Virus record (IMG/VR): IMGVR_UViG_3300043788_000131
Location: 1-64,000 of that record
Source: a virus
Direction: 5' to 3' (one strand)
Length of the DNA: 64,000 nucleotides
The notes beneath the pieces were generated by a model that was not told the origin of the DNA, searched no databases, and worked only from the letters and a program-made list of their open reading frames with translations. Position 1 is the first letter of the stretch, and each line of letters starts with the position of its first letter. Below are positions 1 through 64,000 of the stretch, piece after piece. The translations under genes were made by a program, and so were the position numbers.

Positions 1-42
1 CTCACCAACGAACGGGACCGCGTCGTCGGACGGAAACTGTGA
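1..42 (+). CDS. C-terminal end of a truncated upstream gene
   Basis: The reading frame open from base 1 ends at a TGA at 40-42 and encodes only 13 residues inside the window. The next gene starts at a GTG that overlaps this stop (GTGA), the junction type used throughout this operon, which argues that the frame is real. Nothing can be said about its function. Confidence 0.5.
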   Translation, partial: LTNERDRVVGRKL

Positions 43-266
43 ATGACCTTCGCGGCGCGGTCCGCGCCTCGCTTGTCCGCACAATCGACCTGACCATGAA
101 CGATTGCTACGAGGCCGCCGCGAAAATCTGCGAGGTTCTTGGTGATAAAGAATTCGCTAAGTTGGTAAAGAGCAACATGGGGATCGCGGCGATTGCCAAG
201 GGTCACTACACGAAATGTGCCGAGGCCATTCGCGCGTTCAAGATGCCCGTGGAGAACGCGAAATGA
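39..266 (+). CDS. Small hypothetical protein, 75 aa
   Basis: It starts with GTG overlapping the stop of the preceding frame and ends in an ATGA junction with the next gene, so it looks translationally coupled. The protein is mostly helical in composition with two cysteines (DCYEAA, KICEVL) and no recognisable motif. It belongs to the early plus-strand operon; function unknown. Confidence 0.6.
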   Translation: MNDLRGAVRASLVRTIDLTMNDCYEAAAKICEVLGDKEFAKLVKSNMGIAAIAKGHYTKCAEAIRAFKMPVENAK

Positions 267-601
267 CCGGCTGGAACCTGCCCCCAGGCTGCACCAACGC
301 CGACATCGAGCGCGCCATGGGCGGCGATGAGGAGTGCTACCACGAGGATCACGAGATCGACCTTGAGGGCCGATTTAGCTGCAACTCCTGTTTCGAAGCG
401 CATTGGGCAACGGAGGCCGAGATCGGGGCTTACCGTTATGACAATCCAGACTACGACAAAATGTGCCGGCGCCATGAGCGCCGCGAACGCCGCCGCGAAC
501 TCTGGCGCCGCTTTGTGCGCAAGCCGCTGGCGGCGTTGCTGAGACCGTTTTGGCCGCGCGTAGCCAGGGAGGTGCACGATGACGACGAGATTCCGTTCTG
601 A
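263..601 (+). CDS. Cys-rich hypothetical protein, 112 aa
   Basis: The start is the ATG at 263, which overlaps the previous stop as ATGA; an in-frame extension upstream to 215 is unlikely. Cysteines at about 10, 25, 40 and 43 (the last pair as CNSC) suggest a small zinc-binding fold. The C-terminal half is strongly basic (a run of Arg/Glu-Arg) and ends in an acidic DDDEIPF tail. Small proteins of this sort are common in phage early regions; the role is unknown. Confidence 0.65.
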   Translation: MTGWNLPPGCTNADIERAMGGDEECYHEDHEIDLEGRFSCNSCFEAHWATEAEIGAYRYDNPDYDKMCRRHERRERRRELWRRFVRKPLAALLRPFWPRVAREVHDDDEIPF

Positions 602-740
602 TCGACGCCGCCACCTCGGCGACATGGCCTACACGGTCGTCGCCATCGCGGTCATCCTCGGGATTGCGATGGGGGTTTCAGGAATCGCGCCGCATGTCGC
701 GGCGCTGTTTGCAGGAGGGGAAGCCCATGGACGACATTGA
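579..740 (+). CDS. Small single-pass membrane protein, 53 aa
   Basis: This short frame overlaps the ends of both neighbours by 23 and 14 bases. It encodes an Arg-rich N-terminus followed by one hydrophobic segment (residues about 17-46, with VVAIAVILGIAMGV), as expected of a membrane-anchored peptide. Support comes from the operon arrangement and hydrophobic pattern only, so it could be chance. Confidence 0.45.
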   Translation: MTTRFRSDRRRHLGDMAYTVVAIAVILGIAMGVSGIAPHVAALFAGGEAHGRH

Positions 741-1749
741 TGCAAAGTGGCGTGCCGCGCTTGCTGAACCGGATCGCCGGAAGTGGCCGTCCGTCGACAT
801 GAACCACCCCGAGGCGGGGTACTACCGAGTCAAGAGAAATGGCCATTGGCAGCCCAGGCGCTACCTTTATGAGGACGGCGAACTCTATTGCTGTGCCGGC
901 GAGCGCGTCCAACCGGGCAAACCTCTTCACGAGGTATGGCTCTCGCTCGAAGATGCCATCGAAAGCTTCTCCTGGGCGTGGAGCAATCCAATCAGCAAAG
1001 AGGCCTATGAGGCTGTCATGGTCGGCGGCCCGTGGCCGGACATCGACCCCGTGGTCGCCGAGCAGATGGCGGGGATAGGCCACAATCAGGCGTCCGACGA
1101 TCCGCTGAAGCAATTCGAGATCGACATCGAGAACGCCGCCGGGGCGGTCGAGACCTACAAGGAAGTCAACGAAGATACCAATGCGGCGGCCCGTTCAGCG
1201 CAGGCGCGGCTGCAAGAACTCGCTCGGGCGGCTGACAACAAGCGCTCCGAGCTCAAGGCGCCATCGCTCGCCACCTGTCAGAAGATTGATAAAGATTGGG
1301 GTGGCTTAGTAAAGAAAGCGAGGGAAGCGGCTGTCGCGCTCGGCAGGGCAATGGGGGTGTGGGAAAGCAAAAAGGCTCGGGCCTTGGAGGCAGCGAGGCG
1401 CGTGGAGGAGGAGACGAGGCGGGCGGAGGAAAGGGCGGCCCAGGCTGAAGCCGACCGCGCGATCGCCGCGGGAATACCGCCGTCCGTCATGGAAGCTCCG
1501 AAGCCCGCACCCGCACCCGCACCGACCACTCCCGCGCCAGCAACCCGGATCAAGGGCGGCTACGGCCGTGCCGGGCATGTGTACGTCGAGAAGGTCATTA
1601 AAGAGGTCACTGACTATGGCGCCCTGGCGACGGCCTACATCAATCACAACGAGGTGCAAGCGCTGATTAAGCGCCTCGCCGCAGTCGACGTGAAGAACGG
1701 CCACACCCCTCCGGGCGTGGTTATCGAGGAAGAAAGGAAAGTTCGATGA
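727..1749 (+). CDS. Coiled-coil protein preceding Erf, 340 aa
   Basis: I choose the ATG at 727 because it follows a strong AGGAGGGG ribosome site; an in-frame ATG at 664 has none. The N-terminal 120 residues form a Trp/Tyr-rich domain. Residues about 125-245 are Ala/Glu/Arg heptad-rich coiled coil, followed by a Pro-Ala linker (alternating P and A) and a C-terminal domain of about 60 residues. It overlaps the erf start as ATGA. Large coiled-coil proteins next to Erf or RecT annealases are usual in phages and may help recombination, but no specific function is recognised. Confidence 0.85.
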   Translation: MDDIDAKWRAALAEPDRRKWPSVDMNHPEAGYYRVKRNGHWQPRRYLYEDGELYCCAGERVQPGKPLHEVWLSLEDAIESFSWAWSNPISKEAYEAVMVGGPWPDIDPVVAEQMAGIGHNQASDDPLKQFEIDIENAAGAVETYKEVNEDTNAAARSAQARLQELARAADNKRSELKAPSLATCQKIDKDWGGLVKKAREAAVALGRAMGVWESKKARALEAARRVEEETRRAEERAAQAEADRAIAAGIPPSVMEAPKPAPAPAPTTPAPATRIKGGYGRAGHVYVEKVIKEVTDYGALATAYINHNEVQALIKRLAAVDVKNGHTPPGVVIEEERKVR

Positions 1750-2909
1750 CATCATGGGGAATCCACAACGAAGGCGAGCATACTAACGGCAATGGCACGG
1801 CGGTTGTTGTAGCCGAGCCAACGGCCGTCGCACTGGTGACGCCTTACACCAAGCTCCTGGAAAAGGCGGCGGAGAGCGGCAATCTCTCAATCTTCGAGAA
1901 AGGCATGGAGTTGGAGGAGCGCTGGCACCAAACCCAGGCTCGACGCGACTTCGATGCGGCGATGGCGGCGGCGAAAGCTGAAATGCCTACGATTTCCAAG
2001 AACCAACTGGTTGATTTCGAGGCGAAAAGCGTGGGCGGCAGGAACACAAATTATCGGTATGAGGATTTTGCGGACGTTGTTGAAACGATACAGCCGGTTC
2101 TCTCCAAGCACGGGCTCTATCTACGGCACACCGGCAACAACAACGTCGAAACTGGCATGGTTCACGTGACCTGCATTCTTGGGCACCGGCACGGTTTTCG
2201 TGAATTGACGCCGCTTTCGGCCAAGATCGACCCCAGCGGCAACAAGAACCACGTCCAGGCGATCGGTTCGACCATCACCTATTTGCAGCGCTATTCCGCA
2301 AAGCTGGCTCTTGGTCTTGCAGCGGCAGTCGATGACGATGGGCAAGGGGGCGGCGACGCGCGACGCGGCGGCGGCAACGGCGGCAAAGAGGAGCGCAGAC
2401 CGCCCTCCAAACGGACTATCGAGGCAACGGTCGAAGAGATCGCGCCCTATGTGCCGCGGGCGAGCTTGGGGCCGCCCTACGCGCTTCCCACCAAACTAGA
2501 TGGCAAAGGGCGCGATCCGATCGAGTGGGGTGAGGATTTCAAAGCTACACTCCGTCAAGCGAAGAGCGCGAGCGAGATCGGGGTCTGGCTGCAACTCAAT
2601 CAAAAGGCCATGGGCCAGCTATCCATTGCCTACCCTGATGTTCGCGCGTCGATCGACGAATGCGTCAATGGCCTCATTTCGGGCGGCGAATCAAAAAAGG
2701 CAGAGGCGACCGCGCCCGACGATACCGACTCGGACCAGTGGCGCAAGGACATGATCGGTGCCCTGTCTGGCTGCGAAACTATCGAGCAGGCCAATACCGT
2801 CCATATCGCAATCGACGGCGCCCCAAATGGCATCCTCAAGGAGCACCTTGATGCGGTCGAAGCGGCGTTTAAGCAAACGGTCGATCGGGTGCTCGGCGTC
2901 GGAAAATGA
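1746..2909 (+). CDS. erf: ERF-family single-strand annealing protein
   Basis: Erf-type proteins bind ssDNA and anneal complementary strands in phage recombination and genome circularisation. Here the N-terminal domain (about residues 30-205) carries the family pattern: LLEKA near the start, the AMAAAKAEMP helix, NYRYEDFADVV, and a GSTITYLQRYS helix followed by LGL and an acidic DDDGQ end. A charged Gly/Arg-rich linker leads to a C-terminal region of about 170 residues that is probably a protein-interaction tail. The start overlaps the preceding stop (ATGA) and the end overlaps the next gene, so it is part of the coupled early operon. Confidence 0.92.
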   Translation: MTSWGIHNEGEHTNGNGTAVVVAEPTAVALVTPYTKLLEKAAESGNLSIFEKGMELEERWHQTQARRDFDAAMAAAKAEMPTISKNQLVDFEAKSVGGRNTNYRYEDFADVVETIQPVLSKHGLYLRHTGNNNVETGMVHVTCILGHRHGFRELTPLSAKIDPSGNKNHVQAIGSTITYLQRYSAKLALGLAAAVDDDGQGGGDARRGGGNGGKEERRPPSKRTIEATVEEIAPYVPRASLGPPYALPTKLDGKGRDPIEWGEDFKATLRQAKSASEIGVWLQLNQKAMGQLSIAYPDVRASIDECVNGLISGGESKKAEATAPDDTDSDQWRKDMIGALSGCETIEQANTVHIAIDGAPNGILKEHLDAVEAAFKQTVDRVLGVGK

Positions 2910-3448
2910 GGCCAATCACCTACCTTTGCACGCCTGGAGCGCTCATGCCGGTCCCGCGGTTCGCTGAGCGGTATGAGCGCGAGTTCCAGACAGGCAAATA
3001 CTACACGCTGGAGCTTGTGACAGAGCGCTCGCGGGAAAGTCACAATCTCTATTTTGCCTGTGTGCATGTTGCCTTGGCCAACCTCCAGGCGCCCCTGGCT
3101 GATCGGTTTGCCGACGACGACGAGTTTCGCAAGTGGTGCCTTATCAAGCGCGGCTTCCGCCACCAGCGCATCACCGTGTTCAGTTCGAATGCTGATGCCG
3201 TGCTGGGGGCCTCCGTCGCCCAAAATCTCCGCGATTTTTCGGTCACGGTGGTCGAGGACAACGTGCTGACTGTTCTTACGGCCAAGACGCAGAAATTCCG
3301 GCGCAACGACCCAGAAGGCATGGACAAGAAGGACTTCGAGGCCAGCAAAGAGGCTGTAATCGAAGAGTGTGCCGTCCTGATCGGGCTGTCAGTCGAGCAA
3401 CTCGTCGCAGAAGCTAAGAAGCAGATGGTCCGGGAAAGGGGCAAATAG
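2906..3448 (+). CDS. Conserved phage hypothetical protein, 180 aa
   Basis: It is coupled to erf by an ATGA overlap. The protein has a compact alpha/beta character with a YYTLELVTERSRESHNLYF segment near residue 32 and a Lys/Asp/Glu-rich C-terminal helix. I know similar proteins as unnamed neighbours of recombination genes in alphaproteobacterial phages and prophages, but no function. Its place suggests a role with Erf in DNA metabolism, which is inference. Confidence 0.85.
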   Translation: MRPITYLCTPGALMPVPRFAERYEREFQTGKYYTLELVTERSRESHNLYFACVHVALANLQAPLADRFADDDEFRKWCLIKRGFRHQRITVFSSNADAVLGASVAQNLRDFSVTVVEDNVLTVLTAKTQKFRRNDPEGMDKKDFEASKEAVIEECAVLIGLSVEQLVAEAKKQMVRERGK

Positions 3449-3450
3449 GG

Positions 3451-3717
3451 GTGTGGAAAAGCGCACAATTCGGTGGCTATCTGGACTGCCCTTCTTGTGA
3501 GGGCCGCGGTTTTGCGTTTGTTTATAACAATACACTGACCGACCGCCTGAAAGTAAAGTGCATTGCTTGCGATGGGGGGGGCAAGATCGGGGGGGACGCC
3601 TTCCCCGCCTCGGTGCTCGACGCTACGCGGTGGCTAATGAAGTATGCGCCAGAACGATTGCCAGCTTGGTTGGAGCGCCATGAGCCCGGATTGAAAGAGG
3701 CGGCTGAGCGCAAATGA
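3451..3717 (+). CDS. DnaJ-type zinc-ribbon protein, 88 aa
   Basis: The GTG at 3451 lies two bases after the previous stop and follows a purine-rich stretch. Two CxxCxGxG-like elements (CPSCEGRG at about residue 13 and CIACDGGG at about 37) are the pattern of the DnaJ central zinc finger, so the protein probably binds one zinc ion. The C-terminal half is a helical WLMKYAPERLPAWL segment. It has no J domain, so it is not a full co-chaperone; small phage proteins reuse this finger for unknown purposes. Confidence 0.75.
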   Translation: MWKSAQFGGYLDCPSCEGRGFAFVYNNTLTDRLKVKCIACDGGGKIGGDAFPASVLDATRWLMKYAPERLPAWLERHEPGLKEAAERK

Positions 3718-4181
3718 TCCTCAAGTCACCCCCGAAAGGATGGAAGCGGCCGGTCATCCCGGTCGCCGTCAAGTTACAAGCCATGCTGCGGCGCTATCCG
3801 AATCCTCCAATCACCGTGATCTGTCAGGGGAGCGATAGCGCCAAGATGGTGGCAATGTTCCTCGTGTACGGGAAGCATCACTTCCATCACTCGCCCGGTC
3901 TTTGGCAGCGTGAATTCGATACCGACGCAAACGACACCGATCCGAAGGCAAACAGCGCAGAGCACATCCTCGCGGTGACCGGGTTGGAGCACGACGCAAT
4001 CGAGAACGGCCCCGGCGGCGAGCGGCGGATCACCTCTGCGGGCTCGGCTTCGAACCAGCGCGCCAAGAACAGGCGGCTCAATAAGCCAAAAAAAAGCCGC
4101 GGCCCCAAGTTGCGGAGCCGCGGCTTTGATAAGACCAGATCCCGCCGTTTCGACGGAACAGTAACCAGGAGGAAAAGGTGA
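3714..4181 (+). CDS. Degenerate HNH-like phage protein, 155 aa
   Basis: It starts in an ATGA overlap with the zinc-ribbon gene. Residues about 55-120 resemble phage HNH-like proteins with a D-H-x-P-A-L core: here the core reads FHHSPGL, followed by ANDTDPK, a histidine in AEHILA, and GERRITSAGS before a basic tail. The first Asp of the core is replaced by His, so nuclease activity is uncertain. The last 30 residues are very basic and are encoded across a strong inverted repeat at 4093-4127. The family assignment is inference from pattern. Confidence 0.65.
   Translation: MILKSPPKGWKRPVIPVAVKLQAMLRRYPNPPITVICQGSDSAKMVAMFLVYGKHHFHHSPGLWQREFDTDANDTDPKANSAEHILAVTGLEHDAIENGPGGERRITSAGSASNQRAKNRRLNKPKKSRGPKLRSRGFDKTRSRRFDGTVTRRKR
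4093..4127. terminator. Inverted repeat, terminator-like hairpin inside coding sequence
   Basis: An 11-bp perfect stem (AAAGCCGCGGC at 4093-4103 with GCCGCGGCTTT at 4117-4127) closes a 13-base loop. On the minus strand it is followed by eight T residues, a canonical intrinsic terminator; on the plus strand only three T follow. It lies within the 3' end of the 155-residue gene, so plus-strand transcription must pass it or be attenuated there. Confidence 0.6.
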
Positions 4182-4441
4182 CGAGAGAGCAGGCTGAACG
4201 GGCTTTAAGCGTTGTCGCCCTCGTGCTCCACAGGGCTGACGTTCACCCGCAGACGGAGTTTCTGAGTGTGGGCGAGGCGAGGGTCACAGAAGAGGACCGC
4301 CGCAAAATCGCCAGGGGGATCGAGAGAAAATTCGGGAATGGTTTCACGTTTCCGCTGTTCGTCGAGGATAAGTGGATAACGGTTTCCGACGTGCTGATGT
4401 CGACCTGGGTGGTTCTTGAGCGTCAGGAAATGGCCGCATGA
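4178..4441 (+). CDS. Hypothetical protein, 87 aa
   Basis: The GTG start overlaps the previous stop (GTGA) and is preceded by an AGGAGG ribosome site about 8 bases upstream, the best in this part of the operon. The protein is a small alpha/beta domain with an acidic EEDRRKIARGIERKFG helix. No family is recognised. Confidence 0.75.
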   Translation: MTREQAERALSVVALVLHRADVHPQTEFLSVGEARVTEEDRRKIARGIERKFGNGFTFPLFVEDKWITVSDVLMSTWVVLERQEMAA

Positions 4442-4695
4442 GCGAGAAGTTGACCAACCGCCAATACGATCAGCTATACGCCAAGAGCCGCCGAATCTTA
4501 AAAGTGGTCTATCGCGCGCTCCCTGATGACAACAAGTTGGCGTGGGTAATCGCGGTGGAGGCTTGTGCTGTTGTCTCTCAATTATGCGGCTACTCGCGGA
4601 CTCAATCGGTACAAGCCCTCAAGAGCACATGGCGGCATCTTGAAGAGTGCAATTTGCACGTCGAGCAGGCAGCCAGCGCGAGAAAACGCAAATGA
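4438..4695 (+). CDS. Hypothetical protein, 85 aa
   Basis: It is coupled to its neighbours by ATGA overlaps at both ends. It is largely helical, with a hydrophobic helix around residues 32-50 (WVIAVEACAVVSQLC) and a basic C-terminal ARKRK. Function not recognised. Confidence 0.75.
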   Translation: MSEKLTNRQYDQLYAKSRRILKVVYRALPDDNKLAWVIAVEACAVVSQLCGYSRTQSVQALKSTWRHLEECNLHVEQAASARKRK

Positions 4696-4907
4696 GCGAC
4701 TACCTGATCTGGTCAAACGAGCATCGCGCATGGTGGCGGCCGGGCTCGATGGGCTACACGCACGACATTGCGAGTGCTGGCCGCTACTCGCGCGAAGAGG
4801 CCATCAGATACTGTAGTGGCTCATTCCCCTTCCGAGAGGTGGATGCGCCGCCGCCGGAGCTTCCGATTCTCGAAGACGATCTTTTGGAGATCGCCAAACA
4901 TGGCTGA
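4692..4907 (+). CDS. Small hypothetical protein, 71 aa
   Basis: The ATGA overlap with the preceding gene fixes the start at 4692. The Trp- and Tyr-rich sequence (YLIWSNEHRAWWRPG, then YTHDIASAGRYSREEAI) and an acidic C-terminus (LEDDLLEIA) are typical of a short protein found next to Gp37/Gp68 genes in many phages. Function unknown. Confidence 0.75.
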   Translation: MSDYLIWSNEHRAWWRPGSMGYTHDIASAGRYSREEAIRYCSGSFPFREVDAPPPELPILEDDLLEIAKHG

Positions 4908-5754
4908 CCGCAGCAAAATCGAGTGGACCCAGGCGAGTTGGAACGCCCTCGCGGGGTGCACGATCGTCTCCCCAGGCTGCACCCACTGCTACGCCATGAG
5001 GATGGCGGCGCGCTTGGAGGCCATGGGGACGCGGCACTACTATGGAACGACGCGCAAGGTGAAGAAACGTGCCGTCTGGACCGGACTAGTCAACGTCGCT
5101 CCCGACGATACGCTGCTCAAGCCGCTGCGCTGGAAGCGCCCGCGCATGATCTTCGTCAATTCCATGTCGGACCTGTTCCACGAGGCCGTGCCGTGGAGGG
5201 TAATCGACCGAGTGTTCCAGGTCATGGAGCTCGCCGAGAAGCACACCTTTCAGGTACTTACCAAGCGGGCGCAGGTGATGAGGGAATACCTGCGAAACAG
5301 CAGGCGGGCGCAGTCAGCGCGGGTCTGGCCTCTTCCGAATGTGTGGATCGGCGTTTCGGCCGAACGCCAAAAGGAGGCGGACGAACGCATTCCCGATTTG
5401 CTCGCGACGCCGGCCGCCGTGCGGTTCTTGTCGGCCGAACCGCTGCTGGGGCCGCTGGACATCATCAGGTACATGCCCGACCCCACGGAAAACTGTCCGC
5501 AAACACGGCTCGATTGGGTGATCGTCGGCGGCGAGAGCGGCCCACGAGCTCGGCCGATGCACCCGCAGTGGGCGCGGGACATCCGCGATCAATGCCAAAC
5601 CGCCGGTGTCGCCTACTTCTTCAAGCAATGGGGCGAGTGGACGCCGACAAACATGATCTCCGGCGAATACGAGCGCGTCGGCAAGAAGGCCGCCGGCCGG
5701 CGCCTCGACGGCCGCACTTGGGACGAAATGCCCGCACGGGCGAGTACAGCGTAA
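4900..5754 (+). CDS. DUF5131 (phage Gp37/Gp68) family protein, 284 aa
   Basis: The start at 4900 overlaps the previous gene by 8 bases and gives the family N-terminus, IEWTQASWNALAGC. Cysteines 20, 27 and 30 (C-x6-C-x2-C, followed by YAMRMAARL) are the conserved cluster, which suggests an iron-sulfur, radical-SAM-like TIM barrel related to spore photoproduct lyase; that is family-level inference. Further conserved pieces are FVNSMSDLFHEAVP, TKRAQVM, WIGVSAE, FLSAEPLLGPL and the VGGESGPRARPMHP and FFKQWGEW motifs. It is full length for the family. The biological role is unknown. Confidence 0.9.
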   Translation: MADRSKIEWTQASWNALAGCTIVSPGCTHCYAMRMAARLEAMGTRHYYGTTRKVKKRAVWTGLVNVAPDDTLLKPLRWKRPRMIFVNSMSDLFHEAVPWRVIDRVFQVMELAEKHTFQVLTKRAQVMREYLRNSRRAQSARVWPLPNVWIGVSAERQKEADERIPDLLATPAAVRFLSAEPLLGPLDIIRYMPDPTENCPQTRLDWVIVGGESGPRARPMHPQWARDIRDQCQTAGVAYFFKQWGEWTPTNMISGEYERVGKKAAGRRLDGRTWDEMPARASTA

Positions 5755-5785
5755 ACGCCAACCAGCAACCGAAGGAAGAGAACCC

Positions 5786-6352
5786 ATGCAGCAAGCAGCA
5801 GCGAAGAAGCAGGAAGAAATGTTCGAGGACGACTTGGACGACCAGACCTGGGCGAAGATCAGCACGCTCAAGGGCGACGTTCGAGACGCGATCCTCGACT
5901 GGTACAAGCGCAAGGAGAAAGCGTGGGGGGGCCAGAGCGGCTTTGACCAGAAAGCCACAATCTACGAGATCGAGGCCTTTGCCGACCGCATCATCAGAAA
6001 GGTTGCTCTCCTCGTGGCAACGCGCGGCTTTGACAGCGTGCCCATTACGGTTAGCAAATTCACGACTGATGTCGAGAAGGGCATTCAGGCAACCTTCATG
6101 ATGGCGCGCACGGACGAGAACCTGATCTCCATGAACGAGTGCTTGGGCGCATCCGTCCAGTTGGTCCCGCTGCCGCTCTCCGAGTTTATGGGCGAGCGCG
6201 CACCGGCGAAGCCGGATGTGATCCCCGGCGATCTGCGATTGCCCGATCCCGAAGCGGTGGTGGCGGACGCCAGGACGACGCCCGCGACCCCGCCCCACGA
6301 TCCCGAGACCGGGGAGATCAAGGAAGAGCAGCCGACTGCGACTGCGTCGTGA
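5786..6352 (+). CDS. Hypothetical protein, 188 aa
   Basis: The ATG at 5786 follows a GAAGGAAGAG ribosome site. The N-terminus is acidic and Gln/Lys-rich, the middle is an alpha/beta domain, and the last 40 residues are a disordered Pro/Thr/Asp tail (TPPHDPETGEIKEEQ). It is the last gene of the uninterrupted early operon; the first minus-strand tRNA starts three bases after its stop. Family not recognised. Confidence 0.8.
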   Translation: MQQAAAKKQEEMFEDDLDDQTWAKISTLKGDVRDAILDWYKRKEKAWGGQSGFDQKATIYEIEAFADRIIRKVALLVATRGFDSVPITVSKFTTDVEKGIQATFMMARTDENLISMNECLGASVQLVPLPLSEFMGERAPAKPDVIPGDLRLPDPEAVVADARTTPATPPHDPETGEIKEEQPTATAS

Positions 6353-6354
6353 AT

Positions 6355-6430
6355 TGGCACCGGCGGCAGGTTTCGAACCCGCGCTGACGCGGTTTTGGAG
6401 GCCGCCACTCTACCACTGAGCTACGCCGGT
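6355..6430 (-). tRNA. tRNA-Trp (CCA)
   Basis: The acceptor stem ACCGGCG/CGCCGGT is perfect, with G73 and an encoded CCA. The anticodon loop is CTCCAAA. The T arm reads GGGTTCGAAACC. It is the leftmost tRNA of the array and would be transcribed last in a right-to-left transcript. Confidence 0.9.
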
Positions 6431-6433
6431 AAA

Positions 6434-6507
6434 TGGTACTGCCTGATGGGGTCGAACCATCGTTTTCGCATCCACAGTGCGACGCTCTACCGTTGAGCTA
6501 AGGCAGC
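6434..6507 (-). tRNA. tRNA-His (GTG), lacking G-1
   Basis: The anticodon stem TCGCA/TGCGA closes the loop CTGTGGA (anticodon GTG). The discriminator is A73 and the base before G1 is T, so the usual G-1:C73 identity pair is absent. Loss of that pair is established for tRNA-His in a clade of Alphaproteobacteria. CCA is encoded. Confidence 0.9.
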
Positions 6508-6511
6508 AAAA

Positions 6512-7024
6512 ATGGAAACCGCACCTGTTGATCTCTTTACCGACGTCAATCCAGAGGAGGCGAAGAAATATCGCCGTTTTCGCGCGCGCCTTGAGGCGTC
6601 ACGGAAGGCTGTCAATGCCGTGGCCGAGTACCTCAAGGGCAGAGGACACGAAGTCGAAGTGCCTGAAATCAAGATCACGCCCAATGTATTCGAGGCCGCC
6701 AATTTCTTCGACGTTGGCGACATACTTATCCGCACCGAAGGCCGCTGGCGACGCATCGAGGTCAAGGGTGCCAATAAGCTGTTCAAGTGTCGGGAAGAGT
6801 GGCCTCACAAAAACATGTTTGTGGCTTCGGTGGCCTCTGTAGACCGAGCAAAGGACGTTTGGGCCTATTTTACGACCAGCAGCGATCTCGCCTACGCCGG
6901 GATCATCATGGATACCACCCGCCCTCATTGGTATCGAATGACCGCCCTGGCGCCGAACACGGGCCGCTTTGAGTACAACTACGCCTGTCCAATCGGGTTT
7001 GTCCGCTTCATCCGACTGAAATGA
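6512..7024 (+). CDS. PD-(D/E)XK nuclease-like protein, 170 aa
   Basis: The core VGDILI...RRIEVKGAN gives D, then E-x-K in the spacing of PD-(D/E)XK nucleases, with a preceding helix and a later FVASVASVDRA strand-helix element. Such folds include restriction-like nucleases and Holliday-junction resolvases, so it may process DNA during recombination. It is encoded opposite to the flanking tRNA genes and overlaps the next small gene as ATGA. The fold call rests on the short motif only. Confidence 0.65.
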   Translation: METAPVDLFTDVNPEEAKKYRRFRARLEASRKAVNAVAEYLKGRGHEVEVPEIKITPNVFEAANFFDVGDILIRTEGRWRRIEVKGANKLFKCREEWPHKNMFVASVASVDRAKDVWAYFTTSSDLAYAGIIMDTTRPHWYRMTALAPNTGRFEYNYACPIGFVRFIRLK

Positions 7025-7125
7025 GTAGCCGCATGTCGTTCGAAAACATGGTGTTTGTTCTGGTGGTGGGCTTTATCATTGCTGCATTCGCTGCGGCGTA
7101 TTCATCGCGAAAAAGGCCGAAATGA
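7021..7125 (+). CDS. Small membrane protein, 34 aa
   Basis: The ATGA overlap with the nuclease-like gene supports translation. One hydrophobic segment (MVFVLVVGFIIAAFAAAY) is followed by a basic SSRKRPK end, which predicts a single-pass membrane peptide with an inside-positive tail. It stops two bases before the next tRNA gene. Confidence 0.5.
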   Translation: MSSRMSFENMVFVLVVGFIIAAFAAAYSSRKRPK

Positions 7126-7127
7126 AG

Positions 7128-7201
7128 CGGGCGTGGAGAGATTCGAACTCTCAACCTTCGGAACCAAAGTCCGACGCGCTGACCAGTTGCGCCACACGCC
7201 T
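7128..7201 (-). tRNA. tRNA-Gln (TTG), no encoded CCA
   Basis: The anticodon stem TCGGA/TCCGA closes the loop CTTTGGT. The acceptor is AGGCGTG/CACGCCC with an A1-C72 mismatch and G73. The bases after 73 are CTT, so CCA must be added after transcription, unlike most genes of the array. Confidence 0.82.
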
Positions 7202-7204
7202 TAA

Positions 7205-7281
7205 TGGTACTCCCGAGGGGAGTCGAACCCCTGATTTTCGGAGTGAAAATCCGATGTCCTTGGCCGCTAGACGACGGGAGC
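7205..7281 (-). tRNA. tRNA-Glu (TTC)
   Basis: The loop TTTTCAC with stem TCGGA/TCCGA gives anticodon TTC. The acceptor GCTCCCG/CGGGAGT has a G1-T72 wobble, A73 and an encoded CCA. The D arm (TCGTCTAGCGG) is typical of bacterial tRNA-Glu. Confidence 0.92.
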
Positions 7282-7290
7282 AGAAATCCA

Positions 7291-7620
7291 ATGCCGATTA
7301 GGATTCAAAGGCGAAGATCTCGGGGCTGGAAGATGCCGGAAGGTGCGGTCTATGTCGGGCGGCCGACCAGATGGGGCAATCCGTACTTTCCAGGATCGGG
7401 CATGTCGCGCGGCTTTTTCGACAAGGATATGGTTCCGACCGAATACGACGTGCGGGACCCTCGCGTGCAGGTCCAATGGTATCGAGAGCACATGGCGGAC
7501 CTTCTGCCAGTGGCGGGGGAAGAATTGCTCTGGCCGCTGCGCGGCAAGAACCTCTGTTGCTGGTGCCGGCTAGACCAGCCGTGCCACGCCGACGTGCTAC
7601 TGGAGCTTGCGAACAAATGA
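7291..7620 (+). CDS. DUF4326 family protein, 109 aa
   Basis: The family signature is clear: IQRRRSRGWKMPEGAVYVGR and RWGNPY near the N-terminus, a Trp-rich middle, and LRGKNLCCWCRLDQPCHADV with LLELAN at the end. Length is normal for the family. DUF4326 proteins occur widely in phages of actinobacteria and proteobacteria; the Cys/His cluster suggests metal binding, but no activity is established to my knowledge. It is translated from the strand opposite to the tRNAs and overlaps the next gene as ATGA. Confidence 0.88.
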   Translation: MPIRIQRRRSRGWKMPEGAVYVGRPTRWGNPYFPGSGMSRGFFDKDMVPTEYDVRDPRVQVQWYREHMADLLPVAGEELLWPLRGKNLCCWCRLDQPCHADVLLELANK

Positions 7621-7814
7621 CGCTCCGCCTCAAACCCGACGCCGCTCGGCGCCTCGTGTGGAGCCATCCTGATTCGAGCATCGCGCCGTTCTGCTCGCTA
7701 TGTCAGGCGCATATTCCCGAGAACACCATTCCGTTGAGGATGTGGAGGAATAATGGAGCGTGCGTCCAGTTCTGCGACGGTTGCGTGGAAAGCTGGTTTG
7801 AGGTGAAGGAGTAA
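7617..7814 (+). CDS. Four-cysteine zinc-finger protein, 65 aa
   Basis: The ATGA overlap sets the start. Cysteines in FCSLCQAH and in CDGCVESW, about 30 residues apart, make a probable C4 zinc finger. It ends two bases before the antisense tRNA-Gly gene. Function unknown; such fingers often bind nucleic acid or a host protein. Confidence 0.65.
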   Translation: MTLRLKPDAARRLVWSHPDSSIAPFCSLCQAHIPENTIPLRMWRNNGACVQFCDGCVESWFEVKE

Positions 7815-7816
7815 AA

Positions 7817-7890
7817 TGGAGCGGACCGAGGGAATCGAACCCTCGTCTTCTGGTTGGAAGCCAGAAGCTCTACCATTGAGCTAGGCCCGC
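7817..7890 (-). tRNA. tRNA-Gly (TCC)
   Basis: The stem TCTGG/CCAGA closes the loop CTTCCAA (anticodon TCC). The acceptor is GCGGGCC/GGTCCGC with U73, as usual for tRNA-Gly, and encoded CCA. Confidence 0.92.
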
Positions 7891-7907
7891 AGGAAAGGGT
7901 GACAGCT

Positions 7908-8099
7908 ATGACGACGAAACGTGAAGCAGAGATCATCGAGCAGATCGTGGGCTCAATGACGGAGCGAGAGTATTGGGGCCTCGTAGGCTGGTTGTCGAAT
8001 GGATGTGAAGAAGGCGCGCTGTGGGAGTGTGTGCGACGTCGGAAGATGGCGGAGCCTGTCCGATTCGAACGGACGGCACCCGAAGGTGCGGCGGTTTAG
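7908..8099 (+). CDS. Hypothetical protein running into antisense tRNA-Ser, 63 aa
   Basis: The frame from the ATG at 7908 gives a helical, acidic N-terminal part (REAEIIEQIVGSMTERE). The last 17 residues are encoded antisense to tRNA-Ser and look like translated tRNA complement (VRFERT), so only the first 45 or so residues are likely to have been selected. Function unknown. Confidence 0.45.
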   Translation: MTTKREAEIIEQIVGSMTEREYWGLVGWLSNGCEEGALWECVRRRKMAEPVRFERTAPEGAAV

Positions 8100-8134
8100 C
8101 GGACCGCTGGGTTAATCCACTCCCCCAAGGCTCC
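8047..8134 (-). tRNA. tRNA-Ser (GCT), with C33
   Basis: A long variable arm and the acceptor GGAGCCT/AGGCTCC with G73 and encoded CCA identify a class II tRNA. The stem GCGGT/ACCGC closes the loop CCGCTAA, so base 33 is C instead of the nearly universal U. Confidence 0.87.
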
Positions 8135-8137
8135 AAG

Positions 8138-8350
8138 ATGAAAGATCACGGGAAACTACTTTATGAACATGGTATCGCCGTTCTGCATCGACCCTGTGAT
8201 GGAGGGTGGGTGATCGTGCGAGCGGATGGCTCGACCATGCTGAGCGGCGAGCCCGCATGGACCTTTGAACAAGCCTGGGCGGCGGTAGAAGACCTCACTG
8301 ACAAAAAATGGAACCAGGAAATTGTGCGCGAAGCGCGGCCCCTCGATTGA
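8138..8350 (+). CDS. Hypothetical protein, 70 aa
   Basis: It begins three bases after the antisense tRNA-Ser and ends two bases before tRNA-Arg(CCT). The sequence reads as a beta-rich start (IAVLHRPCDGGWVIVR) followed by an alpha helix (AWTFEQAWAAVEDLT). No family recognised. Confidence 0.6.
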   Translation: MKDHGKLLYEHGIAVLHRPCDGGWVIVRADGSTMLSGEPAWTFEQAWAAVEDLTDKKWNQEIVREARPLD

Positions 8351-8352
8351 TT

Positions 8353-8428
8353 TGGAGATCCCGGCCGGATTCAAACCGGCGACCTGCCCGCTAGGATCGG
8401 GCCGCTCTATTCGCTGAGCTACGGGACC
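8353..8428 (-). tRNA. tRNA-Arg (CCT)
   Basis: The stem GCCCG/CGGGC closes the loop ATCCTAG. The acceptor GGTCCCG/CGGGATC is paired, CCA is encoded and the discriminator is U73, unlike the A or G usual for tRNA-Arg. Confidence 0.9.
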
Positions 8429-8446
8429 ATCAAGGAAACCAAGCCA

Positions 8447-8719
8447 ATGGTAGCTGATATTGTGAAGCGGGCGCGAAGTTACGAGGTTGGCAACCTCGCG
8501 CTACAAGCAACGTGGGTAAAAGAAATGCACGAACTCGCCGACGAGGTCGAGCGGCTTCGAGGTCTTGCTGTAGATCTTGTGAAACAGAATGGAGCATTGG
8601 CGCGCGAGGTCGAGCGGCTGCAGGCTGCGCTCGAAGATACAACCTACCCTCTTGGCGAAATTAACGATCTGCGTGCTGAGATCGAGCGGCTCAAGGGGAC
8701 CGTGGAGGAACCCAAATGA
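8447..8719 (+). CDS. Coiled-coil protein, 90 aa
   Basis: Nearly the whole protein is heptad-repeat coiled coil, with three copies of an E(V/I)ERL(R/Q/K) element (DEVERLRG, REVERLQA, AEIERLKG) spaced by about 28 and 34 residues. It probably forms a dimer or trimer. It overlaps the next gene as ATGA. Function unknown. Confidence 0.7.
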   Translation: MVADIVKRARSYEVGNLALQATWVKEMHELADEVERLRGLAVDLVKQNGALAREVERLQAALEDTTYPLGEINDLRAEIERLKGTVEEPK

Positions 8720-8868
8720 TGGAGAAGACTGGACTATGGTTCTGGGAAGACTACGAAGAGGTTGAGTTTGTTCTCGTGCTTGAGCCCCAGAGCCTCATAA
8801 ACATCCGATCGCGTATCGCGAAAGATAAGGCGAACGAGCGGTTTCAGAAAAGGTTCGAGCAGTCGTGA
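8716..8868 (+). CDS. Small hypothetical protein, 50 aa
   Basis: The start overlaps the stop of the coiled-coil gene. The sequence has an aromatic acidic start (GLWFWEDYEEVEFVLV) and a basic helical end, and stops two bases before the antisense tRNA-Arg(TCT). Function unknown. Confidence 0.5.
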   Translation: MMEKTGLWFWEDYEEVEFVLVLEPQSLINIRSRIAKDKANERFQKRFEQS

Positions 8869-8870
8869 AG

Positions 8871-8946
8871 TGGAGCCCCCGGCGCGATTCGAACGCGCGA
8901 CATCCGATTTAGAAGATCAGCGCTCTTTCCACTGAGCTACGGAGGC
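8871..8946 (-). tRNA. tRNA-Arg (TCT)
   Basis: The stem CTGAT/ATCGG closes the loop CTTCTAA. The acceptor GCCTCCG/CGGGGGC has one T-G wobble, U73 and encoded CCA. With the CCT, ACG and CCG genes this makes four arginine acceptors in the array. Confidence 0.9.
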
Positions 8947-8950
8947 GAAG

Positions 8951-9166
8951 ATGCAAACGAGATCGTATAAATCCGCTCTCGCGATCATTTCCCGGCCTGA
9001 ATTGTTCGATGCTAAGCGGGTATTAGACGCCGCTGCTTTAATTTTCGCTGCCGATCGCTTTCCGAATGATCGGCTGAAAGCCTATGACCTTGCTCAACGC
9101 GTCCTTTCCGGTGAACAAAAGACAGCCAGGGCCGTCGCTAGGATAAGAACGCTCGGGACAGTGTAG
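8951..9166 (+). CDS. Hypothetical protein, 71 aa
   Basis: The frame fills the space between two antisense tRNA genes exactly (four bases at each side). It is predicted mostly helical (AKRVLDAAALIFAADRF, KAYDLAQRVLS) with a basic end. No family recognised. Confidence 0.6.
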   Translation: MQTRSYKSALAIISRPELFDAKRVLDAAALIFAADRFPNDRLKAYDLAQRVLSGEQKTARAVARIRTLGTV

Positions 9167-9169
9167 TCG

Positions 9170-9243
9170 TGGAGGCGAGGGCCGGAATTGAACCGGCGTG
9201 GGGGCTTTTGCAGAGCCCTGCCTAGCCACTCGACCACCTCGCC
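9170..9243 (-). tRNA. tRNA-Cys (GCA)
   Basis: The stem GGGCT/AGCCC closes the loop CTGCAAA. The acceptor GGCGAGG/CCTCGCC is perfect, with U73 (the Cys identity base) and encoded CCA. Confidence 0.93.
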
Positions 9244-9257
9244 AGGAGGAGAAGATC

Positions 9258-9494
9258 GTGGGAATGTTGATACACAGCAATCGGCACGGGCTTGATCAAT
9301 CGCAACGTGATCGTGTCCTGTTGCGCTTGCAATGCGATGGCGAACACGGATTGTTTGGGCCGCCTGTTCAGGAATTCGAGCATCCAGATGGTTTTATCGG
9401 AGAACACCGCGCAGCGATGGAAGCCGGATGGCTTGAGCGTGACGGTGGCTCAAGAGGCAGACTGTGGCTTTGCCCCGACTGCTCGGGGAAGTGA
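9258..9494 (+). CDS. Hypothetical protein with C-terminal CPDC, 78 aa
   Basis: A GGAGGAG ribosome site overlapping the antisense tRNA-Cys 5' end supports the GTG at 9258; an ATG at 9264 is an alternative. The protein ends in LWLCPDCSGK, half of a zinc-ribbon, with a basic/acidic helical body. It stops directly before the antisense tRNA-Gln. Function unknown. Confidence 0.55.
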   Translation: MGMLIHSNRHGLDQSQRDRVLLRLQCDGEHGLFGPPVQEFEHPDGFIGEHRAAMEAGWLERDGGSRGRLWLCPDCSGK

Positions 9495-9570
9495 TGGCTG
9501 GGGCTCTCGGGCTTGAACCGAGGACCTGCGGAGTCAGAGTCCGCCACTCTACCAACTGAGCTAAGCCCCA
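9495..9570 (-). tRNA. tRNA-Gln (CTG)
   Basis: The stem GCGGA/TCCGC closes the loop CTCTGAC. The acceptor begins TGGGGCT, typical of bacterial tRNA-Gln, pairs with AGCCCCA, and is followed by G73 and CCA. Together with the TTG gene it covers both Gln codons. Confidence 0.93.
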
Positions 9571-9594
9571 CAAAAATATAACTGGAAATATAAC

Positions 9595-9671
9595 TGGTCA
9601 GGATGGCGGGCCTCGATCCCGCGACCTTCGGCTCCCCGAGCCGACGCTCTACCAAGCTGAGCTACATCCTG
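9595..9671 (-). tRNA. tRNA-Pro (GGG), with C33
   Basis: The acceptor CAGGATG/CATCCTG has the C1-G72 pair expected of tRNA-Pro, A73 and CCA. The stem TCGGC/GCCGA closes the loop TCGGGGA, which places anticodon GGG after C33. Its first two bases are also the last two bases of the CCA end of the neighbouring tRNA-Pro(TGG). Confidence 0.85.
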
Positions 9672-9749
9672 GTCAGGGCGGTGGGATTTGAACCCACGAA
9701 TCTCCGGGTTCCAGGCCCGGCGGGGACGGCCAAACTCCCCCACGCCCTG
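9670..9749 (-). tRNA. tRNA-Pro (TGG), with C33, overlapping the next tRNA
   Basis: The acceptor CAGGGCG/CGCCCTG, A73 and CCA are clear. The stem CCGGG/CCCGG closes the loop CCTGGAA, again with C33. The D arm is unusual (GGGGA ... TCCCC). The CA of its CCA end is shared with the 5' end of tRNA-Pro(GGG), so both cannot be cut intact from one transcript. Confidence 0.82.
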
Positions 9750-9756
9750 TTAGGGT

Positions 9757-9832
9757 TGGAGCTCCCGGAGCGATTCGAACGCCCGACCACCGGATTCGTA
9801 ATCCGGGACTCTATCCGCTGAGTTACGGGAGC
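9757..9832 (-). tRNA. tRNA-Arg (ACG)
   Basis: The stem CCGGA/TCCGG closes the loop TTACGAA. A34 would need deamination to inosine by the host TadA to read CGT, CGC and CGA. The acceptor GCTCCCG/CGGGAGC is perfect, with U73 and CCA. Confidence 0.9.
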
Positions 9833-9840
9833 AAGCCGTC

Positions 9841-9993
9841 GTGACCAAAAAGCAGAAATGGTCGTATCTCTGGCGCCATCTTTATGGTCGCCTCATGATT
9901 TCAGAGGCCGCCGCCAAGCATGCCGCGGCCCTCGCGATTGAGTGGCTGGAAAAGCACGAGAAGCCCAAGGTTGGCACCCCCGATGAGATTTGA
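9841..9993 (+). CDS. Possible small basic protein, 50 aa
   Basis: A GTG-started frame fills the gap between two antisense tRNA genes and ends inside tRNA-Glu(CTC). The sequence is helical (AAAKHAAALAIEWLEKHE) with a basic start. No ribosome site is obvious, so it may be fortuitous. Confidence 0.4.
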   Translation: MTKKQKWSYLWRHLYGRLMISEAAAKHAAALAIEWLEKHEKPKVGTPDEI

Positions 9994-10046
9994 ACTCATG
10001 TCGCCGACGTGAGAGGCCGGTATCCTGACCGCTAGACGACGGGGGC
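9972..10046 (-). tRNA. tRNA-Glu (CTC)
   Basis: The stem CCGGC/GTCGG closes the loop CTCTCAC. The acceptor GCCCCCG/CGGGGGT has a G1-T72 wobble, G73 and CCA. With the TTC gene it covers both Glu codons. Confidence 0.9.
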
Positions 10047-10199
10047 TTACTCGAATCTTCGCGCCTTCCTTGCTAGTTCGAGGGCGCGCAACAGAGAAAT
10101 GAGAAGCCGCCATTGCCTTTCAACCCGCCGCACGCGGCGCCGTCTTTTCGGCTTTTTCAGCGGCTGCGAGGCGGGTTCTTTTGGCCGGTCGAGGATCAT
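10047..10199 (-). CDS. Possible small basic protein on the tRNA strand, 50 aa
   Basis: This minus-strand frame starts at the ATG at 10199 and ends in a TAA that abuts the first base of tRNA-Glu(CTC). The product is extremely basic (KKPKRRRRVRRVERQ), followed by a hydrophobic-basic helix. The exact fit to the tRNA boundary favours a real gene, but there is no clear ribosome site. Confidence 0.35.
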   Translation of the reverse strand: MILDRPKEPASQPLKKPKRRRRVRRVERQWRLLISLLRALELARKARRFE

Positions 10200-10209
10200 C
10201 GCGGGGGCT

Positions 10210-10285
10210 TGGCTCCCAGGGCAGGGGTCGAACCTGCAACCGCTCGGTTAACGGCCGAGTGCTCTGCCGGTTGAGCTACCTGGGA
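10210..10285 (-). tRNA. tRNA-Asn (GTT), with C33
   Basis: The acceptor TCCCAGG/CCTGGGA, G73 and CCA are canonical. The stem CTCGG/CCGAG closes the loop CCGTTAA, so C replaces U33. Confidence 0.9.
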
Positions 10286-10286
10286 A

Positions 10287-10363
10287 TGGTGGACCCTGTC
10301 AGGCTCGAACTGACGACCCCCTGCTTGCAAAACAGGCGCTCTCCCAAACTGAGCTAAGGGCCC
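10287..10363 (-). tRNA. tRNA-Ala (TGC)
   Basis: The acceptor GGGCCCT/AGGGTCC contains the G3-U70 pair that defines tRNA-Ala, with A73 and CCA. The stem CCTGT/GCAGG closes the loop TTTGCAA. Confidence 0.93.
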
Positions 10364-10393
10364 ATTATTACATTATGTGTCAAAGTGTGAAAA

Positions 10394-10468
10394 TGGTGCC
10401 CACGGATGGGATTGAACCACCGACGCCCGCGCCTTCAACGCGGCGCTCTACCGCTGAGCTACATGGGC
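10394..10468 (-). tRNA. tRNA-Phe (GAA)
   Basis: The stem CCGCG/CGCGG closes the loop TTGAAGG. The acceptor GCCCATG/CGTGGGC is paired, with A73 and CCA. The stop codon of the upstream broken nuclease gene lies within its D-arm start. Confidence 0.92.
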
Positions 10469-10895
10469 AACGCGAGCCGCCCTTGACGCGGAGGCCCGCC
10501 AAGAATTTCGAAGTCCGCGGCATGCCGCAGGCCTCGCTGCTGGTTGTTTCGCGGCTCATCCACTCGGAACCGCGGAATTGGCGTGCGGCAAGTCTCCGCT
10601 GGAAAGAGGTACGATCTATCCAGGGCAGGCGAGTAGACGCCGAAGAGGTCGACGTGCCCGTGATATGACGTTGTGCGCTTGCCACCGGCGGTTACCAGTA
10701 GGTTCGGAAGTCAATGGCGCCGTTTTTGTAGACGGCAGTTTTGCACTGCACTCTCTGGAAAGAGCCGTCTTTCTCGATCACTAGATCGTACTTCAGTCCA
10801 TCGCTGAAGGGCCGAAGAACCACATACTGAGCGCGCAACAGAGCCGCGGTAATCATCGCGACGGAGAGATCGCCTATCGCAGTCGTGTTCTTCAT
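10459..10895 (-). pseudogene. PD-(D/E)XK endonuclease (PDDEXK_5 type) broken by one frameshift
   Basis: From the ATG at 10895 the sequence reads as the N-terminal half of the PDDEXK_5 family: a GDLSVAM helix, then KYDLVIEKDGSFQRVQCKT with the catalytic D, Q and K, then KNGAIDFRTYW and a TAA at 10692-10694. In the -1 frame the family sequence continues directly (SYHGHVDLFGVYSPALDRSY, LFPAE) to a stop inside tRNA-Phe. One extra G at about 10695 would restore an intact protein of about 145 residues. So the gene is either freshly inactivated, frameshifted on purpose, or carries a sequencing error. Family members include intron- and tRNA-associated nucleases. Confidence 0.75.
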
Positions 10896-10901
10896 TGGAT
10901 T

Positions 10902-10976
10902 TGGAGCGGGTAGAGAGATTCGAACTCTCGACTTCAATCTTGGCAAGATTGCACTCTACCTCTGAGTTATACCCGC
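10902..10976 (-). tRNA. tRNA-Gly (GCC)
   Basis: The stem CAATC/GATTG closes the loop TTGCCAA. The acceptor GCGGGTA/TACCCGC is perfect, with U73 and CCA. Confidence 0.93.
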
Positions 10977-10980
10977 AATT

Positions 10981-11066
10981 TGGTGGGCAGTGTTGGACTC
11001 GAACCAACGAAGGCCGAAGCCACCAGATTTACAGTCTGGCTCCTTTGCCACTCGGATCAACTGCCC
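10981..11066 (-). tRNA. tRNA-Tyr (GTA)
   Basis: The stem CCAGA/TCTGG closes the loop CTGTAAA, followed by the long variable arm of bacterial tRNA-Tyr. The acceptor GGGCAGT/ACTGCCC is perfect, with A73 and CCA. Confidence 0.92.
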
Positions 11067-11080
11067 TTAAAGCACAAAGT

Positions 11081-11165
11081 TGGCGGAGGGTGAAGGAATC
11101 GAACCATCACCGTTTCCGGGGCGCGGTTTTCGGGACCGTGTGCTCACCCATGAGCGCCACCCTCC
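11081..11165 (-). tRNA. tRNA-Ser (CGA), with C33
   Basis: A class II tRNA with acceptor GGAGGGT/ACCCTCC, G73 and CCA. The loop CCCGAAA gives anticodon CGA after C33; the outermost anticodon-stem pair (A27-C43) is mismatched. Confidence 0.85.
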
Positions 11166-11191
11166 GTAGATCAGTATATGTTTCAGATAGT

Positions 11192-11269
11192 TGGCTGTCC
11201 CGGCCGGATTCGAACCGGCGACCCCTGCCTTCGGAGGGCAGTGCGCTATCCAGGCTACGCCACGGGACA
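11192..11269 (-). tRNA. tRNA-Arg (CCG)
   Basis: The stem CTGCC/GGCAG closes the loop CTCCGAA. The acceptor TGTCCCG/CGGGACA is perfect, with G73 and CCA. Confidence 0.9.
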
Positions 11270-11312
11270 AGAATCGTGCTATCTTGCCACCCCATTCCAA
11301 TGGGGGTGCGCT

Positions 11313-11510
11313 ATGGACAGCGCAAAGGTGACTGCAGCGGTTCGCTCCGTCGAGAATGCCCGGAAGCTACTCGATGCAGCGATCGCCAAATGGGACGAGA
11401 CCGTCACTGAAACGCAGTTAGCGTGGCTTGCTGTACGGAGGGCACAGAGACACCTCCGCGACGCGGTAACCATTGCGCAACACGAAGCCGGCATCCAATC
11501 AGGCGAGTGA
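11313..11510 (+). CDS. Hypothetical helical protein, 65 aa
   Basis: From the ATG at 11313 the product is almost entirely helical (AAVRSVENARKLLDAAIAKW and TETQLAWLAVRRAQRHLRD). It ends one base before the stop of the convergent minus-strand gene. Function unknown. Confidence 0.6.
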   Translation: MDSAKVTAAVRSVENARKLLDAAIAKWDETVTETQLAWLAVRRAQRHLRDAVTIAQHEAGIQSGE

Positions 11511-11511
11511 A

Positions 11512-11775
11512 CTAGCGCCCCTCGTCCTTGTCGGCGTAGAGCATGACCCGGATAGCCGGCGTCATGTCCGCGAAGCGCGCGACAACCTTTGCCAGGGCGT
11601 CAACCTCGTAAAGCTCACGCTGCTTGCAGCCCTTCCAGAGCACGAACTTTGCGTCCTTGCCGGCCTCTTCCTTGTGGATATTGATGACCTGCACGAAGAA
11701 GGTCATCAACGGATGGTCCCAGCCCACGATGACCTTGTGATCGGGGTTGCGGGCTGGGATTTCGTGGCGGCTCAT
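11512..11775 (-). CDS. Hypothetical protein, 87 aa
   Basis: Its start overlaps the stop of the HNH gene as ATGA, so the two form a minus-strand pair on the tRNA strand. The pattern NPDHKVIVGWDHPLMTFF followed by KFVLWKGC and YEVDALAKVVARFA resembles small plasmid and phage proteins I have seen without function. It is probably co-transcribed with the tRNA array. Confidence 0.75.
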   Translation of the reverse strand: MSRHEIPARNPDHKVIVGWDHPLMTFFVQVINIHKEEAGKDAKFVLWKGCKQRELYEVDALAKVVARFADMTPAIRVMLYADKDEGR

Positions 11776-12305
11776 GAAAGCGTGCTATCCCAATACAGGT
11801 AATCCCGCCAGCTTTCATGCAGATAGCCCGGTGGAAAAGCCCTCTTCGCGGCCAAGAGCTCGCCCGGTGTCGGCTGCCTGGGCGCCCGGATCGGCCGCAT
11901 GGCGGTCCGATCGTCCTTGAGGACGTTGCACGGCGAGCAGGCCGCGACGACGTTCTCCCAGGTCGATTGTCCGCCCCTGCAGCGGGGCACCACATGATCG
12001 AACGTCAGATCCTCGCTCCGATGCGCTTGGCCGCAATACTGGCACCGGAAGCGATCGCGCAGGAAGACGTTGAAGCGGGTGAACGCGACGTTCTTCGGGA
12101 CCGGGTGAAACTTCCGCAGCGCCAGGACCGAGGGGAGCCGCATGGTCGTCGAGGGGCTCCGGACGACGGTGTCGTACTCCTCGACGACATAGTGCGTCGC
12201 CTCGACCACCGCCTTGACCGCCCGCTCGTAGGGGATGGTCGACAGCGGGAAGTAGCTGAGAGGTTGGTAGTCAGCGTTGAGCACCAACGCCGGATGCGCT
12301 TGCAT
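11772..12305 (-). CDS. HNH endonuclease, 177 aa
   Basis: The start at 12305 follows a GGAG ribosome site with 6-base spacing; an ATG at 12317 is a less likely alternative. The N-terminus HPALVLNADYQPLSYFPLS and the middle MRLPSVLALRKF and AFTRFNVFLRDRFRCQYC are those of a chromosomal alphaproteobacterial HNH family. The nuclease core has CQYC, TFDHVVPRCRGG, TWENVV and CSPCN, giving the His-Asn-His metal site with structural zinc cysteines. It sits between tRNA genes, a usual site for homing-type nucleases, but no intron is seen here. Confidence 0.9.
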   Translation of the reverse strand: MQAHPALVLNADYQPLSYFPLSTIPYERAVKAVVEATHYVVEEYDTVVRSPSTTMRLPSVLALRKFHPVPKNVAFTRFNVFLRDRFRCQYCGQAHRSEDLTFDHVVPRCRGGQSTWENVVAACSPCNVLKDDRTAMRPIRAPRQPTPGELLAAKRAFPPGYLHESWRDYLYWDSTLS

Positions 12306-12337
12306 GGGAGGCTCCATTGTTGGTACGGGTTGAGGCG

Positions 12338-12526
12338 ATGACCGACGCTGAGCTACGGGCCTTCTTGAACCTGACCGAGGCAGAGGCCTTGGTGATCATC
12401 CCGCGGCTGACGCCGGAGAAGCGCGCGGCCTACGAGCGGATGGCCGACGTCATTGTCGAGGAAAAGCTACGGCGGGTCGGGCTCTGGACGGAGGAGCCGA
12501 ACGCTCTCCTGTTTCGGAACCTGTGA
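12338..12526 (+). CDS. Hypothetical helical protein, 62 aa
   Basis: The ATG at 12338 is preferred over an in-frame TTG at 12317. The sequence is acidic and helical (TDAELRAFLNLTEAEALVII, then EKRAAYERMADVIVEEKLRR). It is divergent from the HNH gene and coupled to the next frame by GTGA. Function unknown. Confidence 0.6.
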   Translation: MTDAELRAFLNLTEAEALVIIPRLTPEKRAAYERMADVIVEEKLRRVGLWTEEPNALLFRNL

Positions 12527-12789
12527 AGCAAATTCTGATTTGCGGCTTTGACGGCGAGCCATGCGAGCCGAACTGTGCTCTGTTTCAGCCATGTCCGCGT
12601 GTAAGGCTTGGTGGCCGCGGCAGGCTGGGTGAGCCCGCTAATCAGACGCTTATGAGGCGTCGGTCTCCGCTCTTCGACTTCACGGCCCTTGATTGGTCAG
12701 GGCACCGAGATTTGAACTCGGGGTCTCCACCTTCCGAGGGTGGCGGGAACGGCCAGACTTCCCCATGCCCTGTTGACATTTTGCGCTGA
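12523..12789 (+). CDS. Possible Cys-rich protein running through antisense tRNAs, 88 aa
   Basis: The GTG overlaps the upstream stop, which suggests coupling. The first 30 residues (ICGFDGEPCEPNCALFQPCP) are Cys-rich and distinctive. The rest is encoded antisense to the CAT tRNA-like gene and tRNA-Pro(CGG) and looks like tRNA complement, so the functional product may be short or absent. Confidence 0.4.
   Translation: MKQILICGFDGEPCEPNCALFQPCPRVRLGGRGRLGEPANQTLMRRRSPLFDFTALDWSGHRDLNSGSPPSEGGGNGQTSPCPVDILR
12609..12687 (-). tRNA. tRNA-like gene with CAT anticodon (Met or Ile2), non-canonical T arm
   Basis: The acceptor GGCCGTG/CGCGGCC pairs fully (one T-G), with A73 and CCA. The anticodon stem GACGC/GCGTC is perfect around CTCATAA, the exact loop of elongator Met or Ile2 tRNAs. 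The T stem GCGGG/CCTGC pairs, but the loop reads CTCACCCAG without the TTCRA consensus. The D stem is only 3 bp. It is the only CAT gene in the array. A decayed tRNA is the main alternative. Confidence 0.55.
12694..12772 (-). tRNA. tRNA-Pro (CGG)
   Basis: The acceptor CAGGGCA/TGCCCTG has C1-G72, A73 and CCA. The stem CCACC/GGTGG closes the loop CTCGGAA. The D arm resembles that of tRNA-Pro(TGG), suggesting that these two arose by duplication. Confidence 0.9.
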
Positions 12790-12829
12790 AATTCGGATTT
12801 GGTTGCGCAGCGCTCTCCGCAACAGGAAT

Positions 12830-12905
12830 TGGCGACCCTACGGGGAATCAAACCCCGGACAACCTCGCTAGACAGGCGAGTGCTCTTTCACTGAGCTATA
12901 GGGCC
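12830..12905 (-). tRNA. tRNA-Asp (GTC)
   Basis: The stem CTCGC/GCGAG closes the loop CTGTCTA. The acceptor GGCCCTA/TAGGGTC has a G2-T71 wobble, G73 and CCA. Confidence 0.9.
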
Positions 12906-12907
12906 GT

Positions 12908-12991
12908 TGGTGCGGTCGGGGAGACTTGAACTCCCACGGAGTAATCCACAGCGCCCTCAACGCTGCGCGTCTACCATTTCGCCACGACCGC
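12908..12991 (-). tRNA. tRNA-Leu (GAG)
   Basis: The acceptor GCGGTCG/CGACCGC is perfect, with A73 and CCA. The stem CAGCG/CGCTG closes the loop TTGAGGG. The variable arm is about 12 bases, the longest among the three Leu genes here. Confidence 0.9.
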
Positions 12992-12994
12992 ATT

Positions 12995-13069
12995 TGGTGA
13001 ACGCTCTGGGGCTCGAACCCAGGACCTACGGTTTAAGAGACCGCCGCTCTACCGCTGAGCTAAGCGTCC
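12995..13069 (-). tRNA. tRNA-Lys (CTT)
   Basis: The loop CTCTTAA with stem GCGGT/ACCGT gives anticodon CTT. The acceptor GGACGCT/AGCGTTC has G-T wobble pairing, A73 and CCA. Confidence 0.9.
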
Positions 13070-13070
13070 G

Positions 13071-13152
13071 CGAACCGGGGTGGGCTTGAACCACATGCCT
13101 ACGGGTTAAAAGTCCGCTGCCCGGCCGACCCAGGCTTGAAGGCTCCCGGTCC
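13071..13152 (-). tRNA. Degenerate tRNA-Lys (TTT)-like gene
   Basis: The acceptor GGACCGG/CCGGTTC pairs and a T arm (GTGGTTCAAGCCCAC) is present. The loop CTTTTAA gives anticodon TTT. However, the innermost anticodon-stem pair is A-C, the D-arm region carries about 7 extra bases, and no CCA is encoded. It may be a decaying tRNA gene. Confidence 0.55.
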
Positions 13153-13242
13153 ATTTGGTATGTCTAGTGGGCTACGAGACGGACGCATCGTTGCATCGGC
13201 GGCCCCGTGATCCATGGGATTTGGACGCGGGGCCTTTCTATT

Positions 13243-13317
13243 TGGTCCACACTGCTGGAGTCGAACCAGCCACCACCCGGTTATCGGCCGGGGCCCTCGC
13301 CGCTCGGACTAGTGTGG
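13243..13317 (-). tRNA. tRNA-Ile (GAT), with C33
   Basis: The stem CCCGG/CCGGG closes the loop CCGATAA (C33). The acceptor CCACACT/AGTGTGG begins with C1-G72, unusual for tRNA-Ile, and the D arm is irregular. A73 and CCA are present. Confidence 0.8.
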
Positions 13318-13318
13318 A

Positions 13319-13395
13319 TGGTGTGTCCTACTGGATTTGAACCAGTGACCTCGTCCATGTCAAAGACGCGCTCTGACCCGCTGAGCTAAGGACAC
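13319..13395 (-). tRNA. tRNA-Val (GAC)
   Basis: The stem CGTCT/GGACG closes the loop TTGACAT. The acceptor GTGTCCT/AGGACAC is perfect, with A73 and CCA. It is separated from tRNA-Ile and tRNA-Val(TAC) by a single base on each side. Confidence 0.92.
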
Positions 13396-13396
13396 G

Positions 13397-13471
13397 TACT
13401 CCCGGCAGGATTTGAACCTGCGAAATGTCGGCGTGTAAAACCGATGCCTTGGGCCGCTTGGCGACGGGAGC
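13397..13471 (-). tRNA. tRNA-Val (TAC), no encoded CCA
   Basis: The stem TCGGT/GCCGA closes the loop TTTACAC. The acceptor GCTCCCG/CGGGAGT has G1-T72 and A73; the following bases are CGT, so CCA must be added. It is immediately upstream of tRNA-Val(GAC) on the same strand. Confidence 0.88.
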
Positions 13472-13489
13472 GTAGGGTACAATCTCCGT

Positions 13490-14031
13490 ATGGAGAAGAT
13501 GGATTCGCGCCGAGGCGAAGAGACGCGGTTTAACGGTGTATTTTACCGGCAAGCCATGCAAACACGGCCATCGCAGCGTTCGCTATTGTCCTCAATGGCA
13601 TTTGCAAAGAATGTACCGTCCTCCGCCACCGGGAATGGTGCAAGAATAACCCCGATGGTCAACGGCAAGCAAATCTGAAGCATGCAGCCGCCAACCCAGG
13701 GGCAAACGCCAAGCGTGTTGCCAAATGGCGTGCTGAAAATCCGGTCTCTGCTCGTGTCGCCGCTCGCGCCTATGACCACAAGCGGCGCGACCGCCCAGGT
13801 AGCGGCTTCACGGCTGGGGATGTCGAGAAGCTATTAGAAGCCCAGCGCGGGAGGTGTGCCTATTGCCGAAAACCGCTCCGCGGAAAGTACCACGTCGATC
13901 ACATAAAAGCACTGGCGCGTGGTGGTCGCAACTCCCGTGCGAACATTCAACTTACATGCCCGTCGTGCAACAAGAAGAAATACACGAAAGACCCTCTCGA
14001 CTTTGCGAGAGAGTGCGGGCTTCTGATTTAG
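13490..14031 (+). pseudogene. HNH endonuclease remnant with at least two frameshifts
   Basis: Three reading frames must be joined to obtain one protein. The ATG at 13490 starts in one frame, the family segment (IRAEAKRRGLTVYFTGKPC then KHGHRS) continues in a second from about 13503, and the rest runs in a third from about 13590 (NGICKEC ... REWCKNN) to the stop at 14031. The C-terminal nuclease core is intact: CAYCRKPL, YHVDHIKALARGG, NIQLTCPSCN. The same architecture is found intact at 35215-35853 (YFTGKPC and a matching HNH core). This copy is most likely dead. Confidence 0.8.
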
Positions 14032-14162
14032 GCCAAAATCAACAATTCGTGAACGCGATGCTTAGGAACGCGCGCGCCGAGCGCCGCTAAGTCATTGATG
14101 TTTGGTCGAGCAAACAAAAAAGCCGAAAACGCGATTTGATATATTAAGGTCGGAGGTGGCTC

Positions 14163-14363
14163 ATGACCGACGATCTGACAATCCCCGACTTCCTGAGAAG
14201 AGACCCGCCAGCACAGGCGCCCTCGACGCGAATGCCGAAGCGGCGCGAGAAGAAGATACCATATCCCGTGGACGGCTATCTCGGCAAAGGCCTGCGCGCC
14301 AAGGCGCGGGAGCGGTTGCGGGAGCGTCGCCGCCGCGATGCGGAGAAGATGCGCCAACGCTGA
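14163..14363 (+). CDS. Small basic protein, 66 aa
   Basis: A GGAGG ribosome site lies 7 bases before the ATG at 14163. The product is Pro- and Arg-rich (MPKRREKKIPYPVDGYLGKG, then KARERLRERRRRDAEK) and probably binds nucleic acid or is disordered. It ends one base before antisense tRNA-Leu(CAA). An AT-rich stretch upstream (14130-14150) may hold its promoter, but no clear boxes are seen. Confidence 0.65.
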   Translation: MTDDLTIPDFLRRDPPAQAPSTRMPKRREKKIPYPVDGYLGKGLRAKARERLRERRRRDAEKMRQR

Positions 14364-14364
14364 T

Positions 14365-14441
14365 TGGTGCCCACGGCTGGATTCGAACCAGCGAATTTCC
14401 TGCTTTTGAGGCAGTGGCCTTTGCCGCTTGGCTACGCGGGC
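14365..14441 (-). tRNA. tRNA-Leu (CAA) with short variable arm
   Basis: The acceptor GCCCGCG/CGTGGGC, A73, CCA and a D arm TAGCCAAGCGG are clear. The stem ACTGC/GCAGG (one mismatch) closes the loop CTCAAAA. The variable region is only about 5 bases, not the long arm of normal tRNA-Leu, so charging identity is uncertain. Confidence 0.8.
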
Positions 14442-14455
14442 GGAACTTCATAAAA

Positions 14456-14531
14456 TGGTGCGGACGGAGGGACTTGAACCCCCAGCTTACACGGTCTGAA
14501 CGTGCTGCGTTTGCCATTTCGCCACGCCCGC
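14456..14531 (-). tRNA. tRNA-Leu (CAG) with short variable arm
   Basis: The 5' half (GCGGGCGTGGCGAAATGG) is typical tRNA-Leu. The loop TTCAGAC gives anticodon CAG. The acceptor pairs fully, with A73 and CCA. The variable arm is reduced to a few bases. Confidence 0.85.
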
Positions 14532-14544
14532 GAAGGAGAGCCAA

Positions 14545-14781
14545 ATGTCTATAGGCAGTACCCGGCTTCCGATTCTGCCGTCCGACAGCCCGCAAATACG
14601 GGCAATTAAACAGAAGGCGGCGGAGTTGATTGATCTCTGCTATGAGAACAAGCCTAGCAGAGAGGCAAATCCAGAAGTCGAGCGTTTGTGGAAATTCGCT
14701 GAATTTCTGTTTGAAGATGGAGCCATGTGGGCGGAAAAGGCCGCTGCTCGCGGAAAAATTGGAGCCACCGGCGCGATTTGA
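14545..14781 (+). CDS. Hypothetical protein, possible Acb2/Tad1-like helical hairpin, 78 aa
   Basis: A GGAGAG ribosome site precedes the ATG at 14545. Residues about 13-75 form two predicted helices: IRAIKQKAAELIDLC and RLWKFAEFLFEDGAMWAEKA. The order and the second-helix pattern (R-W-x-A-x3-F/L-x-x-G-x-M-x-A-x-x-A) recall the Acb2/Tad1 hairpin family, phage proteins that sequester cyclic-nucleotide signals of CBASS and Thoeris defences. That is inference from a weak pattern. The last residues run into antisense tRNA-Thr(GGT). Confidence 0.6.
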   Translation: MSIGSTRLPILPSDSPQIRAIKQKAAELIDLCYENKPSREANPEVERLWKFAEFLFEDGAMWAEKAAARGKIGATGAI

Positions 14782-14835
14782 ACGCGCGACCTACGCCTTA
14801 CCAAGACGTTGCTCTGCCGACTGAGCTACGGCGGC
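14760..14835 (-). tRNA. tRNA-Thr (GGT)
   Basis: The stem ACGTC/GGCGT closes the loop TTGGTAA. The acceptor GCCGCCG/CGGTGGC is paired, with U73 and CCA. Confidence 0.9.
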
Positions 14836-15141
14836 CTTCGTGCGATTGCGGTAGCGGGCTAAGCATAACTGCGCCAGCATGCGACGTTGGTCACCCTGCA
14901 CGACAGGGAAAACAAGGTCGGCGTCATAGGAGTACCGCGGCTTGGCCTTTTCAGGCGCGTATTTCACGCAAAACCGCATGATGATTTGGTTGATCGGAGG
15001 CGATTTGGCAAAGCCGAATGATCTGGCGATCTCCTTTTGGGAATAGCCCTGGACCCAGAGGTTTACGATCGAGGCTTGGACTTCCTCGCGTGCCAGCAGT
15101 TCCGCTCTTGGTATCTTGAAGGTCGAAATATGAGGAAGCAT
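14791..15141 (-). CDS. Helix-turn-helix protein, 116 aa
   Basis: The ATG at 15141 uses the last A of the CCA end of tRNA-Thr(TGT), so the gene begins where that tRNA ends. A helix-turn-helix is seen at about residues 22-55: VQASIVNLWVQGYSQKEIA then RSFGFAKSPPINQIIM. The C-terminal 25 residues are encoded across tRNA-Thr(GGT) in the same direction (VAQSAEQRLGKA), so the native end may have been replaced by the tRNA. It could be a DNA-binding regulator; target unknown. Confidence 0.65.
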   Translation of the reverse strand: MLPHISTFKIPRAELLAREEVQASIVNLWVQGYSQKEIARSFGFAKSPPINQIIMRFCVKYAPEKAKPRYSYDADLVFPVVQGDQRRMLAQLCLARYRNRTKAAVAQSAEQRLGKA

Positions 15142-15216
15142 GGGGCCCTCCCAGGGACTTGAACCCGTGCTCACCAACTTACAAAGATGGTGCATCGCCG
15201 TCTATGCTTGAAGGGC
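15141..15216 (-). tRNA. tRNA-Thr (TGT), weakly paired
   Basis: The acceptor GCCCTTC/GGAGGGC and D stem GCAT/ATGC are good and CCA is encoded. The stem CCATC/GTTGG has a T-T mismatch around the loop TTTGTAA. The T stem has two mismatched pairs and the discriminator is C. It is recognisable but below average. Confidence 0.72.
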
Positions 15217-15218
15217 GT

Positions 15219-15295
15219 TGGTGCTGGCGGGAGGATTTGAACCCCCGACATCCACAGTACGAATGTGGCGGTCTACCGGGCTGACCTACACCAGC
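15219..15295 (-). tRNA. tRNA-Thr (CGT)
   Basis: The stem CCACA/TGTGG closes the loop TTCGTAC. The acceptor GCTGGTG/CGCCAGC is paired, with A73 and CCA. It is the first tRNA of the array in the direction of transcription. Confidence 0.92.
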
Positions 15296-15304
15296 AACGA
15301 CACT

Positions 15305-15332
15305 TTTTGCCCTCACGAATGAGGGGGCAAAA
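15305..15332. terminator. Bidirectional intrinsic terminator
   Basis: TTTTGCCC-TCA pairs with TGA-GGGGGCAAAA around a CGAA tetraloop, with one or two extra G. T-runs follow on either strand. On the minus strand it lies just upstream of the first tRNA. Confidence 0.65.
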
Positions 15333-15593
15333 GATGTCGTCTGACCCTCCTTGCCGGAAACCAGAGACCCGCGCGGACGCGAATGCCTACCGGCCAAGGG
15401 GCGCCCTTATACGAAGGGGGCGCCATCCTGGCGGACAAATTGTCAAATCTGGGAGGTGTTTTGGAGCCATCGGCTCTCCGCTTTGGTGCGGAGGCTTTTG
15501 CTCTCCGCGGGTTTAGGTTTCGAAGGATTTTCCGGAATAACCGGGCTTTGTCGTTTGGAGGGTTAGGCCGCCCCAGGCTTCGCTGCACACGCA

Positions 15594-15627
15594 CAAAAAC
15601 CGCTGCGACCCTCGCGGGTGCGCGGTT
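15594..15627 (-). terminator. Intrinsic terminator of late transcription
   Basis: On the minus strand the stem AACCGC/GCGGTT with an inner CACCC/GGGT extension is followed by TTTTTG. It is the second of two late terminators in this junction. Confidence 0.65.
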
Positions 15628-15723
15628 CTGGCGGCGGCGATATTTGAGCGTATGAGGCGCATCGGATTGATGTGGCAGCCTTCGCGGACGAAATCAAGGC
15701 GACCGATATGGTTATGGTAAACG

Positions 15724-15755
15724 AAAAAAGCCGCCGACCCTGTGAGGCCGGCGGC
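15724..15755 (-). terminator. Intrinsic terminator at the end of the lysis genes
   Basis: The stem GCCGCCG/CGGCGGC is followed on the minus strand by six T. It lies 40 bases past the stop of the last late gene. Confidence 0.8.
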
Positions 15756-15794
15756 AAAGTATGTGGGCTGACAAAGCGACCTTAGCAGATCGCG

Positions 15795-15905
15795 TCAGTC
15801 TTTGGGAGGCCCGATGACGTCAATTTCGGGCTCATCGAATAGCGGGTCTGGGTCGAAAAACCGACGCAGGACGCGCCTTGGCAGCCTGACAGGACGCTTG
15901 CGCAT
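15795..15905 (-). CDS. Small basic protein, 36 aa
   Basis: A GGGAG ribosome site sits 8 bases before the ATG at 15905. The product has a basic half (RKRPVRLPRRVLRRFF) and an acidic half (DPDPLFDEPEID). It is the last gene of the late region before the terminators and could belong to the lysis module. No family recognised. Confidence 0.55.
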   Translation of the reverse strand: MRKRPVRLPRRVLRRFFDPDPLFDEPEIDVIGPPKD

Positions 15906-15936
15906 AGCGATTCTCCCATCTTATCCACCATCAAAT

Positions 15937-16284
15937 TCAACGCTTTTCGAGAACGCGGTCGATACGGTCGCTCATCCCCTTGACCTCGCGGCCGACATCC
16001 TCGATCGCGCGCGTCATGCGGCCCTCGGCGGCAAGCTGTGCCTGCACGGCGCCGCTCGCCGCTGCCTCAACTCGGGCGAACTGCGATGCGTACCTCTCTC
16101 CACGATCGGCTACTTCGCGCGTAAGCAGTTCGACCTTTGCGATGGCTGCGGTTGCCAACGCTAGTGCGTTTTGGCTCTGTGAAGCGATACTGCCTTCCCG
16201 CGTCGCCCAGCCATAGAAGTGTCGTCCGAAGACACCAATGGCCGTCGAGGTCACGGCGACCGCGGCCACCATCTGCCAATCCAT
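15937..16284 (-). CDS. Membrane-anchored coiled-coil protein next to endolysin, 115 aa
   Basis: The ATG at 16284 gives an N-terminal membrane segment (MVAAVAVTSTAIGVFG) followed by a long helical region (residues 30-115) with coiled-coil character. This layout fits an inner-membrane spanin or holin accessory protein, and the position directly after the endolysin supports a lysis role. No lipoprotein outer spanin was found overlapping it. Function is inferred from topology and context. Confidence 0.65.
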   Translation of the reverse strand: MDWQMVAAVAVTSTAIGVFGRHFYGWATREGSIASQSQNALALATAAIAKVELLTREVADRGERYASQFARVEAAASGAVQAQLAAEGRMTRAIEDVGREVKGMSDRIDRVLEKR

Positions 16285-16299
16285 GACACGCCTCCAAAC

Positions 16300-16322
16300 A
16301 AAAACCCGGCACGAACGCCGGG
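16300..16322 (-). terminator. Intrinsic terminator after the endolysin
   Basis: On the minus strand CCCGGC/GCCGGG closes a 6-base loop and is followed by TTTTTG. It lies 30 bases past the endolysin stop, so the two downstream lysis genes are expressed by read-through. Confidence 0.75.
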
Positions 16323-16351
16323 CTTCAACTTGTGCGGCCCCCGCCGGGGTT

Positions 16352-17125
16352 TTATGCCGTGAAGAAGGAGCGCAGCTTGGCAAGGAAGCCGACCGGCGCG
16401 GATGCCGGCTGCGGCTGCGGCTGCGGCTTTGCCGGCGCCGGGACGATCGGGACACCGATGGTCATGGTAGGTGTGCTTGTCGTCATCGTCATCACCGGCG
16501 GTGGTATCGCCGCGATCTCCTTTGCCTTCGTCAACCAGTGCGCATAGGCCCCTGCGAGTTTGGTGTCGTAGTGGTTGGCCGCATACCCCGCGCCATTGTA
16601 GCCCCGCGCGAACGCCGCCCAATTATGGCCGTTGAGGTATCTGGCGAGGTTGTTGTGCTCGATCTCGCGGATCAGGCACTCGACCTGGGCCGGGACGCCG
16701 CCGTGGATCATGTAGTCGACCATGTGACGGGCATCGACGAACCCGAGTTCCTTGTAATTGAAGCCCATGGTCTGCCCGACGCCCCAGGAGGCCGAGCGGC
16801 AGGCCGCCTCGTCGTTGATGGCGCGGGCTTGCGCGAGGATGGCAAGACGTCCTGCTGAAGTCCCCTCGTTGCGGTACTCGGTCTTGGGCTGCCATGACGT
16901 GTAGGCGAGCCCGGCGGCGACCGCGTGGTCGACCGCGGCGCGGTCAAGTTCGAGAAGTTGCCGATAGAAGACATGCTTCTCGAACAAAAAACTCGGCGTG
17001 CGGCCGTCGATTTCGAGGCTATGGCCGTCCGATTCGATCTCGACGACGGCGAGCAGCGCCGCGAGGTCGAACTTATAGGTCTTGGCGACCGATGCGATTT
17101 CACGAAGAACTGCTGGTTCGAACAT
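16352..17125 (-). CDS. N-acetylmuramidase endolysin (DUF3380 type), 257 aa
   Basis: The enzyme would cleave peptidoglycan at lysis. The N-terminal 190 residues match the N-acetylmuramidase family: LAALLAVVEIESDG with the catalytic Glu, a GRTPSFLFEKHVFYRQL segment, ASWGVGQTMGFNYKELG, and ARGYNGAGYAANHYDTKLA. A Thr/Pro-rich linker (PAPAKPQPQPQPA) le​ads to a short helical C-terminus (GFLAKLRSFFTA) that may touch the membrane. No signal peptide is present, so a holin is needed. The start at 17125 overlaps the stop of the preceding gene. Confidence 0.92.
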   Translation of the reverse strand: MFEPAVLREIASVAKTYKFDLAALLAVVEIESDGHSLEIDGRTPSFLFEKHVFYRQLLELDRAAVDHAVAAGLAYTSWQPKTEYRNEGTSAGRLAILAQARAINDEAACRSASWGVGQTMGFNYKELGFVDARHMVDYMIHGGVPAQVECLIREIEHNNLARYLNGHNWAAFARGYNGAGYAANHYDTKLAGAYAHWLTKAKEIAAIPPPVMTMTTSTPTMTIGVPIVPAPAKPQPQPQPASAPVGFLAKLRSFFTA

Positions 17126-17487
17126 TACACTCCTCCATTTGGGACATAGCAAAGGACAGCGCGCGGCGCCAAACGATGGCTGGGGTTGCCATCGTGACTT
17201 GGTCCGCCCAGGAAGATGATGACGTGGCCGGTAGGATTGCCCTTCAGGTATTGTTCTTGGCCGACGATCTTTTTCGGTGGCACCTCGTACTCGGTGCCGA
17301 TGTCCTCATGGAATTCGCGACCGAGGACCTTGTCGTCACGATCGTCAGTGATGACGGCGTAGGTTTTGCCGTCGCGAACACGCACTTCGTCGGCGTAGTA
17401 GGCGTCGCCTTCGCCGCAGCATGAAGTGCCCGGTGTTGCGTAACCCCCGCGGCCGACCGTGTCCGGCTGCACTAGACCACGAACCAT
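17125..17487 (-). CDS. Body of a secreted protein, separated from its signal peptide by a frameshift, 120 aa
   Basis: The frame from an ATG at 17487 contains CCGEGDAYYADEVRV, YAVITDD, HEDIGTEYEVPPKK and a C-terminal VLCYVP. This resembles small exported alphaproteobacterial proteins with a conserved CC...D...VPP...C pattern. It lacks a signal peptide; one is encoded just upstream in another frame (17472-17594). Either a frameshift mutation split one gene or the two are separate overlapping genes. Function unknown. Confidence 0.6.
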   Translation of the reverse strand: MVRGLVQPDTVGRGGYATPGTSCCGEGDAYYADEVRVRDGKTYAVITDDRDDKVLGREFHEDIGTEYEVPPKKIVGQEQYLKGNPTGHVIIFLGGPSHDGNPSHRLAPRAVLCYVPNGGV

Positions 17488-17594
17488 TGCTTCGTGAGGT
17501 CGTCGTGCCCGACGAGGTCCCACTGGCCTTTGTCCTTGGCCTGGGCGGGGGCCAACAAGGCGCAAAGCAATAGCGTGGCGAAAAGCTTTCGCAT
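17472..17594 (-). CDS. Signal-peptide-bearing N-terminal fragment, 40 aa
   Basis: The sequence is a textbook signal peptide (MRKLFATLLLCALLAPAQAK, cleavage after AQA) followed by 20 residues ending WFVV and a TAG. It overlaps the next gene by 16 bases. A shift of one base around 17480 would fuse the two into a single exported protein of about 155 residues. Confidence 0.6.
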   Translation of the reverse strand: MRKLFATLLLCALLAPAQAKDKGQWDLVGHDDLTKQWFVV

Positions 17595-17634
17595 GGCGGC
17601 ACCATTTAGGGGGGAAAGGTTTAGTAGTTGTGAA

Positions 17635-20600
17635 TTACGGCTTTGACGTCTTGGTGGGCCTTGGCCAGTAGCGGTGGCGTTCTTCCGTGGTGGCCTGCTG
17701 CAGGATGGCCTTCTGGTCCTCGTTGTCGAGCCGCGAGAACTGGTAGACGTCTTGGGACTCAGTACCGAGCTTCGAGATAGAATCGGGCTTCATGCCTAGC
17801 TTGATGAGCTTTTGCCGGGCCTCTTGCGTGCCGGTCCAGTCCTTATCGCGCTTGGCAATCAGGTAGCTTTGACGGGCCTCCATCATCGCTTCCATGTTCT
17901 CGCCTTTTTCGAACGACTTCTTTCCTTGCCCCTCATTATAGAGGTAGGCGATGCGGTTCTGGATCGCGTTCTTCTCGACGTAGGCCGGCGCCGGGCCAAA
18001 GCCGAGCACACTCAGGCCCACGCCCGCTGACGTGATGGCGTCCCAGAGTTTTTCGGGGTGCGCGAATATCTCCCCCTTGCTCGGGAACGGATGACCGGAC
18101 AGGCTCGCCGCATGCTTGGCGCCCGACACCGACATCGGGTTGAATTGATCGCCGTAGATGTGCTTGAGCAGTTGCCACGTCCGCTGATACCAGGGCGCGT
18201 TCTCGTCCGTAATGTTGTAGCCGTAATAGTTTCGGTTGTTCCACATTTCCACGAATGGCTCATACATCTGCTTGTTCCAGAGCATCGCGGCCGCGCCCAT
18301 CGGGATGTTGCCGCCGCGCTCCTGGATGTGCTTTTGCAGCATTGGCAGTTCGCGATTGTAGAACATCGTCGTGACGCGCCGCGGGGAGCCGTCCGGGTTC
18401 AGGCCGCCGATCCGCGGGAATGTGTAGTCATCGCCAGTCGGTTTCTCTCCGGTCATCAACCAGGTAATGAGGCCGGCCAACATGGCGCTGATTGCGACAT
18501 AGGCCAGGGCGAACGGAATTTTGTTGGTAGCGTCGCGGGCAATCTTGCGTGGGCCAGACGGAGCAAACGCCGGAAATACGCGCCCAAGGGGGCGTGTGCC
18601 GGCCTCCATCGCCGCGCCACCGAATTCGCGCACAAAGCCGAGGTTCCAGCCAAGGGAGAGGAACGAGGCTTTCGCGGCGTCGGCCAGGATCGGGTCCCAG
18701 GGCAGGTTCTTGTAGTTCATTTCGCCGTAGCGGTTGTCGATCGACTTTGCGATTGCGTGCGCCGCGACGCGCCGGCTCACATCGTCAAGCTGGTATTGCG
18801 GGTTCCGCCTCATCAGGTCAGCGTATGCTTCCAGGTAGGCGTTGGTCTTCAGGGCCGGAATCCATTTCTCGAACAAGGCTTTTTGCGTGAGCTCAATCGG
18901 CAAGCGCATGCCGCCCCAGAAGTATTTAGCCCAATCTGGCACCCCAGCTTCGCCCTTCCTGATCCTCCAATAGGCCTCCTTGAATGCCTTACTAGCAGCG
19001 ATTTTCTGCTGCTCATCCATCTGCGGGATGAAGCCGCCGTCGTTCATGGCGGAGACCATGTATCTTTCGTAGGGCGAGCGTGCAGTATCGGCCTTGAGCC
19101 ACGCTGCCCTGCCTTCGGCACCCCTCCTTGGATGCGTCCAGAATGGGCCGAGCGGGGCGTCCATGAGAGCCTTGAGGGCCGTCGCTGGATCGTGGCCTTT
19201 CACGAGGGCACTAACGGCGCGGGCGGTGCCATTGGCCCAATCAATGCCGACAACGTGCAGCGGATGGAACGCCGAGAGCGAGAGCTTTATCGGAACCCAC
19301 ACATTCTTCAGGCCCATCCAGGCGCGGAAGGTCCCGCCCCAGAAGCCTTGCGCCATCCAAAGGCCCTTGGCGTCGACCATATTCTTCCAAAGCTGCTGGA
19401 CATCCGGCGCAATAACCCATTGCTTGCGATCTGGGGCATTGATGATTTGCCAGCCGCGCTTGACCATGGCCCCGGTGGCCGGGGAGCCCGAGCCCTCCCA
19501 GGCAAGCCCCATTTTCTTGAGCTCGTAGATCATCGCCATCTTGTTGCGCTGGTCTGCGCCGGAGATCAGGCGGTGATTGATGGCGTCGATCGGGTTGGGA
19601 AACTTCAGCTTCATTCCCGCTGCGAGGCCATCCTCGATAAGCTCGTAGGTCCGCTTTTTTTGAAACCACGTCGGACCATGCTGGGCCGTTTGCGTTCGCG
19701 CCCAGGCGGAGTAGTCATCCGGTTTTTGCCAAACGTGCGGAAAATAGTTCTCAACGAAATCAGCCTGTGAACCGTATTGCTTGCCAAGGGCCCAATCTGT
19801 ATCCATCGCGTTGCGATAGTGCGCAGCCATCAGGGCTTCTCTGAGATTCGTCGGGCGCTGTCCGGTCTCTGCCTCTTTCATCCAGCGCAGGCCTTCGGCG
19901 GCGGGCTGCTTGTTCCAGTACTCCCAATCCTTATGGTCACGATCAATGATGCCGTCTTTCTCGCTTTGAGAAGCGGACTTGAACTTCGCAATGACCGGCA
20001 GAGCCCGCATTGCATCGTCGCTGAATAGCTCGGGCTGGAAGGACTTCATCCAAAATGCCTTGACCTGCTTCGCAACAGGCATTTTGGCGATACCGCCCGT
20101 GATCGGGCGCGGCGGTCCTACTCGGGGTGGTTGCTGGCTGGCGCCGCGCGGCCGGGGCGGCTGCGGGCCGTAGTTGGTGCGGGGGGCTTCGAAGCCGGAG
20201 CCGAAAAGGTCGCCCTGGCGCTCGGTCACCTCAAAGTTGGCATCGAACCAATTCGCAAGGTCGGCAAACTGCTTGTCGTGCTCCCACGCGGCTTGTTTGG
20301 TGTGATCGTCGAGCGGCCGCAATTCCTGGTGCCGCGCGGACTCCCCGGTGGCGCTACCCTCGATGCGCTCTTTGATGCCTCCAGCCATGCGGGCGATATG
20401 CTCGGGGCCGGGGTGAGTCTCGCGATACCGGCCATGGTTTACCGCCACGTTGGTCGAATCGGAACTATCGAACGGATAGAGGTGTGCCTGTGACTGCGCC
20501 CTCATCATGTGGATGCGGGGGCGGACGCCGCCGTTGCCGTTCTCGTCCTCGACCTGCTTGACGAAGGCCAAGGCCTCGTCGATGCGGCGGTGCCATTCCG

Positions 20601-23600
20601 GTGTGCCGGGGTCTTTGAAGTCGCCGGAGCTTCCAATTCCCAGGTGGTTAAAGCCGCCCTCCAGCAGCCATCGAAGATAGTCGAGGCTTTCGTGCATGTG
20701 CCAGATCGGCATTGCTCGATCGCTTGGCAGGTTCGTTTCGCGAACCAGTCGCGCGTTTTCTTGTTCCGTGCCCCCGATGATGTCGGGAATGACAGCGACC
20801 GCCTGGGGCGATCGGTCGAGAATGCCCTGCGCCCACTTCTCGAAGCCCTCCACGGCCTCGGGGGTGAACGTGCCTTCGCCGCGGCGCCACATCGAGAACG
20901 CGCCGTTGTCGACAAGTAGAATGCCGTCTTTGCCAACCAACCTGATCGCATCGTCAAGCTGTTTGCCGAGTTTGATGCGCGTCCCGTAGGAGACGCAGAA
21001 CGAGCACCCCTTCAACTGTTCAAGCGCGCTAAGAGGATTGAGCGGCAGCCCGAAGACGACATGCTTCTGCATGTCATGCTTGTCGCGGAACAAGTCTTTA
21101 GTGTCGGAGAACCCGACGATGTTTTCCGGGTGAGCAAACGCGAAGTCTAACTGGCGGGTGGCTGGCGGCGCCTGAGCGCGACCATTTCCTCCGCTTGCTC
21201 GATCAGCCACTCGCGGCTCGGGTCTTCCTGCGGGAGCCGGAGCACGTCGTTCAAATGTTGCTCCCACATCGCCAAGGTGCCGGAATACATTTCCGGTGGA
21301 TCTATCATCACCTGGGCGGGGTTGGCTTGCGGCATTGGGGATGCTCCTTCGCAGGGTATCAGCCGCCTGCTTAATATAGGGTTGAAGGCCGAGGTCTTTA
21401 ATCTCGGCCCGGTAGTCGTTCGTGGTGTGGAAGTGCAGGATGCCGGCCTGACGCAGCACTTCGCCGATCAGGACGTGGTGCATCTTGTTGGCAGTGGCGA
21501 TCGGCAGAAGTTTCCGCTCGTGGACCAACTCGGTGAGCAGCGGAAGGATTTGCTTCTGGCCGATAAACGAGGCGATGCGGCCGAGCGACGCTGCATTGTG
21601 CTTGGCGTCGGGCCCCAGAAGCGATCGGCCAAAATCAGTCAGTGCCCCGCGAGTGACATTGCCTCCGTGGCCGTGTGCCCAGATGGACTCGACCCCAGGC
21701 CAGCCGAGCATGCCGATGTCGCCTTCGCTCAGGGCGCCATTGCTTGGGTGGGTGTGGTGAACGGCAAGTCGGTTGTTGGCGTCGGCGAAGGCCTTCAGCA
21801 TATCGTCGTCGAAGGCGACGTTCTTCGCTTGGCCGCGTAGATGCAGGACCGCGTTGCCCTTCTCGTCGATGGCGAGCAAGTGTTCCAGGCCGGTGCTTAT
21901 GCCCTGGCGGAGGAGATAGTCCTGTGCCTGCTGGCCGGCCGGCCGATTGGGGTCGATGTAGAAGGGGCCACGATCCTCGGCGACCATGGGGCCGGCGGGG
22001 GCGGGGCGGGGCGGACTCTTCCACTCGAACGGTGCTTGGTTCGGATCAACGGGGATGTCCCAGCGGTCGCGAAGCATATTGCCGGTGCTGTTAGGGACCC
22101 CTATATTTTCAGTGGAGGGTGTTATGGCTTCTGGGGCATATGTCGGCGACCACGATCTTTCGGTCGTGTACGTGTTCGACACGTCGGACAAATTCTCCGC
22201 AGTTCGCTCTTCCGGGGCCTGGGAGCGGTTTTCGATGACCGTCGGTGAACTCGCGGCGGACTGGACGCCTGTCTCTGATCCTTCCGAAGTAGCAACCTTG
22301 CTCAAGGCCGCACGAACTTCGCTCTCGGAAATGCCGGTGCGCGCCAAGTAGGCGTCCCATGCGCCCTGGTAAAGGTCACGGCTCCGCTGCATGTCAGCGG
22401 CCATGTCCTTCGTTTCCTGCTCACTCAGGTCAGCTTGGTCTCTATTGCGCCACCGCTCAAAGAGCTTGTGGCCCTCCTTCTTGGCCGCCTCCATTTCGCG
22501 AATCGGCAGGTAGTACTCGACTAGCTGCCCATTCGGCATCCGCAGATCGAACACCGCGATGCGGAAGCCCCATTCCTTCGGCTTGAGAACCTTTGCGGTA
22601 TCGCTTTTGATGATGCTCGCGCCGATCGGCGGCAGCCGCGCGGCAATTTCAGGCAATTCCCGGATGTCATTGAGGATCGTCTTGAACCGGAAGCTGTCCC
22701 GAAGGTGCTCGATCCCGTGCCAGGGCTTTTGTTTCAGGATGGATGGCCGCGAGCCCTTTGAGATTATGTTCTCGGGGAGCTTCTCATTCCATTTGGACTC
22801 GGTGCCAAAATCTCGGTCTATCTGGTCAATGAAGTCCTGGACGATCGGCTTGTTCGCCTCGCTCAGCGCTTGCAGTTGGCGCGCCTTCTCTTCTGGCGTC
22901 GCCTTGCGGTCGATCGGGTTTACGATCTGACTTTCTTCGTACTCGGCAGGATGGTCGGTCCGCCGGGCGAGTTCGGCGATCACGCCGCGCAGCTTGTCCC
23001 GCATTTCGGCGAGCTTGCCGGCGTAGGGCGATTGCTGGCCCTGCTGCGCCTCCAGTTCCGGCAGTGCCTTCTCGGCGGCGTCGATGCGCGCCTGCATCCA
23101 GTCGCCGCGGCTCATGGCGACGGAACGGGTGTCCTTGTCGATTTCATGAAGGGCCTTTTCGATTGCGCGCGTGAAGGCGCCAGCGTCGACAAGCAGGTCT
23201 TTCGGGATGTTATGGAGCTCCGAGGCGGAGATTGTTTTGCCGCCGTCCGTGAGTCCAAACACCATCTGAGTGGACTGATCGCCGGACGCGATCTCGGCCT
23301 CCAGATCGGCACCGAGCACACGGCCGAGCTTCAGGTTGCCGTCCGGCGCCTCCATGACTTTCGGGGTGAGCTCCTTGGCGGCCGTCCACCGGCGCGTGAA
23401 AGTCTTGCCCCCGATAGTGGCCTCGAACGGCTCGAAGTCGCCGAAGGCGTTGGCAAAGGCCGTCGTAAGGTCCTTTTGGTTGGTTATGTCTTCGCCGTCG
23501 ACGTTGATCTTGTACTTTGCGTTTTCGTCGCCGCCTTTCTGAGCGTCGATGATGTCTTGCGCTGCCTTGTTGGCTGCCCCCGAAGCCCTGCTACTTTCAT

Positions 23601-26600
23601 CGTACTTCTTGCCCTCGATCGTGATGCTGCGCTTGGCGGCTTCGGCTTCGACCACATCGCGGCGCGCCTGCATGTCGTCGGCCGCGGCCCGCGTCTTGGC
23701 AATCGCTTCCGGGAAATCGGCAATGGATCGTTTCGCCCGGTCGATCGCGTCCTCAATGCCGTCCATCTTGCGGCGGAAGCCGCGTTCCTGCATTTCGAGC
23801 TTCTCGATCTCGCCGGAGAGCTTCACGCGCTCCAAGAGCATCGGATCGCCGGACGCGAGTGCGGCGATCTCCGCCATCGAGACCGCCTCCTCGTCCGCGA
23901 AGTCCATTTCGAAGGAGCCGTCATACTTGCGGATGCCATTGACCATCCGCAGCTTTTCGGCGTTCAGATCCCACATCTTGGCGTCGATGGTGCGCTCGGT
24001 GACGTAGTTGTGCTCTTCGAGCTCGAAATCCTTCCCGTATTTTTCGAGAAGCTTGTTGCCCTGGCGCACCCACCGGCCGCGGCGCTGCTCAATGTCAGAC
24101 GGCTTCCAGGTCACGTCTTCATGGTGGCCGCCGACAATGCGCTCCTGGGCGTTCATGCCGGCGCCCATGCGCTGGGTCGAGCCGATCAACACGCGGACCT
24201 CGCCAGCGTTGACCGAGTCGATCATTTCCTTTTTTTCGGCGTCGTTGTTGGCTTCCTGCATGAAGCGGATTTCGTCGGCAGGAACCCCGCGGGCGATGAG
24301 GTTGTCCTTGAGTTGCTGATAGGCGTTCCAGCCGCCTTGCTGAGCGCGGCGCAACTCCGCCATTTCGTTCGGGTCGTACTTTTCCAGTTCGTCGTTCGCG
24401 CGCCGCTCGCCTTCCTCGTCGTTGGCGGCTATAGCGTCCCTGCGCTTGGCGATCAGCTTATCGTATTGCTTGAGGATTGCCGCATCGCCTCTGGACTTGG
24501 GTACGCTGCGATCGAGAAAGATTAGCTGCGTGCCCTTGTCCTTATTCCACTTCTTGTAGATGCGCGCGACCTCGTCCGCGGTCACCTCAAGTTTGCCGCC
24601 CTCTTCCTTGCTGGGGTGGTTTGCGTCGACGGCGCGCACGTCGAGCGACACTTTGCGCGCCCGGTCCATGAGGCGCAGCCGTTCCGCATTGCGTTCTTTC
24701 TGGTCCGAAATATCGTCCAGGTGATCGAACCCGTTGATTATTTCGCCAAGGGCCATGATCTGGGCGGCGGTCGGCTTCAGCACATGGGTCTGCATGCCGC
24801 CACCGGCGACCTTCGGGATCGGGAAGTCGGCGCCGTTATTGTCCTCGGCGTACCAGCGGTTGATGTCCTCCTGCGTCACCGAGTCGGTGAAGGAGTGATA
24901 GAGGTCCATCAGCGCCCGCATGTTCGACCACGAACGGCCGAGACGGGTGACCTCTTTCAAACCGTGGCCGGATTCGGTCGGCTCCCACTTGGGCTCCGCG
25001 GAAACGAACTGTGAGCGCCACGCATCGAAGTGTTCGAGGCCGAGTTCGCGCAGTTCCTTGGCCGCGAGGTAGCGCATCATCGTGTACATTTCGACGGCGC
25101 TATTTGAGATCGGCGTGCCAGTCAGGAAGGTTACGGCTCCGGTCGGGCTCTCGTTGAGCACCTTGATCTTGTTGTAGAGGTCGAACGCCTTTTGCGACCC
25201 GCTCTTGTCACCCATGCCGCGAACGCCCTGCATCCGCGAGGAATAGAACAGGTTCTTGAATTCATGAGCCTCATCGACGACGAGGTGGTCGACGCCCATT
25301 TGCTCGAATGTGAGCATGCTGTCGCGCCGGCCGCCACGAAGCCCGGCCAGTCGCGCCTCGATCTTTGAGACCAGTCGCTCCGCTTCCTTGACCGTGTAGT
25401 GCTTGAACCGTCCGGGCGGGGCGTCCGCTTCGGCGTCTGCGAGGGCTTGCTGCGCGACGCGCAGTTCCTCTTCCAGGAAGCGAGTTTCGGTCTCGGGCGC
25501 GATCTTGATAAAGCCGAAGGACGAATGAGGGACGATGACCATGTCCCAATCGCCAGTCGCAATCCGGGCGAACAGCTTGCGGCGGTTCTTCTTGTCGAAC
25601 TGGTTCTTGCCGGCGGCGAGCACCCTGGCGCCGGGATACAGACGATACGCCTCGCTGGCCCACTGCTCGACCAGATGGTTTGGCACGGCGATCATGGGCT
25701 TTTTCACAAGCCCCATGCGCCGCTTTTCCATGACCATGCCGATGGTGGTGAACGTCTTGCCGGCACCGACGACGTGATCGACCAGCATGTTGCGTTCGTA
25801 GATGCCGCGCCAGATCGCATTGTAGATGTGCCGGCGCAGCGAAATATCAGGGCTCTTGCCGGGAAGTGTCAGATGGCGCCCGTCGTGCTGCCGCGGCGTG
25901 CGGGTATTCATTTTGTCGTTGTAGATGCCGACGAGCTCCCGGCGCCGATCGCCGTCGCGGTAGACCCAATCGGCGAAGGCCTGCGTAATCTCGCGTGCCT
26001 TCAGCGCCACGAGTGCGGTCGCCTCCTTGTCGACATGCTCGCCAACCACGCGCCCATCGGCGCCGTATGTCGGCGCCATCACCTTGGGCAGCTTGGAATT
26101 AAGCAGCCCGCGGATGATGGCGTCGGGCGGCATGTCGGGCGTGCCCCATTCCGCGTGCTTGCCCTCGCCGTATTCGGAAGTGAGGAAGTTGAAGGCGTTC
26201 GTGGCCTTCGCGTAATTGACCGTCGCGCTGTCGACGCCGAGAAGGTGCTTCGCAAAATCCTCGTAGACCTTGGGCGGTATCCAGTTCGACCCCATGAGCG
26301 GGGTGACCTGATCGGCGGTCCACTCTTCCGGCTGGACGGCTTCTAGCTCCTTGACGTTCTTCTCCAGGCCGGCACCGCGCGCGGCAGCGAGCTTGCGGCG
26401 CACTTGGCCGGAGAGGTAGGCGCTGCGCGGCTCCCAGCGCTGCAATTCCGGGTCATAGAAGGCCAGCGGCTTGTCACCGGCGCTCAGCGCCTCGCCGACC
26501 TTGTCCTCGGGGATGTCGAGCAGCTTGGCGACGCGGGGCACGTCAATGAAGCCGCGTTCGGAGAGCGAGATCGCCAGAGCGTCGGCGGGCGAGGCCGCCT

Positions 26601-29600
26601 TGTCCGGCGGCTCGTATTTGAGGATGACCCGCTTGGAGAGGATGGCGGCCTGCTTGGCGCTAGCCTTGCGGACCTTGCCGCCGGTGCGCGCCGCCTTGGT
26701 GTTGGTGATGGCCGGCCGGTAGCCGCTTTCGAGCGACATCAGCAACGGACCGTCCGGCATTTCGTTGAGAAGCCGCATGTTTGATGGATCATGCAGCAAG
26801 CCATTCTTGTCGGTATAGCCGCGATAGGCCGCGGCGAGCCGGCCGCGGTTGCCCTCCATCACTTTCGCCGGTGCGTCCTGGGTCTCAATCTCGATCTGCC
26901 GGCGTAGCGCATCGCGCATTCGGGTGAGATCGGACACCCGATCGAAGCGGGTGGCGCCCAGGCGCAGGGGCTGCGGCACTTCGTTGTTCGGGAAATACTT
27001 GCGCTCGTAGACGTTGCGGGTGCCCTGTTTGACCCTGACGCCCTTTGCGTCGACCTTGGGCTCCAGGGTGAACCAGCGGCCCTCATTGTCCATCATCAAC
27101 TGGCGCGACCAGGGCGTGTCGGCGTCGACAACGCGCTTGATCGGCTCGAAGTCGCCGTTTGCGGTCTCGCGTTCCGCGATTTGGGTGAGCGCGCCCTTGT
27201 CGTCGTACTCAAGATGGCCGGGCTCAAGCCCGCGCAGCGCGATCTTGATGCTGTCGGATAGCGTCTCGAAACGCTTGAGCGTGCGGTCAATGACCTCCTT
27301 GCCGAGGTCGAGCTTGTTCTTGGGCAAGCGCTCGACGGCCTTGTCCAGCAAGTCCTGATATTCGTCCTTGTCCGCCAGCTTTACGTTGAGTTTGCCGCCG
27401 GCACGCATGGTGCCGGAGCGCTCCAGGCGCCCGACGATCATATCGGGATGATCGGCGAAGTAGCGGTTGACCTTCAGCGGCTCGCCGCCGAGCGGGTCCT
27501 TTACCTCTTCGGTATCGAGCCATGGGACCTTGCGCTGCAGTTCGCCTCGCGCCCTGGCGCGTAGGTCTGCGTCCTCTCTGCTCTTGCCGGGGGCTTGCGT
27601 CGCGTCGATGAGGTCCTGGATTTCCTTCTCTTCCTCCGGCGTGCGGCGCTGCATTGCCACGAGGTCGGTAACAACTTCGGTGCGCGCGTTCTCCTTGAAC
27701 GCCGTATCAGGAAGGCGAATGGCGCCGAGAAGATCGGCTTTTACCGCCATCTTCTCGCGCGCGGATGCTACCTGCGCATCGAGCAGATAGTGAGAGACCA
27801 CGGCGATGTGCAAGCCGCCCGGCTGCAGGGCGTCAAGCGACGCGAGGAAGAATTGATTGTGGATCGACTGCCCGTAGAGTTCGGGCTTGTGCTGGAACCG
27901 CAGCGATTCCTTGCCGAAGGGCGGGTTGCCGATCGAAAGCACGAATTCGCCGTCCGGCAGCGGCAACTTCTCGAAGCCGGTGTGAAGGACAGTCTCTTGC
28001 GGGTAAAGTGCCTTGGCGATGCGCGCAGTGATGCTGTCGATCTCCGCGCCGATGAAATGCGTCTGCCCGGCGAGGCGTTCGGGAATGAGGCCGAGGAAAT
28101 TGCCGGTCCCCATCGAGGATTCGAGTGCGAGGCCGCCCTTGAACCCAAGCCTCTCGGCAATCTTCCAGGCGGCATCGACGATCGCCTTGGAGGTGTAATG
28201 GGCGGCGAGCGTGGAATGCTGGGCGGCGCGAAGCTCTTCCTTGGTCAGGAGTGGTTCGAGGGTCTCGCCGCGCTCCTTCCAGTCCGGCTTGAACTCATTG
28301 GTGCCGGGCTGGCGGAAGGCGTTCGCCAGCCCGCCCCAGCCGACATAGCGGGCGAGGATGCGCTGCTCGGCCGACGTCGGGCGTCGGTCCTCGGCCTCGA
28401 TCTTCTTGAGGGTCTCGATGGCCGCGATGTTGTCCCAGAATTTGACGCCCTCGGAGCCCTTGCCAAGTTCCGTCTCGTTGGTGATGCGGTAGTTGACCGC
28501 CGGGACGCTGGGCGCCTGCTCGGGCTTTACATCTGGGAGGCGGGGGGCGGATTCTTTTGGTACTCGCGCTCCATTTCCCGCAACTCCTCCTCCTGCTCGT
28601 CGTCCTCCGGCGGAGCCTCCGGCTGTAGGAGGATGTGCTGCGGGAGCGCCACTTCCCGCGCCTCCGAAATCGAATAGTGACGGTCCTGCATCAGGTGCTC
28701 GATTTCCCTTTGCGCCAGGACGGCCGCCGCGTGCACCTCCTCCGGGTACTTGCCCTCCTGCTTGAGTTTGCGGACCTTCTCCGGGAGCCACTCCGCCCAA
28801 TGCTTTCGGGCCAGACTTTCCAGTTCTTGGACGCTCATCAGGGGTCTCCCAATCAAACAGCGACGTTTGACCAGCCTTCTTGGGCTTCTCAGTGATTTGT
28901 GGTGGCGGGGCCGGCGGCGCAACCTGATCGGGGAAGGCGTTCTGCGGCCTTGCAAGTTCCCCAAGGCGCTTTTGTGCATACTCTTTTTGCGCTGCTTCAA
29001 ATTCGGCACGGTTGATGACGGTGTTACCGGGTCTGGACGGCTCTACGCCGCGGCGCGCTCGCACTTCCCATTTTGGACCAAACCGATCCCTCATAAAATC
29101 GAGGAAGCGGGGCCCGGTAGCCAAATCTATAATCTCTGGGTAAGTGAGTTCGCGGGGCCCAGACGGGGCAGCCTCGCTTACCTTTTTTGCCTCTACGGAA
29201 GCCGCTGGTGCGCGTTCCTGTTTGGTGGGGGCTACTCGCGCCTTCTCGGCTTCATACGCTTGGCGGGCCGCATCGCGGACGTCGTAGGCCTTGCGCAGCG
29301 CACTTCCTGGTTCGCCCTTGCCGGCGGCGCCATACCTCTTATCACCAGCCTCTTTGCCGAATGCTTTCTGAAGTTCGGCCGACCATGCATCATCGGCCTT
29401 CTGAAGGGCCATATCGAGTTCGGTAAGACCGTGAGGCTTTGGTTGAGCCAGCAGGTCGAGTTGATTGCGCTGGTCACCAAACAGGCCGCCCTCAAGTGGC
29501 TTCTGCGCGACCTTTGGCTTTAGGGGCTCGCCTGCTCGCCGCCGGGCAAGCTCGGCACCGCTTCGCTGCTCGCTGCCGGGGATGACAAGTTGGGGGCGTC

Positions 29601-32600
29601 CTTCGGCTCCGGGCTCTGCGCCGTATTTGGGCTCGGGCTCTGCGAGTCGTCGTCCCATGCGCTCGTCGCCAGTCCGTGGGCCATTCTCCCCAGCCCCGGT
29701 TGGCCGGTTGACGCCGCCACCCTCTTGCCCATGCGCCCGAGCAGAAGCGCCCTGGGTTTTCGCAGCCGCCGCCGCTTTAAGCTCATTAGAGGTTACCTTC
29801 GGTATGCCAAGCGCCAAGCCTTCCTCGGTCGAGACCTTGGCTGCCTCGCGAGCGTAGAACTCAAGAGCTTCCGCAATCTTTGCTGTTCCGAGAGCCCGAC
29901 GAGTCCGCGGGTCGTAGAACAGCCGCACCAGATAGTCGACGTCGTTCTTGTATGTATCGAACGCATCTTCCTGCGCAAGGTAGTCGTCGATCTTCATGCC
30001 CTTGGAGCGAACGTCCGCCGTTCGTTTGACGGCCTCCAATAGGTCAGCAGTGATGTCCAATTCCTCGGGGGTGCGGCCGGCGTCGATCTCGGCCCGCATC
30101 TTTGCCCATGTTGGCGCCGCGGCTGTAAGCGCATTCGAGATCGACTTCACGTCATCGTCGGTCGATTCCGTGATGCGCGCGAGGATGTCAGCGTCGCCAT
30201 AGGCCTTGGCCAGGATGGCGTTGCGAACGCGGGTCAGGCCCTCAGCCGAGAGACCGCCGCCGGCACTCGTGAGATTGCCCCGCTCGGACGCCGGCAGTGC
30301 ACCAACAAATGACCGGACAAAGGCGCGGTTCTCCAAAGAGCCAAGGTCGCTGTCACGTATCTGGTCGAGCATATCCGGCGTGACATGGCCTGCGTCGGCC
30401 ATAGCGCGTTCAGGAGCGGACATTGAAAGGGTGGCGGCCTGATTGGCGGCAACCACGAAATCGCGACGCTCGGCCTCGTCCAGGTCGCTGACGCGCTGTC
30501 TGACCAGGACCGGCTCTTTGTACTTCGAGACATCGACGCCCTGGGCCGTGAGCCAGTCGCGGTATTTCTTGGCGTTCGCCCCGTGGCCGCTGATGACGCC
30601 GTAGATTTTGCGCAGCGCCAGCACCCGGCCATTGCCGCTCTCGACCATCTTGTCGGGCCCGACGATCGGGGCGCCGCGATCGGCCTCAGCCGAGTAGCCC
30701 AGGCGCTCGGGATCGAGTTTGGTGGCAATCTCGCGGATCTGCGCTTGGCTCGCCGCGCGATCGCGTTGGCGTGGCTGCAGGGCGGCGTCGTAGCCCTTGT
30801 CTGCTGACGTGATAAGGTCGGCCGCTTCAACAACAACCGGCTTGACCTTTACAGACGCGCCATCGGCCGCGGTGACCTTGTGGTCACCGATTTTTTCTAC
30901 CGGCTGTCCGATCAGGGGAGCGCTGGAGGCTTTGGGGGAAGTTTGAGATTTCCGAGGGGGGGCTTCTGCACGCTGCCGAGGCTCGCGGGGAGTGCTTTCG
31001 GGAGGGCGCTGCCCGCTGGCGGTGCCGCGAACGGGATGCTCTCCTGCTTCGGCACGACCGGGCTTCCCAGCGCCTTCGGCGGCGACAGGGCCGGCACCGC
31101 CTTCGGCAGGGCGAGCTTCTTCGCCGCCCGGAACTCGTTCAGGCGCAGCCGCGGGAGCCGCGGGAGCCGCCCCACCAGTTCCGGTGCCGCGTGCTTCAGG
31201 GCGTGACTTGCTTGCCCCTCGGGGCGATAAAGCTGCGGCGACTTCTTCACCGAATTCCTCCTTGACCTGCTCGGGCGCCAGCAGGCCATCGGCCACCAAA
31301 TCGCGGGCAACCGCGACTTTGAAGGCCATGTTGGGGGCAAGCCCCTCGCGAGCGTGAATTTCGGCGGCATGCGCGATCGAGCGCGGCCGCAGGGTATTGG
31401 TGGGGATCTGGTTCTCGCGAAGCATCTTCTCGATGGCTTCGCGGTGCGCCGCGGTGACGTGGATCTCGGGAGGTTCCGGTGTGCGAACAGGGCCGGAAGT
31501 CGCCCCTGTTTTCGCACTAGCGGGCTTGGCGCCCACGACCCCCACCCCTCCGGCGGCCGTGGGTTCCCGCCCACCCGATACATTATATATGGCATCCGAC
31601 ACGGGCCGGGTGAGGTCGCCCTTCCGCCACTCCCGGAACTCGTCGATCGAGAGCGCCCGCATGCCCCCCATCTGGCTGGGGCGCTTCCCGTCCGTCGCCT
31701 TATAGGCCTCGATCGCCTCGATCGGGGTTTGAAAGCCGGCGAAAACCTTGTGCTGCTTGAATTTGCCGGTGTCCCGGTCGAGTTCGTCGATCACATAGAC
31801 CGTGGGCGCCGTGGGATGCTGCCCAAAGTAGGCGTCGAGGTGATCCCCATCGGCGCCGGTCGTACCCTTGAAGTACCCGTGCGCGGTCGGAAAGTGCTGG
31901 TCGTAGGGTGTGCCGTCCGGTGCGATCCCCTTGCGGACGCCGCCGGCTCCGGCTTCGAGCGTCGCATCCATGCCGTTCCAAGTGACATGGACCCGCTGGG
32001 TATTGTTCGCCTCGCCCTGGGCGTGGCTGTAGTTCTCGTTGACCAGATCGCCGGCACGTTTGACGTCGGCGGCTGACTTGAGGTCGATCGGCTGATCGCG
32101 CGTTCCCGGTCCGGCTTCCTCGGCGCCCGTCATGCCGCCGTAGCCTTCGTGCTCCCGGATGATCGCTTCCTTTTCCTCCGGCGACCAGCCAGCGATTTCG
32201 TCCTCAGTGAAGAAGCGACGCAGGATTTCGTCATCGCTCGCGAGGCCCCCGGCGGGGTGCCCGCGGGCTACATCCTCGGGCGCCATCGTCGAAATATCGC
32301 GCTTCGAAAAACCCTTCGCCGACAGGGCGTCGGCCTTGGTCATATACCTGCGCATATCTTTGAGATTGGCGTTGCGCAGTTCGTCGTCGGTGAACCAGAA
32401 ATCCCTCTTCAGTTGGTCCTTCATTCCAGCGAAAGCGCGGCGTTTTTGTTCCTCCGCCGTTGGTGCTGGCGTTTCGTCCCACTGTTTCTGCCAAGCCTGA
32501 TGCGCAGCCGTGCGCGCGGCTTTTTCTTCTTCTGGGATCTGCGATTCTTCGTGCTTGCGCCGGTCTTCGTCGGCAGTCGTGTCCCCCGTGCCCGTGCCCG

Positions 32601-33741
32601 TGTTGGTGGCGCCCCGATTCTTCAGCCCTTCGAGGCCAGCGTGACCCGCGCCGAGGACGCCGCCGGTTAGGGCTTCAGCCGCAATACGCTTTGGATCAAA
32701 CTCATATCCGGCCTTCGGATTGTAGAGTTGGTCGATCTTGGCCTGGATGGCTGTTTGTAGCTCGCCGATGCCGGTGAAGGCGGCAGCGTCAATAGTGCCA
32801 TCGAGCAGCATCTTTACGGCGAGGCTCGCCGCCTTCGGCGCAAATCCTCTCAGGACTGCAGCGAGCGGAATGCTCCCGAGCGTCGCTTGCAGTGCACCTG
32901 ACTTGGACGCCGCATCGCGAGCCGTGGCTTCGTCAGCGCCCGCCTCCTTCGCCGCCTTGTAGGTCTCGCCGACGCCCGAAAGGCCAAAGAGGGCCGCACC
33001 GCCTACGATCGCGGCGGCCTCGGGCACGCCTGGGATCATTGCCGCGCCGATCACCGCGCCAGCGGTGCCGAGGCCCGAGCCGACTTGGCCGGTGAAGGAC
33101 GCCTGCTCTTCTTTGGTAAGCGGGATGTTTTTTCCGAATTGCTCGACCGCCTCGCCGGCTTTGTAGAGCGAGGATTCCTCGGGTTTTGGAGCGGGCTCGT
33201 TTGCGGTGATGCGCGTGTCAGCCGTGGCGAGACCCTGAAGGGCGTGGCCGGCCATGGAGATAGGGGCTCGCGCCGCGGCTCTGCCAAGAGTGCTGGCTGC
33301 GTCGAGCGCACCGGGGATACCAAGTAATGGAACGGCGCCGCGTACCGCGGCCTTGCCGAGACTGCTGGCAATGCTGCCGAGCGTCGATGGCTGCTGTGCC
33401 GGTGCCGCCTGGGCCTCTTCGGGTTGGTCATTCGGGCGCGGCGGCTCTTGTACGCCGCCTGCCGGCATGCCGAATTCCGCGAAGTCTGGGCCCTGGTTGG
33501 CGTGCTCTTTATCAGCACCAAATTCCGCGAAGTCGAGATTCTCCGCCTTTTGCCGCTCTTGGGCGCGCTGGGCGAGCTTGTCCTGTTGCTTGCGGATAAG
33601 CCGATTGACTACCGTCTGTGGATCAACGGCGCCGTTCTGGGCAAGGTCCGGCGCGCGCTGACCGATAAAATCTCTGAGGCTCTGACCTGGGTCCTGGTCA
33701 GTTTGCGGGTCGGTCGCCCCGAGCGCGTCTTCGAGAGCCAT
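17635..33741 (-). CDS. Giant polyvalent virion protein, 5368 aa (ParB-like, DNA methyltransferase, SNF2 helicase, JAB, TGT/DpdA-like domains)
   Basis: One uninterrupted frame of 16.1 kb. In order: hydrophobic Gly/Ala helices (about 115-320) that may cross membranes; an InPase-like domain (about 590-700, DGDHLDAYFG); a ddrB-type ParB domain (about 950-1310, IVGPDKMVESGNGRVLALR); an N6-adenine DNA methyltransferase (about 1750-2050, ESSMGTGNFLG, NPPFG); an SNF2-type helicase (about 2640-3250, GAGKT, DEAH, LTGTPISNS, QRRGRWVRQ); a possible RelA/SpoT-like segment (about 3660-3800); a JAB metalloprotease (about 3930-4050, HHTHPSNG and Asp); a TGT/DpdA-like domain (about 4200-4450, VDNGAFSMWRRG, PFDSSDST); then C-terminal polyvalent-associated regions with one membrane helix near 5080. 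Proteins of this type (P1 DarB, phage polyvalent proteins) are packaged and injected to block host defences. Gly/Pro linkers separate the domains. Its place after internal virion genes supports packaging. Confidence 0.9.
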   Translation of the reverse strand: MALEDALGATDPQTDQDPGQSLRDFIGQRAPDLAQNGAVDPQTVVNRLIRKQQDKLAQRAQERQKAENLDFAEFGADKEHANQGPDFAEFGMPAGGVQEPPRPNDQPEEAQAAPAQQPSTLGSIASSLGKAAVRGAVPLLGIPGALDAASTLGRAAARAPISMAGHALQGLATADTRITANEPAPKPEESSLYKAGEAVEQFGKNIPLTKEEQASFTGQVGSGLGTAGAVIGAAMIPGVPEAAAIVGGAALFGLSGVGETYKAAKEAGADEATARDAASKSGALQATLGSIPLAAVLRGFAPKAASLAVKMLLDGTIDAAAFTGIGELQTAIQAKIDQLYNPKAGYEFDPKRIAAEALTGGVLGAGHAGLEGLKNRGATNTGTGTGDTTADEDRRKHEESQIPEEEKAARTAAHQAWQKQWDETPAPTAEEQKRRAFAGMKDQLKRDFWFTDDELRNANLKDMRRYMTKADALSAKGFSKRDISTMAPEDVARGHPAGGLASDDEILRRFFTEDEIAGWSPEEKEAIIREHEGYGGMTGAEEAGPGTRDQPIDLKSAADVKRAGDLVNENYSHAQGEANNTQRVHVTWNGMDATLEAGAGGVRKGIAPDGTPYDQHFPTAHGYFKGTTGADGDHLDAYFGQHPTAPTVYVIDELDRDTGKFKQHKVFAGFQTPIEAIEAYKATDGKRPSQMGGMRALSIDEFREWRKGDLTRPVSDAIYNVSGGREPTAAGGVGVVGAKPASAKTGATSGPVRTPEPPEIHVTAAHREAIEKMLRENQIPTNTLRPRSIAHAAEIHAREGLAPNMAFKVAVARDLVADGLLAPEQVKEEFGEEVAAALSPRGASKSRPEARGTGTGGAAPAAPAAAPERVPGGEEARPAEGGAGPVAAEGAGKPGRAEAGEHPVRGTASGQRPPESTPREPRQRAEAPPRKSQTSPKASSAPLIGQPVEKIGDHKVTAADGASVKVKPVVVEAADLITSADKGYDAALQPRQRDRAASQAQIREIATKLDPERLGYSAEADRGAPIVGPDKMVESGNGRVLALRKIYGVISGHGANAKKYRDWLTAQGVDVSKYKEPVLVRQRVSDLDEAERRDFVVAANQAATLSMSAPERAMADAGHVTPDMLDQIRDSDLGSLENRAFVRSFVGALPASERGNLTSAGGGLSAEGLTRVRNAILAKAYGDADILARITESTDDDVKSISNALTAAAPTWAKMRAEIDAGRTPEELDITADLLEAVKRTADVRSKGMKIDDYLAQEDAFDTYKNDVDYLVRLFYDPRTRRALGTAKIAEALEFYAREAAKVSTEEGLALGIPKVTSNELKAAAAAKTQGASARAHGQEGGGVNRPTGAGENGPRTGDERMGRRLAEPEPKYGAEPGAEGRPQLVIPGSEQRSGAELARRRAGEPLKPKVAQKPLEGGLFGDQRNQLDLLAQPKPHGLTELDMALQKADDAWSAELQKAFGKEAGDKRYGAAGKGEPGSALRKAYDVRDAARQAYEAEKARVAPTKQERAPAASVEAKKVSEAAPSGPRELTYPEIIDLATGPRFLDFMRDRFGPKWEVRARRGVEPSRPGNTVINRAEFEAAQKEYAQKRLGELARPQNAFPDQVAPPAPPPQITEKPKKAGQTSLFDWETPDERPRTGKSGPKALGGVAPGEGPQTQAGGQVPGGGARGGRPGAKGNRAPDAGPSLFDFGGAGSGAPAAHPPTAGGSAGGRRAGGGVAGNGARVPKESAPRLPDVKPEQAPSVPAVNYRITNETELGKGSEGVKFWDNIAAIETLKKIEAEDRRPTSAEQRILARYVGWGGLANAFRQPGTNEFKPDWKERGETLEPLLTKEELRAAQHSTLAAHYTSKAIVDAAWKIAERLGFKGGLALESSMGTGNFLGLIPERLAGQTHFIGAEIDSITARIAKALYPQETVLHTGFEKLPLPDGEFVLSIGNPPFGKESLRFQHKPELYGQSIHNQFFLASLDALQPGGLHIAVVSHYLLDAQVASAREKMAVKADLLGAIRLPDTAFKENARTEVVTDLVAMQRRTPEEEKEIQDLIDATQAPGKSREDADLRARARGELQRKVPWLDTEEVKDPLGGEPLKVNRYFADHPDMIVGRLERSGTMRAGGKLNVKLADKDEYQDLLDKAVERLPKNKLDLGKEVIDRTLKRFETLSDSIKIALRGLEPGHLEYDDKGALTQIAERETANGDFEPIKRVVDADTPWSRQLMMDNEGRWFTLEPKVDAKGVRVKQGTRNVYERKYFPNNEVPQPLRLGATRFDRVSDLTRMRDALRRQIEIETQDAPAKVMEGNRGRLAAAYRGYTDKNGLLHDPSNMRLLNEMPDGPLLMSLESGYRPAITNTKAARTGGKVRKASAKQAAILSKRVILKYEPPDKAASPADALAISLSERGFIDVPRVAKLLDIPEDKVGEALSAGDKPLAFYDPELQRWEPRSAYLSGQVRRKLAAARGAGLEKNVKELEAVQPEEWTADQVTPLMGSNWIPPKVYEDFAKHLLGVDSATVNYAKATNAFNFLTSEYGEGKHAEWGTPDMPPDAIIRGLLNSKLPKVMAPTYGADGRVVGEHVDKEATALVALKAREITQAFADWVYRDGDRRRELVGIYNDKMNTRTPRQHDGRHLTLPGKSPDISLRRHIYNAIWRGIYERNMLVDHVVGAGKTFTTIGMVMEKRRMGLVKKPMIAVPNHLVEQWASEAYRLYPGARVLAAGKNQFDKKNRRKLFARIATGDWDMVIVPHSSFGFIKIAPETETRFLEEELRVAQQALADAEADAPPGRFKHYTVKEAERLVSKIEARLAGLRGGRRDSMLTFEQMGVDHLVVDEAHEFKNLFYSSRMQGVRGMGDKSGSQKAFDLYNKIKVLNESPTGAVTFLTGTPISNSAVEMYTMMRYLAAKELRELGLEHFDAWRSQFVSAEPKWEPTESGHGLKEVTRLGRSWSNMRALMDLYHSFTDSVTQEDINRWYAEDNNGADFPIPKVAGGGMQTHVLKPTAAQIMALGEIINGFDHLDDISDQKERNAERLRLMDRARKVSLDVRAVDANHPSKEEGGKLEVTADEVARIYKKWNKDKGTQLIFLDRSVPKSRGDAAILKQYDKLIAKRRDAIAANDEEGERRANDELEKYDPNEMAELRRAQQGGWNAYQQLKDNLIARGVPADEIRFMQEANNDAEKKEMIDSVNAGEVRVLIGSTQRMGAGMNAQERIVGGHHEDVTWKPSDIEQRRGRWVRQGNKLLEKYGKDFELEEHNYVTERTIDAKMWDLNAEKLRMVNGIRKYDGSFEMDFADEEAVSMAEIAALASGDPMLLERVKLSGEIEKLEMQERGFRRKMDGIEDAIDRAKRSIADFPEAIAKTRAAADDMQARRDVVEAEAAKRSITIEGKKYDESSRASGAANKAAQDIIDAQKGGDENAKYKINVDGEDITNQKDLTTAFANAFGDFEPFEATIGGKTFTRRWTAAKELTPKVMEAPDGNLKLGRVLGADLEAEIASGDQSTQMVFGLTDGGKTISASELHNIPKDLLVDAGAFTRAIEKALHEIDKDTRSVAMSRGDWMQARIDAAEKALPELEAQQGQQSPYAGKLAEMRDKLRGVIAELARRTDHPAEYEESQIVNPIDRKATPEEKARQLQALSEANKPIVQDFIDQIDRDFGTESKWNEKLPENIISKGSRPSILKQKPWHGIEHLRDSFRFKTILNDIRELPEIAARLPPIGASIIKSDTAKVLKPKEWGFRIAVFDLRMPNGQLVEYYLPIREMEAAKKEGHKLFERWRNRDQADLSEQETKDMAADMQRSRDLYQGAWDAYLARTGISESEVRAALSKVATSEGSETGVQSAASSPTVIENRSQAPEERTAENLSDVSNTYTTERSWSPTYAPEAITPSTENIGVPNSTGNMLRDRWDIPVDPNQAPFEWKSPPRPAPAGPMVAEDRGPFYIDPNRPAGQQAQDYLLRQGISTGLEHLLAIDEKGNAVLHLRGQAKNVAFDDDMLKAFADANNRLAVHHTHPSNGALSEGDIGMLGWPGVESIWAHGHGGNVTRGALTDFGRSLLGPDAKHNAASLGRIASFIGQKQILPLLTELVHERKLLPIATANKMHHVLIGEVLRQAGILHFHTTNDYRAEIKDLGLQPYIKQAADTLRRSIPNAASQPRPGDDRSTGNVFRHLGDVGATFERRAPAPAGRPEPRVADRASGGNGRAQAPPATRQLDFAFAHPENIVGFSDTKDLFRDKHDMQKHVVFGLPLNPLSALEQLKGCSFCVSYGTRIKLGKQLDDAIRLVGKDGILLVDNGAFSMWRRGEGTFTPEAVEGFEKWAQGILDRSPQAVAVIPDIIGGTEQENARLVRETNLPSDRAMPIWHMHESLDYLRWLLEGGFNHLGIGSSGDFKDPGTPEWHRRIDEALAFVKQVEDENGNGGVRPRIHMMRAQSQAHLYPFDSSDSTNVAVNHGRYRETHPGPEHIARMAGGIKERIEGSATGESARHQELRPLDDHTKQAAWEHDKQFADLANWFDANFEVTERQGDLFGSGFEAPRTNYGPQPPRPRGASQQPPRVGPPRPITGGIAKMPVAKQVKAFWMKSFQPELFSDDAMRALPVIAKFKSASQSEKDGIIDRDHKDWEYWNKQPAAEGLRWMKEAETGQRPTNLREALMAAHYRNAMDTDWALGKQYGSQADFVENYFPHVWQKPDDYSAWARTQTAQHGPTWFQKKRTYELIEDGLAAGMKLKFPNPIDAINHRLISGADQRNKMAMIYELKKMGLAWEGSGSPATGAMVKRGWQIINAPDRKQWVIAPDVQQLWKNMVDAKGLWMAQGFWGGTFRAWMGLKNVWVPIKLSLSAFHPLHVVGIDWANGTARAVSALVKGHDPATALKALMDAPLGPFWTHPRRGAEGRAAWLKADTARSPYERYMVSAMNDGGFIPQMDEQQKIAASKAFKEAYWRIRKGEAGVPDWAKYFWGGMRLPIELTQKALFEKWIPALKTNAYLEAYADLMRRNPQYQLDDVSRRVAAHAIAKSIDNRYGEMNYKNLPWDPILADAAKASFLSLGWNLGFVREFGGAAMEAGTRPLGRVFPAFAPSGPRKIARDATNKIPFALAYVAISAMLAGLITWLMTGEKPTGDDYTFPRIGGLNPDGSPRRVTTMFYNRELPMLQKHIQERGGNIPMGAAAMLWNKQMYEPFVEMWNNRNYYGYNITDENAPWYQRTWQLLKHIYGDQFNPMSVSGAKHAASLSGHPFPSKGEIFAHPEKLWDAITSAGVGLSVLGFGPAPAYVEKNAIQNRIAYLYNEGQGKKSFEKGENMEAMMEARQSYLIAKRDKDWTGTQEARQKLIKLGMKPDSISKLGTESQDVYQFSRLDNEDQKAILQQATTEERHRYWPRPTKTSKP
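21147..21335 (-). CDS. Nested gene inside the giant ORF, 62 aa
   Basis: In the frame shifted from the giant protein, an ATG at 21335 is preceded by GAAGGAGC with 6-base spacing, a near-ideal ribosome site. The product (GTLAMWEQHLNDVLRLPQED, then EWLIEQAEEMVALRRR) has the composition of a folded helical protein, whereas the giant frame here is an Ala/Pro/Arg linker between the JAB and TGT-like domains. Function unknown. Confidence 0.6.
   Translation of the reverse strand: MPQANPAQVMIDPPEMYSGTLAMWEQHLNDVLRLPQEDPSREWLIEQAEEMVALRRRQPPAS
28527..28838 (-). CDS. Nested gene inside the giant ORF, 103 aa
   Basis: An ATG at 28838 follows GGGAGA with about 6-base spacing. The out-of-frame product starts MSVQELESLARKHWAEWLPE, continues with helices (YPEEVHAAAVLAQREIEHLM, SISEAREVALPQHILLQPE) and ends in an acidic EELREMEREYQ region. 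It looks like a real helical protein of a kind I recall beside polyvalent-protein genes. The giant frame at the same place is a Gly/Pro/Ala linker just before the methyltransferase. Function unknown. Confidence 0.68.
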   Translation of the reverse strand: MSVQELESLARKHWAEWLPEKVRKLKQEGKYPEEVHAAAVLAQREIEHLMQDRHYSISEAREVALPQHILLQPEAPPEDDEQEEELREMEREYQKNPPPASQM

Positions 33742-33744
33742 CTA

Positions 33745-35166
33745 TCATGAGGTCCCCATTCCGCCGCCCATCAGGTACGAATCCTCCAAGTTTTGGGATT
33801 GCTGCTGCGGCGACTGCTGCGGCCGCGGCATCGACGGCATGCGCTGCAGGATCACCGGGGCGCCGGGCTCGCCGTGGTGAACGTCGGTGGTGCCATCGCT
33901 GCGAGTGAATTTGTAGTCGCCGTTCGCGTCGAATTTCCTGCCGGTGTCGTAGTACGCATTTTCCGGCACTTGCTGGTCGAATTGCTCCCGCGTCGTCACG
34001 TCTTTCAGGGGGAGCGGATTCTTCTCGTCCTCGCCTGCCCTAGCCAGCTTCGCGCCATCACTCGGGTCGATCTTGTATTGTTTGTATAGTCTTTTCCGGT
34101 AGTCGTTGACGCGCTTGTCCATTTCGTCGTCAGAGAGGGGCGGCCCGAGTGGACCACCGGGATCTTTTATCTTCGCCTCATTCCCCTTGCGGAGTTGGTC
34201 CCGCAACATCAGTGAGTGGCCTTCGATGAAGGCTGCCTGTTGCTCCGGGGTCTGCATGCCCTTCGCGCCGCCGCCGTTGGTCATGGCTTGCCGAGCTCTA
34301 GCGCGGAACAAATCCCCCTGGAATCTGGTCCTGTCGTCTTCATTGTCCGCATGGCGCGCGGCAATCCAATCCTTGAAGGCGTTTGAGCTCATCAGGAAGG
34401 CGTCCATCTTTGCCTGACGTGCCTGCGCCTGCTGCAGGTCAAGTTGATGGACGCCGCCTTCGAGTCCGCCACCGGCACCCGCCGCGAACGCCTGCGCGCC
34501 GGGGGTGCCAGGGCGCATCTGCCCGACTGCAGTCAGACCGCGGCCAAGCCCGGCCAAGCCGGCTGTGAGGGCGTTGCCCCATCGCTCACTTGGAGTTCGG
34601 GTAAGGCCGAGCGCTGCCGCGAGACTTCCGTTTGTTGATGTCGGCGGCCGACCGTCATATGTCGACGGAGGTGGCTGCATTATACGCTCGGCCTGTATCG
34701 GGCCAACGCTGGTCGGAATCGGGCCAGTGCCCGCCATTTGACCGCCGCCCATTCCAGGCACCGGCGGATTTGCCATCGGGGCGCCACCACCGTAGCCGGG
34801 CGACCATGGCTGAGGCGGCGGCGGAGCGTTCGGATTAACCGCAGCCGCGGCTTGTCCTGGCAACGCTGCCGGCGGCATGCTGACGCCAGCCATCGTCGGG
34901 CCGCCGGGCTGGCCGGGTGCTGGCGCCGGGACGCCAGGGGTCGATGCTCCAGGTGGAAGCGTGCCCGTCCATGTCGGTCCCGCTCTATCAGGAATTGTCT
35001 GACCGCTTGGCCCGACCTGCGGACCTGTCGGCGGCGCGCGCGGGTCGAGCACCTCGCCCATCATGCCGCCAGTCATCTGTGGAGGCGGTGCAGGCGGCGG
35101 CGCGCCGATGCCACTCAAAGGCCCGACGCCCATCAGCGAGGACATTATGTCGGGATTGTCGAACAT
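33745..35166 (-). CDS. Probable internal virion protein, Gly/Pro-rich N-terminus, 473 aa
   Basis: The first 160 residues are low-complexity Pro/Gly/Met/Ala (for example PPPAPPPQMTGGMMG). A helical region follows at about 190-290 with a Gly-Gln-Ala core (GGLEGGVHQLDLQQAQARQA). The rest is charged. Its stop lies a few bases before the giant gene start, so the two are probably translated together. By position it should be an ejection or internal core protein; no family is recognised. Confidence 0.8.
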   Translation of the reverse strand: MFDNPDIMSSLMGVGPLSGIGAPPPAPPPQMTGGMMGEVLDPRAPPTGPQVGPSGQTIPDRAGPTWTGTLPPGASTPGVPAPAPGQPGGPTMAGVSMPPAALPGQAAAAVNPNAPPPPQPWSPGYGGGAPMANPPVPGMGGGQMAGTGPIPTSVGPIQAERIMQPPPSTYDGRPPTSTNGSLAAALGLTRTPSERWGNALTAGLAGLGRGLTAVGQMRPGTPGAQAFAAGAGGGLEGGVHQLDLQQAQARQAKMDAFLMSSNAFKDWIAARHADNEDDRTRFQGDLFRARARQAMTNGGGAKGMQTPEQQAAFIEGHSLMLRDQLRKGNEAKIKDPGGPLGPPLSDDEMDKRVNDYRKRLYKQYKIDPSDGAKLARAGEDEKNPLPLKDVTTREQFDQQVPENAYYDTGRKFDANGDYKFTRSDGTTDVHHGEPGAPVILQRMPSMPRPQQSPQQQSQNLEDSYLMGGGMGTS

Positions 35167-35214
35167 ATCTAAGAAACCGATGACACGTACTCCTCTTTGT
35201 GCGAACTTTGTTGG

Positions 35215-35853
35215 ATGGAGATTCGTTCGCGGAAAGAGGCACTAGCGGCGGGTGCCAAGTTCTATTTCACAGGCAAGCCCTGCTCAAAAGGGCATGTCTG
35301 TGAGCGCTACGCAGACGGCGGTGACAAAGGCCGATGCCGTCAGTGCGCCAAAGAGCGCGTCAAACGCGCTTTGGGGAGATACCGCGCGAGGCATAAAGCG
35401 AAGATTGCCGCTGACAGCGCCGCGCACTACCAAGCAAATAAGGCCGAGAGAAATGCCGCCGCGGCAGCGTGGCGAAAGGCCAACCCCGAACGCACGCGCG
35501 CCTTTACGGCAAAATGGCAAGAAGTCAACCGCGAGGAATACCGCAAGATCGGCCGCGAATGGGGCCAAAACAACAAGGACAAGATGCGGGCACAGAGGGC
35601 ACGGCGCCGCGGCTCTGAAGGCTTCCACTCAGAGGCAGATGTGCTTGAAATCCTCAAGCTGCAGCGAGGGCGGTGCGCCATGCCGTCTTGCCGAAAGAAA
35701 CTTGGTAAGTATGAGGTGGATCACATCGTTCCGATCAATGGCGGCGGGTCGAATTGGCGCCAGAACATTCAACTGCTCTGCCCCAGGTGCAATGCCAGTA
35801 AGGGTGCGCGCGACCCGCTGGACCATTCGCGCATGCTCGGCTTTCTTCTTTAA
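35215..35853 (+). CDS. HNH endonuclease inserted against the late operon, 212 aa
   Basis: The ATG at 35215 is chosen by analogy with its relative at 13490; an upstream TTG at 35197 is possible. An N-terminal treble-clef-like part (FYFTGKPCSKGHVCERY, CRQCAKE) precedes a long basic coiled coil, and the HNH core follows (CAMPSCRKKL, YEVDHIVPINGGG, NIQLLCPRCN). It lies between two minus-strand virion genes, the position of a free-standing homing endonuclease. Its stop and that of the convergent gene share the bases TTAA. Confidence 0.9.
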   Translation: MEIRSRKEALAAGAKFYFTGKPCSKGHVCERYADGGDKGRCRQCAKERVKRALGRYRARHKAKIAADSAAHYQANKAERNAAAAAWRKANPERTRAFTAKWQEVNREEYRKIGREWGQNNKDKMRAQRARRRGSEGFHSEADVLEILKLQRGRCAMPSCRKKLGKYEVDHIVPINGGGSNWRQNIQLLCPRCNASKGARDPLDHSRMLGFLL

Positions 35854-36953
35854 GCGGCGAGGCCAAATTGCATGGCGGGGCCGGGGGTTTGCCGCACGCC
35901 ATGTTTGTTAGCGAGTGCTTTTTGGACCTTGTGGAACGGGATGACATTCGACGCGGTCTTTGGAACGATGAGCTCGGGACCCTTCTCGCCGACGAGGACC
36001 GGCTGATCCTCGTCCACATCGCCGCCCTCGGCGGCTCCCGTGACCGGGGCGGCAAATAACGGCCTCTGACCAGCAAAATAGCCGCCAGCCGCGCTGCCGC
36101 CTGCGCCTAGTAATGCGCCGAGCAGGCCGTAGCCCGCGTTGTTTGGCTGCGAGAGCGTCGTCGTCTGCGGCGCGCCGACCTGCCCGGTCGAGATCGCCGA
36201 GTTGACGAGGCCCGCCGTCTGGAACGGATACTGCTGGGCCATGAGCCACTGATTGTAGGCCGCATTAAGCTGTGCCTGGGACTGCGCGGTCTGCTGCGAA
36301 CCGAAGGTGTTTTCGAGGTTCGCCGCGCCGGTCGCCTGATTGAAGGCCGCGCCGGATGCGTTTAGGAGAGCGCCCTGGCCGACGCCCCAGGCATTGAGCT
36401 TGTTGGATACGTCCTGTGCGCCGGCGCCGATCGCGGTATTGAACGCCGCATTGTAGGCGTTGCCCACCAAGCCCTGGTTTTCGAGGGCGTAGTTGAGGCC
36501 GAGATTTGACTGGAGGAGAGCGGCCCGCGGGTCGCCAAAGGCTCCGGCCGACGTCGCCCCGCCTTGCTGCGCCTGCGACTGCAGCATGTAGGTGTTTGCT
36601 GCTTCTTGAAGCTGCGGCTGTAGCGCCATCGACACGTACTGATTCATGTACGGCGACATGTTGGACGAGATCGGCGAGTAGGGCGCACCGTTCGAAGCGT
36701 TGCCTAGTGCGGTGCTCAGCGCATCGGCGCCGGGCATGATGTTGCCGCCGGCGGCGTTCGCAACGTCGCCGCCCATGCCAAAGGAGGCTTGTTGCTGGTC
36801 GGAGAATGGAGCGACCTGCGACCCCGTGTACGGCGTGAAGCCAGTCTTCTGCAGATTTTGCGCATTGCTGATGTTCGACTGCGCAGCCGAAGTGAGCCAC
36901 GAGGGCGGGGTCGTGGTCTGGGTCGAGGTCTGCTGCGAATTGCCAAAACACAT
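35850..36953 (-). CDS. Internal virion or tail protein, 367 aa
   Basis: The protein is Ala/Gly/Gln/Asn-rich and helical, with hydrophobic Gly segments near residues 270-295 (GLLGALLGAGGSAAGGYF). It ends with a VGEKGPELIVPKTASNVIP motif, which is also found at the C-terminus of tape-measure-like and DNA-injection proteins. An ejection protein that inserts into the membrane is the best guess. It follows the GNAT gene by 10 bases. Confidence 0.75.
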   Translation of the reverse strand: MCFGNSQQTSTQTTTPPSWLTSAAQSNISNAQNLQKTGFTPYTGSQVAPFSDQQQASFGMGGDVANAAGGNIMPGADALSTALGNASNGAPYSPISSNMSPYMNQYVSMALQPQLQEAANTYMLQSQAQQGGATSAGAFGDPRAALLQSNLGLNYALENQGLVGNAYNAAFNTAIGAGAQDVSNKLNAWGVGQGALLNASGAAFNQATGAANLENTFGSQQTAQSQAQLNAAYNQWLMAQQYPFQTAGLVNSAISTGQVGAPQTTTLSQPNNAGYGLLGALLGAGGSAAGGYFAGQRPLFAAPVTGAAEGGDVDEDQPVLVGEKGPELIVPKTASNVIPFHKVQKALANKHGVRQTPGPAMQFGLAA

Positions 36954-36963
36954 GGGCGCACCT

Positions 36964-37419
36964 CTAGTGCAGCACGCGCGCCTCTTCGATCGGCTTGGGC
37001 CGAACGAGATTCGGATTGACCGACTTGCGCGCGGGATGACGATTGAGAATGAGAAGCCGCCCCTTGGCCTCGTCGATGATGTGGAGCTCTAGCCCCACCT
37101 CTTTCGCGAACCGCTCCCCCTCGTGAAGGAGCATCGCCCCGATCCCCCTGGCCGGGAGCGCGTGAAACCAGCGATTTGCGAGGAACTTCTTATTGCCCCA
37201 CCAGTAGTCGGCCTTGATGATACCTAGCGTGCCGACGAGGAGGGCGTCGTCCATCGCCACGATCGCGCATTCATGGTTGACGATCCGCCAGACCTCGGTT
37301 GAGCTTTTCTTCGGGTCGATAGCCCCCGGCAGCATCGGGCCGGCAACAATACAGAGGAAAGCGTGGATAGCGACTACGTCTTGGTCTGTTTCTGCGAAAC
37401 GCAACGTGATATTTGACAT
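36964..37419 (-). CDS. GNAT-family acetyltransferase, 151 aa
   Basis: The start ATG at 37419 gives ITLRFAETDQDVVAIHAFL, a typical GNAT N-terminus. The middle strand pattern (CAIVAMDDALLVGTLGII) and the acetyl-CoA loop region (ALPARGIGAMLLHEGERFAKE, shortened here from the usual R/Q-x-x-G-x-G/A) follow, then LELHIIDEAKGRLLIL. GNAT proteins are frequent beside internal virion genes in podoviruses, where their substrate is unknown. Confidence 0.85.
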   Translation of the reverse strand: MSNITLRFAETDQDVVAIHAFLCIVAGPMLPGAIDPKKSSTEVWRIVNHECAIVAMDDALLVGTLGIIKADYWWGNKKFLANRWFHALPARGIGAMLLHEGERFAKEVGLELHIIDEAKGRLLILNRHPARKSVNPNLVRPKPIEEARVLH

Positions 37420-37447
37420 GCAAATTCCGAATCGCGAGGAGGCTGCA

Positions 37448-37771
37448 ATGTTCGGGAAAGGCGAGAGGGTGCTGTGTGTCGCAAAAGGCTGGATCAAGCC
37501 CACAGGAGAGGTTAACGAATGCGGTCCCCGCCACGGCGCTATCTGCGTCGTTGCCTGCATGGCCTCCTCGCCGTGCGGATGCGGGAGGGGTGCGGACGCG
37601 CTCTATATTGAAGGCTTTGCCGGACACTACTTTTGCTGTGACGGTTTCCGCCCGCTCAAGAAGACGCAGACCGACATTTCGGTCTTCACCGAGATCCTCA
37701 CCAAATGCCCGGCGCCCGGCAGGCCGGTGTACCCGGTGCGTATGCCTGCCGACTTCAAGTTGACCGATTGA
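37448..37771 (+). CDS. Cys-rich hypothetical protein, 107 aa
   Basis: A GAGGAGG ribosome site precedes the ATG at 37448, and the gene runs against the late operon. Cysteines cluster in the middle (ICVVACMASSPCGCGRG and FCCDGF), suggesting metal binding. Similar short proteins (FGKGERVLCV start) occur in Hyphomicrobiales phages and prophages without known function. Its 3' end overlaps the next minus gene by 17 bases. Confidence 0.75.
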   Translation: MFGKGERVLCVAKGWIKPTGEVNECGPRHGAICVVACMASSPCGCGRGADALYIEGFAGHYFCCDGFRPLKKTQTDISVFTEILTKCPAPGRPVYPVRMPADFKLTD

Positions 37772-37985
37772 TCCCGCCCTTCTGAAGGGCTTGGAGCAGG
37801 TTCGCCAGCACAAGGTTCGTGTTGGCGAGCGTCGGCGAGGCGACCTGGAGCGCCGTCGTCAGCACGGGCGTCGCGTCCATCGTGAACGCTTGGCCGATGT
37901 CGGTAACGTCGCCGTCCTGGCTCGCGCGGGCGAGTTCTTGCAATGCGGCCCGCGGGTTGTTTGGATTTATGGTGACGCGACGCAT
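37755..37985 (-). CDS. Hypothetical late protein, 76 aa
   Basis: A minus-strand frame starting MRRVTINPNNPRAALQELAR, largely Ala/Leu/Thr-rich and helical. It lies in the late operon upstream of the GNAT gene, with the plus-strand Cys-rich gene between. A small virion or assembly protein is likely. Confidence 0.7.
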   Translation of the reverse strand: MRRVTINPNNPRAALQELARASQDGDVTDIGQAFTMDATPVLTTALQVASPTLANTNLVLANLLQALQKGGINRST

Positions 37986-38094
37986 TTGGACTTATCCACG
38001 GTAAGGTTTGGTTAGGGTTTTAGGGGTTGACTGCCCCCCTCGCCGTCGACAGACTGCGGCGGTATTCCGAGCATCGGAACACGGGGGAATTCAA

Positions 38095-38691
38095 ATGAGG
38101 ATGAGGCTCTTGCGAGCAGCAATGCTCGCTGCTGGGACGCTTGCGCTTGCTCTATCAACAACCACTGCCGACGCGGCCCGCTATCATCACCGCGCATCAC
38201 GGCACATCACCGCGCATCACTTCGGCAAATACCTTGCCTCGCGGCATTTACACTATCAGCACCGGCATTTCCGGCGGGTCATGATAGTGACGCACAGACA
38301 GCACCGCAGGGCTGAAACGGGCGCGAGGCCGAGTTGCTTCTATGTCGCCGCCTCGATGGGCGGGCCGTGTGGCTGCTGGGCCGCCTGGAATCTTCTCGGG
38401 CGCGTCGAGCATGTTTGGCGCGGCGTCAACCTGTGGCTCGCGCAGGACTGGCTTAAATTCCCGCGCACCGAGCCGGCGCCGGGAACGGCCGCGGTGTGGC
38501 CGCATCGGCATGTCGCGCCGGTCGTTGCCGTCCACAATGACAAGACGGGGCGGGCGGTGACAGTCACGGTGCGCGATAGTTGGGCCACACACGAGGTGCG
38601 CACCGCGGGACTGATCTTCGTCCAACCGCCAACCGTTGGCGTTCCGCTCCACCGACCGCTTATCAGGTGGATGTCGGACGCGCCACTTTGA
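38095..38691 (+). CDS. Secreted His-rich protein of a Hyphomicrobiales type, 198 aa
   Basis: The start ATG at 38095 begins a signal peptide (LLRAAMLAAGTLALALSTTT, cleavage near ADA). A His-rich stretch follows (YHHRASRHITAHH, HLHYQHRHFRR). The C-terminal domain has a CGCWAAW motif, then a Trp-Pro-His strand (AAVWPHRHVAPVVAVHN), matching the layout of small exported rhizobial proteins with a Cys/His pair that may be a CHAP/NlpC-like fold. It is on the plus strand, against the late genes, and heads a two-gene unit. Likely a moron gene; activity unknown. Confidence 0.75.
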   Translation: MRMRLLRAAMLAAGTLALALSTTTADAARYHHRASRHITAHHFGKYLASRHLHYQHRHFRRVMIVTHRQHRRAETGARPSCFYVAASMGGPCGCWAAWNLLGRVEHVWRGVNLWLAQDWLKFPRTEPAPGTAAVWPHRHVAPVVAVHNDKTGRAVTVTVRDSWATHEVRTAGLIFVQPPTVGVPLHRPLIRWMSDAPL

Positions 38692-38701
38692 GGAGGCCCA
38701 C

Positions 38702-39223
38702 ATGCCGTTGCTGGACAATCCCGCCGCACTGCAGCTTATAAGTTATGGGGTCGGCTTTGTCGGTCTCATGCTGCTGGGTTTCGCCGGCTGGAGTTACTCC
38801 TTCCGTCGAAAGAAGAAGGTGTTCGAGCCCAAGGTCGTTAGCGACTGGAAGCGGACCGAGCACATCGACTTCTCGGCGAGGGATGATGTCATGCTGTCGG
38901 AGCAGGAGGATGTTGAGGCTCAATTCGTCCTGCTCGTGCAGGAGAGGCGCCTCGTCGCCAATATCTCGGGCACACCGACGCCCGACATCCGGTGGCGATA
39001 CGCTACCAAGGCCGAGGCGAAAGAGATCGCGCACATGGTCGCGATGCACCGGCAGATCCAAGATGTCCGCGCCGATCAGTCGACCGAGATTAACTACGTC
39101 GTTGGCGGAAGCGGCGCACTCTCGCCGCCGCATGTAATAGCCATCGACAAGTTTGCAGGCGCCGGAGGCGGCGATAGCGGCGCCCTCGACCGTAGTGGTG
39201 CGGGTGAAGATGCCCCGCTTTAG
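38702..39223 (+). CDS. Membrane-anchored protein, 173 aa
   Basis: A GAGGAGG ribosome site precedes the ATG. One membrane helix (residues about 11-31, YGVGFVGLMLLGFAGWSYSF) is followed by a basic RRKKK stop-transfer and a soluble domain of about 120 residues ending in Gly-rich sequence. It follows the secreted protein by 10 bases and both probably act at the host envelope, for example in superinfection exclusion. That role is inference. Confidence 0.75.
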   Translation: MPLLDNPAALQLISYGVGFVGLMLLGFAGWSYSFRRKKKVFEPKVVSDWKRTEHIDFSARDDVMLSEQEDVEAQFVLLVQERRLVANISGTPTPDIRWRYATKAEAKEIAHMVAMHRQIQDVRADQSTEINYVVGGSGALSPPHVIAIDKFAGAGGGDSGALDRSGAGEDAPL

Positions 39224-41313
39224 CGCCGCTTTGCGGTCGGCCGAATGAAGGCAACCGGCTTTCCGAGCCGCATGTAGTTGCCTGCTTCGGCGCACGACAT
39301 TTGAAGCTGCGAGTAGCGGCCTGAAATGCGGAAGTCGGTAAGCCCGGCTTGCGCTTCTTCCACGATCTCAACCTCGGTGTCCTCGGCCACAAGGTCGGTG
39401 AGGCGGTCAAAGGTGGTGACCGTGGCCGTGATGTCGCCCGATTGCTGAAAGAAGTCGAACAGAATGCCCTCGATGTCGTGGGCGACCACTCCCTCTTGCA
39501 GCGTGTAGGGCGACAGCGTGAGCGTCCAAGTCAGCGGACTACCGTTGTCGTCGAAGGTGTCGTTGATGAAGTCATGATTGTAGAGGTACCCGTCACTCCC
39601 TGCCATGATCGGCGAGGTGTCGCCGGATGTGAAATGCGAGCCTGACGCGCGGCCAGCGACCACGCCGACGCTTGAATAAAAGTTCGCGGTGCCCGTCACC
39701 CAGCATTGATCGTCAATCGAATAGACAACGTATCTGGTCGGGTTCGAATCTCCGTTCGTGGGATAAAACCACCAAATCTCGTGGTACTTCGGCACGTAGA
39801 TGGCATTGCACTGAAAGGCGAGTGTGTCCGGCACCGCATCAAACACGTACTTGCGGATGTCTTCCACGTTCATCATCGGCTGGACGGAGCCGTTGTAGGT
39901 ATAGAAATTGTCCGGGCCCATCCAATAGGCGAGGCCATCGACGGTGACCGCCGCGTCGGGACCAATCAGGCCGCAGTCGCGGCCCGCGAGCGATGAGTTG
40001 TAAAGAAACTGCGAGCCGGTGTACTGGAACAGATAGGCCGCGTTATCCGACCACACCATCGAAATGAAGGGCTGCAGCGCGCGGCCAGCGACCAACTTTG
40101 AACCGACCTGGAGCGTGCGGGCGAAGGCGGTGTTGGTGGTTGCCGGCGTCCAGGTCGTGGGGTCGCCCTGCGAGCAGACGTTGACCACCATGGCGTCGGA
40201 GAGCGCGAAGATAAAGCGCTCCGGGGTGACGAAGACAAAGCGGATGTTCGTCGGGGCGCCCGTAACCGGATTGCCGCCAAAGGTCGCGACCGCGCGCGGC
40301 CACGGTTGGGCCTGCGTTGGGTCAAAGAACCAGAGCGAGCCGCCATTATAGCTCGCGACGAGGATTTGGCCGAAGTTGTCGAGCGACCACACTCGCGGCT
40401 CGAAGAAGATCGTGCTCGAAGCGCGTGGGGTGCCCCAGGTGCCCTGGCCGTAGGGCCCGGTGCCCCAGCCCTGGCCGTAGGCGCCGAGCTCGGTGCCGAC
40501 CGAAATCTCGTATTGGAAGGTGACCGAGTTGCCGCCACCGGCGCCGGTCGCGTTCGCGGTTGTCGTGGCACTGATGGTGTAATGGTTGACGTCGACCAAG
40601 GTGACAACGATGAAAGTCCCGTTCATCGTCACGTTGTTGAAGGTGGACGCCCCCGCGAAGATCGCGGTGTCGCCCACGCCTCTGCCATGGTTGACGTGGG
40701 TGACCGTGACAACGGCGGAACCGTTTGAGGTCACGAACGGGCCGATGGTCGCGACCGGCGTCGAGAAGCCCGAGCCGGTGCCGCCGATATTCGCGGCCGC
40801 GGCAGAGAGCACGTCGGCGACCGTGTAGAGATCGCCCGCCGCAGTGATGGTGACGGTCGTCACTGCGCCGCCGCCGCCGACTACGATGGTGGCCTTGGCG
40901 CCGGAGCCGGTGCCGCCGGTCAGCGGCACGTTGGTATAGGTGCCTGGGGTGTAGAGCGTGCCGCCGGTGATCGCGCCGTGGGTGAGAACGCCGCCGCGCG
41001 TCAGTGACCCGGTCGAGGAAAACGGCGTGATGTCGTTGAGCGTGAAGCTCGAATCGAAGGCGTAGAGTTTGCGGTAGGTCCCGCAGGCCGTGTAGCCGTT
41101 CTGTAGGAAGTCTTGCCAGCACAGTGTCGCGCGCGGGGTGCCCGACATGGCGGTCGAGGTGACGCGCCGGTTGCCGCCGATCTTCTGCGGGCGAGCGTGG
41201 TGAAATCTGATCTTGTCGATCGGCAGGACCCAGCGGCCCTCGGCCGTGCGCAGCGACTCGGTGACCACGGCCCCCGGCGGTGGATTGATGGGGACCGGGA
41301 CGAGATTGGACAT
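39220..41313 (-). CDS. Tail nozzle / stabilisation-like protein, 697 aa
   Basis: The ATG at 41313 lies one base after the stop of the previous gene. The C-terminal 400 residues have blade-like strands (WSLDNFGQILVASYNGGSLW, MVWSDNAAYLFQYTGS, AYWMGPDNFYTYNGS) as in the beta-propeller nozzle proteins of short-tailed phages (T7 gp12 / P22 gp10 analogues). A beta module at about residues 190-270 (HVNHGRGVGDTAIFAGASTF) is shared with the adaptor protein at 42313-43218. It would extend the tail tube beyond the adaptor. Confidence 0.78.
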   Translation of the reverse strand: MSNLVPVPINPPPGAVVTESLRTAEGRWVLPIDKIRFHHARPQKIGGNRRVTSTAMSGTPRATLCWQDFLQNGYTACGTYRKLYAFDSSFTLNDITPFSSTGSLTRGGVLTHGAITGGTLYTPGTYTNVPLTGGTGSGAKATIVVGGGGAVTTVTITAAGDLYTVADVLSAAAANIGGTGSGFSTPVATIGPFVTSNGSAVVTVTHVNHGRGVGDTAIFAGASTFNNVTMNGTFIVVTLVDVNHYTISATTTANATGAGGGNSVTFQYEISVGTELGAYGQGWGTGPYGQGTWGTPRASSTIFFEPRVWSLDNFGQILVASYNGGSLWFFDPTQAQPWPRAVATFGGNPVTGAPTNIRFVFVTPERFIFALSDAMVVNVCSQGDPTTWTPATTNTAFARTLQVGSKLVAGRALQPFISMVWSDNAAYLFQYTGSQFLYNSSLAGRDCGLIGPDAAVTVDGLAYWMGPDNFYTYNGSVQPMMNVEDIRKYVFDAVPDTLAFQCNAIYVPKYHEIWWFYPTNGDSNPTRYVVYSIDDQCWVTGTANFYSSVGVVAGRASGSHFTSGDTSPIMAGSDGYLYNHDFINDTFDDNGSPLTWTLTLSPYTLQEGVVAHDIEGILFDFFQQSGDITATVTTFDRLTDLVAEDTEVEIVEEAQAGLTDFRISGRYSQLQMSCAEAGNYMRLGKPVAFIRPTAKRR

Positions 41314-41314
41314 T

Positions 41315-42304
41315 TTACCGCCGCCGCCGGGCCTGGATCTGCCCATAAGCCCCGGTGATGGTGTCGTCACACTGAGCTACGAGGAAATAGGTGGTCGGAG
41401 AAGTGACGCTGACCCGGAGACAAATTCCGTTTATAGACGGATCAAGTCCGCTGGCGTAGTGCTGGACTCCAACGATGATTGTACCCCGCGCCATCGGCAG
41501 CACCGTTGGAATGGTGGCGCTGACAGTGCTCAATGCGGCATAACAGCTAGCGGCGCTGTCGTTGAACGCGCTTTTGAAATAACAATCCGCCCAAACGTCC
41601 CAATCCCCGGCCGGAATTGACAGCGAAGTGACGTTTGCAGGCGTGGCGAACGTCAGCGGCACAGCCGAAGCGGTCTGTACCACCGCATTCAGATATTGCC
41701 CGGCAGAGCCAGCGGCTGCGCTGCTTCCATCAGTGACGCCGGTTGCCCTCCAGGTATCGACGCCCAGAGTGGAGAAGCGCCAATCGCCAGCGGCGGCTCT
41801 ATACAGGCCTGACGTGGGCTCATTGATGTTTGAGTATGCTGGTGCCGCCCCCGAACCGTCCGGCATCTGCACTTGCTGCGAATTGAACGGCAGGACGATG
41901 ATGTCGTTGCTGCCGTCGCAGATGACGAGTTGCCAGCCGGAGTTTTGCGGGATCGCGGTGGAAAGAGAGCCGGACGGCGTCTTGATCTTGAGGAGGGGGG
42001 CGCCCGAGGTCTGGTTATTGACCCACCAGAATTTCGTCAGGTTGGGCACCTGGAGGGTCTGATCGGAGCCGAGTGCGCCGGTAAACACCAGCGCCGCGTA
42101 GCGGGCCTGGGAGGCGCCTGCCGGCGGCGGTGTGCCAGAGAGATCGAGCGTGCCGCCTGAAATCGCGGAAATCAGGAAGTTGGCGAGAGCGTCTTCGAAA
42201 ATCTGAAAGACGTTTGCATTAGCGATGCTTCCCCAGGTGTTGTTATCGTTCCCGGTCCCCATGATGGTGAAACCGAGGGTATTTGAGAAGGTGTCAGCGG
42301 TCAT
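41315..42304 (-). CDS. Tail fibre or tail protein, 329 aa
   Basis: An N-terminal part with a WWVNNQTSG and DGSNDIIVLPFNS region resembles phage fibre attachment domains, and the C-terminal half is a beta-sandwich-like region (SIPAGDWDVWADCYF) ending in basic residues. It lies between adaptor and nozzle genes, so a fibre that docks on the tail hub is plausible. No catalytic motif is seen. Confidence 0.7.
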   Translation of the reverse strand: MTADTFSNTLGFTIMGTGNDNNTWGSIANANVFQIFEDALANFLISAISGGTLDLSGTPPPAGASQARYAALVFTGALGSDQTLQVPNLTKFWWVNNQTSGAPLLKIKTPSGSLSTAIPQNSGWQLVICDGSNDIIVLPFNSQQVQMPDGSGAAPAYSNINEPTSGLYRAAAGDWRFSTLGVDTWRATGVTDGSSAAAGSAGQYLNAVVQTASAVPLTFATPANVTSLSIPAGDWDVWADCYFKSAFNDSAASCYAALSTVSATIPTVLPMARGTIIVGVQHYASGLDPSINGICLRVSVTSPTTYFLVAQCDDTITGAYGQIQARRRR

Positions 42305-42312
42305 GGGCTAAC

Positions 42313-43218
42313 TCACGGGATGTAGGGGTCGAGCTCCATGCCGCGCTCGTGCATGTCGTTCTCCATCGAGATTGCTTCGATGGCTTGGACAAGCCGCGTC
42401 ACGTATTTCTGGTATTCGGTATCGTCCTTCATGAACTCGGCCGCTGCCGCAAGGCAGGCGACCCGCATGAGCTTCGGATACCGATTGGTCAGGAAGTTCG
42501 TTTCGTTGGTGGTTTTCACCAGCAGCGGGAGGCTCTGGTAATAGTGGAGCCTGCAGAGCGTCGTCTGAAATGCCGGCTGGTCGAACTGAATGCGCTCGTC
42601 CCAGATGGCCCAGAAGAGCGGTGTACCAGGAACGATGGCGTCGCAAATATAGGTGACGGAAGCCCCGCCTCCCGCACCAGACCCGCTTGGTGTCGTGCCC
42701 AGGATCGAAATGTCGATCGTGAAATTGTTGGCGTCGGTGATCCCGTTTATCGGGAATGTGCCGGTGATTGTTGCCCCGTTGAAGGCCGCGGCACCAGTTG
42801 TGTAAAACACCGACGCCTGGGTGAAACCGTGGCCGGGGAGGTTGACCGACACTGTGTTCGAGGAGGCCGTGGTGGTGAACGGGTTTGTCCCCAGCGTCCC
42901 CGAAGTTTCTGTGTAATTCCGGTTGTTTTTGACGTAGGCGGCGTCTCTATGCTTTACCCGCGTATTGAAGGTCGCCATCTGCAGGTCGCCGATCGGATCG
43001 AGAAACCCGGTCGGCAGCGGCAGATAGGCTTGGTTGACCGCGAGCGTGAAGTCGTAGCTCGTCTTCATTTCACGCGTGCGCAGGCGGCCTTCGCCGTACA
43101 AAAGCGCCTGGGCCTCGTCGATCACCGTGGCGGTGTCAAGTTTTGTGTAATTGATCCAGGTAGCGATCGCGCCCGGCGTGCCCTTGGGCGCCGAAAGGCT
43201 GGTATAGGACATCGCCAT
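42313..43218 (-). CDS. Head-tail adaptor (gp4/gp11-like) with inserted beta module, 301 aa
   Basis: The N-terminal helices (WINYTKLDTATVIDEAQALL) and the strand LAVNQAYLPLPTGFLD, with the C-terminal RYPKLMRVACLAAAAEFMKDDTEYQKYV helices, fit the adaptor ring of podoviruses (T7 gp11, P22 gp4). Between them, residues about 115-190 form a beta module (NLPGHGFTQASVF ... NGATITGTFPINGITDAN) seen also in the nozzle protein. The adaptor would join the portal to the nozzle. Confidence 0.75.
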   Translation of the reverse strand: MAMSYTSLSAPKGTPGAIATWINYTKLDTATVIDEAQALLYGEGRLRTREMKTSYDFTLAVNQAYLPLPTGFLDPIGDLQMATFNTRVKHRDAAYVKNNRNYTETSGTLGTNPFTTTASSNTVSVNLPGHGFTQASVFYTTGAAAFNGATITGTFPINGITDANNFTIDISILGTTPSGSGAGGGASVTYICDAIVPGTPLFWAIWDERIQFDQPAFQTTLCRLHYYQSLPLLVKTTNETNFLTNRYPKLMRVACLAAAAEFMKDDTEYQKYVTRLVQAIEAISMENDMHERGMELDPYIP

Positions 43219-43228
43219 GAGACTGCCC

Positions 43229-43966
43229 CTACTTCGTCAGCCACTTGCCCTGGACGGTGCAGAAGAACAGCGTGATGGTGCCGTTGGTGACCGTGGTCAC
43301 ACCGCTGCCATTCACTGTGTCGCCGCCGCCGACACCACCAAGCGCCGCGGTTGCGGCAAAGACTTGCATCGTGTGAGCGCCGTTGTTGATGACGCTGATC
43401 TGCATTCCGGGCTGTGCAGGCGGCAAGGTGCCTCCATCGTTGTTGTTGGTGACCGTGTCGAACTCGGCCATCGACGAGGTGATCGGCGTGCCGCCGGCCG
43501 CGGTCTGCGTCGTGCCGGCAGTGAGGTTCGTCTGATAGGCGACTGTGGGATAGGCGCCGTTATTGCCGACGCCGACGTCCTGAGCGGTCCAGGTAGTGAG
43601 ACCGGCCTTGATCGCGGCGGCATAGAAATTGACGCAACCGCCGGGCATAACCGGGATGCCGGTCGAGCCGGAGATACCGTTGAGGGTGTCACCACTTTGA
43701 GCGGCGTACACCTGCATGGTGTTGGCACCGGCGTTGATGACCGTGACCGCGAGGCCAGGGGCGCCGAACGGCAGCGTCCCCGCGTCGCCCGCGTTGGCGA
43801 CCGTGGTAAAGCGGCAGACATTGCGGTCGATCGGCGTACCGCCAGCGATGCTGTGCGTCGTGGACGCCGTCATGCTGTCGCGGCCGCCGAACACTGGATT
43901 GTTGCCGGCATATCCGATCCCGGCCTCGAACTGCTGCGGGCCGGACTCAGTTACAAAATCTACCAT
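43229..43966 (-). CDS. Virion protein made of two tandem repeats, 245 aa
   Basis: Residues about 33-118 and 145-235 are homologous copies: AGGTPIDRN / AGGTPITSS, FTTVANAGDAGTLP / FDTVTNNNDGGTLP, VTVINAGANTMQVYAA / ISVINNGAHTMQVFAA. Each is a beta-sandwich-like unit, perhaps of a decoration or fibre-collar protein. It is encoded between the adaptor and the capsid group. Confidence 0.75.
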   Translation of the reverse strand: MVDFVTESGPQQFEAGIGYAGNNPVFGGRDSMTASTTHSIAGGTPIDRNVCRFTTVANAGDAGTLPFGAPGLAVTVINAGANTMQVYAAQSGDTLNGISGSTGIPVMPGGCVNFYAAAIKAGLTTWTAQDVGVGNNGAYPTVAYQTNLTAGTTQTAAGGTPITSSMAEFDTVTNNNDGGTLPPAQPGMQISVINNGAHTMQVFAATAALGGVGGGDTVNGSGVTTVTNGTITLFFCTVQGKWLTK

Positions 43967-44036
43967 GGGAGAACCTCAACAGATGGCGAGGGGCGACGCG
44001 CACTCGCGCGTCACCAAAAAGCGTTGCGGAATAGGA

Positions 44037-44657
44037 TCAGACGCTGGCGCGGCTCTCGGCCGGCGGCAGCATCTTGAGGAACTGAGGCGCCAGAGCGCTC
44101 TCATCGACCACGTTCTCGTCGAGCACGAGGTCAACCACGATCTGCGGGATCGACTGTGCAGACACGTTCTTGTGGAATTTGTCGCGCACCGCGTTCCTGA
44201 TCTGGTGCGGCTGGTAGCGTTGCTCGCCCTTGAGCCACGCTGCGAGGTCGACACCGCCGCCCGGCGTTGCCCCCAGGCTGTCGGAGAATTCGTCGGCCCC
44301 CTCTTCGTCTTCGAGTCCGAAATCCTCGGCGGAAGTTTTCGCGCGCTGTTCCTCCTGCGCCTTGACCCTTGCGGTCTTGGCGGCGAGGTAGCGGCGCATT
44401 CCCGGCGAGTAGAGCGGGTGATACTTGACGGTGATCGGATTGCCATTCTTGTCGAGGCCGGCGCCTTCGAACGGCTCCGTCTTGCCGTCATCCTCGATCA
44501 GATTGTCTTGGGCGTCGAAGGGCAGGAGAATGACGTGTCCCCCCATCTTGCCGCCCTGCCAATTCACCACGCGATAGTGAGGATCGTCAGGGGTACGCTC
44601 ACCGTGGCATTCGGAGAACGTCTTGCCGCGGTCAAGCCGCAGCTTCGGCTCAGTCAT
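44037..44657 (-). CDS. Hypothetical head-region protein, 206 aa
   Basis: The ATG at 44657 follows an AAGGAG ribosome site just after a terminator; an upstream start at 44714 would begin in the hairpin. The protein has an HGERTPDDPHYRVVNWQGG segment, an acidic middle and a helical C-terminus. It lies directly downstream of the capsid genes. No family recognised. Confidence 0.75.
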   Translation of the reverse strand: MTEPKLRLDRGKTFSECHGERTPDDPHYRVVNWQGGKMGGHVILLPFDAQDNLIEDDGKTEPFEGAGLDKNGNPITVKYHPLYSPGMRRYLAAKTARVKAQEEQRAKTSAEDFGLEDEEGADEFSDSLGATPGGGVDLAAWLKGEQRYQPHQIRNAVRDKFHKNVSAQSIPQIVVDLVLDENVVDESALAPQFLKMLPPAESRASV

Positions 44658-44676
44658 CGTTTGCTCCTTGCTGGAA

Positions 44677-44706
44677 TGAAAAAGGCCCCGGACGAACCGG
44701 GGCCTT
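44677..44706 (-). terminator. Intrinsic terminator after the capsid group
   Basis: AAGGCCCCGG/CCGGGGCCTT (10 bp, 5-base loop) is followed by a T-run on the minus strand. It ends the transcript that carries scaffold and capsid genes. Confidence 0.9.
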
Positions 44707-44730
44707 CGTGACAAGCGGCTGCGAGACCGC

Positions 44731-45024
44731 CTAGTCGCCGGACTTGACGCTGCCAGCGGCGCCGACTGTCTCCTGCACGGCGCTGACTCCCGTCAGCGAG
44801 TGCTTGAGGTTGGTGTCGCTACCGCGCCAACTCATGTCCTCGATCGACGAGTCGATGGGCATCACGAGCTTCACGTTGTCCATCGGCAGCGCCGTATTCA
44901 GCGTCTGCCCACGGCCGACCGAGCGCGTGTGAATGCCGTTCGACTTGCCAGAACCACCCGTGAGAGCGCCGCTGATGAAGCGCTCCGGGTTGTCCTTGCC
45001 GTAGGGGCGATTGGTCTGTGCCAT
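44731..45024 (-). CDS. Small head-region protein, 97 aa
   Basis: The ATG at 45024 follows an AGGAGG ribosome site. The protein is Gly/Ser/Asn-rich with NPERFISGALTGGSGKSNGI near the N-terminus and a Val/Met core. It lies with the capsid genes and is probably a minor head protein. No family recognised. Confidence 0.75.
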   Translation of the reverse strand: MAQTNRPYGKDNPERFISGALTGGSGKSNGIHTRSVGRGQTLNTALPMDNVKLVMPIDSSIEDMSWRGSDTNLKHSLTGVSAVQETVGAAGSVKSGD

Positions 45025-45052
45025 TCGCGTCCTCCTGTGTGGTTTGGGGGAA

Positions 45053-45283
45053 TTACTGCTCGAACGATTGGTCGGGACCCCGATAGGTCGGGCCGGCCAC
45101 GCCCGAAACAGGCGGGGGCGCGCCTTGCGCGTCTGGTGATGCTCTGGAAAGCACGGTGTACCCGTCCTTGCCTGCGTCGCCGGTGTGAGTGGCGTCGTCG
45201 TGGACGGGCAGCGGGCGAGGATCGTGCATTCTGATCGGATCGTTCCGCTTCGTGTTTCCAAAAAACAAACCGAGGCCGCGCAT
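45053..45283 (-). CDS. Small hypothetical protein, 76 aa
   Basis: A CCAGGAGC ribosome site precedes the ATG at 45283. The short basic-aromatic N-terminus (RGLGLFFGNTKRN) is followed by a Pro/Asp/Gly-rich, probably disordered region. Its position in the capsid group suggests an assembly or head-completion role. Confidence 0.65.
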   Translation of the reverse strand: MRGLGLFFGNTKRNDPIRMHDPRPLPVHDDATHTGDAGKDGYTVLSRASPDAQGAPPPVSGVAGPTYRGPDQSFEQ

Positions 45284-45351
45284 GGCGTTGCTCCTGGTGA
45301 AGGGATGAGAAAGGGAGCGGCGCCCCCTTCCTCGCTGTTGCGGTGGTTGGC

Positions 45352-46122
45352 TTACCAGACGTTGGAACCAAGCCACTGGATCTTGACGCGCGGGATACCG
45401 CCGCCGTTTCCAGAGCCGGCGCCATTGGCCTGCAGGGTGATGACCACGTTGAGCCACACAACACCACCGGCGGTGTACGCAGTCGAGAAAGTCTGCGCGA
45501 CCTCGAAGTATTGGAAGCTCGTGGAGTCGATCGCCGTCACGGCCTGTTTGTTGGCGTTGACGCTGGTCGAGCCAGTGACGCCCTGGACGCTGACGAGCAT
45601 GCCGACAGTCAGATCCTTGAGCGGGGTCATGCCACCAGGGCTGCCCTGCACGTAGATGCGGCTGTGGGAAGAGTCGACGCCCTGGACGACGTTGGTGATC
45701 GTCCATCCCGATGCCGGAATGCGGCCCTTGGGGACCACGGTCCCGTAGGAGCCGCCGGCAATACCCGACGACGTCAGCGGGCCGCCGTCAAGAACGACGT
45801 GGCCGGTGTAGTCGGCGAGGGTGCGGGGCGGGTTGCCGGTGATGAGCTCGGCGGAGGCGCGATACGGGCCGGTGTTGTAGCCCGTAGCGGTAGCCGTGCC
45901 GAGGCGGTAGCGGCCGTAGGTCGTGTCGCCGGACGAGATACCGACCTGAAGCTCGGCAACCGAGGTGGTGCCGACCATCGAAGTGGTAATATCGACCATG
46001 AGATCACGAACAAATCCCACTTTGCCGCGCGGCCCTACGATGTAGCGAACAACGCTCGTGGCTGCCCACGTCGTTGCTTCCGCGTACTCGTAGAGCTCGA
46101 CGTCAGAGGTTTCGTAGCTCAT
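45352..46122 (-). CDS. Probable capsid-associated beta protein, 256 aa
   Basis: The gene follows the major capsid gene by 30 bases. The protein is rich in Thr, Val and Gly with alternating strand patterns (VVRYIVGPRGKVGFVRDLMV, VLVSVQGVTGSTSVNANKQ), consistent with a decoration, head-fibre or head-completion protein. No family recognised. Confidence 0.75.
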   Translation of the reverse strand: MSYETSDVELYEYAEATTWAATSVVRYIVGPRGKVGFVRDLMVDITTSMVGTTSVAELQVGISSGDTTYGRYRLGTATATGYNTGPYRASAELITGNPPRTLADYTGHVVLDGGPLTSSGIAGGSYGTVVPKGRIPASGWTITNVVQGVDSSHSRIYVQGSPGGMTPLKDLTVGMLVSVQGVTGSTSVNANKQAVTAIDSTSFQYFEVAQTFSTAYTAGGVVWLNVVITLQANGAGSGNGGGIPRVKIQWLGSNVW

Positions 46123-46152
46123 GTTTGTTTGTTCCTTTCCTCTCTGACGCCC

Positions 46153-47145
46153 TTACGCTGCCGAGTCCCAGAACACGACGCGCGCGTTCAGGGCATCGGT
46201 GTGCACAAGGCCAAAGCCTCCCAGGTAGTACCAAGCAATACCCCGCGAGCGACCGTAGTCGCCGGGGATCTTTGCTCGGATTTCCTCGGGGATGCAGATC
46301 GCTTCAGTGACGGTGTCACCGCCCATGAAGATGGCCCAGGACGAGAGATTGTTGGTCCACGCCTGCGCGACGTTGCCCCACGGATCGTAGGACGTCGCGT
46401 TTGCTGCTCCACCTTTCGGAATGAACGTCTGTTCAACGTATCTGGTGGACTCGTAACGGCCGATTTCGCCGTTAAAGATGTGCGCGAGACCCGTCTCCGT
46501 GTACTGATGAATAGTTTCTAAGCTATTCTTGAAGTTACGGAAGGTTGACGGATTCGACACGCAGACGTAGTCGTCGGCCGTGTAGGGCGGAATGTTCCGC
46601 TCTTTCATGGCGTCGACGAGCGCCTTGACATGCCCCGTGCCGAGCGCGACGTTATTTGTCACCGAGGCTGTGCCGTTGGTGTCCAAATTGATCGCGGTCG
46701 TTGATGTGCCAGACGACGGCTCCGCACGAAGAACCGTATTCTTGAACTGCAGATACGATTCGATGTCGAAGTATTTTCTGGCATCATCTTTTAGGGTCTT
46801 GTCGATGATGCTCGCGACCTGATGCTTCGCGAGAGCAACAAGCTTGCCGGTGTACGGCACGCTGTTGCCTGCTTCAAACACCGTCAACTGGTGCTGAATG
46901 ATCGTGAAGCCGGTTTCAGGAAGCGGTGCGGACTCGTCGAGACGACGGCCTTGGGTGCCCACATTGCTGTAAACGTCCCAATTATACTTGTCGCCTCTGT
47001 TGAGACCTTTCTTGGTGCCATCCTCCGCGTCGCAAAGCTGACGCATCTTCGTGAGGGGCTGTACCTGCTGACGAAGCACATCGCTGAGCTCGTCAGAGTA
47101 CATGTAGCCACCCTCGGTGGGGATAGCCCAGAGTTGTCCTGCCAT
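46153..47145 (-). CDS. Major capsid protein (N4-gp56 type), 330 aa
   Basis: The protein forms the icosahedral shell. Its layout matches N4-gp56-like HK97-fold capsid proteins: an N-arm (YMYSDELSDVLRQQVQPL), E-loop region (TGFTIIQHQLTVFEAGNSVPY), spine helix (ARKYFDIESYLQFKNTVLR), P-domain (VSNPSTFRNFKNSLE), and a C-terminal IAWYYLGGFGLVHTDALNARV strand. Length is normal. It follows the scaffold gene and has a strong AGGAG ribosome site, as expected for the most abundant virion protein. Confidence 0.87.
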   Translation of the reverse strand: MAGQLWAIPTEGGYMYSDELSDVLRQQVQPLTKMRQLCDAEDGTKKGLNRGDKYNWDVYSNVGTQGRRLDESAPLPETGFTIIQHQLTVFEAGNSVPYTGKLVALAKHQVASIIDKTLKDDARKYFDIESYLQFKNTVLRAEPSSGTSTTAINLDTNGTASVTNNVALGTGHVKALVDAMKERNIPPYTADDYVCVSNPSTFRNFKNSLETIHQYTETGLAHIFNGEIGRYESTRYVEQTFIPKGGAANATSYDPWGNVAQAWTNNLSSWAIFMGGDTVTEAICIPEEIRAKIPGDYGRSRGIAWYYLGGFGLVHTDALNARVVFWDSAA

Positions 47146-47184
47146 GGGGCAAGCTCCTTCTCTGCTTGTCCCGTTTGTTTGGTG

Positions 47185-48591
47185 TTAGATGCCGAGAACC
47201 TGACCGCGCTTGCCGGCGCGATTCGCTTTCATCTGTTCGACGATTGCGGATCGGTCGCGCGGCGCGGCGGCCGCTTGCTGCGGCTGTCGTGGCACTGCTG
47301 AACGGGACGGCTGTGGCTGGATGGCCTCGCGTCTTGCATCGCGATTGACGACGATGCGCGGCGCGCCGCGTTGCGGGTCCGGGAGTGCCGGATCGGCCGG
47401 GGTTGCTGGTGCTTTGATCCCGCGCCATTCACCCACGGCGCGCGCAGCCTCGTTCAAGAGAACGTCAGGCGGACGCACGGCATGGCCGTTTGCACGGTAG
47501 TACTTGTGGGCCGAGGCGATGTCGGCTGGTGTTGTCGCTCGCCCTTCCACAAGGTTGGCGGGATCGAGCCCAAGCGCGACCAAGTCTTCCGCTTGCAAGT
47601 CGTACATTTGCCGCTCAAGAGCGGCCTGTGCGAGCTTGTCGGTCGCGAACTCGGGGTGGTCCTTCTTGAAGCTGTCGAGCACCTTCGCCGTGCGCGCACC
47701 GTCATCACGCATGCGCTCATTGACGAGGGCGTTCTGAACCTCTTGGCGGACCTGATCCGGTTTTGCTCCCGCCATTCCTGCGATGGTGTTTCGCAAGAGG
47801 TCGCGGGCTTGTGCCGGATCGTCGCCGAACTGGATTGCCTCGATCAGCTTGGCGATCTGCTCGTCCTGGTTTTGGGCGGCAGGGTCAGGCTGTGGCTGTT
47901 CGGCTGGTTGCGTCTCTGGGGCGGCTTGGTGACCGTCCTGGGCCGGACGCGAAGCCCTAGTTCTGATCGAGGACTCAAGCTCGTTGATCTCCTTGAGCTT
48001 GGCCTTTGCAGCGTCGAGGATGTTGTCAGAAGCGAGCGCGATCTGCGCGTGCTTGACCAAATCCTCCTGCGATAATTCCATTTCCTTGCCGTTGACCTTG
48101 ACCTTGAAGGTCGGCGGCGCGCGCTCTGGTTGATCAGGGTGCGCCAGATTTGGCGTACCCTCCGCACTTGCGACACTTGCGTCATCGGAAGTGTCTGGCG
48201 CGTCTGGGTTTTCCGGTGCCAACGGTTCGGCACCCGCTGCCTGTCGGAAGTCCTCCGGTAGGCCGCCGGAGCGCACGAAATCTTGGATGTCGTCGGTCTC
48301 GGGCTCATTCCTCTCGGCGCGGAATCGCGCGGTGATCGCGGCGCGCGTGTCGTCGTGCTTGCTGCGCACGGTCGGTGCCGGGCGTCCGGTGCTATCTGGC
48401 TGGGTTCCGGTGCTATTTGGCTGCGCGCCTGCGCCTGGATCTTGCGGCGAGCCGTCACCGGGCCCGAGTACAGCCTCAGTCTCGCCACCTGGAATCGGCC
48501 CCTGCGCCCCCTTTGCTCTTGTGTCCGCCTCTGCGGCCTGTGCCGCCTGCTGCGGCGTGTTCTGATGCGGCGTAACAACGGTGTCAGGCAT
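47185..48591 (-). CDS. Scaffold protein, 468 aa
   Basis: The start at 48591 follows GGGGAG; an ATG four codons upstream is less likely. The protein is acidic, Pro/Gln/Ala-rich and helical without cysteines. A short folded element (FKVKVNGKEMELSQEDLVKH) is followed by a coiled coil, and the C-terminal 20 residues are basic and helical (SAIVEQMKANRAGKRG), the usual capsid-binding end of scaffolds. It directly precedes the capsid gene. Confidence 0.82.
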   Translation of the reverse strand: MPDTVVTPHQNTPQQAAQAAEADTRAKGAQGPIPGGETEAVLGPGDGSPQDPGAGAQPNSTGTQPDSTGRPAPTVRSKHDDTRAAITARFRAERNEPETDDIQDFVRSGGLPEDFRQAAGAEPLAPENPDAPDTSDDASVASAEGTPNLAHPDQPERAPPTFKVKVNGKEMELSQEDLVKHAQIALASDNILDAAKAKLKEINELESSIRTRASRPAQDGHQAAPETQPAEQPQPDPAAQNQDEQIAKLIEAIQFGDDPAQARDLLRNTIAGMAGAKPDQVRQEVQNALVNERMRDDGARTAKVLDSFKKDHPEFATDKLAQAALERQMYDLQAEDLVALGLDPANLVEGRATTPADIASAHKYYRANGHAVRPPDVLLNEAARAVGEWRGIKAPATPADPALPDPQRGAPRIVVNRDARREAIQPQPSRSAVPRQPQQAAAAPRDRSAIVEQMKANRAGKRGQVLGI

Positions 48592-48605
48592 TGGGCTCCC
48601 CAAAT

Positions 48606-48632
48606 GAAAAAGGCCGCCGGAATGGCGGCCTC
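48606..48632 (-). terminator. Intrinsic terminator before the scaffold gene
   Basis: AGGCCGCC/GGCGGCCT closes a short loop and is followed by a T-run on the minus strand. It separates the tailspike transcript from the scaffold-capsid group, so some late transcription must read through or restart here. Confidence 0.88.
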
Positions 48633-48635
48633 TGC

Positions 48636-48662
48636 GTTCTTGGTACAGGTTCTTGGTACAGG
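48636..48662. repeat. Tandem 13-bp direct repeat
   Basis: The unit TTCTTGGTACAGG occurs twice in a row between the tailspike stop and the terminator. It is a small replication-slippage duplication in non-coding DNA. Confidence 0.8.
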
Positions 48663-48688
48663 TTTAGTCGGACCAGGACGGCGCGAGA

Positions 48689-51496
48689 TTAGGACGCTAT
48701 GAAGTTGTGCGCGCCTGCAAGGTGTCCGTATTCAAACAGATCGTATTTGATCATGCCCGCATCGGTGATGATCTCGATGATGACAATCGGCATCTGAGCA
48801 AGGTTGTCGCCAGCCATGGTGTTGTCGTAGTACCATTCCAAATAACCGAAGATCCAATCGCCTACGGCCATGGCAGGAAGCGAATCGCCAGTTACTGAGC
48901 CCGACCAAGAGCCGGCCGACCAGGATCGCACCCCCGCCGTCTTCACGTTCACGCCGAGGGTGCGGGCATACCCCACGAACGCGGGGGTGTAGCCCTGAAG
49001 CGAGTCGCAAAACAGATTTTCGGAGCCGTTGGCGCCGGTGTAGGCCCGCAGGACGTTGATATTGATCGACGTAAGCGTCCCTCGGACCTGCATGTTGTTC
49101 GTCGCGCCGAGGAGCGGGGACACGTTCCCCGTCAATACAATGTGCCCGTAAGTGAAGCCAGGACCCCCGTCGCGGCTCGGGTTGCTGCCCATCTGCCAGT
49201 TCTGAAGGAGGTGGTGACCGCGGCAATTCTTGACTGTGATCTTCGGATAGGGATGGACCGCGATGATAGAGGGCAACGGGAAAGCGCTGGGCAAGCTGCC
49301 CTGCGTCCAACTCGGCAAGCTGGTCAGCGTGGTGTCGATCAAGATATTTCCGGTGCCAGCGACGCCCGGCGTATCGCTGCGCACGTTCAGGACCGTGAAG
49401 AACGGCGGACTTTGAAAGAACCCGCCCTCGGAAAACGCGCACCGCACCCCAGGAGCCGCCCACGGCACGAGGCTGGCGGGGCCGGTATTTGGTATCGAAA
49501 AAGTGCCGTTGGAAAACGTAAATGCAGAAATGTTGTTGGCATTTCCGAAGGAGTTTCCCCATCCCGTGAAGCTGATCACGTCGACGTAGCTGTTCTCGAT
49601 ATAAATGCTTTCAAAGGGACCGTTGCTGCGCGGCCCCGGCGTCAAATTGCCGATATAGGAGTCTCTGATGTAGGTGTCCTTCGGCGTGCCGTTGAGATTG
49701 CCGATGTTGCAGCCGTCGATGATCAGTTGCTGCACTGACGAGCTCTGGAATAGAAGGGTGTTGTAGTAGCCGGTGATCTCGCAATTTCGGAACGTCAGCC
49801 GCTCGATGCACTTGTCGACCTCGATGTCGCCGCCCCCCTGGATGAGGCAGTTCTCGAAGGTGATGGACTTTGCCTGTGACGGTATCGGGAAGTTGCTCGA
49901 TTGCAGCCCCGGCCATTTGCAGTCCCGATAGTATTTGTTCATGACGGGCGGCATGTCGCTACCGCCGAGGAAGGTCACGCCAAAGCAGGAAACGTCGCAC
50001 TCCCACTGGCCGCCGAACATCTTAGTCATGTTCCAGACCGTGGCCGGACCGCCTTCATTCACGCCGAAAGAGTTGGCCGTGTATGCCGGATAGGTGGACA
50101 AATACGGACCACCTCGCAGATAACTGTTTAAGAAAATCACGCCGCCGCTGACGGTGGTTACCTGTACGAACTCCATGAAGTACGGATTAGGAGGGATGCC
50201 GCCGGCCTCGATGTCGAGTGCGCCTAGCAGCAGCCAATCACCCACGCTGAATTTTGAAGCGTCGCCGGAGTTGACTAGAGTCAGTTGAGTACTGTTCTGG
50301 CCGGCGCTCTGCACTAGAGCGGAGTTTGCTGCCCCATATTGATCATTGGTTCCGCCGAACTGGTTCAGGTTCCCGCTCAGCGACGCGCCGTAGCCAAAGA
50401 TGGTGAGCTTCTTAATTCCGCGCCACAGGCCGTTCGAGTTTGAAACTGAGGTGTACGTGCCCGGCGGAATATAAAGAGCGACTTCTTTGCCCTGATAGGC
50501 TTCGGTAAAGGCCTGGAAAGCGGCGCCATCATCGCCACCATTGCCCAGCGCGCCGAAATCTTTGATGTTCACCAAGCCGCCCGAGATCGCACTGGGGTTG
50601 ACGTAAGTGAGCGGCGTCCAAAGAACGATCTGCGAGATCGGCGTGAAGCCGGCTGGAAGCGTCAATCCGGTGGCCGTTGGGTCTACCGTGGCCCCGTCGC
50701 CGTTGCGGGCGAACTGCCCGATGATCCGCGATGTCGTTACGTTTATAGTAAAGGTTACGCCGCCGGTGCCGGCTCCCGGATCGTTGGCGGGATCACCATT
50801 CCAGCTTCCGCCGGGGGGCTTGACCCAAATCAGCTTCGCGACCGGATCAACCGCGACGTAATAGGTCCCGTTCGGGGTTGACCCCGTGTTTCTGTGTCCG
50901 TTTGGCGCTGGTGGCTGGGCGTTGTTTTCAAAGTAGTAGTAGCCCGTGCCGTCAGCATAGAACCCAATCCCGAGTCCGAGGTAGTCGAGAAACATCGCAT
51001 TGCCGGTGGGATTCCCGTCAATGCCGATGCCGAACCCGGAACTGCCGTCGAGCACGGTGAAATTCTGACCGATGGCGAATACATATTTCTGAGCGGTTGG
51101 AAGCGTGCTTGCGCTCCTAACTCCCGCTACGCCCACATCACCCGTGACGATATTGGGATACGCGGCGTCTGATCTCTGCGCCGTCAGATTGGAATTAGAA
51201 AAGATGACGGCCGGATTCGAGAGGTTGGGCGACCACGCAAAAGACGGTATCCGAGCTAGCGAGATCAGTTGCGTAGTCGGGTTCCACCAAAGCTGCCCGG
51301 CCTGCAGAAAAACTGGCGCTATGGTCGAGATCGTAATACCGCCGCTGCCTGCGCCCGCGCCCGCATAGAGCTCGGTGAGCATTGCGTTCAGTTTGTCGAC
51401 GGCCTCATTCCACTTGTCGCCGAACTCTTGGCCGAGGCCAGTGTTGGGGCCGCTGAATGGCTCGACAAGGTTCTTGTTGATGGTCTGCCGGGCCAT
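48689..51496 (-). CDS. Tailspike with right-handed beta-helix, 935 aa
   Basis: The N-terminus (residues 1-50) is a helical attachment segment. A pectate-lyase-3-like start is seen at about residue 312 (VNIKDFGALGNGGDDGAAF), with IPPGTYTSVSNSNGLWRGIK, after which short strand repeats run to about residue 750 (ITFENCLIQGGGDI, LTFRNCEITGYYN, LIIDGCNIGNLNG). Such spikes bind and often cut surface polysaccharide. No catalytic residues can be assigned by eye. The C-terminal 180 residues are probably the trimerisation domain. Confidence 0.85.
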   Translation of the reverse strand: MARQTINKNLVEPFSGPNTGLGQEFGDKWNEAVDKLNAMLTELYAGAGAGSGGITISTIAPVFLQAGQLWWNPTTQLISLARIPSFAWSPNLSNPAVIFSNSNLTAQRSDAAYPNIVTGDVGVAGVRSASTLPTAQKYVFAIGQNFTVLDGSSGFGIGIDGNPTGNAMFLDYLGLGIGFYADGTGYYYFENNAQPPAPNGHRNTGSTPNGTYYVAVDPVAKLIWVKPPGGSWNGDPANDPGAGTGGVTFTINVTTSRIIGQFARNGDGATVDPTATGLTLPAGFTPISQIVLWTPLTYVNPSAISGGLVNIKDFGALGNGGDDGAAFQAFTEAYQGKEVALYIPPGTYTSVSNSNGLWRGIKKLTIFGYGASLSGNLNQFGGTNDQYGAANSALVQSAGQNSTQLTLVNSGDASKFSVGDWLLLGALDIEAGGIPPNPYFMEFVQVTTVSGGVIFLNSYLRGGPYLSTYPAYTANSFGVNEGGPATVWNMTKMFGGQWECDVSCFGVTFLGGSDMPPVMNKYYRDCKWPGLQSSNFPIPSQAKSITFENCLIQGGGDIEVDKCIERLTFRNCEITGYYNTLLFQSSSVQQLIIDGCNIGNLNGTPKDTYIRDSYIGNLTPGPRSNGPFESIYIENSYVDVISFTGWGNSFGNANNISAFTFSNGTFSIPNTGPASLVPWAAPGVRCAFSEGGFFQSPPFFTVLNVRSDTPGVAGTGNILIDTTLTSLPSWTQGSLPSAFPLPSIIAVHPYPKITVKNCRGHHLLQNWQMGSNPSRDGGPGFTYGHIVLTGNVSPLLGATNNMQVRGTLTSININVLRAYTGANGSENLFCDSLQGYTPAFVGYARTLGVNVKTAGVRSWSAGSWSGSVTGDSLPAMAVGDWIFGYLEWYYDNTMAGDNLAQMPIVIIEIITDAGMIKYDLFEYGHLAGAHNFIAS

Positions 51497-51506
51497 GGCA
51501 CGCGCC

Positions 51507-52403
51507 CTAATCAGACCAGGACGTCGGATAGCCCCAGAAGCGATACCAGTCCGCCTTGAGCGTCTCGTAGAAGATGCGGTTGAGTGCTGCCGCCCATGGC
51601 GGCGTGCCGCCGCTCCCGGCGTTTCCGCTCACGAAGATCGGCTGCTCTTTGATGTCGAACTGATTGTCGGCCCCGAGTCTGATCCCCTTGAACGTGCCAA
51701 CGCTGGAGCCAACGCCGATATGGGCTTTGGTAGCACCGATCGGGAACAGCGTGCCGCAGTTGACGAAGTCGCAGAAGTCAACCGCGACGTTGAGGATGTT
51801 CTGCCCGGCCCACGCCGGCTCCAGGTCGAGGTTCGACTGCCCGGCGTTGGAGAACGTGCTGTTGGTGATCTTCACCCCATTGACGTCGATCAGCGACGCG
51901 TTCTGTCGGTAGTTGCTGTCGAACACGACGTCGTTGATCGTGAGGTTGCTGGCGCCGATGGCTGTGAGGCCGTCACCGAAGCATTGGCTGACGGTCAATC
52001 CGCCGTTGATCGTGACGTTCTTCGCCGCCGGGCCAAGGCCGATGCCGAAGCCCCACTGCCCTGCCGCGCCGCGAACGACGGGGTTTCCTGCGCCGCGGTC
52101 GCCGATGATCTTGCCCTTCCCGGTGATGACAAGGCCGTCCACGTTCTGCGCGAGCAGGATGACGTAGTGATCGGCCGCATTCGGGATGGCCTGGAGCGTG
52201 CCGTCGATCTGGAACGTGATCCCCGACTTCAGGGCGATGCCTGTGCGGCTGCTATAGTAGAGAGTTGGGCTGGCGATCGGGTTGATCCGGCATGTCGTGG
52301 CCTCCGGCACCCGCACGGTGTCGCCAGCTTTCGCGGCGTTGACCGCCGCCTGGACCGCCGCGGTGTCGTCCGTACCGGCGCCATAGACGTTTATTACAGA
52401 CAT
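51507..52403 (-). CDS. Beta-helix tailspike or pectate-lyase-like protein, 298 aa
   Basis: It begins INVYGAGTDDTAAVQAAVNA, the entry motif of phage pectate-lyase beta-helices, followed by rungs such as VDGLVITGKGKIIGDRG, NVTINGGLTVSQCFGDG and VKITNSTFSNAGQSNLDLE. It lacks an N-terminal anchor and precedes the 935-residue spike, so it may be a second branched spike or a depolymerase. It ends in SWSD. Confidence 0.82.
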   Translation of the reverse strand: MSVINVYGAGTDDTAAVQAAVNAAKAGDTVRVPEATTCRINPIASPTLYYSSRTGIALKSGITFQIDGTLQAIPNAADHYVILLAQNVDGLVITGKGKIIGDRGAGNPVVRGAAGQWGFGIGLGPAAKNVTINGGLTVSQCFGDGLTAIGASNLTINDVVFDSNYRQNASLIDVNGVKITNSTFSNAGQSNLDLEPAWAGQNILNVAVDFCDFVNCGTLFPIGATKAHIGVGSSVGTFKGIRLGADNQFDIKEQPIFVSGNAGSGGTPPWAAALNRIFYETLKADWYRFWGYPTSWSD

Positions 52404-52416
52404 TCGCCCGCTCCTT

Positions 52417-52815
52417 TTATGCTCCGCCGGAGCCCGGTGGCTCGTCGATCAGCCCGAGATCGACCGCGACGCTCTGCCCGTCCGGCCCCTGCTCCATGAG
52501 AATGTCGAGCACCTCCTGGCGCTCTTTCTCGGTCATGTGCTGGTCGACGTTGACGCCCTCGTTGATGAAGGAGCGGACCTCCCGCATGAAAATATCGTAG
52601 GCGCGCACGCGAGCCTGAAACTCGCGAAACTCCTTCGCCTCGTACTCCTGATCGACCAGGGCTAGTGCGGCGAGGGCTTCGGCGGCCTCGCCGCGCAGGC
52701 GCCGGTAGACGTGCACGAACCAGCCCGGCGCGAGACTGGAAATCTCCGCTTCGAGTTCGGCGCTGTCTTTGATCAGTTTGAGTTCAGCAAGCGACGCAAT
52801 CGGGTCGTCCGCCAT
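52417..52815 (-). CDS. Hypothetical helical protein, 132 aa
   Basis: A highly charged, helical protein (ELKLIKDSAELEAEISSL; DQEYEAKEFREFQARVRAYD; TEKERQEVLDILMEQG) with a Pro/Gly tail. It overlaps no gene but lies one base from the next. A tail-fibre assembly or chaperone role is possible from its place between fibre genes, unproven. Confidence 0.72.
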   Translation of the reverse strand: MADDPIASLAELKLIKDSAELEAEISSLAPGWFVHVYRRLRGEAAEALAALALVDQEYEAKEFREFQARVRAYDIFMREVRSFINEGVNVDQHMTEKERQEVLDILMEQGPDGQSVAVDLGLIDEPPGSGGA

Positions 52816-52816
52816 C

Positions 52817-53068
52817 TTAGCGCCCAGGCTTCGGCGGTATGTGCTGGTAGCGTTTTGGGTCGTAATGCCTGCTCAGCATCCTCGCCAAACCTCGTTCCAG
52901 TTGACCGTCAGTCATCTGGTCGACGGCACTCCAAATCGTGTTGGCGCCTTCGGCGCGAGTCCCTTGGTCGAACCATCTGCGGATGTCGTGATGCTCGATG
53001 TGACTGAGTATTTCTTCGTAGATACCCTTCTCGCTCATCATCCAAGCTTTGTTGGCCTTCTCGCTCAT
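52817..53068 (-). CDS. Small hypothetical protein, 83 aa
   Basis: Starts in an ATGA overlap with the large repeat-protein gene. The sequence is helical with His-rich turns (SHIEHHDIRRWFDQG) and a basic end (YDPKRYQHIPPKPGR). Function unknown. Confidence 0.72.
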   Translation of the reverse strand: MSEKANKAWMMSEKGIYEEILSHIEHHDIRRWFDQGTRAEGANTIWSAVDQMTDGQLERGLARMLSRHYDPKRYQHIPPKPGR

Positions 53069-55740
53069 CCTCCCCCTCCTTTGATCCCCAGGGCCGCGAG
53101 CGCGCGTAGCGCGTCGGCCATGTCGTCTTCGTCTGTGTTCTGCTGCTGCGCCTGGGCGGCCTGGAGCGCGCGCACCGCGGCGATTGCGTCGCCGAGCTCA
53201 CGGGCGTCGGCCATCTGCCGTGCGAGGCCTGCCGCATCCGGCGGCGTGTATTCGCGGAACGATGGCAGGCCGGCCGAGGTGACGATGCGCGGCGGTCCGC
53301 GGAATATCTCTTGCGGCGGAGGCTCGACCGGCGCGCGTGTGCCGGGCACCTGCGCGTTGCGGCGCCGCTCCTCTTCCCACTTGACGCGGTCCCAGATCGG
53401 CCAGACCGGCGGCTTACGCTCCTCGACGTCCCACGGCGGCTGCGGGAATTGCTTCGGCAGGACGCGCTTGCCGCCGCCAGGAACGAGTGCGGCCGGGAAG
53501 ATGACTACCTGCGGCGGCCAGCTTGCCCACTGCTGCTCGATCGCCGGGAACGGCTTGGTGAACCGATCGACCTCGTAGCCGCGCCAGCCGTCAGGAGTGA
53601 AGAACTTGACGAATTCCGGCAGCCACGCTGCCCATTGCTGTTCGTGGGCCGGCGGATAGTGCTTGGTGAAGACGTCAACTTCGTAGCCGCGCCATCCATC
53701 CGGGAGGAGGCTGACAATCTTGCCTTGCGGTGTGAACGAGGACCATTGCTGTTCGCTTGCTGGCGGATAGTGCTTCGTGAAAGCGTCGGTCTCAAACCCG
53801 CGCCAGCCTTCCGGCAAGGTGCTGAAGATCTTGGTCTGTGGGAACCAACTTGCTTGGGAAATAATGAAGATGCTGTGGAACGCCACGTCGCCCGACATGA
53901 CCGGAACGGGCACGATACTGGACGACACAGTCGGCCAAGCGTCCCACTTCTGATGGGCGACCGGGAACGGCTTCGCGAATATGTCGGTCTCGAAGCCCCG
54001 CCAACCTTCCGGGAAGGCGGTCGCGACGATCACAATCTTCTGTGCCGGCCATGGCGCCCATTGCTGTAGCGCGACCGGGAACGGCGTGACGAAGCGGTCT
54101 ACCTCAAAGCCGCGCCAGCCCTCCGGGAATACCGAAGTGATGGTGCCGCGCGGCTCGAAGGCCTGGATATTCTGCTGCAGCGCCGCCGGGAACGGCTTGG
54201 CAAATCGCGGCGGCGGCTCGTTCCACGCTGTCAGAACCGTGTTGTACGGCGGGATTGTCGGCCAGGAATCGAAGCGCTGTTGTGCGGCGGCGAGCGGCTT
54301 CGTGAACCTGGGCGTCACCTCCTGCCATGCAGTGAGCACGGTGTTGTAGGGAGGTGTCGCCGGCCAGGAATCCCATTTCTGTTCGCTGGCCGGCGGGAAT
54401 GCCTTGGCAAACCGATACTCGTGGGAGCCGCGCCAGCCCTCGACGAAAACGACGGTGCCGATCGTGCCTTGGGGCTCGAAAGCATCCCATCGCTGCTGTG
54501 CCGCGGGCAGTGGTGCCTTGAGGGCGTAATCGAGCTCGAAGGAATAGAAGTCGTTGAAGACCGGCGGCGTGAATGGCACCAGCGAAGTCTGCTGGTAGAT
54601 GACGTAGTAGTCTGAGAACACACCGTCATCGAGGCCGCGCCAGCCTTCGGGGAACGCGACGGTGGCCGAAACCTGCTCTGCCGGCCAGCAATCCCATTGC
54701 TGCCGGGCCGCCGGAACCGGGCTCTTGAAAGCGTAGTCGAGTTCGAATGAGTAGTAGTCGTTGAACGTCGGGGGCGTAAACGGCACCAAGCTAGTTTGCT
54801 GGTAGATCACGCACAGGTCAGAGAAAACGACATCGTCGAGGCCGCGCCAGCCTTCAGGGAAGGCCACGGTGGTTGGGAACGGGACAAAACTATCCCATCG
54901 CTGCTGCGATGCCGGGAAGGCGACCTTGAATAGATCGACCTCGTACCCGCGCCAGCCCTCGAATGGAACGGAAATTACCGCTCCCTGGGGCTCGTATGCG
55001 TCGAATTTCTGTTCCGCGATCGGGAACGGCTTGGCGAACTTGTAGTCCTGCTCGACCCAGGCCGTGAGCGCAGTGTTGAATAGGCCGAACGGCCATGCGT
55101 CCCAGCGCTGCTCGGTCACCGGGAATCGCGGTGCGAACCGCGGTGTCAGTTCTTCCCAGGCCGTAAGCACGGTGTTGTACGGCGGCAGCGAGGGCCAGGA
55201 ATCGAACCGCTGTTCCGAGGCGGCAAATGACTTGGCGAACCGCGGCGTGAACTCTGCCCAGGCGGTCAGGACCGTGTTGTAGGGTGGCTGTGCCGTCCAG
55301 GACGCCCATTGCTGCTGCGCCGGGTTGAGCGGCGGTATCTTGTTGGCGTCTAGTTGGATACCGCGCCAGCCTTCGGGGAAGATGCTGACGATGGTGCCCG
55401 CGGGCTCGAAGCTCTCCCACTTCTGTTGGGCTGCGGCGAGCGGCACCTTGAAGGCATCGGTCTCAAAGCCGCGCCAGCCTTCCGGATTGACGACGGGGGT
55501 CGACACCGCCGGCACCACCAAGGTCGAGGCTTGCGATATAACAAAAATGTTATGAAAGCAGACATCACCGCCCATCGAGGGTACGGGGACGGGCGTCGGC
55601 GGCAACGCGATGAAACTGGTTGTCTGAACGATCACCGGCAACGTAACGACAACGTCGCTGACAATCTCAGGCGCAAGGCCCCCAGGTGGCGTCGGTGGCG
55701 GTGGTAGTATGCTGCCGATCGGGTAAAGGACTATACGCAT
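53065..55740 (-). CDS. Repeat-built virion protein (GWRG/W repeats), 891 aa
   Basis: About 18 tandem repeats of 33-45 residues fill residues about 60-760. Two alternating subtypes are seen: one opening with PEGWRGFE-x-D-x-F and one with W-x-E-x-TPRF; both share a KPFP-A-x-QQ-W-x-SW core and a PPYNTVLTA or TVAF link. Some copies are nearly identical, so the array expanded recently. The N-terminus has a VVTLPVIVQTTSFIAL strand; the C-terminus is Arg/Pro-rich and helical. It lies among fibre genes and is probably a long fibre or surface protein. No family is recognised. Confidence 0.8.
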   Translation of the reverse strand: MRIVLYPIGSILPPPPTPPGGLAPEIVSDVVVTLPVIVQTTSFIALPPTPVPVPSMGGDVCFHNIFVISQASTLVVPAVSTPVVNPEGWRGFETDAFKVPLAAAQQKWESFEPAGTIVSIFPEGWRGIQLDANKIPPLNPAQQQWASWTAQPPYNTVLTAWAEFTPRFAKSFAASEQRFDSWPSLPPYNTVLTAWEELTPRFAPRFPVTEQRWDAWPFGLFNTALTAWVEQDYKFAKPFPIAEQKFDAYEPQGAVISVPFEGWRGYEVDLFKVAFPASQQRWDSFVPFPTTVAFPEGWRGLDDVVFSDLCVIYQQTSLVPFTPPTFNDYYSFELDYAFKSPVPAARQQWDCWPAEQVSATVAFPEGWRGLDDGVFSDYYVIYQQTSLVPFTPPVFNDFYSFELDYALKAPLPAAQQRWDAFEPQGTIGTVVFVEGWRGSHEYRFAKAFPPASEQKWDSWPATPPYNTVLTAWQEVTPRFTKPLAAAQQRFDSWPTIPPYNTVLTAWNEPPPRFAKPFPAALQQNIQAFEPRGTITSVFPEGWRGFEVDRFVTPFPVALQQWAPWPAQKIVIVATAFPEGWRGFETDIFAKPFPVAHQKWDAWPTVSSSIVPVPVMSGDVAFHSIFIISQASWFPQTKIFSTLPEGWRGFETDAFTKHYPPASEQQWSSFTPQGKIVSLLPDGWRGYEVDVFTKHYPPAHEQQWAAWLPEFVKFFTPDGWRGYEVDRFTKPFPAIEQQWASWPPQVVIFPAALVPGGGKRVLPKQFPQPPWDVEERKPPVWPIWDRVKWEEERRRNAQVPGTRAPVEPPPQEIFRGPPRIVTSAGLPSFREYTPPDAAGLARQMADARELGDAIAAVRALQAAQAQQQNTDEDDMADALRALAALGIKGGGG

Positions 55741-55756
55741 TTTCCCGACGCCTTAA

Positions 55757-56797
55757 TTAGTAAGCGATGATCGGGGAGCGGCGGATCAAACCTCCCATTT
55801 GGCTGCTGAAGCTCTGGAGTGGGGCTGGCACTATCGGCGAATAGGTGAGGACGAGGATGCCGGCGCCGGCATTGAAGGCGCCTGCTGCATTGGTTCCGAA
55901 GTTGCCGACACCACCTGAGCCACCGCCGTACAAACCGCCGTTACCGGGTTTGCCCGCATTGGTCGCGCCACCATTTCCACCCGATCCGCCGCCGCCGCCG
56001 CCTGGGCCGGCCGTTGCCGAGTTGGATGTCTGGGTCCAGAGATTGTTGGTCGCTCCGTCGCCGCCTGCGCCGTTTGTGGACGTGCCTGCATTGTTGAATG
56101 GGCCACCACCACCGCCGCCAGATCCCGTTCCGGCCGTGCCAGCCGTACCAGCCCCGCCGGGGCCGCCGGCTGCGCCGCCAGGGCCGCCTCCTGATCCACC
56201 TTGGCCGTTGCCTCCAGTTGTCCCGGATGAGTTGGTAGTGTTCCCTTGAGCGACACCGATTGATCCACCATTCGAGCCGCCACCGCCTGCGCCGCCGCTG
56301 GATGAGGAGGTAGTATCTCCGGTGGTCGATCCGCCGGCCGCGCCTACACCGCTAGGACCGCCCGCACCACCGCCGCCGGAGCCTGGTGAAGCATTGGCCG
56401 TTGTCGCAGCACCGCCAGCGCCGCCATTGTTGTTGGCTGTTGTGCCTGTGCCGCCTGAACCGCCAGCCGGTGCCGTGCCACTATTGAATGTCGCGCCACC
56501 TCCACCAAAGGCTTTAGTGCCTACAGTTGCGTTGTCGTCTTTCAATATCTGAGTGAAGGTGCCAGCAGTTCCGTTAGTGCTGTATGATCCGGGCCCGCCA
56601 GCGCCGATTTGACAGGTGCGTGTAGCTCCCTGTGTGTAAGCTTGGTTCTGGTTTTTCCGATATTCGCCGCCGCCACCGCCGCAAGGAAACGAGCCGCCGC
56701 CGCCAGCGCCTACGCATTCAACGAAATTATTCGCCGAGTTCCAGTCACTCGGAATTACCGTAGTCAGGCCGCTGGTGATGAAAACAACGGTTGCCAT
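55757..56797 (-). CDS. Glycine-rich tail adhesin, 346 aa
   Basis: The N-terminal 50 residues (VIPSDWNSANNFVECVGAGG) are the typical start of phage glycine-rich domains, followed by about 230 residues with runs of Gly broken by Ser, Asn, Thr and Ala. Such sequences fold as polyglycine-helix sandwiches in tip adhesins (T-even gp38 type). The end (IVPAPLQSFSSQMGG) is a short capping region. It is a paralogue-like partner of the protein at 57418. Confidence 0.82.
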   Translation of the reverse strand: MATVVFITSGLTTVIPSDWNSANNFVECVGAGGGGSFPCGGGGGEYRKNQNQAYTQGATRTCQIGAGGPGSYSTNGTAGTFTQILKDDNATVGTKAFGGGGATFNSGTAPAGGSGGTGTTANNNGGAGGAATTANASPGSGGGGAGGPSGVGAAGGSTTGDTTSSSSGGAGGGGSNGGSIGVAQGNTTNSSGTTGGNGQGGSGGGPGGAAGGPGGAGTAGTAGTGSGGGGGGPFNNAGTSTNGAGGDGATNNLWTQTSNSATAGPGGGGGGSGGNGGATNAGKPGNGGLYGGGSGGVGNFGTNAAGAFNAGAGILVLTYSPIVPAPLQSFSSQMGGLIRRSPIIAY

Positions 56798-56811
56798 AGG
56801 TTAAAGCCCAA

Positions 56812-56835
56812 CAAAAAGCCGCCCGGAGGCGGCTC
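56812..56835 (-). terminator. Intrinsic terminator
   Basis: GAGCCGCC/GGCGGCTT is followed by TTTTG on the minus strand. It lies between the 175-residue gene and the glycine-rich adhesin. Confidence 0.82.
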
Positions 56836-56858
56836 GAAATGGGAAGCGGGCGTTCTTT

Positions 56859-57386
56859 TTAGGGCTTTGGAATAACTGTTGCAGGAACAGTCTTTGGCAG
56901 TGCCGTGCCTTTGTCGCCCGGAGTGCCGGCGGGTATCGTAAATGCCGGAGCAGTGAACAATCCGGTAGCCGGGTTAAACGTGCAGCCAATGGTGATGAGC
57001 GGCGAGTAGCACAGCGCTATCGTGAAGCCGGCCGGCGCGGAATCAATGGCGGGGTCGGCGGCTACAAGCTGCTGCACCGTGTTCGTGCCGTCGATGAGGG
57101 CACAAGTCAGTTGCGGCGGCGCGACGCCGGTCGCGGTCTGAATTGCACTTATCCATTGCGGATACCCGTCGGCGCTTACCGCATTTGGCGGCACCGACTG
57201 GATCAGCGCAGACTCGCCGGGGAGCAAAGGGTGCAAACTCGGTGGCGTGAGCGAGTGCCCGACAATGACTGCCGGGGTTGTGCCGTCCGGCATTGTTCCG
57301 AGAGAAATCTGGCCTTCGTCATCAGCAATGGTGCGCCGGTGCATCTTCGATGCCGTCGCGTAAACAATCGCATACGACGCAGCCAT
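56859..57386 (-). CDS. Virion-associated beta protein, 175 aa
   Basis: The N-terminus (YAIVYATASKMHRRTIADDE) and alternating strands suggest a small beta domain; residues 40-110 are Pro-rich. It sits between the two glycine-rich adhesin genes and may be a fibre cap or chaperone. No family recognised. Confidence 0.72.
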   Translation of the reverse strand: MAASYAIVYATASKMHRRTIADDEGQISLGTMPDGTTPAVIVGHSLTPPSLHPLLPGESALIQSVPPNAVSADGYPQWISAIQTATGVAPPQLTCALIDGTNTVQQLVAADPAIDSAPAGFTIALCYSPLITIGCTFNPATGLFTAPAFTIPAGTPGDKGTALPKTVPATVIPKP

Positions 57387-57417
57387 GATTGTCCCTTTGC
57401 AGATCGCCGGCCTGGGA

Positions 57418-58497
57418 CTACCAGTACGGGACCATGATCGTCTGGTTCCTTAGGCGGACGAGTTGGTCTGCTCCGTCGTGAAACATTCCCGCCCAAACAA
57501 TGAGGGGGTTGAAGGTGATGCCGATCAGGCCGCCGGCACCCGTGCCACCCGCGGGAGCGGTTGTCATTGTCCCGTTGGCTGAGCCCGATCCGGCACCGCC
57601 GCCACCGTAATTTCCTCCATTCCCGCCCTTCAAAACGGAAGTGGTCGTCGACGATCCGGTGGCGCCAGAGCCGCCGCCGCCGCCGCCCGCGCCATGCGTG
57701 CCGTCATAGGTGGTGTCAGAGCCTCCATTGCCGCCTGTATTCGTGGTGGTTGCGCCGGAAGAACCGTTTGATCCTGATGCGCCGCCGCCTATGGTGCCGT
57801 TGGCCCCGGTCGTGCCGCCGCCAGTACCAGCGCCAGCGCCGCTTGTTCCTTGGCCGCCATTAGCGCCGGTCGTCGTCGTGGAGGTTGTGCCGGCGGTCGA
57901 CGAGCCACCATTTGACCCGCCACCGCCACCGCCACCGGCGTTGTTCACGCTTGAAGTATTGCTGCCTCCGGCCTTGCCGCCGCCTACGGAGCCAGCCGCG
58001 CCACCGCCGCCGCCGCCGGGGGCATTTGTGCCCGTGCCGGTGGTGGACGTGCCACCTTGTCCGCCGGTTTGCGAAACGGCGGTATAAGTTACGGCAGGTG
58101 ACCCGTTGGTAACCCCGGCGCCACCGGCACCGCCTGTCGCTGTCGTGCTGGCGGCCCCATCAGGTCCCGCGTTCCCGCACTGCGCTTCGTAGGTGTTTGT
58201 TGTTGTTGTGCCCTGCCAAAACGTAGCGAGGGTGTTTTGGTCGGCGGTGTTCGTATTTTGCGCGGCAATGGCGAACGCCGTGGTGGAGGAGAGAATGCCT
58301 GCGGACCATGTCAGCAGATAAGACCCACCTCCGCCGCCACCCGCCGCGCCACCTCCAGCCGTGGCGCCGTTGCCGTTGTGGCCGTTTCCACCCTTGCCAC
58401 CAGAGCCCACTAACTGGACGGTATGCCCTTGCTCCTGGAAACTATTTACCTTGGCCCAGGGCGATGAACTTGCCGAGGTGAGAAAGACCTGCGCCAT
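57418..58497 (-). CDS. Second glycine-rich tail adhesin, 359 aa
   Basis: An N-terminal beta part (WAKVNSFQEQGHTVQLVGSG) leads to about 270 residues of Gly-rich sequence with Thr, Ser and Asn. The C-terminus (LIGITFNPLIVWAGMFHDG) differs from the adhesin at 55757. The two may be alternative or paired receptor-binding tips. Confidence 0.82.
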   Translation of the reverse strand: MAQVFLTSASSSPWAKVNSFQEQGHTVQLVGSGGKGGNGHNGNGATAGGGAAGGGGGGSYLLTWSAGILSSTTAFAIAAQNTNTADQNTLATFWQGTTTTNTYEAQCGNAGPDGAASTTATGGAGGAGVTNGSPAVTYTAVSQTGGQGGTSTTGTGTNAPGGGGGGAAGSVGGGKAGGSNTSSVNNAGGGGGGGSNGGSSTAGTTSTTTTGANGGQGTSGAGAGTGGGTTGANGTIGGGASGSNGSSGATTTNTGGNGGSDTTYDGTHGAGGGGGGSGATGSSTTTSVLKGGNGGNYGGGGAGSGSANGTMTTAPAGGTGAGGLIGITFNPLIVWAGMFHDGADQLVRLRNQTIMVPYW

Positions 58498-58500
58498 TTC

Positions 58501-58821
58501 TCACCCCATTACGATCGCGTCCGTGTCCATGCTGCGCTTGAAGTGCGGGTTCTCGGTGCAGCGGATCAGGTACATCTTGATTGGTAGTTGTTCGAGGACC
58601 GCGGGATCGTTGCGCGATCTGATCCATTCGCCGACGCACCGCTCGATGGTTGCTATCAGCCATGGAATTTTCTCCCACGGCACCGGCTCCTCGACCTGCA
58701 GGCCCTCGATAACAAAGCAGAGTTCGTCGATGCGGGTGTGGTGGCAGAAGGCCTCTTTCTGATCCACGACGAAGCGCAAGCCGCCGTAGGGATCGAGGAT
58801 GCCGCAAACGTCGCTCTTCAT
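58501..58821 (-). CDS. Hypothetical protein, 106 aa
   Basis: A Cys/His-containing alpha/beta protein (SDVCGILDPYGG, AFCHHTRIDELCFVIEG). It ends three bases before the adhesin start. A fibre-assembly chaperone is possible from position; no family recognised. Confidence 0.72.
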   Translation of the reverse strand: MKSDVCGILDPYGGLRFVVDQKEAFCHHTRIDELCFVIEGLQVEEPVPWEKIPWLIATIERCVGEWIRSRNDPAVLEQLPIKMYLIRCTENPHFKRSMDTDAIVMG

Positions 58822-58965
58822 TTACCCCGAGGCCAGACTGATGATGCGCTGGATGATCGAGGGAAAATTCACGCCAAACTGCGCCCAGATCGGCAGCACA
58901 TACGGCGTGAGGTTGATCGGGTTCGACTGGTCCGCGATCAACCCGTAGTAGATCGCTGGCATCAT
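58822..58965 (-). CDS. Small hydrophobic protein, 47 aa
   Basis: The ATG at 58965 lies two bases after the upstream stop (a second ATG follows at once). The product contains a hydrophobic stretch (YVLPIWAQFGVNFPSIIQRIISLAS) that could be a membrane or fibre-core helix. Its stop touches the start of the next gene. Confidence 0.55.
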   Translation of the reverse strand: MMPAIYYGLIADQSNPINLTPYVLPIWAQFGVNFPSIIQRIISLASG

Positions 58966-58967
58966 CG

Positions 58968-59297
58968 TCAGATCCTCAGAAGCTTCCAGGGGAAGGTGCG
59001 GCCGGTGCCGGCCTGCTGGTTCAGCGTGACCTTGAGCGATTGATCGCTCGCGATCGGCGGGCTGATCTTGTGATCGTTCAGTTGGTTGTGCTGGTAGGTG
59101 CCCTTCCAAGCCTGGGTGAGCGCGCCGCCGTTGAGCGTGACCGTGTAGATGCGCACTTCCAGGAGATCGCCGTTCACCAGATTGGTAACGTCCACCTCAA
59201 AGACGAAGGTGGCGTTGTTGCTGTCGGTGACCAGCGTCGTTTCCGAGCCAATCGAAAGCGCACCCGTGGTGCCGCTGGAGGACAGGGTCCACGCCAT
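58968..59297 (-). CDS. Beta-sandwich-like protein, 109 aa
   Basis: From the ATG at 59297 the sequence has strong alternating strands (ATFVFEVDVTNLVNGDLLEV, RIYTVTLNGGALTQAWKG) like small phage structural domains. It belongs to the fibre cluster. No family recognised. Confidence 0.7.
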   Translation of the reverse strand: MAWTLSSSGTTGALSIGSETTLVTDSNNATFVFEVDVTNLVNGDLLEVRIYTVTLNGGALTQAWKGTYQHNQLNDHKISPPIASDQSLKVTLNQQAGTGRTFPWKLLRI

Positions 59298-59326
59298 CGC
59301 TGCCAAACCTGAGTTTTAGGTGTTTG

Positions 59327-60142
59327 CTACTGATAGATGCCGTAGACAGAGACATCTATCGTGGAGGAGCCGGAGCCAGTTTGACACCGCGCCCACAAGT
59401 TGGTGCCGTTGGGGACTGAAATGAAGTACGGCCCCCAGGAGGCTGGCAACGGCGCCGCATAAGCCACGTTGTCCCAAAAACCGGCGACGTCAGGGATGAT
59501 GACTTGCTGTGAGCCGCCCGCACCGAGCGCAATATCCAAAAGGAAGTGGGTGTCCGTAGAGGGCGACACTTGGTTGTCCAGGCCAATCAGAAGGCCCATG
59601 TAATCGCGTGCCGTCACGCCAAGACTGGTGTAGCTGCCTTTTGTGTTGGAGGCGCCAGCGGTGATCGTGGTGCCATGGCTGGAAGCGGTGAGGGCACCGA
59701 TCGAATCTACGCCCGCGGCGCCTTCCATCTGCGTGAAAGAGCCATCGAATAGCTGGACAGCCACGTTACAGCCGGCCGAGGCGGTGTTGGATTGGCCGCG
59801 GGCCGAAATCCTGGTGCCGGCTGGCACCGTGATCGGGAAGAAGTAGAACGAACAGATTTCGTTAACAAAGGCCGCGCAACCGGCCAGATTATTGACGACG
59901 ACTTTCTCGGATGCGGCGGCGCCTATGGCAATGTCCACTAGGAACGTGCCGGTGCCACTAGTGACGTCGATGGTGACGCCCATCCAGCAGGCGTCGAATG
60001 CGGTTGAGGCTATTAGAGTAGTGTAGGCGCCTTTGGTGTTGGTCGAGCCAGATGCAGTGATAGCAATGCCAGAGCTTCCGGCGGCTAAAACCCCGGATTT
60101 GCCATTGCAAATCTCAAGGCCGAGAGGAAAACCGCCCGCCAT
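59327..60142 (-). CDS. Virion protein of two tandem beta repeats, 271 aa
   Basis: Residues about 20-135 and 145-265 are two copies: GIAITASGSTNTKGAYTTL / GTTITAGASNTKGSYTSLG, FLVDIAIGAAASEKVVVNNL / FLLDIALGAGGSQQVIIPDV, FYFFPITVPAGTRISARGQ / PYFISVPNGTNLWARCQT. Each looks like a jelly-roll-like unit. It is probably a fibre or baseplate component. The duplication differs in sequence from that at 43229. Confidence 0.75.
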   Translation of the reverse strand: MAGGFPLGLEICNGKSGVLAAGSSGIAITASGSTNTKGAYTTLIASTAFDACWMGVTIDVTSGTGTFLVDIAIGAAASEKVVVNNLAGCAAFVNEICSFYFFPITVPAGTRISARGQSNTASAGCNVAVQLFDGSFTQMEGAAGVDSIGALTASSHGTTITAGASNTKGSYTSLGVTARDYMGLLIGLDNQVSPSTDTHFLLDIALGAGGSQQVIIPDVAGFWDNVAYAAPLPASWGPYFISVPNGTNLWARCQTGSGSSTIDVSVYGIYQ

Positions 60143-60167
60143 AACAAGCCCCGCGATGTAAGAGAGA

Positions 60168-60470
60168 TCAGGTTTTGCCGATGTCAGTCCAAAGCATCTG
60201 ACCGGCTTCGATGCGCTTCAGCTTTTCCTCGAATGGGTCACATACGCCAGTAGCCGCGCACCGAGGGCAAATAAGCCCATCGAGGTAATTCGTCCCCCCG
60301 TGGATTCGGCAAAAACCGCCGACATCAGCGGGATCGGCGAAGGGCGGGACGAACACGGCTTTCTGGCAGTGCGCACAGACGAAGCCGTCCGATTCCTTGA
60401 CCCGTTGCTGTCCTTTGGATCGCTGTGGGTCATCGTCGGTCTGTATGAAGTAGAAGCCGGTGCGTCTCAT
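60168..60470 (-). CDS. Zinc-ribbon protein, 100 aa
   Basis: The ATGA overlap with the FkbM gene fixes the start at 60470. Cysteines in VCAHCQK, a CRIHGG element and LICPRCAATGVC make two likely zinc sites. It may act with the methyltransferase, but no function is known. Confidence 0.7.
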   Translation of the reverse strand: MRRTGFYFIQTDDDPQRSKGQQRVKESDGFVCAHCQKAVFVPPFADPADVGGFCRIHGGTNYLDGLICPRCAATGVCDPFEEKLKRIEAGQMLWTDIGKT

Positions 60471-61252
60471 GGCCGTAGGATCTTCGAGGCCGGCGGTTGC
60501 TGCTGGAAGAACCTCAAGGTCGGATCGCCCTTGGGGACGCACACGACGTTGATGCCCGCCGGAATGAACTCGTAGTTCTGCCCGAGGTGAAACTTGAGCA
60601 CATCCATGCCGCAGACGTGGTGCTCGATCTGTAGCACCGGCTTGAACCGCGCGATCGTCTCGCGCGCGCCGCGCAGCGCCTTCGGCTCCATGCCCTCGAT
60701 GTCGAGCTTGAGGAAGTCGAGACGCGGCAGCTTCAGCGCGTCGATCGCCATCTTCCTGACCATCACCCTGCGCATCGGTTGGGCGCCTGGATCACATTCG
60801 GCGTCCATGTGGCAGCCGCCGGAATTGTGGGGGGTTTCGCAGTCCCACTCCGGGATCTCCGCCTCGCCCGGCTCGGCGTCGAGGATTGCTCGGAAGGCGC
60901 GGGCGTTCGTACAGTTGTTGATCGCGATATTGCCGCACAGAGCGTAGAAGACGCGCTCCTGCGGCTCGATGGCGATGATGTCGCCCCAGCCGCGGATGGC
61001 GTTGGCCCAGGCGACGGTGATGTAGCCGATGTTCGCCCCGCCATCGACTACCATCAGGTGTGTGTTTCGCGTCTGCTTGAGCGCCTGCAAAATCTGTATG
61101 CCCGCCGCGATTTCGCGGATTTCGCAGTCGCCGTTCTCAAGGATACAGGCACCCCCGCCCAGGCCCTCGTGGTTGGTGTCGTAGTCGAGGCGATTAACGA
61201 TCAGCGTGCCGGTGTCGGCCGCCGCGAGCACAAACGAGAGCTTGCGGTTCAT
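60467..61252 (-). CDS. FkbM-family methyltransferase, 261 aa
   Basis: SAM-dependent O-methyltransferase. The SAM-binding motif is VVDGGANIGYITVAWA, followed by the acidic IIAIEPQE strand; the family motif DFLKLDIEGMEPKALRGA is near residue 187 with the QIEHH strand after it. FkbM enzymes methylate sugars or similar substrates. It is linked by overlaps to neighbours and lies close to a TPR glycosyltransferase, so it may modify a glycan on virion or host surface. Confidence 0.9.
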   Translation of the reverse strand: MNRKLSFVLAAADTGTLIVNRLDYDTNHEGLGGGACILENGDCEIREIAAGIQILQALKQTRNTHLMVVDGGANIGYITVAWANAIRGWGDIIAIEPQERVFYALCGNIAINNCTNARAFRAILDAEPGEAEIPEWDCETPHNSGGCHMDAECDPGAQPMRRVMVRKMAIDALKLPRLDFLKLDIEGMEPKALRGARETIARFKPVLQIEHHVCGMDVLKFHLGQNYEFIPAGINVVCVPKGDPTLRFFQQQPPASKILRP

Positions 61253-61425
61253 GCCCGGCCCGCCATGACAGCGGTTGCATGGGCGTGGGCGACTAGAAAC
61301 ATCCCCGCAAAGGCGGCGCCTTGGCCGAATTCATCAACCTGGAGGAGTTTCGCCGCCGCCGAAAGAAGTCCAGCCGAAACAGTGGCCAGACAAAAAGGCA
61401 ACGCGACGTCGATCAACTTCCTCAT
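61249..61425 (-). CDS. Small membrane protein, 58 aa
   Basis: ATGA overlaps occur at both ends. Two hydrophobic helices are seen (VALPFCLATVSAGLLSAAA and FGQGAAFAGMFLVAHAHATA). It may be a membrane partner of the modification enzymes; function unknown. Confidence 0.6.
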   Translation of the reverse strand: MRKLIDVALPFCLATVSAGLLSAAAKLLQVDEFGQGAAFAGMFLVAHAHATAVMAGRA

Positions 61426-61841
61426 AGCGCCTCGATCTCGATGACTTCCTCGCCCGCCTGCTGCGTGCCGTTGAGCATCGGGAAGAAGGTCTGATCGTCG
61501 GCGGCGACGGTAAGGACGAGCTCGTTCTTGCGGCGGGCTGCCTTGAACATGTCGCCGGCCCAAACGCGGGCGATGGCGTCTTTCAGTTTCTCGGCCACGA
61601 CTTCGGCGAGCTCATCCGGCGAGCACGGCACCTTAGTTATCGCCGGCTGGTTCGGATCGGGCTGAACAATCCACTTCGCGTCGAACGAAGTCTCGCCCTC
61701 GCGGATCGGCCGCCACAGGTCCTCTTTCTTGACCTTGTAGCCGGCCTCGGTGCAGCCGCCGCGCGAGGCGGTGTAGCAGATGCGGATTTCGTCGCCCTCA
61801 ACCAGGGCCACGGGCTTCACGCGAGCAAAGATGGTTTTCAC
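61422..61841 (-). CDS. Hypothetical protein, 139 aa
   Basis: A GTG start overlaps the stop of the glycosyltransferase gene (GTGA). The product has beta strands (VKPVALVEGDEIRICYTASR) and a helical, acidic middle with an ELVLTVAADDQTFFPMLN strand. No family recognised; it is coupled to the modification cluster. Confidence 0.7.
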   Translation of the reverse strand: MKTIFARVKPVALVEGDEIRICYTASRGGCTEAGYKVKKEDLWRPIREGETSFDAKWIVQPDPNQPAITKVPCSPDELAEVVAEKLKDAIARVWAGDMFKAARRKNELVLTVAADDQTFFPMLNGTQQAGEEVIEIEAL

Positions 61842-63208
61842 AGGTTTTCCAGCGCGAGTTTCACGTTTGCGATGACGCTGTCCCAATCGCCGAGCGCGGG
61901 CTGACGGAAGACCTTCATCGAGGAGTACCAGATCGTTTCGTTGTCCTCGCGCATCCACGGCCAGTAGCCGTTGAAGCGCACGAGGTTCCAAACAGACTTG
62001 CCGAGCGCGCCGGCGAGGTGCGCGACCGCGGTGTCGACCGTGATGACCAGATCGAGGTTCTTGATGAACTGCGCAGTGTCGTGCAGGTCGTCGATCAACT
62101 CGACAAAGTTGGCGATCGGCATATCGCGCGGGATGTCCGCCTTCGGCACCTGCAGCGAGACGAAGGTGACGCCCTTGATGCCCATGAGTGGGCGGAGCAT
62201 TTCCAGCGGAATCGACTTGGCGCTGGCAGAGGCCTCGGTCTCAGGCTGTAAAGGGCGGCGCCCACTCGACCAGCACAGGCCGACGCGCAAGCGCTCGGGC
62301 AGCGCCGCCAGCCGCTTAGCAAACTCGTCGGGCTGGTCGCCGTATCTCGGCTGCGTCGTAAGATAGGGGAAGGGCCGAATGTCGGCCGGCCCCATGCCAA
62401 GCAGTCGCGGCACGTCGAGCAGCGGGCACGAAAAGTCGATTGCCGCAGGGTCTTTGTACTGGTCGCCGCTGGCAAGGACATCGCTGCTGAATGACGCCTC
62501 GGCAAGCCGCTTTGCGGTTGGCCTCACTTCGAGGATAATGCGGGCGAAGGGGTAGCGCTTCTGGACATCGTCAACGAAACGCAGCGCCATGATCTCATCG
62601 CCGTATCCCTGCTCGGAGAAGAGCAGGATCTGCCTGTCGTCGAGGTCTTGGCCCTCCCAAGGCTTGAAGGTTCGGAACGGGCGAGGCGGGAACGGCGTGT
62701 CGAACCAGCGCCAGTGGTAGTTTTCGAACCCCTCTCTCCAGCGGCCAAGCGCGAGGTAGATCACCCCCAGCTTGACGCGGGCATCCTGGTTATGAGGCTC
62801 GATCTCAAGCGCGGCCTCGAACTCCTTCGCTGCCGCATCAAGCTCCATGGTGTGGGCGAACATCCCCCCACAGAGAATGTGCGGCGTAGCGGTGTTCGCG
62901 AGTTCGAGCGCACGCTGGAACGACAGCCGCGCCGATTCCCACATGCCGTTTTCGGCGAAGGCATAGCCGCGATTCGACCAGACGTCTGGCTGGTCCTCGC
63001 GGATCGAAAGCGAGCGGTCGAAGTAAACCAGGGCGTCGAAGAACCGGCGCTCCTTGAGCAGGCAGATGCCGCGGACATGCCACGCCTCTGCGAGCTCGGG
63101 TTTCACCCGAAGCGCCTGGACGCATAGGTCGCCAGCCCGTTCGAAGGCACCCGCCTTCAACGCGCTGACCGCCAACTCCAGGATCTGGTCCCCCCGCCAT
63201 GTGACCAT
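61838..63208 (-). CDS. TPR protein with glycosyltransferase domain, 456 aa
   Basis: Residues about 10-165 are tetratricopeptide repeats (AEAWHVRGICLLKERRF, PDVWSNRGYAFAENGMW, QDARVKLGVIYLALGRW). The C-terminal 240 residues match the GT9/GT41-like domain common in alphaproteobacteria (LLFSEQGYGDEIMALRFV, VDTAVAHLAGALGKSVWNLV, WMREDNETIWYSSMKVFRQP), which has a nucleotide-sugar site of the GT-B type. It probably transfers a sugar to a protein or glycan, possibly a fibre. It is the first gene of the modification group. Confidence 0.87.
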   Translation of the reverse strand: MVTWRGDQILELAVSALKAGAFERAGDLCVQALRVKPELAEAWHVRGICLLKERRFFDALVYFDRSLSIREDQPDVWSNRGYAFAENGMWESARLSFQRALELANTATPHILCGGMFAHTMELDAAAKEFEAALEIEPHNQDARVKLGVIYLALGRWREGFENYHWRWFDTPFPPRPFRTFKPWEGQDLDDRQILLFSEQGYGDEIMALRFVDDVQKRYPFARIILEVRPTAKRLAEASFSSDVLASGDQYKDPAAIDFSCPLLDVPRLLGMGPADIRPFPYLTTQPRYGDQPDEFAKRLAALPERLRVGLCWSSGRRPLQPETEASASAKSIPLEMLRPLMGIKGVTFVSLQVPKADIPRDMPIANFVELIDDLHDTAQFIKNLDLVITVDTAVAHLAGALGKSVWNLVRFNGYWPWMREDNETIWYSSMKVFRQPALGDWDSVIANVKLALENL

Positions 63209-63270
63209 GGCGGGAGGGTTACCAGTGGGCCACTTAGCAGCCGGTTAACGCTCCGGCGGCCTGTGAGCCC

Positions 63271-63738
63271 TTATTCCATGAAGGTGATCTGGGTCGCGAT
63301 CGAGGTGTTGTAGTTCGCCGAAAGCTGACGGCAGTCGAAGCCCGCCTGGGCGGTCGCCGCGATGATCAGGAATTGCGATTCCTGGGCCGCGATCCAGCGG
63401 GTGGTGCCGCGCTGGTTGAGGCCGAAGTTCATCACCGAGGAGTTCGCGGTAACGACGGGGTCGGTCGTCAGGTTGATGGCGACTACCGCTTGGCAGGCCG
63501 CATCGGCCGGGTCGGTCGGGTTCGGGGTGAACGCGGTGCCGGCGAGGCCGGTCGTGGTCGTGAACCGCGACACGTCAAGCTGGATCTGGGTATCGGTCGC
63601 CACCGGGTTTTGCACGGCGCCGGCGATGACCTCGTACCATTTTGTACGACGCGGGGTGGCCGACTGCCATTGAGCAGCGGAGCCCTTGTAGGACGACGAC
63701 ATGGTCGCCTGGAAGGCCGGAATTCCGTAGGTAGCCAT
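63271..63738 (-). CDS. Virion structural protein, 155 aa
   Basis: A beta-rich protein (KWYEVIAGAVQNPVATDTQI; SVMNFGLNQRGTTRWIAAQE) with Thr/Ala-rich linkers, of the type seen for minor tail or head-fibre proteins. It follows a terminator, so it may start its own transcript. No family recognised. Confidence 0.7.
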   Translation of the reverse strand: MATYGIPAFQATMSSSYKGSAAQWQSATPRRTKWYEVIAGAVQNPVATDTQIQLDVSRFTTTTGLAGTAFTPNPTDPADAACQAVVAINLTTDPVVTANSSVMNFGLNQRGTTRWIAAQESQFLIIAATAQAGFDCRQLSANYNTSIATQITFME

Positions 63739-63756
63739 TGGGATACTCCCGAAAAC

Positions 63757-63780
63757 GAAAAACCGCCCGGAGGGGCGGCT
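63757..63780 (-). terminator. Intrinsic terminator
   Basis: AGCCGCCC/GGGCGGTT with a short loop is followed by TTTTTCG on the minus strand. It ends the transcript of the upstream gene cut by the window edge. Confidence 0.85.
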
Positions 63781-63876
63781 TCTCAGGTCAAGGATGGCGG
63801 GCGACAGCGATTCGCCGCCGCTAGGAAAATCGCAGCGCGGCCATCCGATACGCGCTATGCGTTGAAGATCAGGTCG

Positions 63877-64000
63877 TCACCAATTCCCAAAGCCCGCAGG
63901 CGGCGTGAAGGCGTAAGCTGATTGTCCAAAGTTTGCGATCACGGCCGCACCAGCGCCTGCGATGTCGGAGCCGGCGGCAAGAGCGCCGCTTGGGCCTCCC
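63877..64000 (-). CDS. C-terminal end of a lectin/SPRY-like protein (partial)
   Basis: The frame open at the right edge ends in NFGQSAYAFTPPAGFGNW and a TGA at 63877-63879. That ending is the conserved close of SPRY or concanavalin-like domains in phage tail proteins. Only about 40 residues are in the window. Confidence 0.65.
   Translation of the reverse strand, partial: GGPSGALAAGSDIAGAGAAVIANFGQSAYAFTPPAGFGNW

Follow-up and report, generated by a model that had tools for sequence, protein, structure and literature searches.

Why would a 7-deazaguanine base-exchange domain be built into a giant phage protein, and on which nucleic acid would it act? The question was raised by a 64,000-nt stretch of viral DNA (hereafter, the window), which comprises positions 1 to 64,000 of the IMG/VR record IMGVR_UViG_3300043788_000131, a 101,797-bp virus record that may be incomplete. 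Here, a single stop-free open reading frame on the minus strand (17635..33741) encodes a protein of 5,368 aa, identified by PHROG 10089 as a DarB-like antirestriction protein (E = 1.5e-285). The first-pass annotation, made from the letters alone, had proposed a TGT-superfamily, DpdA-like domain with a catalytic Asp pair inside this protein, and the proposal was borne out by PHROG 887, HMM comparison, AlphaFold modeling and a set of invariant residues. All five motifs that it had quoted were found in the minus-strand ORF. The location that it had given, 20390–21150, is slightly off: the domain extends over approximately 21072–20227, and 21150–21073 belongs to a linker.

The DpdA-type domain covers residues ~4224–4505 (20227..21072, minus strand), as supported by the PHROG 887 match, the HMM alignment to phage 9g DpdA, the AlphaFold barrel and an alignment with solo proteins that includes the C-terminal tail. 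Its start, M4224, aligns with the start methionine of the solo genes, and its end lies near residue 4505, beyond a conserved HQxxRPL tail. Pro/Ala-rich, linker-like sequence flanks the domain on either side. Translation of the domain as a separate gene from M4224 (21072) was considered and rejected, as there is no Shine–Dalgarno-like stretch upstream and no stop codon after the domain. In the numbering of the giant protein, the motifs DNGAFS, PDIIGG, WHMHE and FDSSDS are found at 4278, 4319, 4347 and 4424, respectively, with GIGSSG around 4368–4373.

Six active-site-like columns were invariant across 158–160 family sequences, all encoded here on the minus strand. Three of them are aspartates located at the ends of barrel strands, as would be expected of catalytic residues: D4278 of DNGAF (20908..20910; strand 3; 160/160), aligned with the DSGAF motif of 9g DpdA; D4320 of the PD motif (20782..20784; strand 4; 160/160); and D4428 of SSDS (20458..20460; strand 8; 158/158), the proposed nucleophile, which is aligned with SCDSS of 9g DpdA. 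The remaining columns are H4348 of WHxHE on strand 5 (20698..20700; 160/160), G4370 of GSSG on strand 6 (20632..20634; 160/160) and H4411 on strand 7 (20509..20511; 159/159). The last of these aligns with the conserved His196 of 9g DpdA (KVHGFG), the residue that separates DpdA from DpdA2, which lacks it (PMC6884629).

AlphaFold modeling yielded an eight-stranded α/β barrel both with 16 aligned sequences (pLDDT 85.7, pTM 0.83) and with 81 (pLDDT 90.5, pTM 0.85), and the invariant residues map to the C-terminal ends of strands 3, 4, 5, 6, 7 and 8 of this (β/α)8 fold. The first-pass annotation had suggested a comparison of such a model with TGT; the model does provide a complete barrel with the catalytic Asp pair, but the fold does not single out TGT. 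In a comparison with the PDB, TrpA was ranked first, and TGT was found at rank 18 with the first model and at rank 27 with the second. The fold search was therefore dropped as proof of a TGT relationship. Among predicted viral structures, several matches carried the annotation queuine tRNA-ribosyltransferase. A weak barrel match to the ART-PolyVal protein A0A6J5LU57 in BFVD could represent a further, independent case of fusion. The fold alone is that of a TIM barrel, and the DpdA assignment rests on sequence and genomic context.

At the sequence level, the domain matched PHROG 887, annotated as queuine tRNA-ribosyltransferase (E = 1.9e-25), which is also the family of the DpdA proteins of phages 9g (2e-98) and MED16 (3e-70). 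An HMM (A1) trained on 15 viral relatives together with the domain of the window recovered 9g DpdA from among 18,621 ORFs at 9.8e-7, with DNGAF aligned to DSGAF. A wider family model extended this alignment through to SSDS/SCDS; its profile includes 9g itself, so that its 104-bit score for 9g is circular and was left unused. With the domain as the query, tblastn identified 89 phage records, down to 2e-23, together with 12 plasmid records, and one scan detected 19 viral loci carrying the domain, 15 of them at 55–65% identity. These matches exceed chance similarity by a wide margin. Sequence searches of Pfam, NCBIfam, PADLOC and the PDB with the domain gave no match.

The genomic neighborhoods of solo relatives link the family with 7-deazaguanines by evidence that does not depend on homology. 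A Vut_1/YhhQ-type transporter gene was present in 10 of 28 viral contigs with solo relatives, in every case less than 600 nt from the domain gene, compared with none of 22 control contigs, defined as contigs carrying DarB-like giants (Fisher p = 0.0013). A QueD-like PTPS gene was found at a distance of at most 131 nt in three of the 28, and in one of the 22 controls. Similar arrangements occur in named phages: a DUF165/VUT gene adjoins the domain gene, or lies within three genes of it, in RHph_N3_2, RHph_X2_30 and Pam5, and a QueD gene is located immediately upstream of it in the Caulobacter phage DMCA.

The absence of preQ0 genes from the window, mentioned in the first-pass annotation, extends for QueC and QueD to the whole record: no genes for QueC, QueD (PTPS) or YhhQ (Vut_1) were detected in its 101.8 kb, which may be incomplete, nor QueC, PTPS or Vut_1 in the fused relative or the close solo subclade. 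Since this subclade carries neither a transporter nor a QueD gene, host supply of the precursor is only presumed. The accompanying premise that DpdA normally comes with preQ0 genes did not hold, as the largest group, comprising 76 phages, encodes DpdA alone (PMC6884629). Phage MED16, for example, has only dpdA and no preQ0 genes, yet its DNA carries dADG (PMC8306585). Some DpdA-only phages, such as Orion, are unmodified, and phage 7-11 is modified at trace level only (PMC6884629).

The protein that carries the domain has the organization of a DarB-like polyvalent protein, with a dyad of N6-adenine methylase and SNF2 motor accompanied by ParB and InPase modules in one giant chain. From the N-terminus, these are an InPase domain (residues 574–707; 31621..32022; PF18823, 6.7e-33), a ddrB-type ParB domain (residues 960–1083; 30493..30864; PF18763, 1.2e-32), the methylase motif NPPF within GNPPFG (residues 1938–1943; 27913..27930; PHROG 11801, DNA methyltransferase) and a SNF2-type helicase motor with Walker A and DEAH motifs (residues 2653–2830; 25252..25785; PF00176, 1.7e-8), all on the minus strand. 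Directly N-terminal of the DpdA domain lies a JAB/JAMM-like motif, HHTHPSNG (21736..21759, minus strand), recognized from its sequence, in a region (3923–4192) that is kept at 33% in the giant of contig L186. No relatives in viral_contigs were found for the C-terminal 905 aa of the protein or for the region before the DpdA domain. The giant gene shares its strand with a DNA ejection protein-like gene (35850..36953; PHROG 4287, 1.2e-9), further virion genes and, downstream, an N-acetylmuramidase gene of the lysis or late class (16352..17152; PF11860, 3.4e-45).

In phage P1, DarB belongs to the virion head and acts in cis to protect DNA; injection has been proposed for polyvalent proteins (PMC5512222). 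From the DarB homology and the neighboring virion genes, we infer that the giant protein may likewise be packaged and injected; base-exchange catalysis, DNA as the probable substrate and the time of action are inferred as well. We hypothesize that the module is a captured solo DpdA that would modify phage DNA with a host-supplied precursor, as part of a DarB-like protein made late, packaged and delivered, and we regard this reading as reasonably probable. The giant protein, a late product, would accompany the genome into the particle and from there into the next cell. Its SNF2 motor and N6-adenine methylase would travel along the phage DNA. At certain guanines, the DpdA module would put preQ0 or a related 7-deazaguanine in place of the original base, with Asp4428 forming the covalent intermediate and the host providing the free base. 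In this way, the same particle would add an anti-restriction mark of a second type. More tentatively, the particle may inject a single motor-driven machine that lays both N6-methyladenine and 7-deazaguanine on its own DNA at entry, using free base taken from the host; we consider this possible but less likely than not.

The position of the giant gene among late structural and lysis genes also fits a different timing. The protein would be made when progeny DNA is abundant, and the same enzyme could act on the same substrate at a late stage inside the producing cell, modifying DNA that has been replicated and is about to be packaged or is being packaged; the fusion would then merely tie the enzyme to the packaging pathway and bring nothing new at entry. 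Other phage DpdAs are solo and presumably non-virion enzymes, in agreement with such a role. DarB-type giants, however, are known for action in cis from the particle (PMC5512222), and we consider exclusively late action unlikely.

Alternatively, the domain could be a TGT of the tRNA type, with tRNAs of the phage or the host as its substrates. Superfamily and barrel are common to both enzymes, and the phage carries 33 tRNA genes, among them tRNA-His, -Asn, -Asp and -Tyr with the anticodons GTG, GTT, GTC and GTA, which are the usual queuosine targets. Against this, the zinc motif typical of tRNA TGT, CxCxxC, was present in 0 of 142 family members versus 11 of 12 TGT controls, and the domain had no match to the Pfam TGT family PF01702. 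A profile–profile (HH) search against an alignment of a narrow set of tRNA TGTs was negative as well, a result that also weighs against the preferred reading. The missing Pfam match says nothing against DpdA, because 9g DpdA also fails PF01702. The closest characterized relatives act on DNA (PMC6884629, PMC8306585), and we consider a tRNA-directed enzyme very improbable. The earlier designation as a DNA- or tRNA-modification domain can thus be narrowed by PHROG 887, the HMM and the absent zinc motif: by its sequence, the domain belongs with phage DpdA and not with tRNA TGT.

The fusion itself is rare. Among ~130 viral loci with the domain, the only fused case beyond the window was L001, a 102,449-bp contig; in annotation-checked named phages and plasmids, and in bacterial loci, the domain is solo. 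A misassembly artefact was ruled out by this independent 102-kb contig, in which an equivalent fusion occurs at 62–65% identity. In the phylogenetic tree, the domain of the window and that of L001 fall into a single clade (support 100/99), itself nested among solo genes, and the module would accordingly be read as a solo phage gene captured whole. One small intact solo relative, in L002, encodes a protein of 282 aa.

The module was detected in none of 30 related DarB-like giants from viral contigs and in neither of two from named phages (Atu_ph08 and POI1126), although some of the giants are cut short by the contig end and absence is certain only for whole ones, such as that of L186. Giant-protein relatives from named phages infect Agrobacterium, Sinorhizobium and Ochrobactrum, which makes an alphaproteobacterial host probable. 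The L186 giant is the one closest to that of the window (51% over residues 1–3595) and lacks the module, whereas the module is present, at ~62% identity, in the more distant G001 giant, most of which is 31–37% identical to the giant of the window. This distribution is at odds with simple inheritance of the fusion along with the giant, which was rejected, and implies that the module moved or was lost; movement between giants is the most likely history. Between the two fused copies, dN was 0.30 and dS 1.84, the latter near saturation, giving a dN/dS of about 0.16, which indicates that the fused domain is under purifying selection. A catalytically dead domain retained as a DNA- or base-binding module, as its burial between linkers in a giant protein and the lack of any fused copy with known enzyme activity might suggest, is less credible still than a tRNA enzyme, given this dN/dS, the six intact active-site columns and the ~62% identity of the fused copies against 31–37% for most of the remaining protein.

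Both the enzyme family and the class of giant proteins are known, and their fusion is the new part. A survey of polyvalent proteins makes no mention of TGT, queuine, deazaguanine or archaeosine (PMC5512222), and no paper on the combination of DpdA with a DarB-like giant was found in the literature searched. In the previous work that we found, phages owe their 7-deazaguanine marks to solo enzymes that the infected cell produces; if delivery of DpdA within the giant protein is correct, base exchange could arrive with the genome, ahead of any phage gene expression. With the fusion, the known modules of polyvalent proteins would come to include one for DNA base exchange, and small intact solo relatives, such as that in L002, are open to direct biochemistry.

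Compared with known systems, the domain shares with tRNA-guanine transglycosylase the TIM barrel and, via the published DpdA–TGT homology, the positions of the aspartates, but differs in having no zinc motif and no Pfam or profile match, and in being ~100 residues shorter. With the DarB-like polyvalent proteins (P1 DarB and those of Agrobacterium phage Atu_ph08 and Ochrobactrum phage POI1126), the giant protein has in common the methylase–SNF2 core, the InPase and the JAB-like region; the DpdA module sets it apart from the 30 related giants and from Atu_ph08 and POI1126. The singleton DpdA of Pantoea phage MED16, gp38, is similar to the domain (33.5% identity, with 73% of the query aligned; tblastn, 2e-18) but is a solo protein of 261 aa on another branch of the tree. 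Both the PHROG profile and the HMM place the domain in one family with the phage DpdA proteins of Enterobacteria phage 9g and CAjan (PHROG 887), and the DSGAF/DNGAF, barrel Asp, His196 and SxDS motifs of 9g align with those of the domain. Phage 9g encodes the full gene cluster, whereas QueC and QueD were not found in this record, and, unlike in 9g and CAjan, the domain is here part of a 5,368-aa protein.

A gene for a PAPS-reductase-like PP-loop protein was found directly upstream of the solo DpdA-like gene on two viral contigs (L002:9149-9988 and L010:9126-9932) and within an integrative conjugative element carried by the Rhizobium plasmid pRACO34Ad (L225:1898-2977), and its product is a possible partner enzyme for synthesis or alteration of the base. 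The DpdA-like gene of this element (CP021372.1 293916-294611) adjoins ICE and TraD genes; because this copy is located inside a conjugative element, the DpdA-like family extends beyond phages. In the phage record L076, an ORF (L076:4419-4946, minus strand) carries HxxHH-type motifs and appears fatty-acid hydroxylase-like by visual inspection alone.

A close solo copy was also identified in two Roseiarcus genomes; that of L020 is intact, but the one in R. fermentans (L021) has a disrupted reading frame. For QueC, each genome gave only partial and weak matches, falling within frames of approximately 400–690 aa, despite the presence of TGT in R. fermentans, a pattern that suggests the base is salvaged.

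Modules are shuffled among the giant proteins of the window, L203 and G001. A further module of the window giant (residues 3603-3883; window 22093-22935) shares 43% identity with residues 1091-1365 of the L203 giant, a segment placed elsewhere along the chain. The InPase is N-terminal in the window giant, whereas it is C-terminal in the more distant G001 giant.

The window also encodes 33 tRNA genes on a single strand (6355-15295, minus), covering most amino acids. Among them are the tRNAs that usually bear queuosine, namely His(GTG), Asn(GTT), Asp(GTC) and Tyr(GTA).
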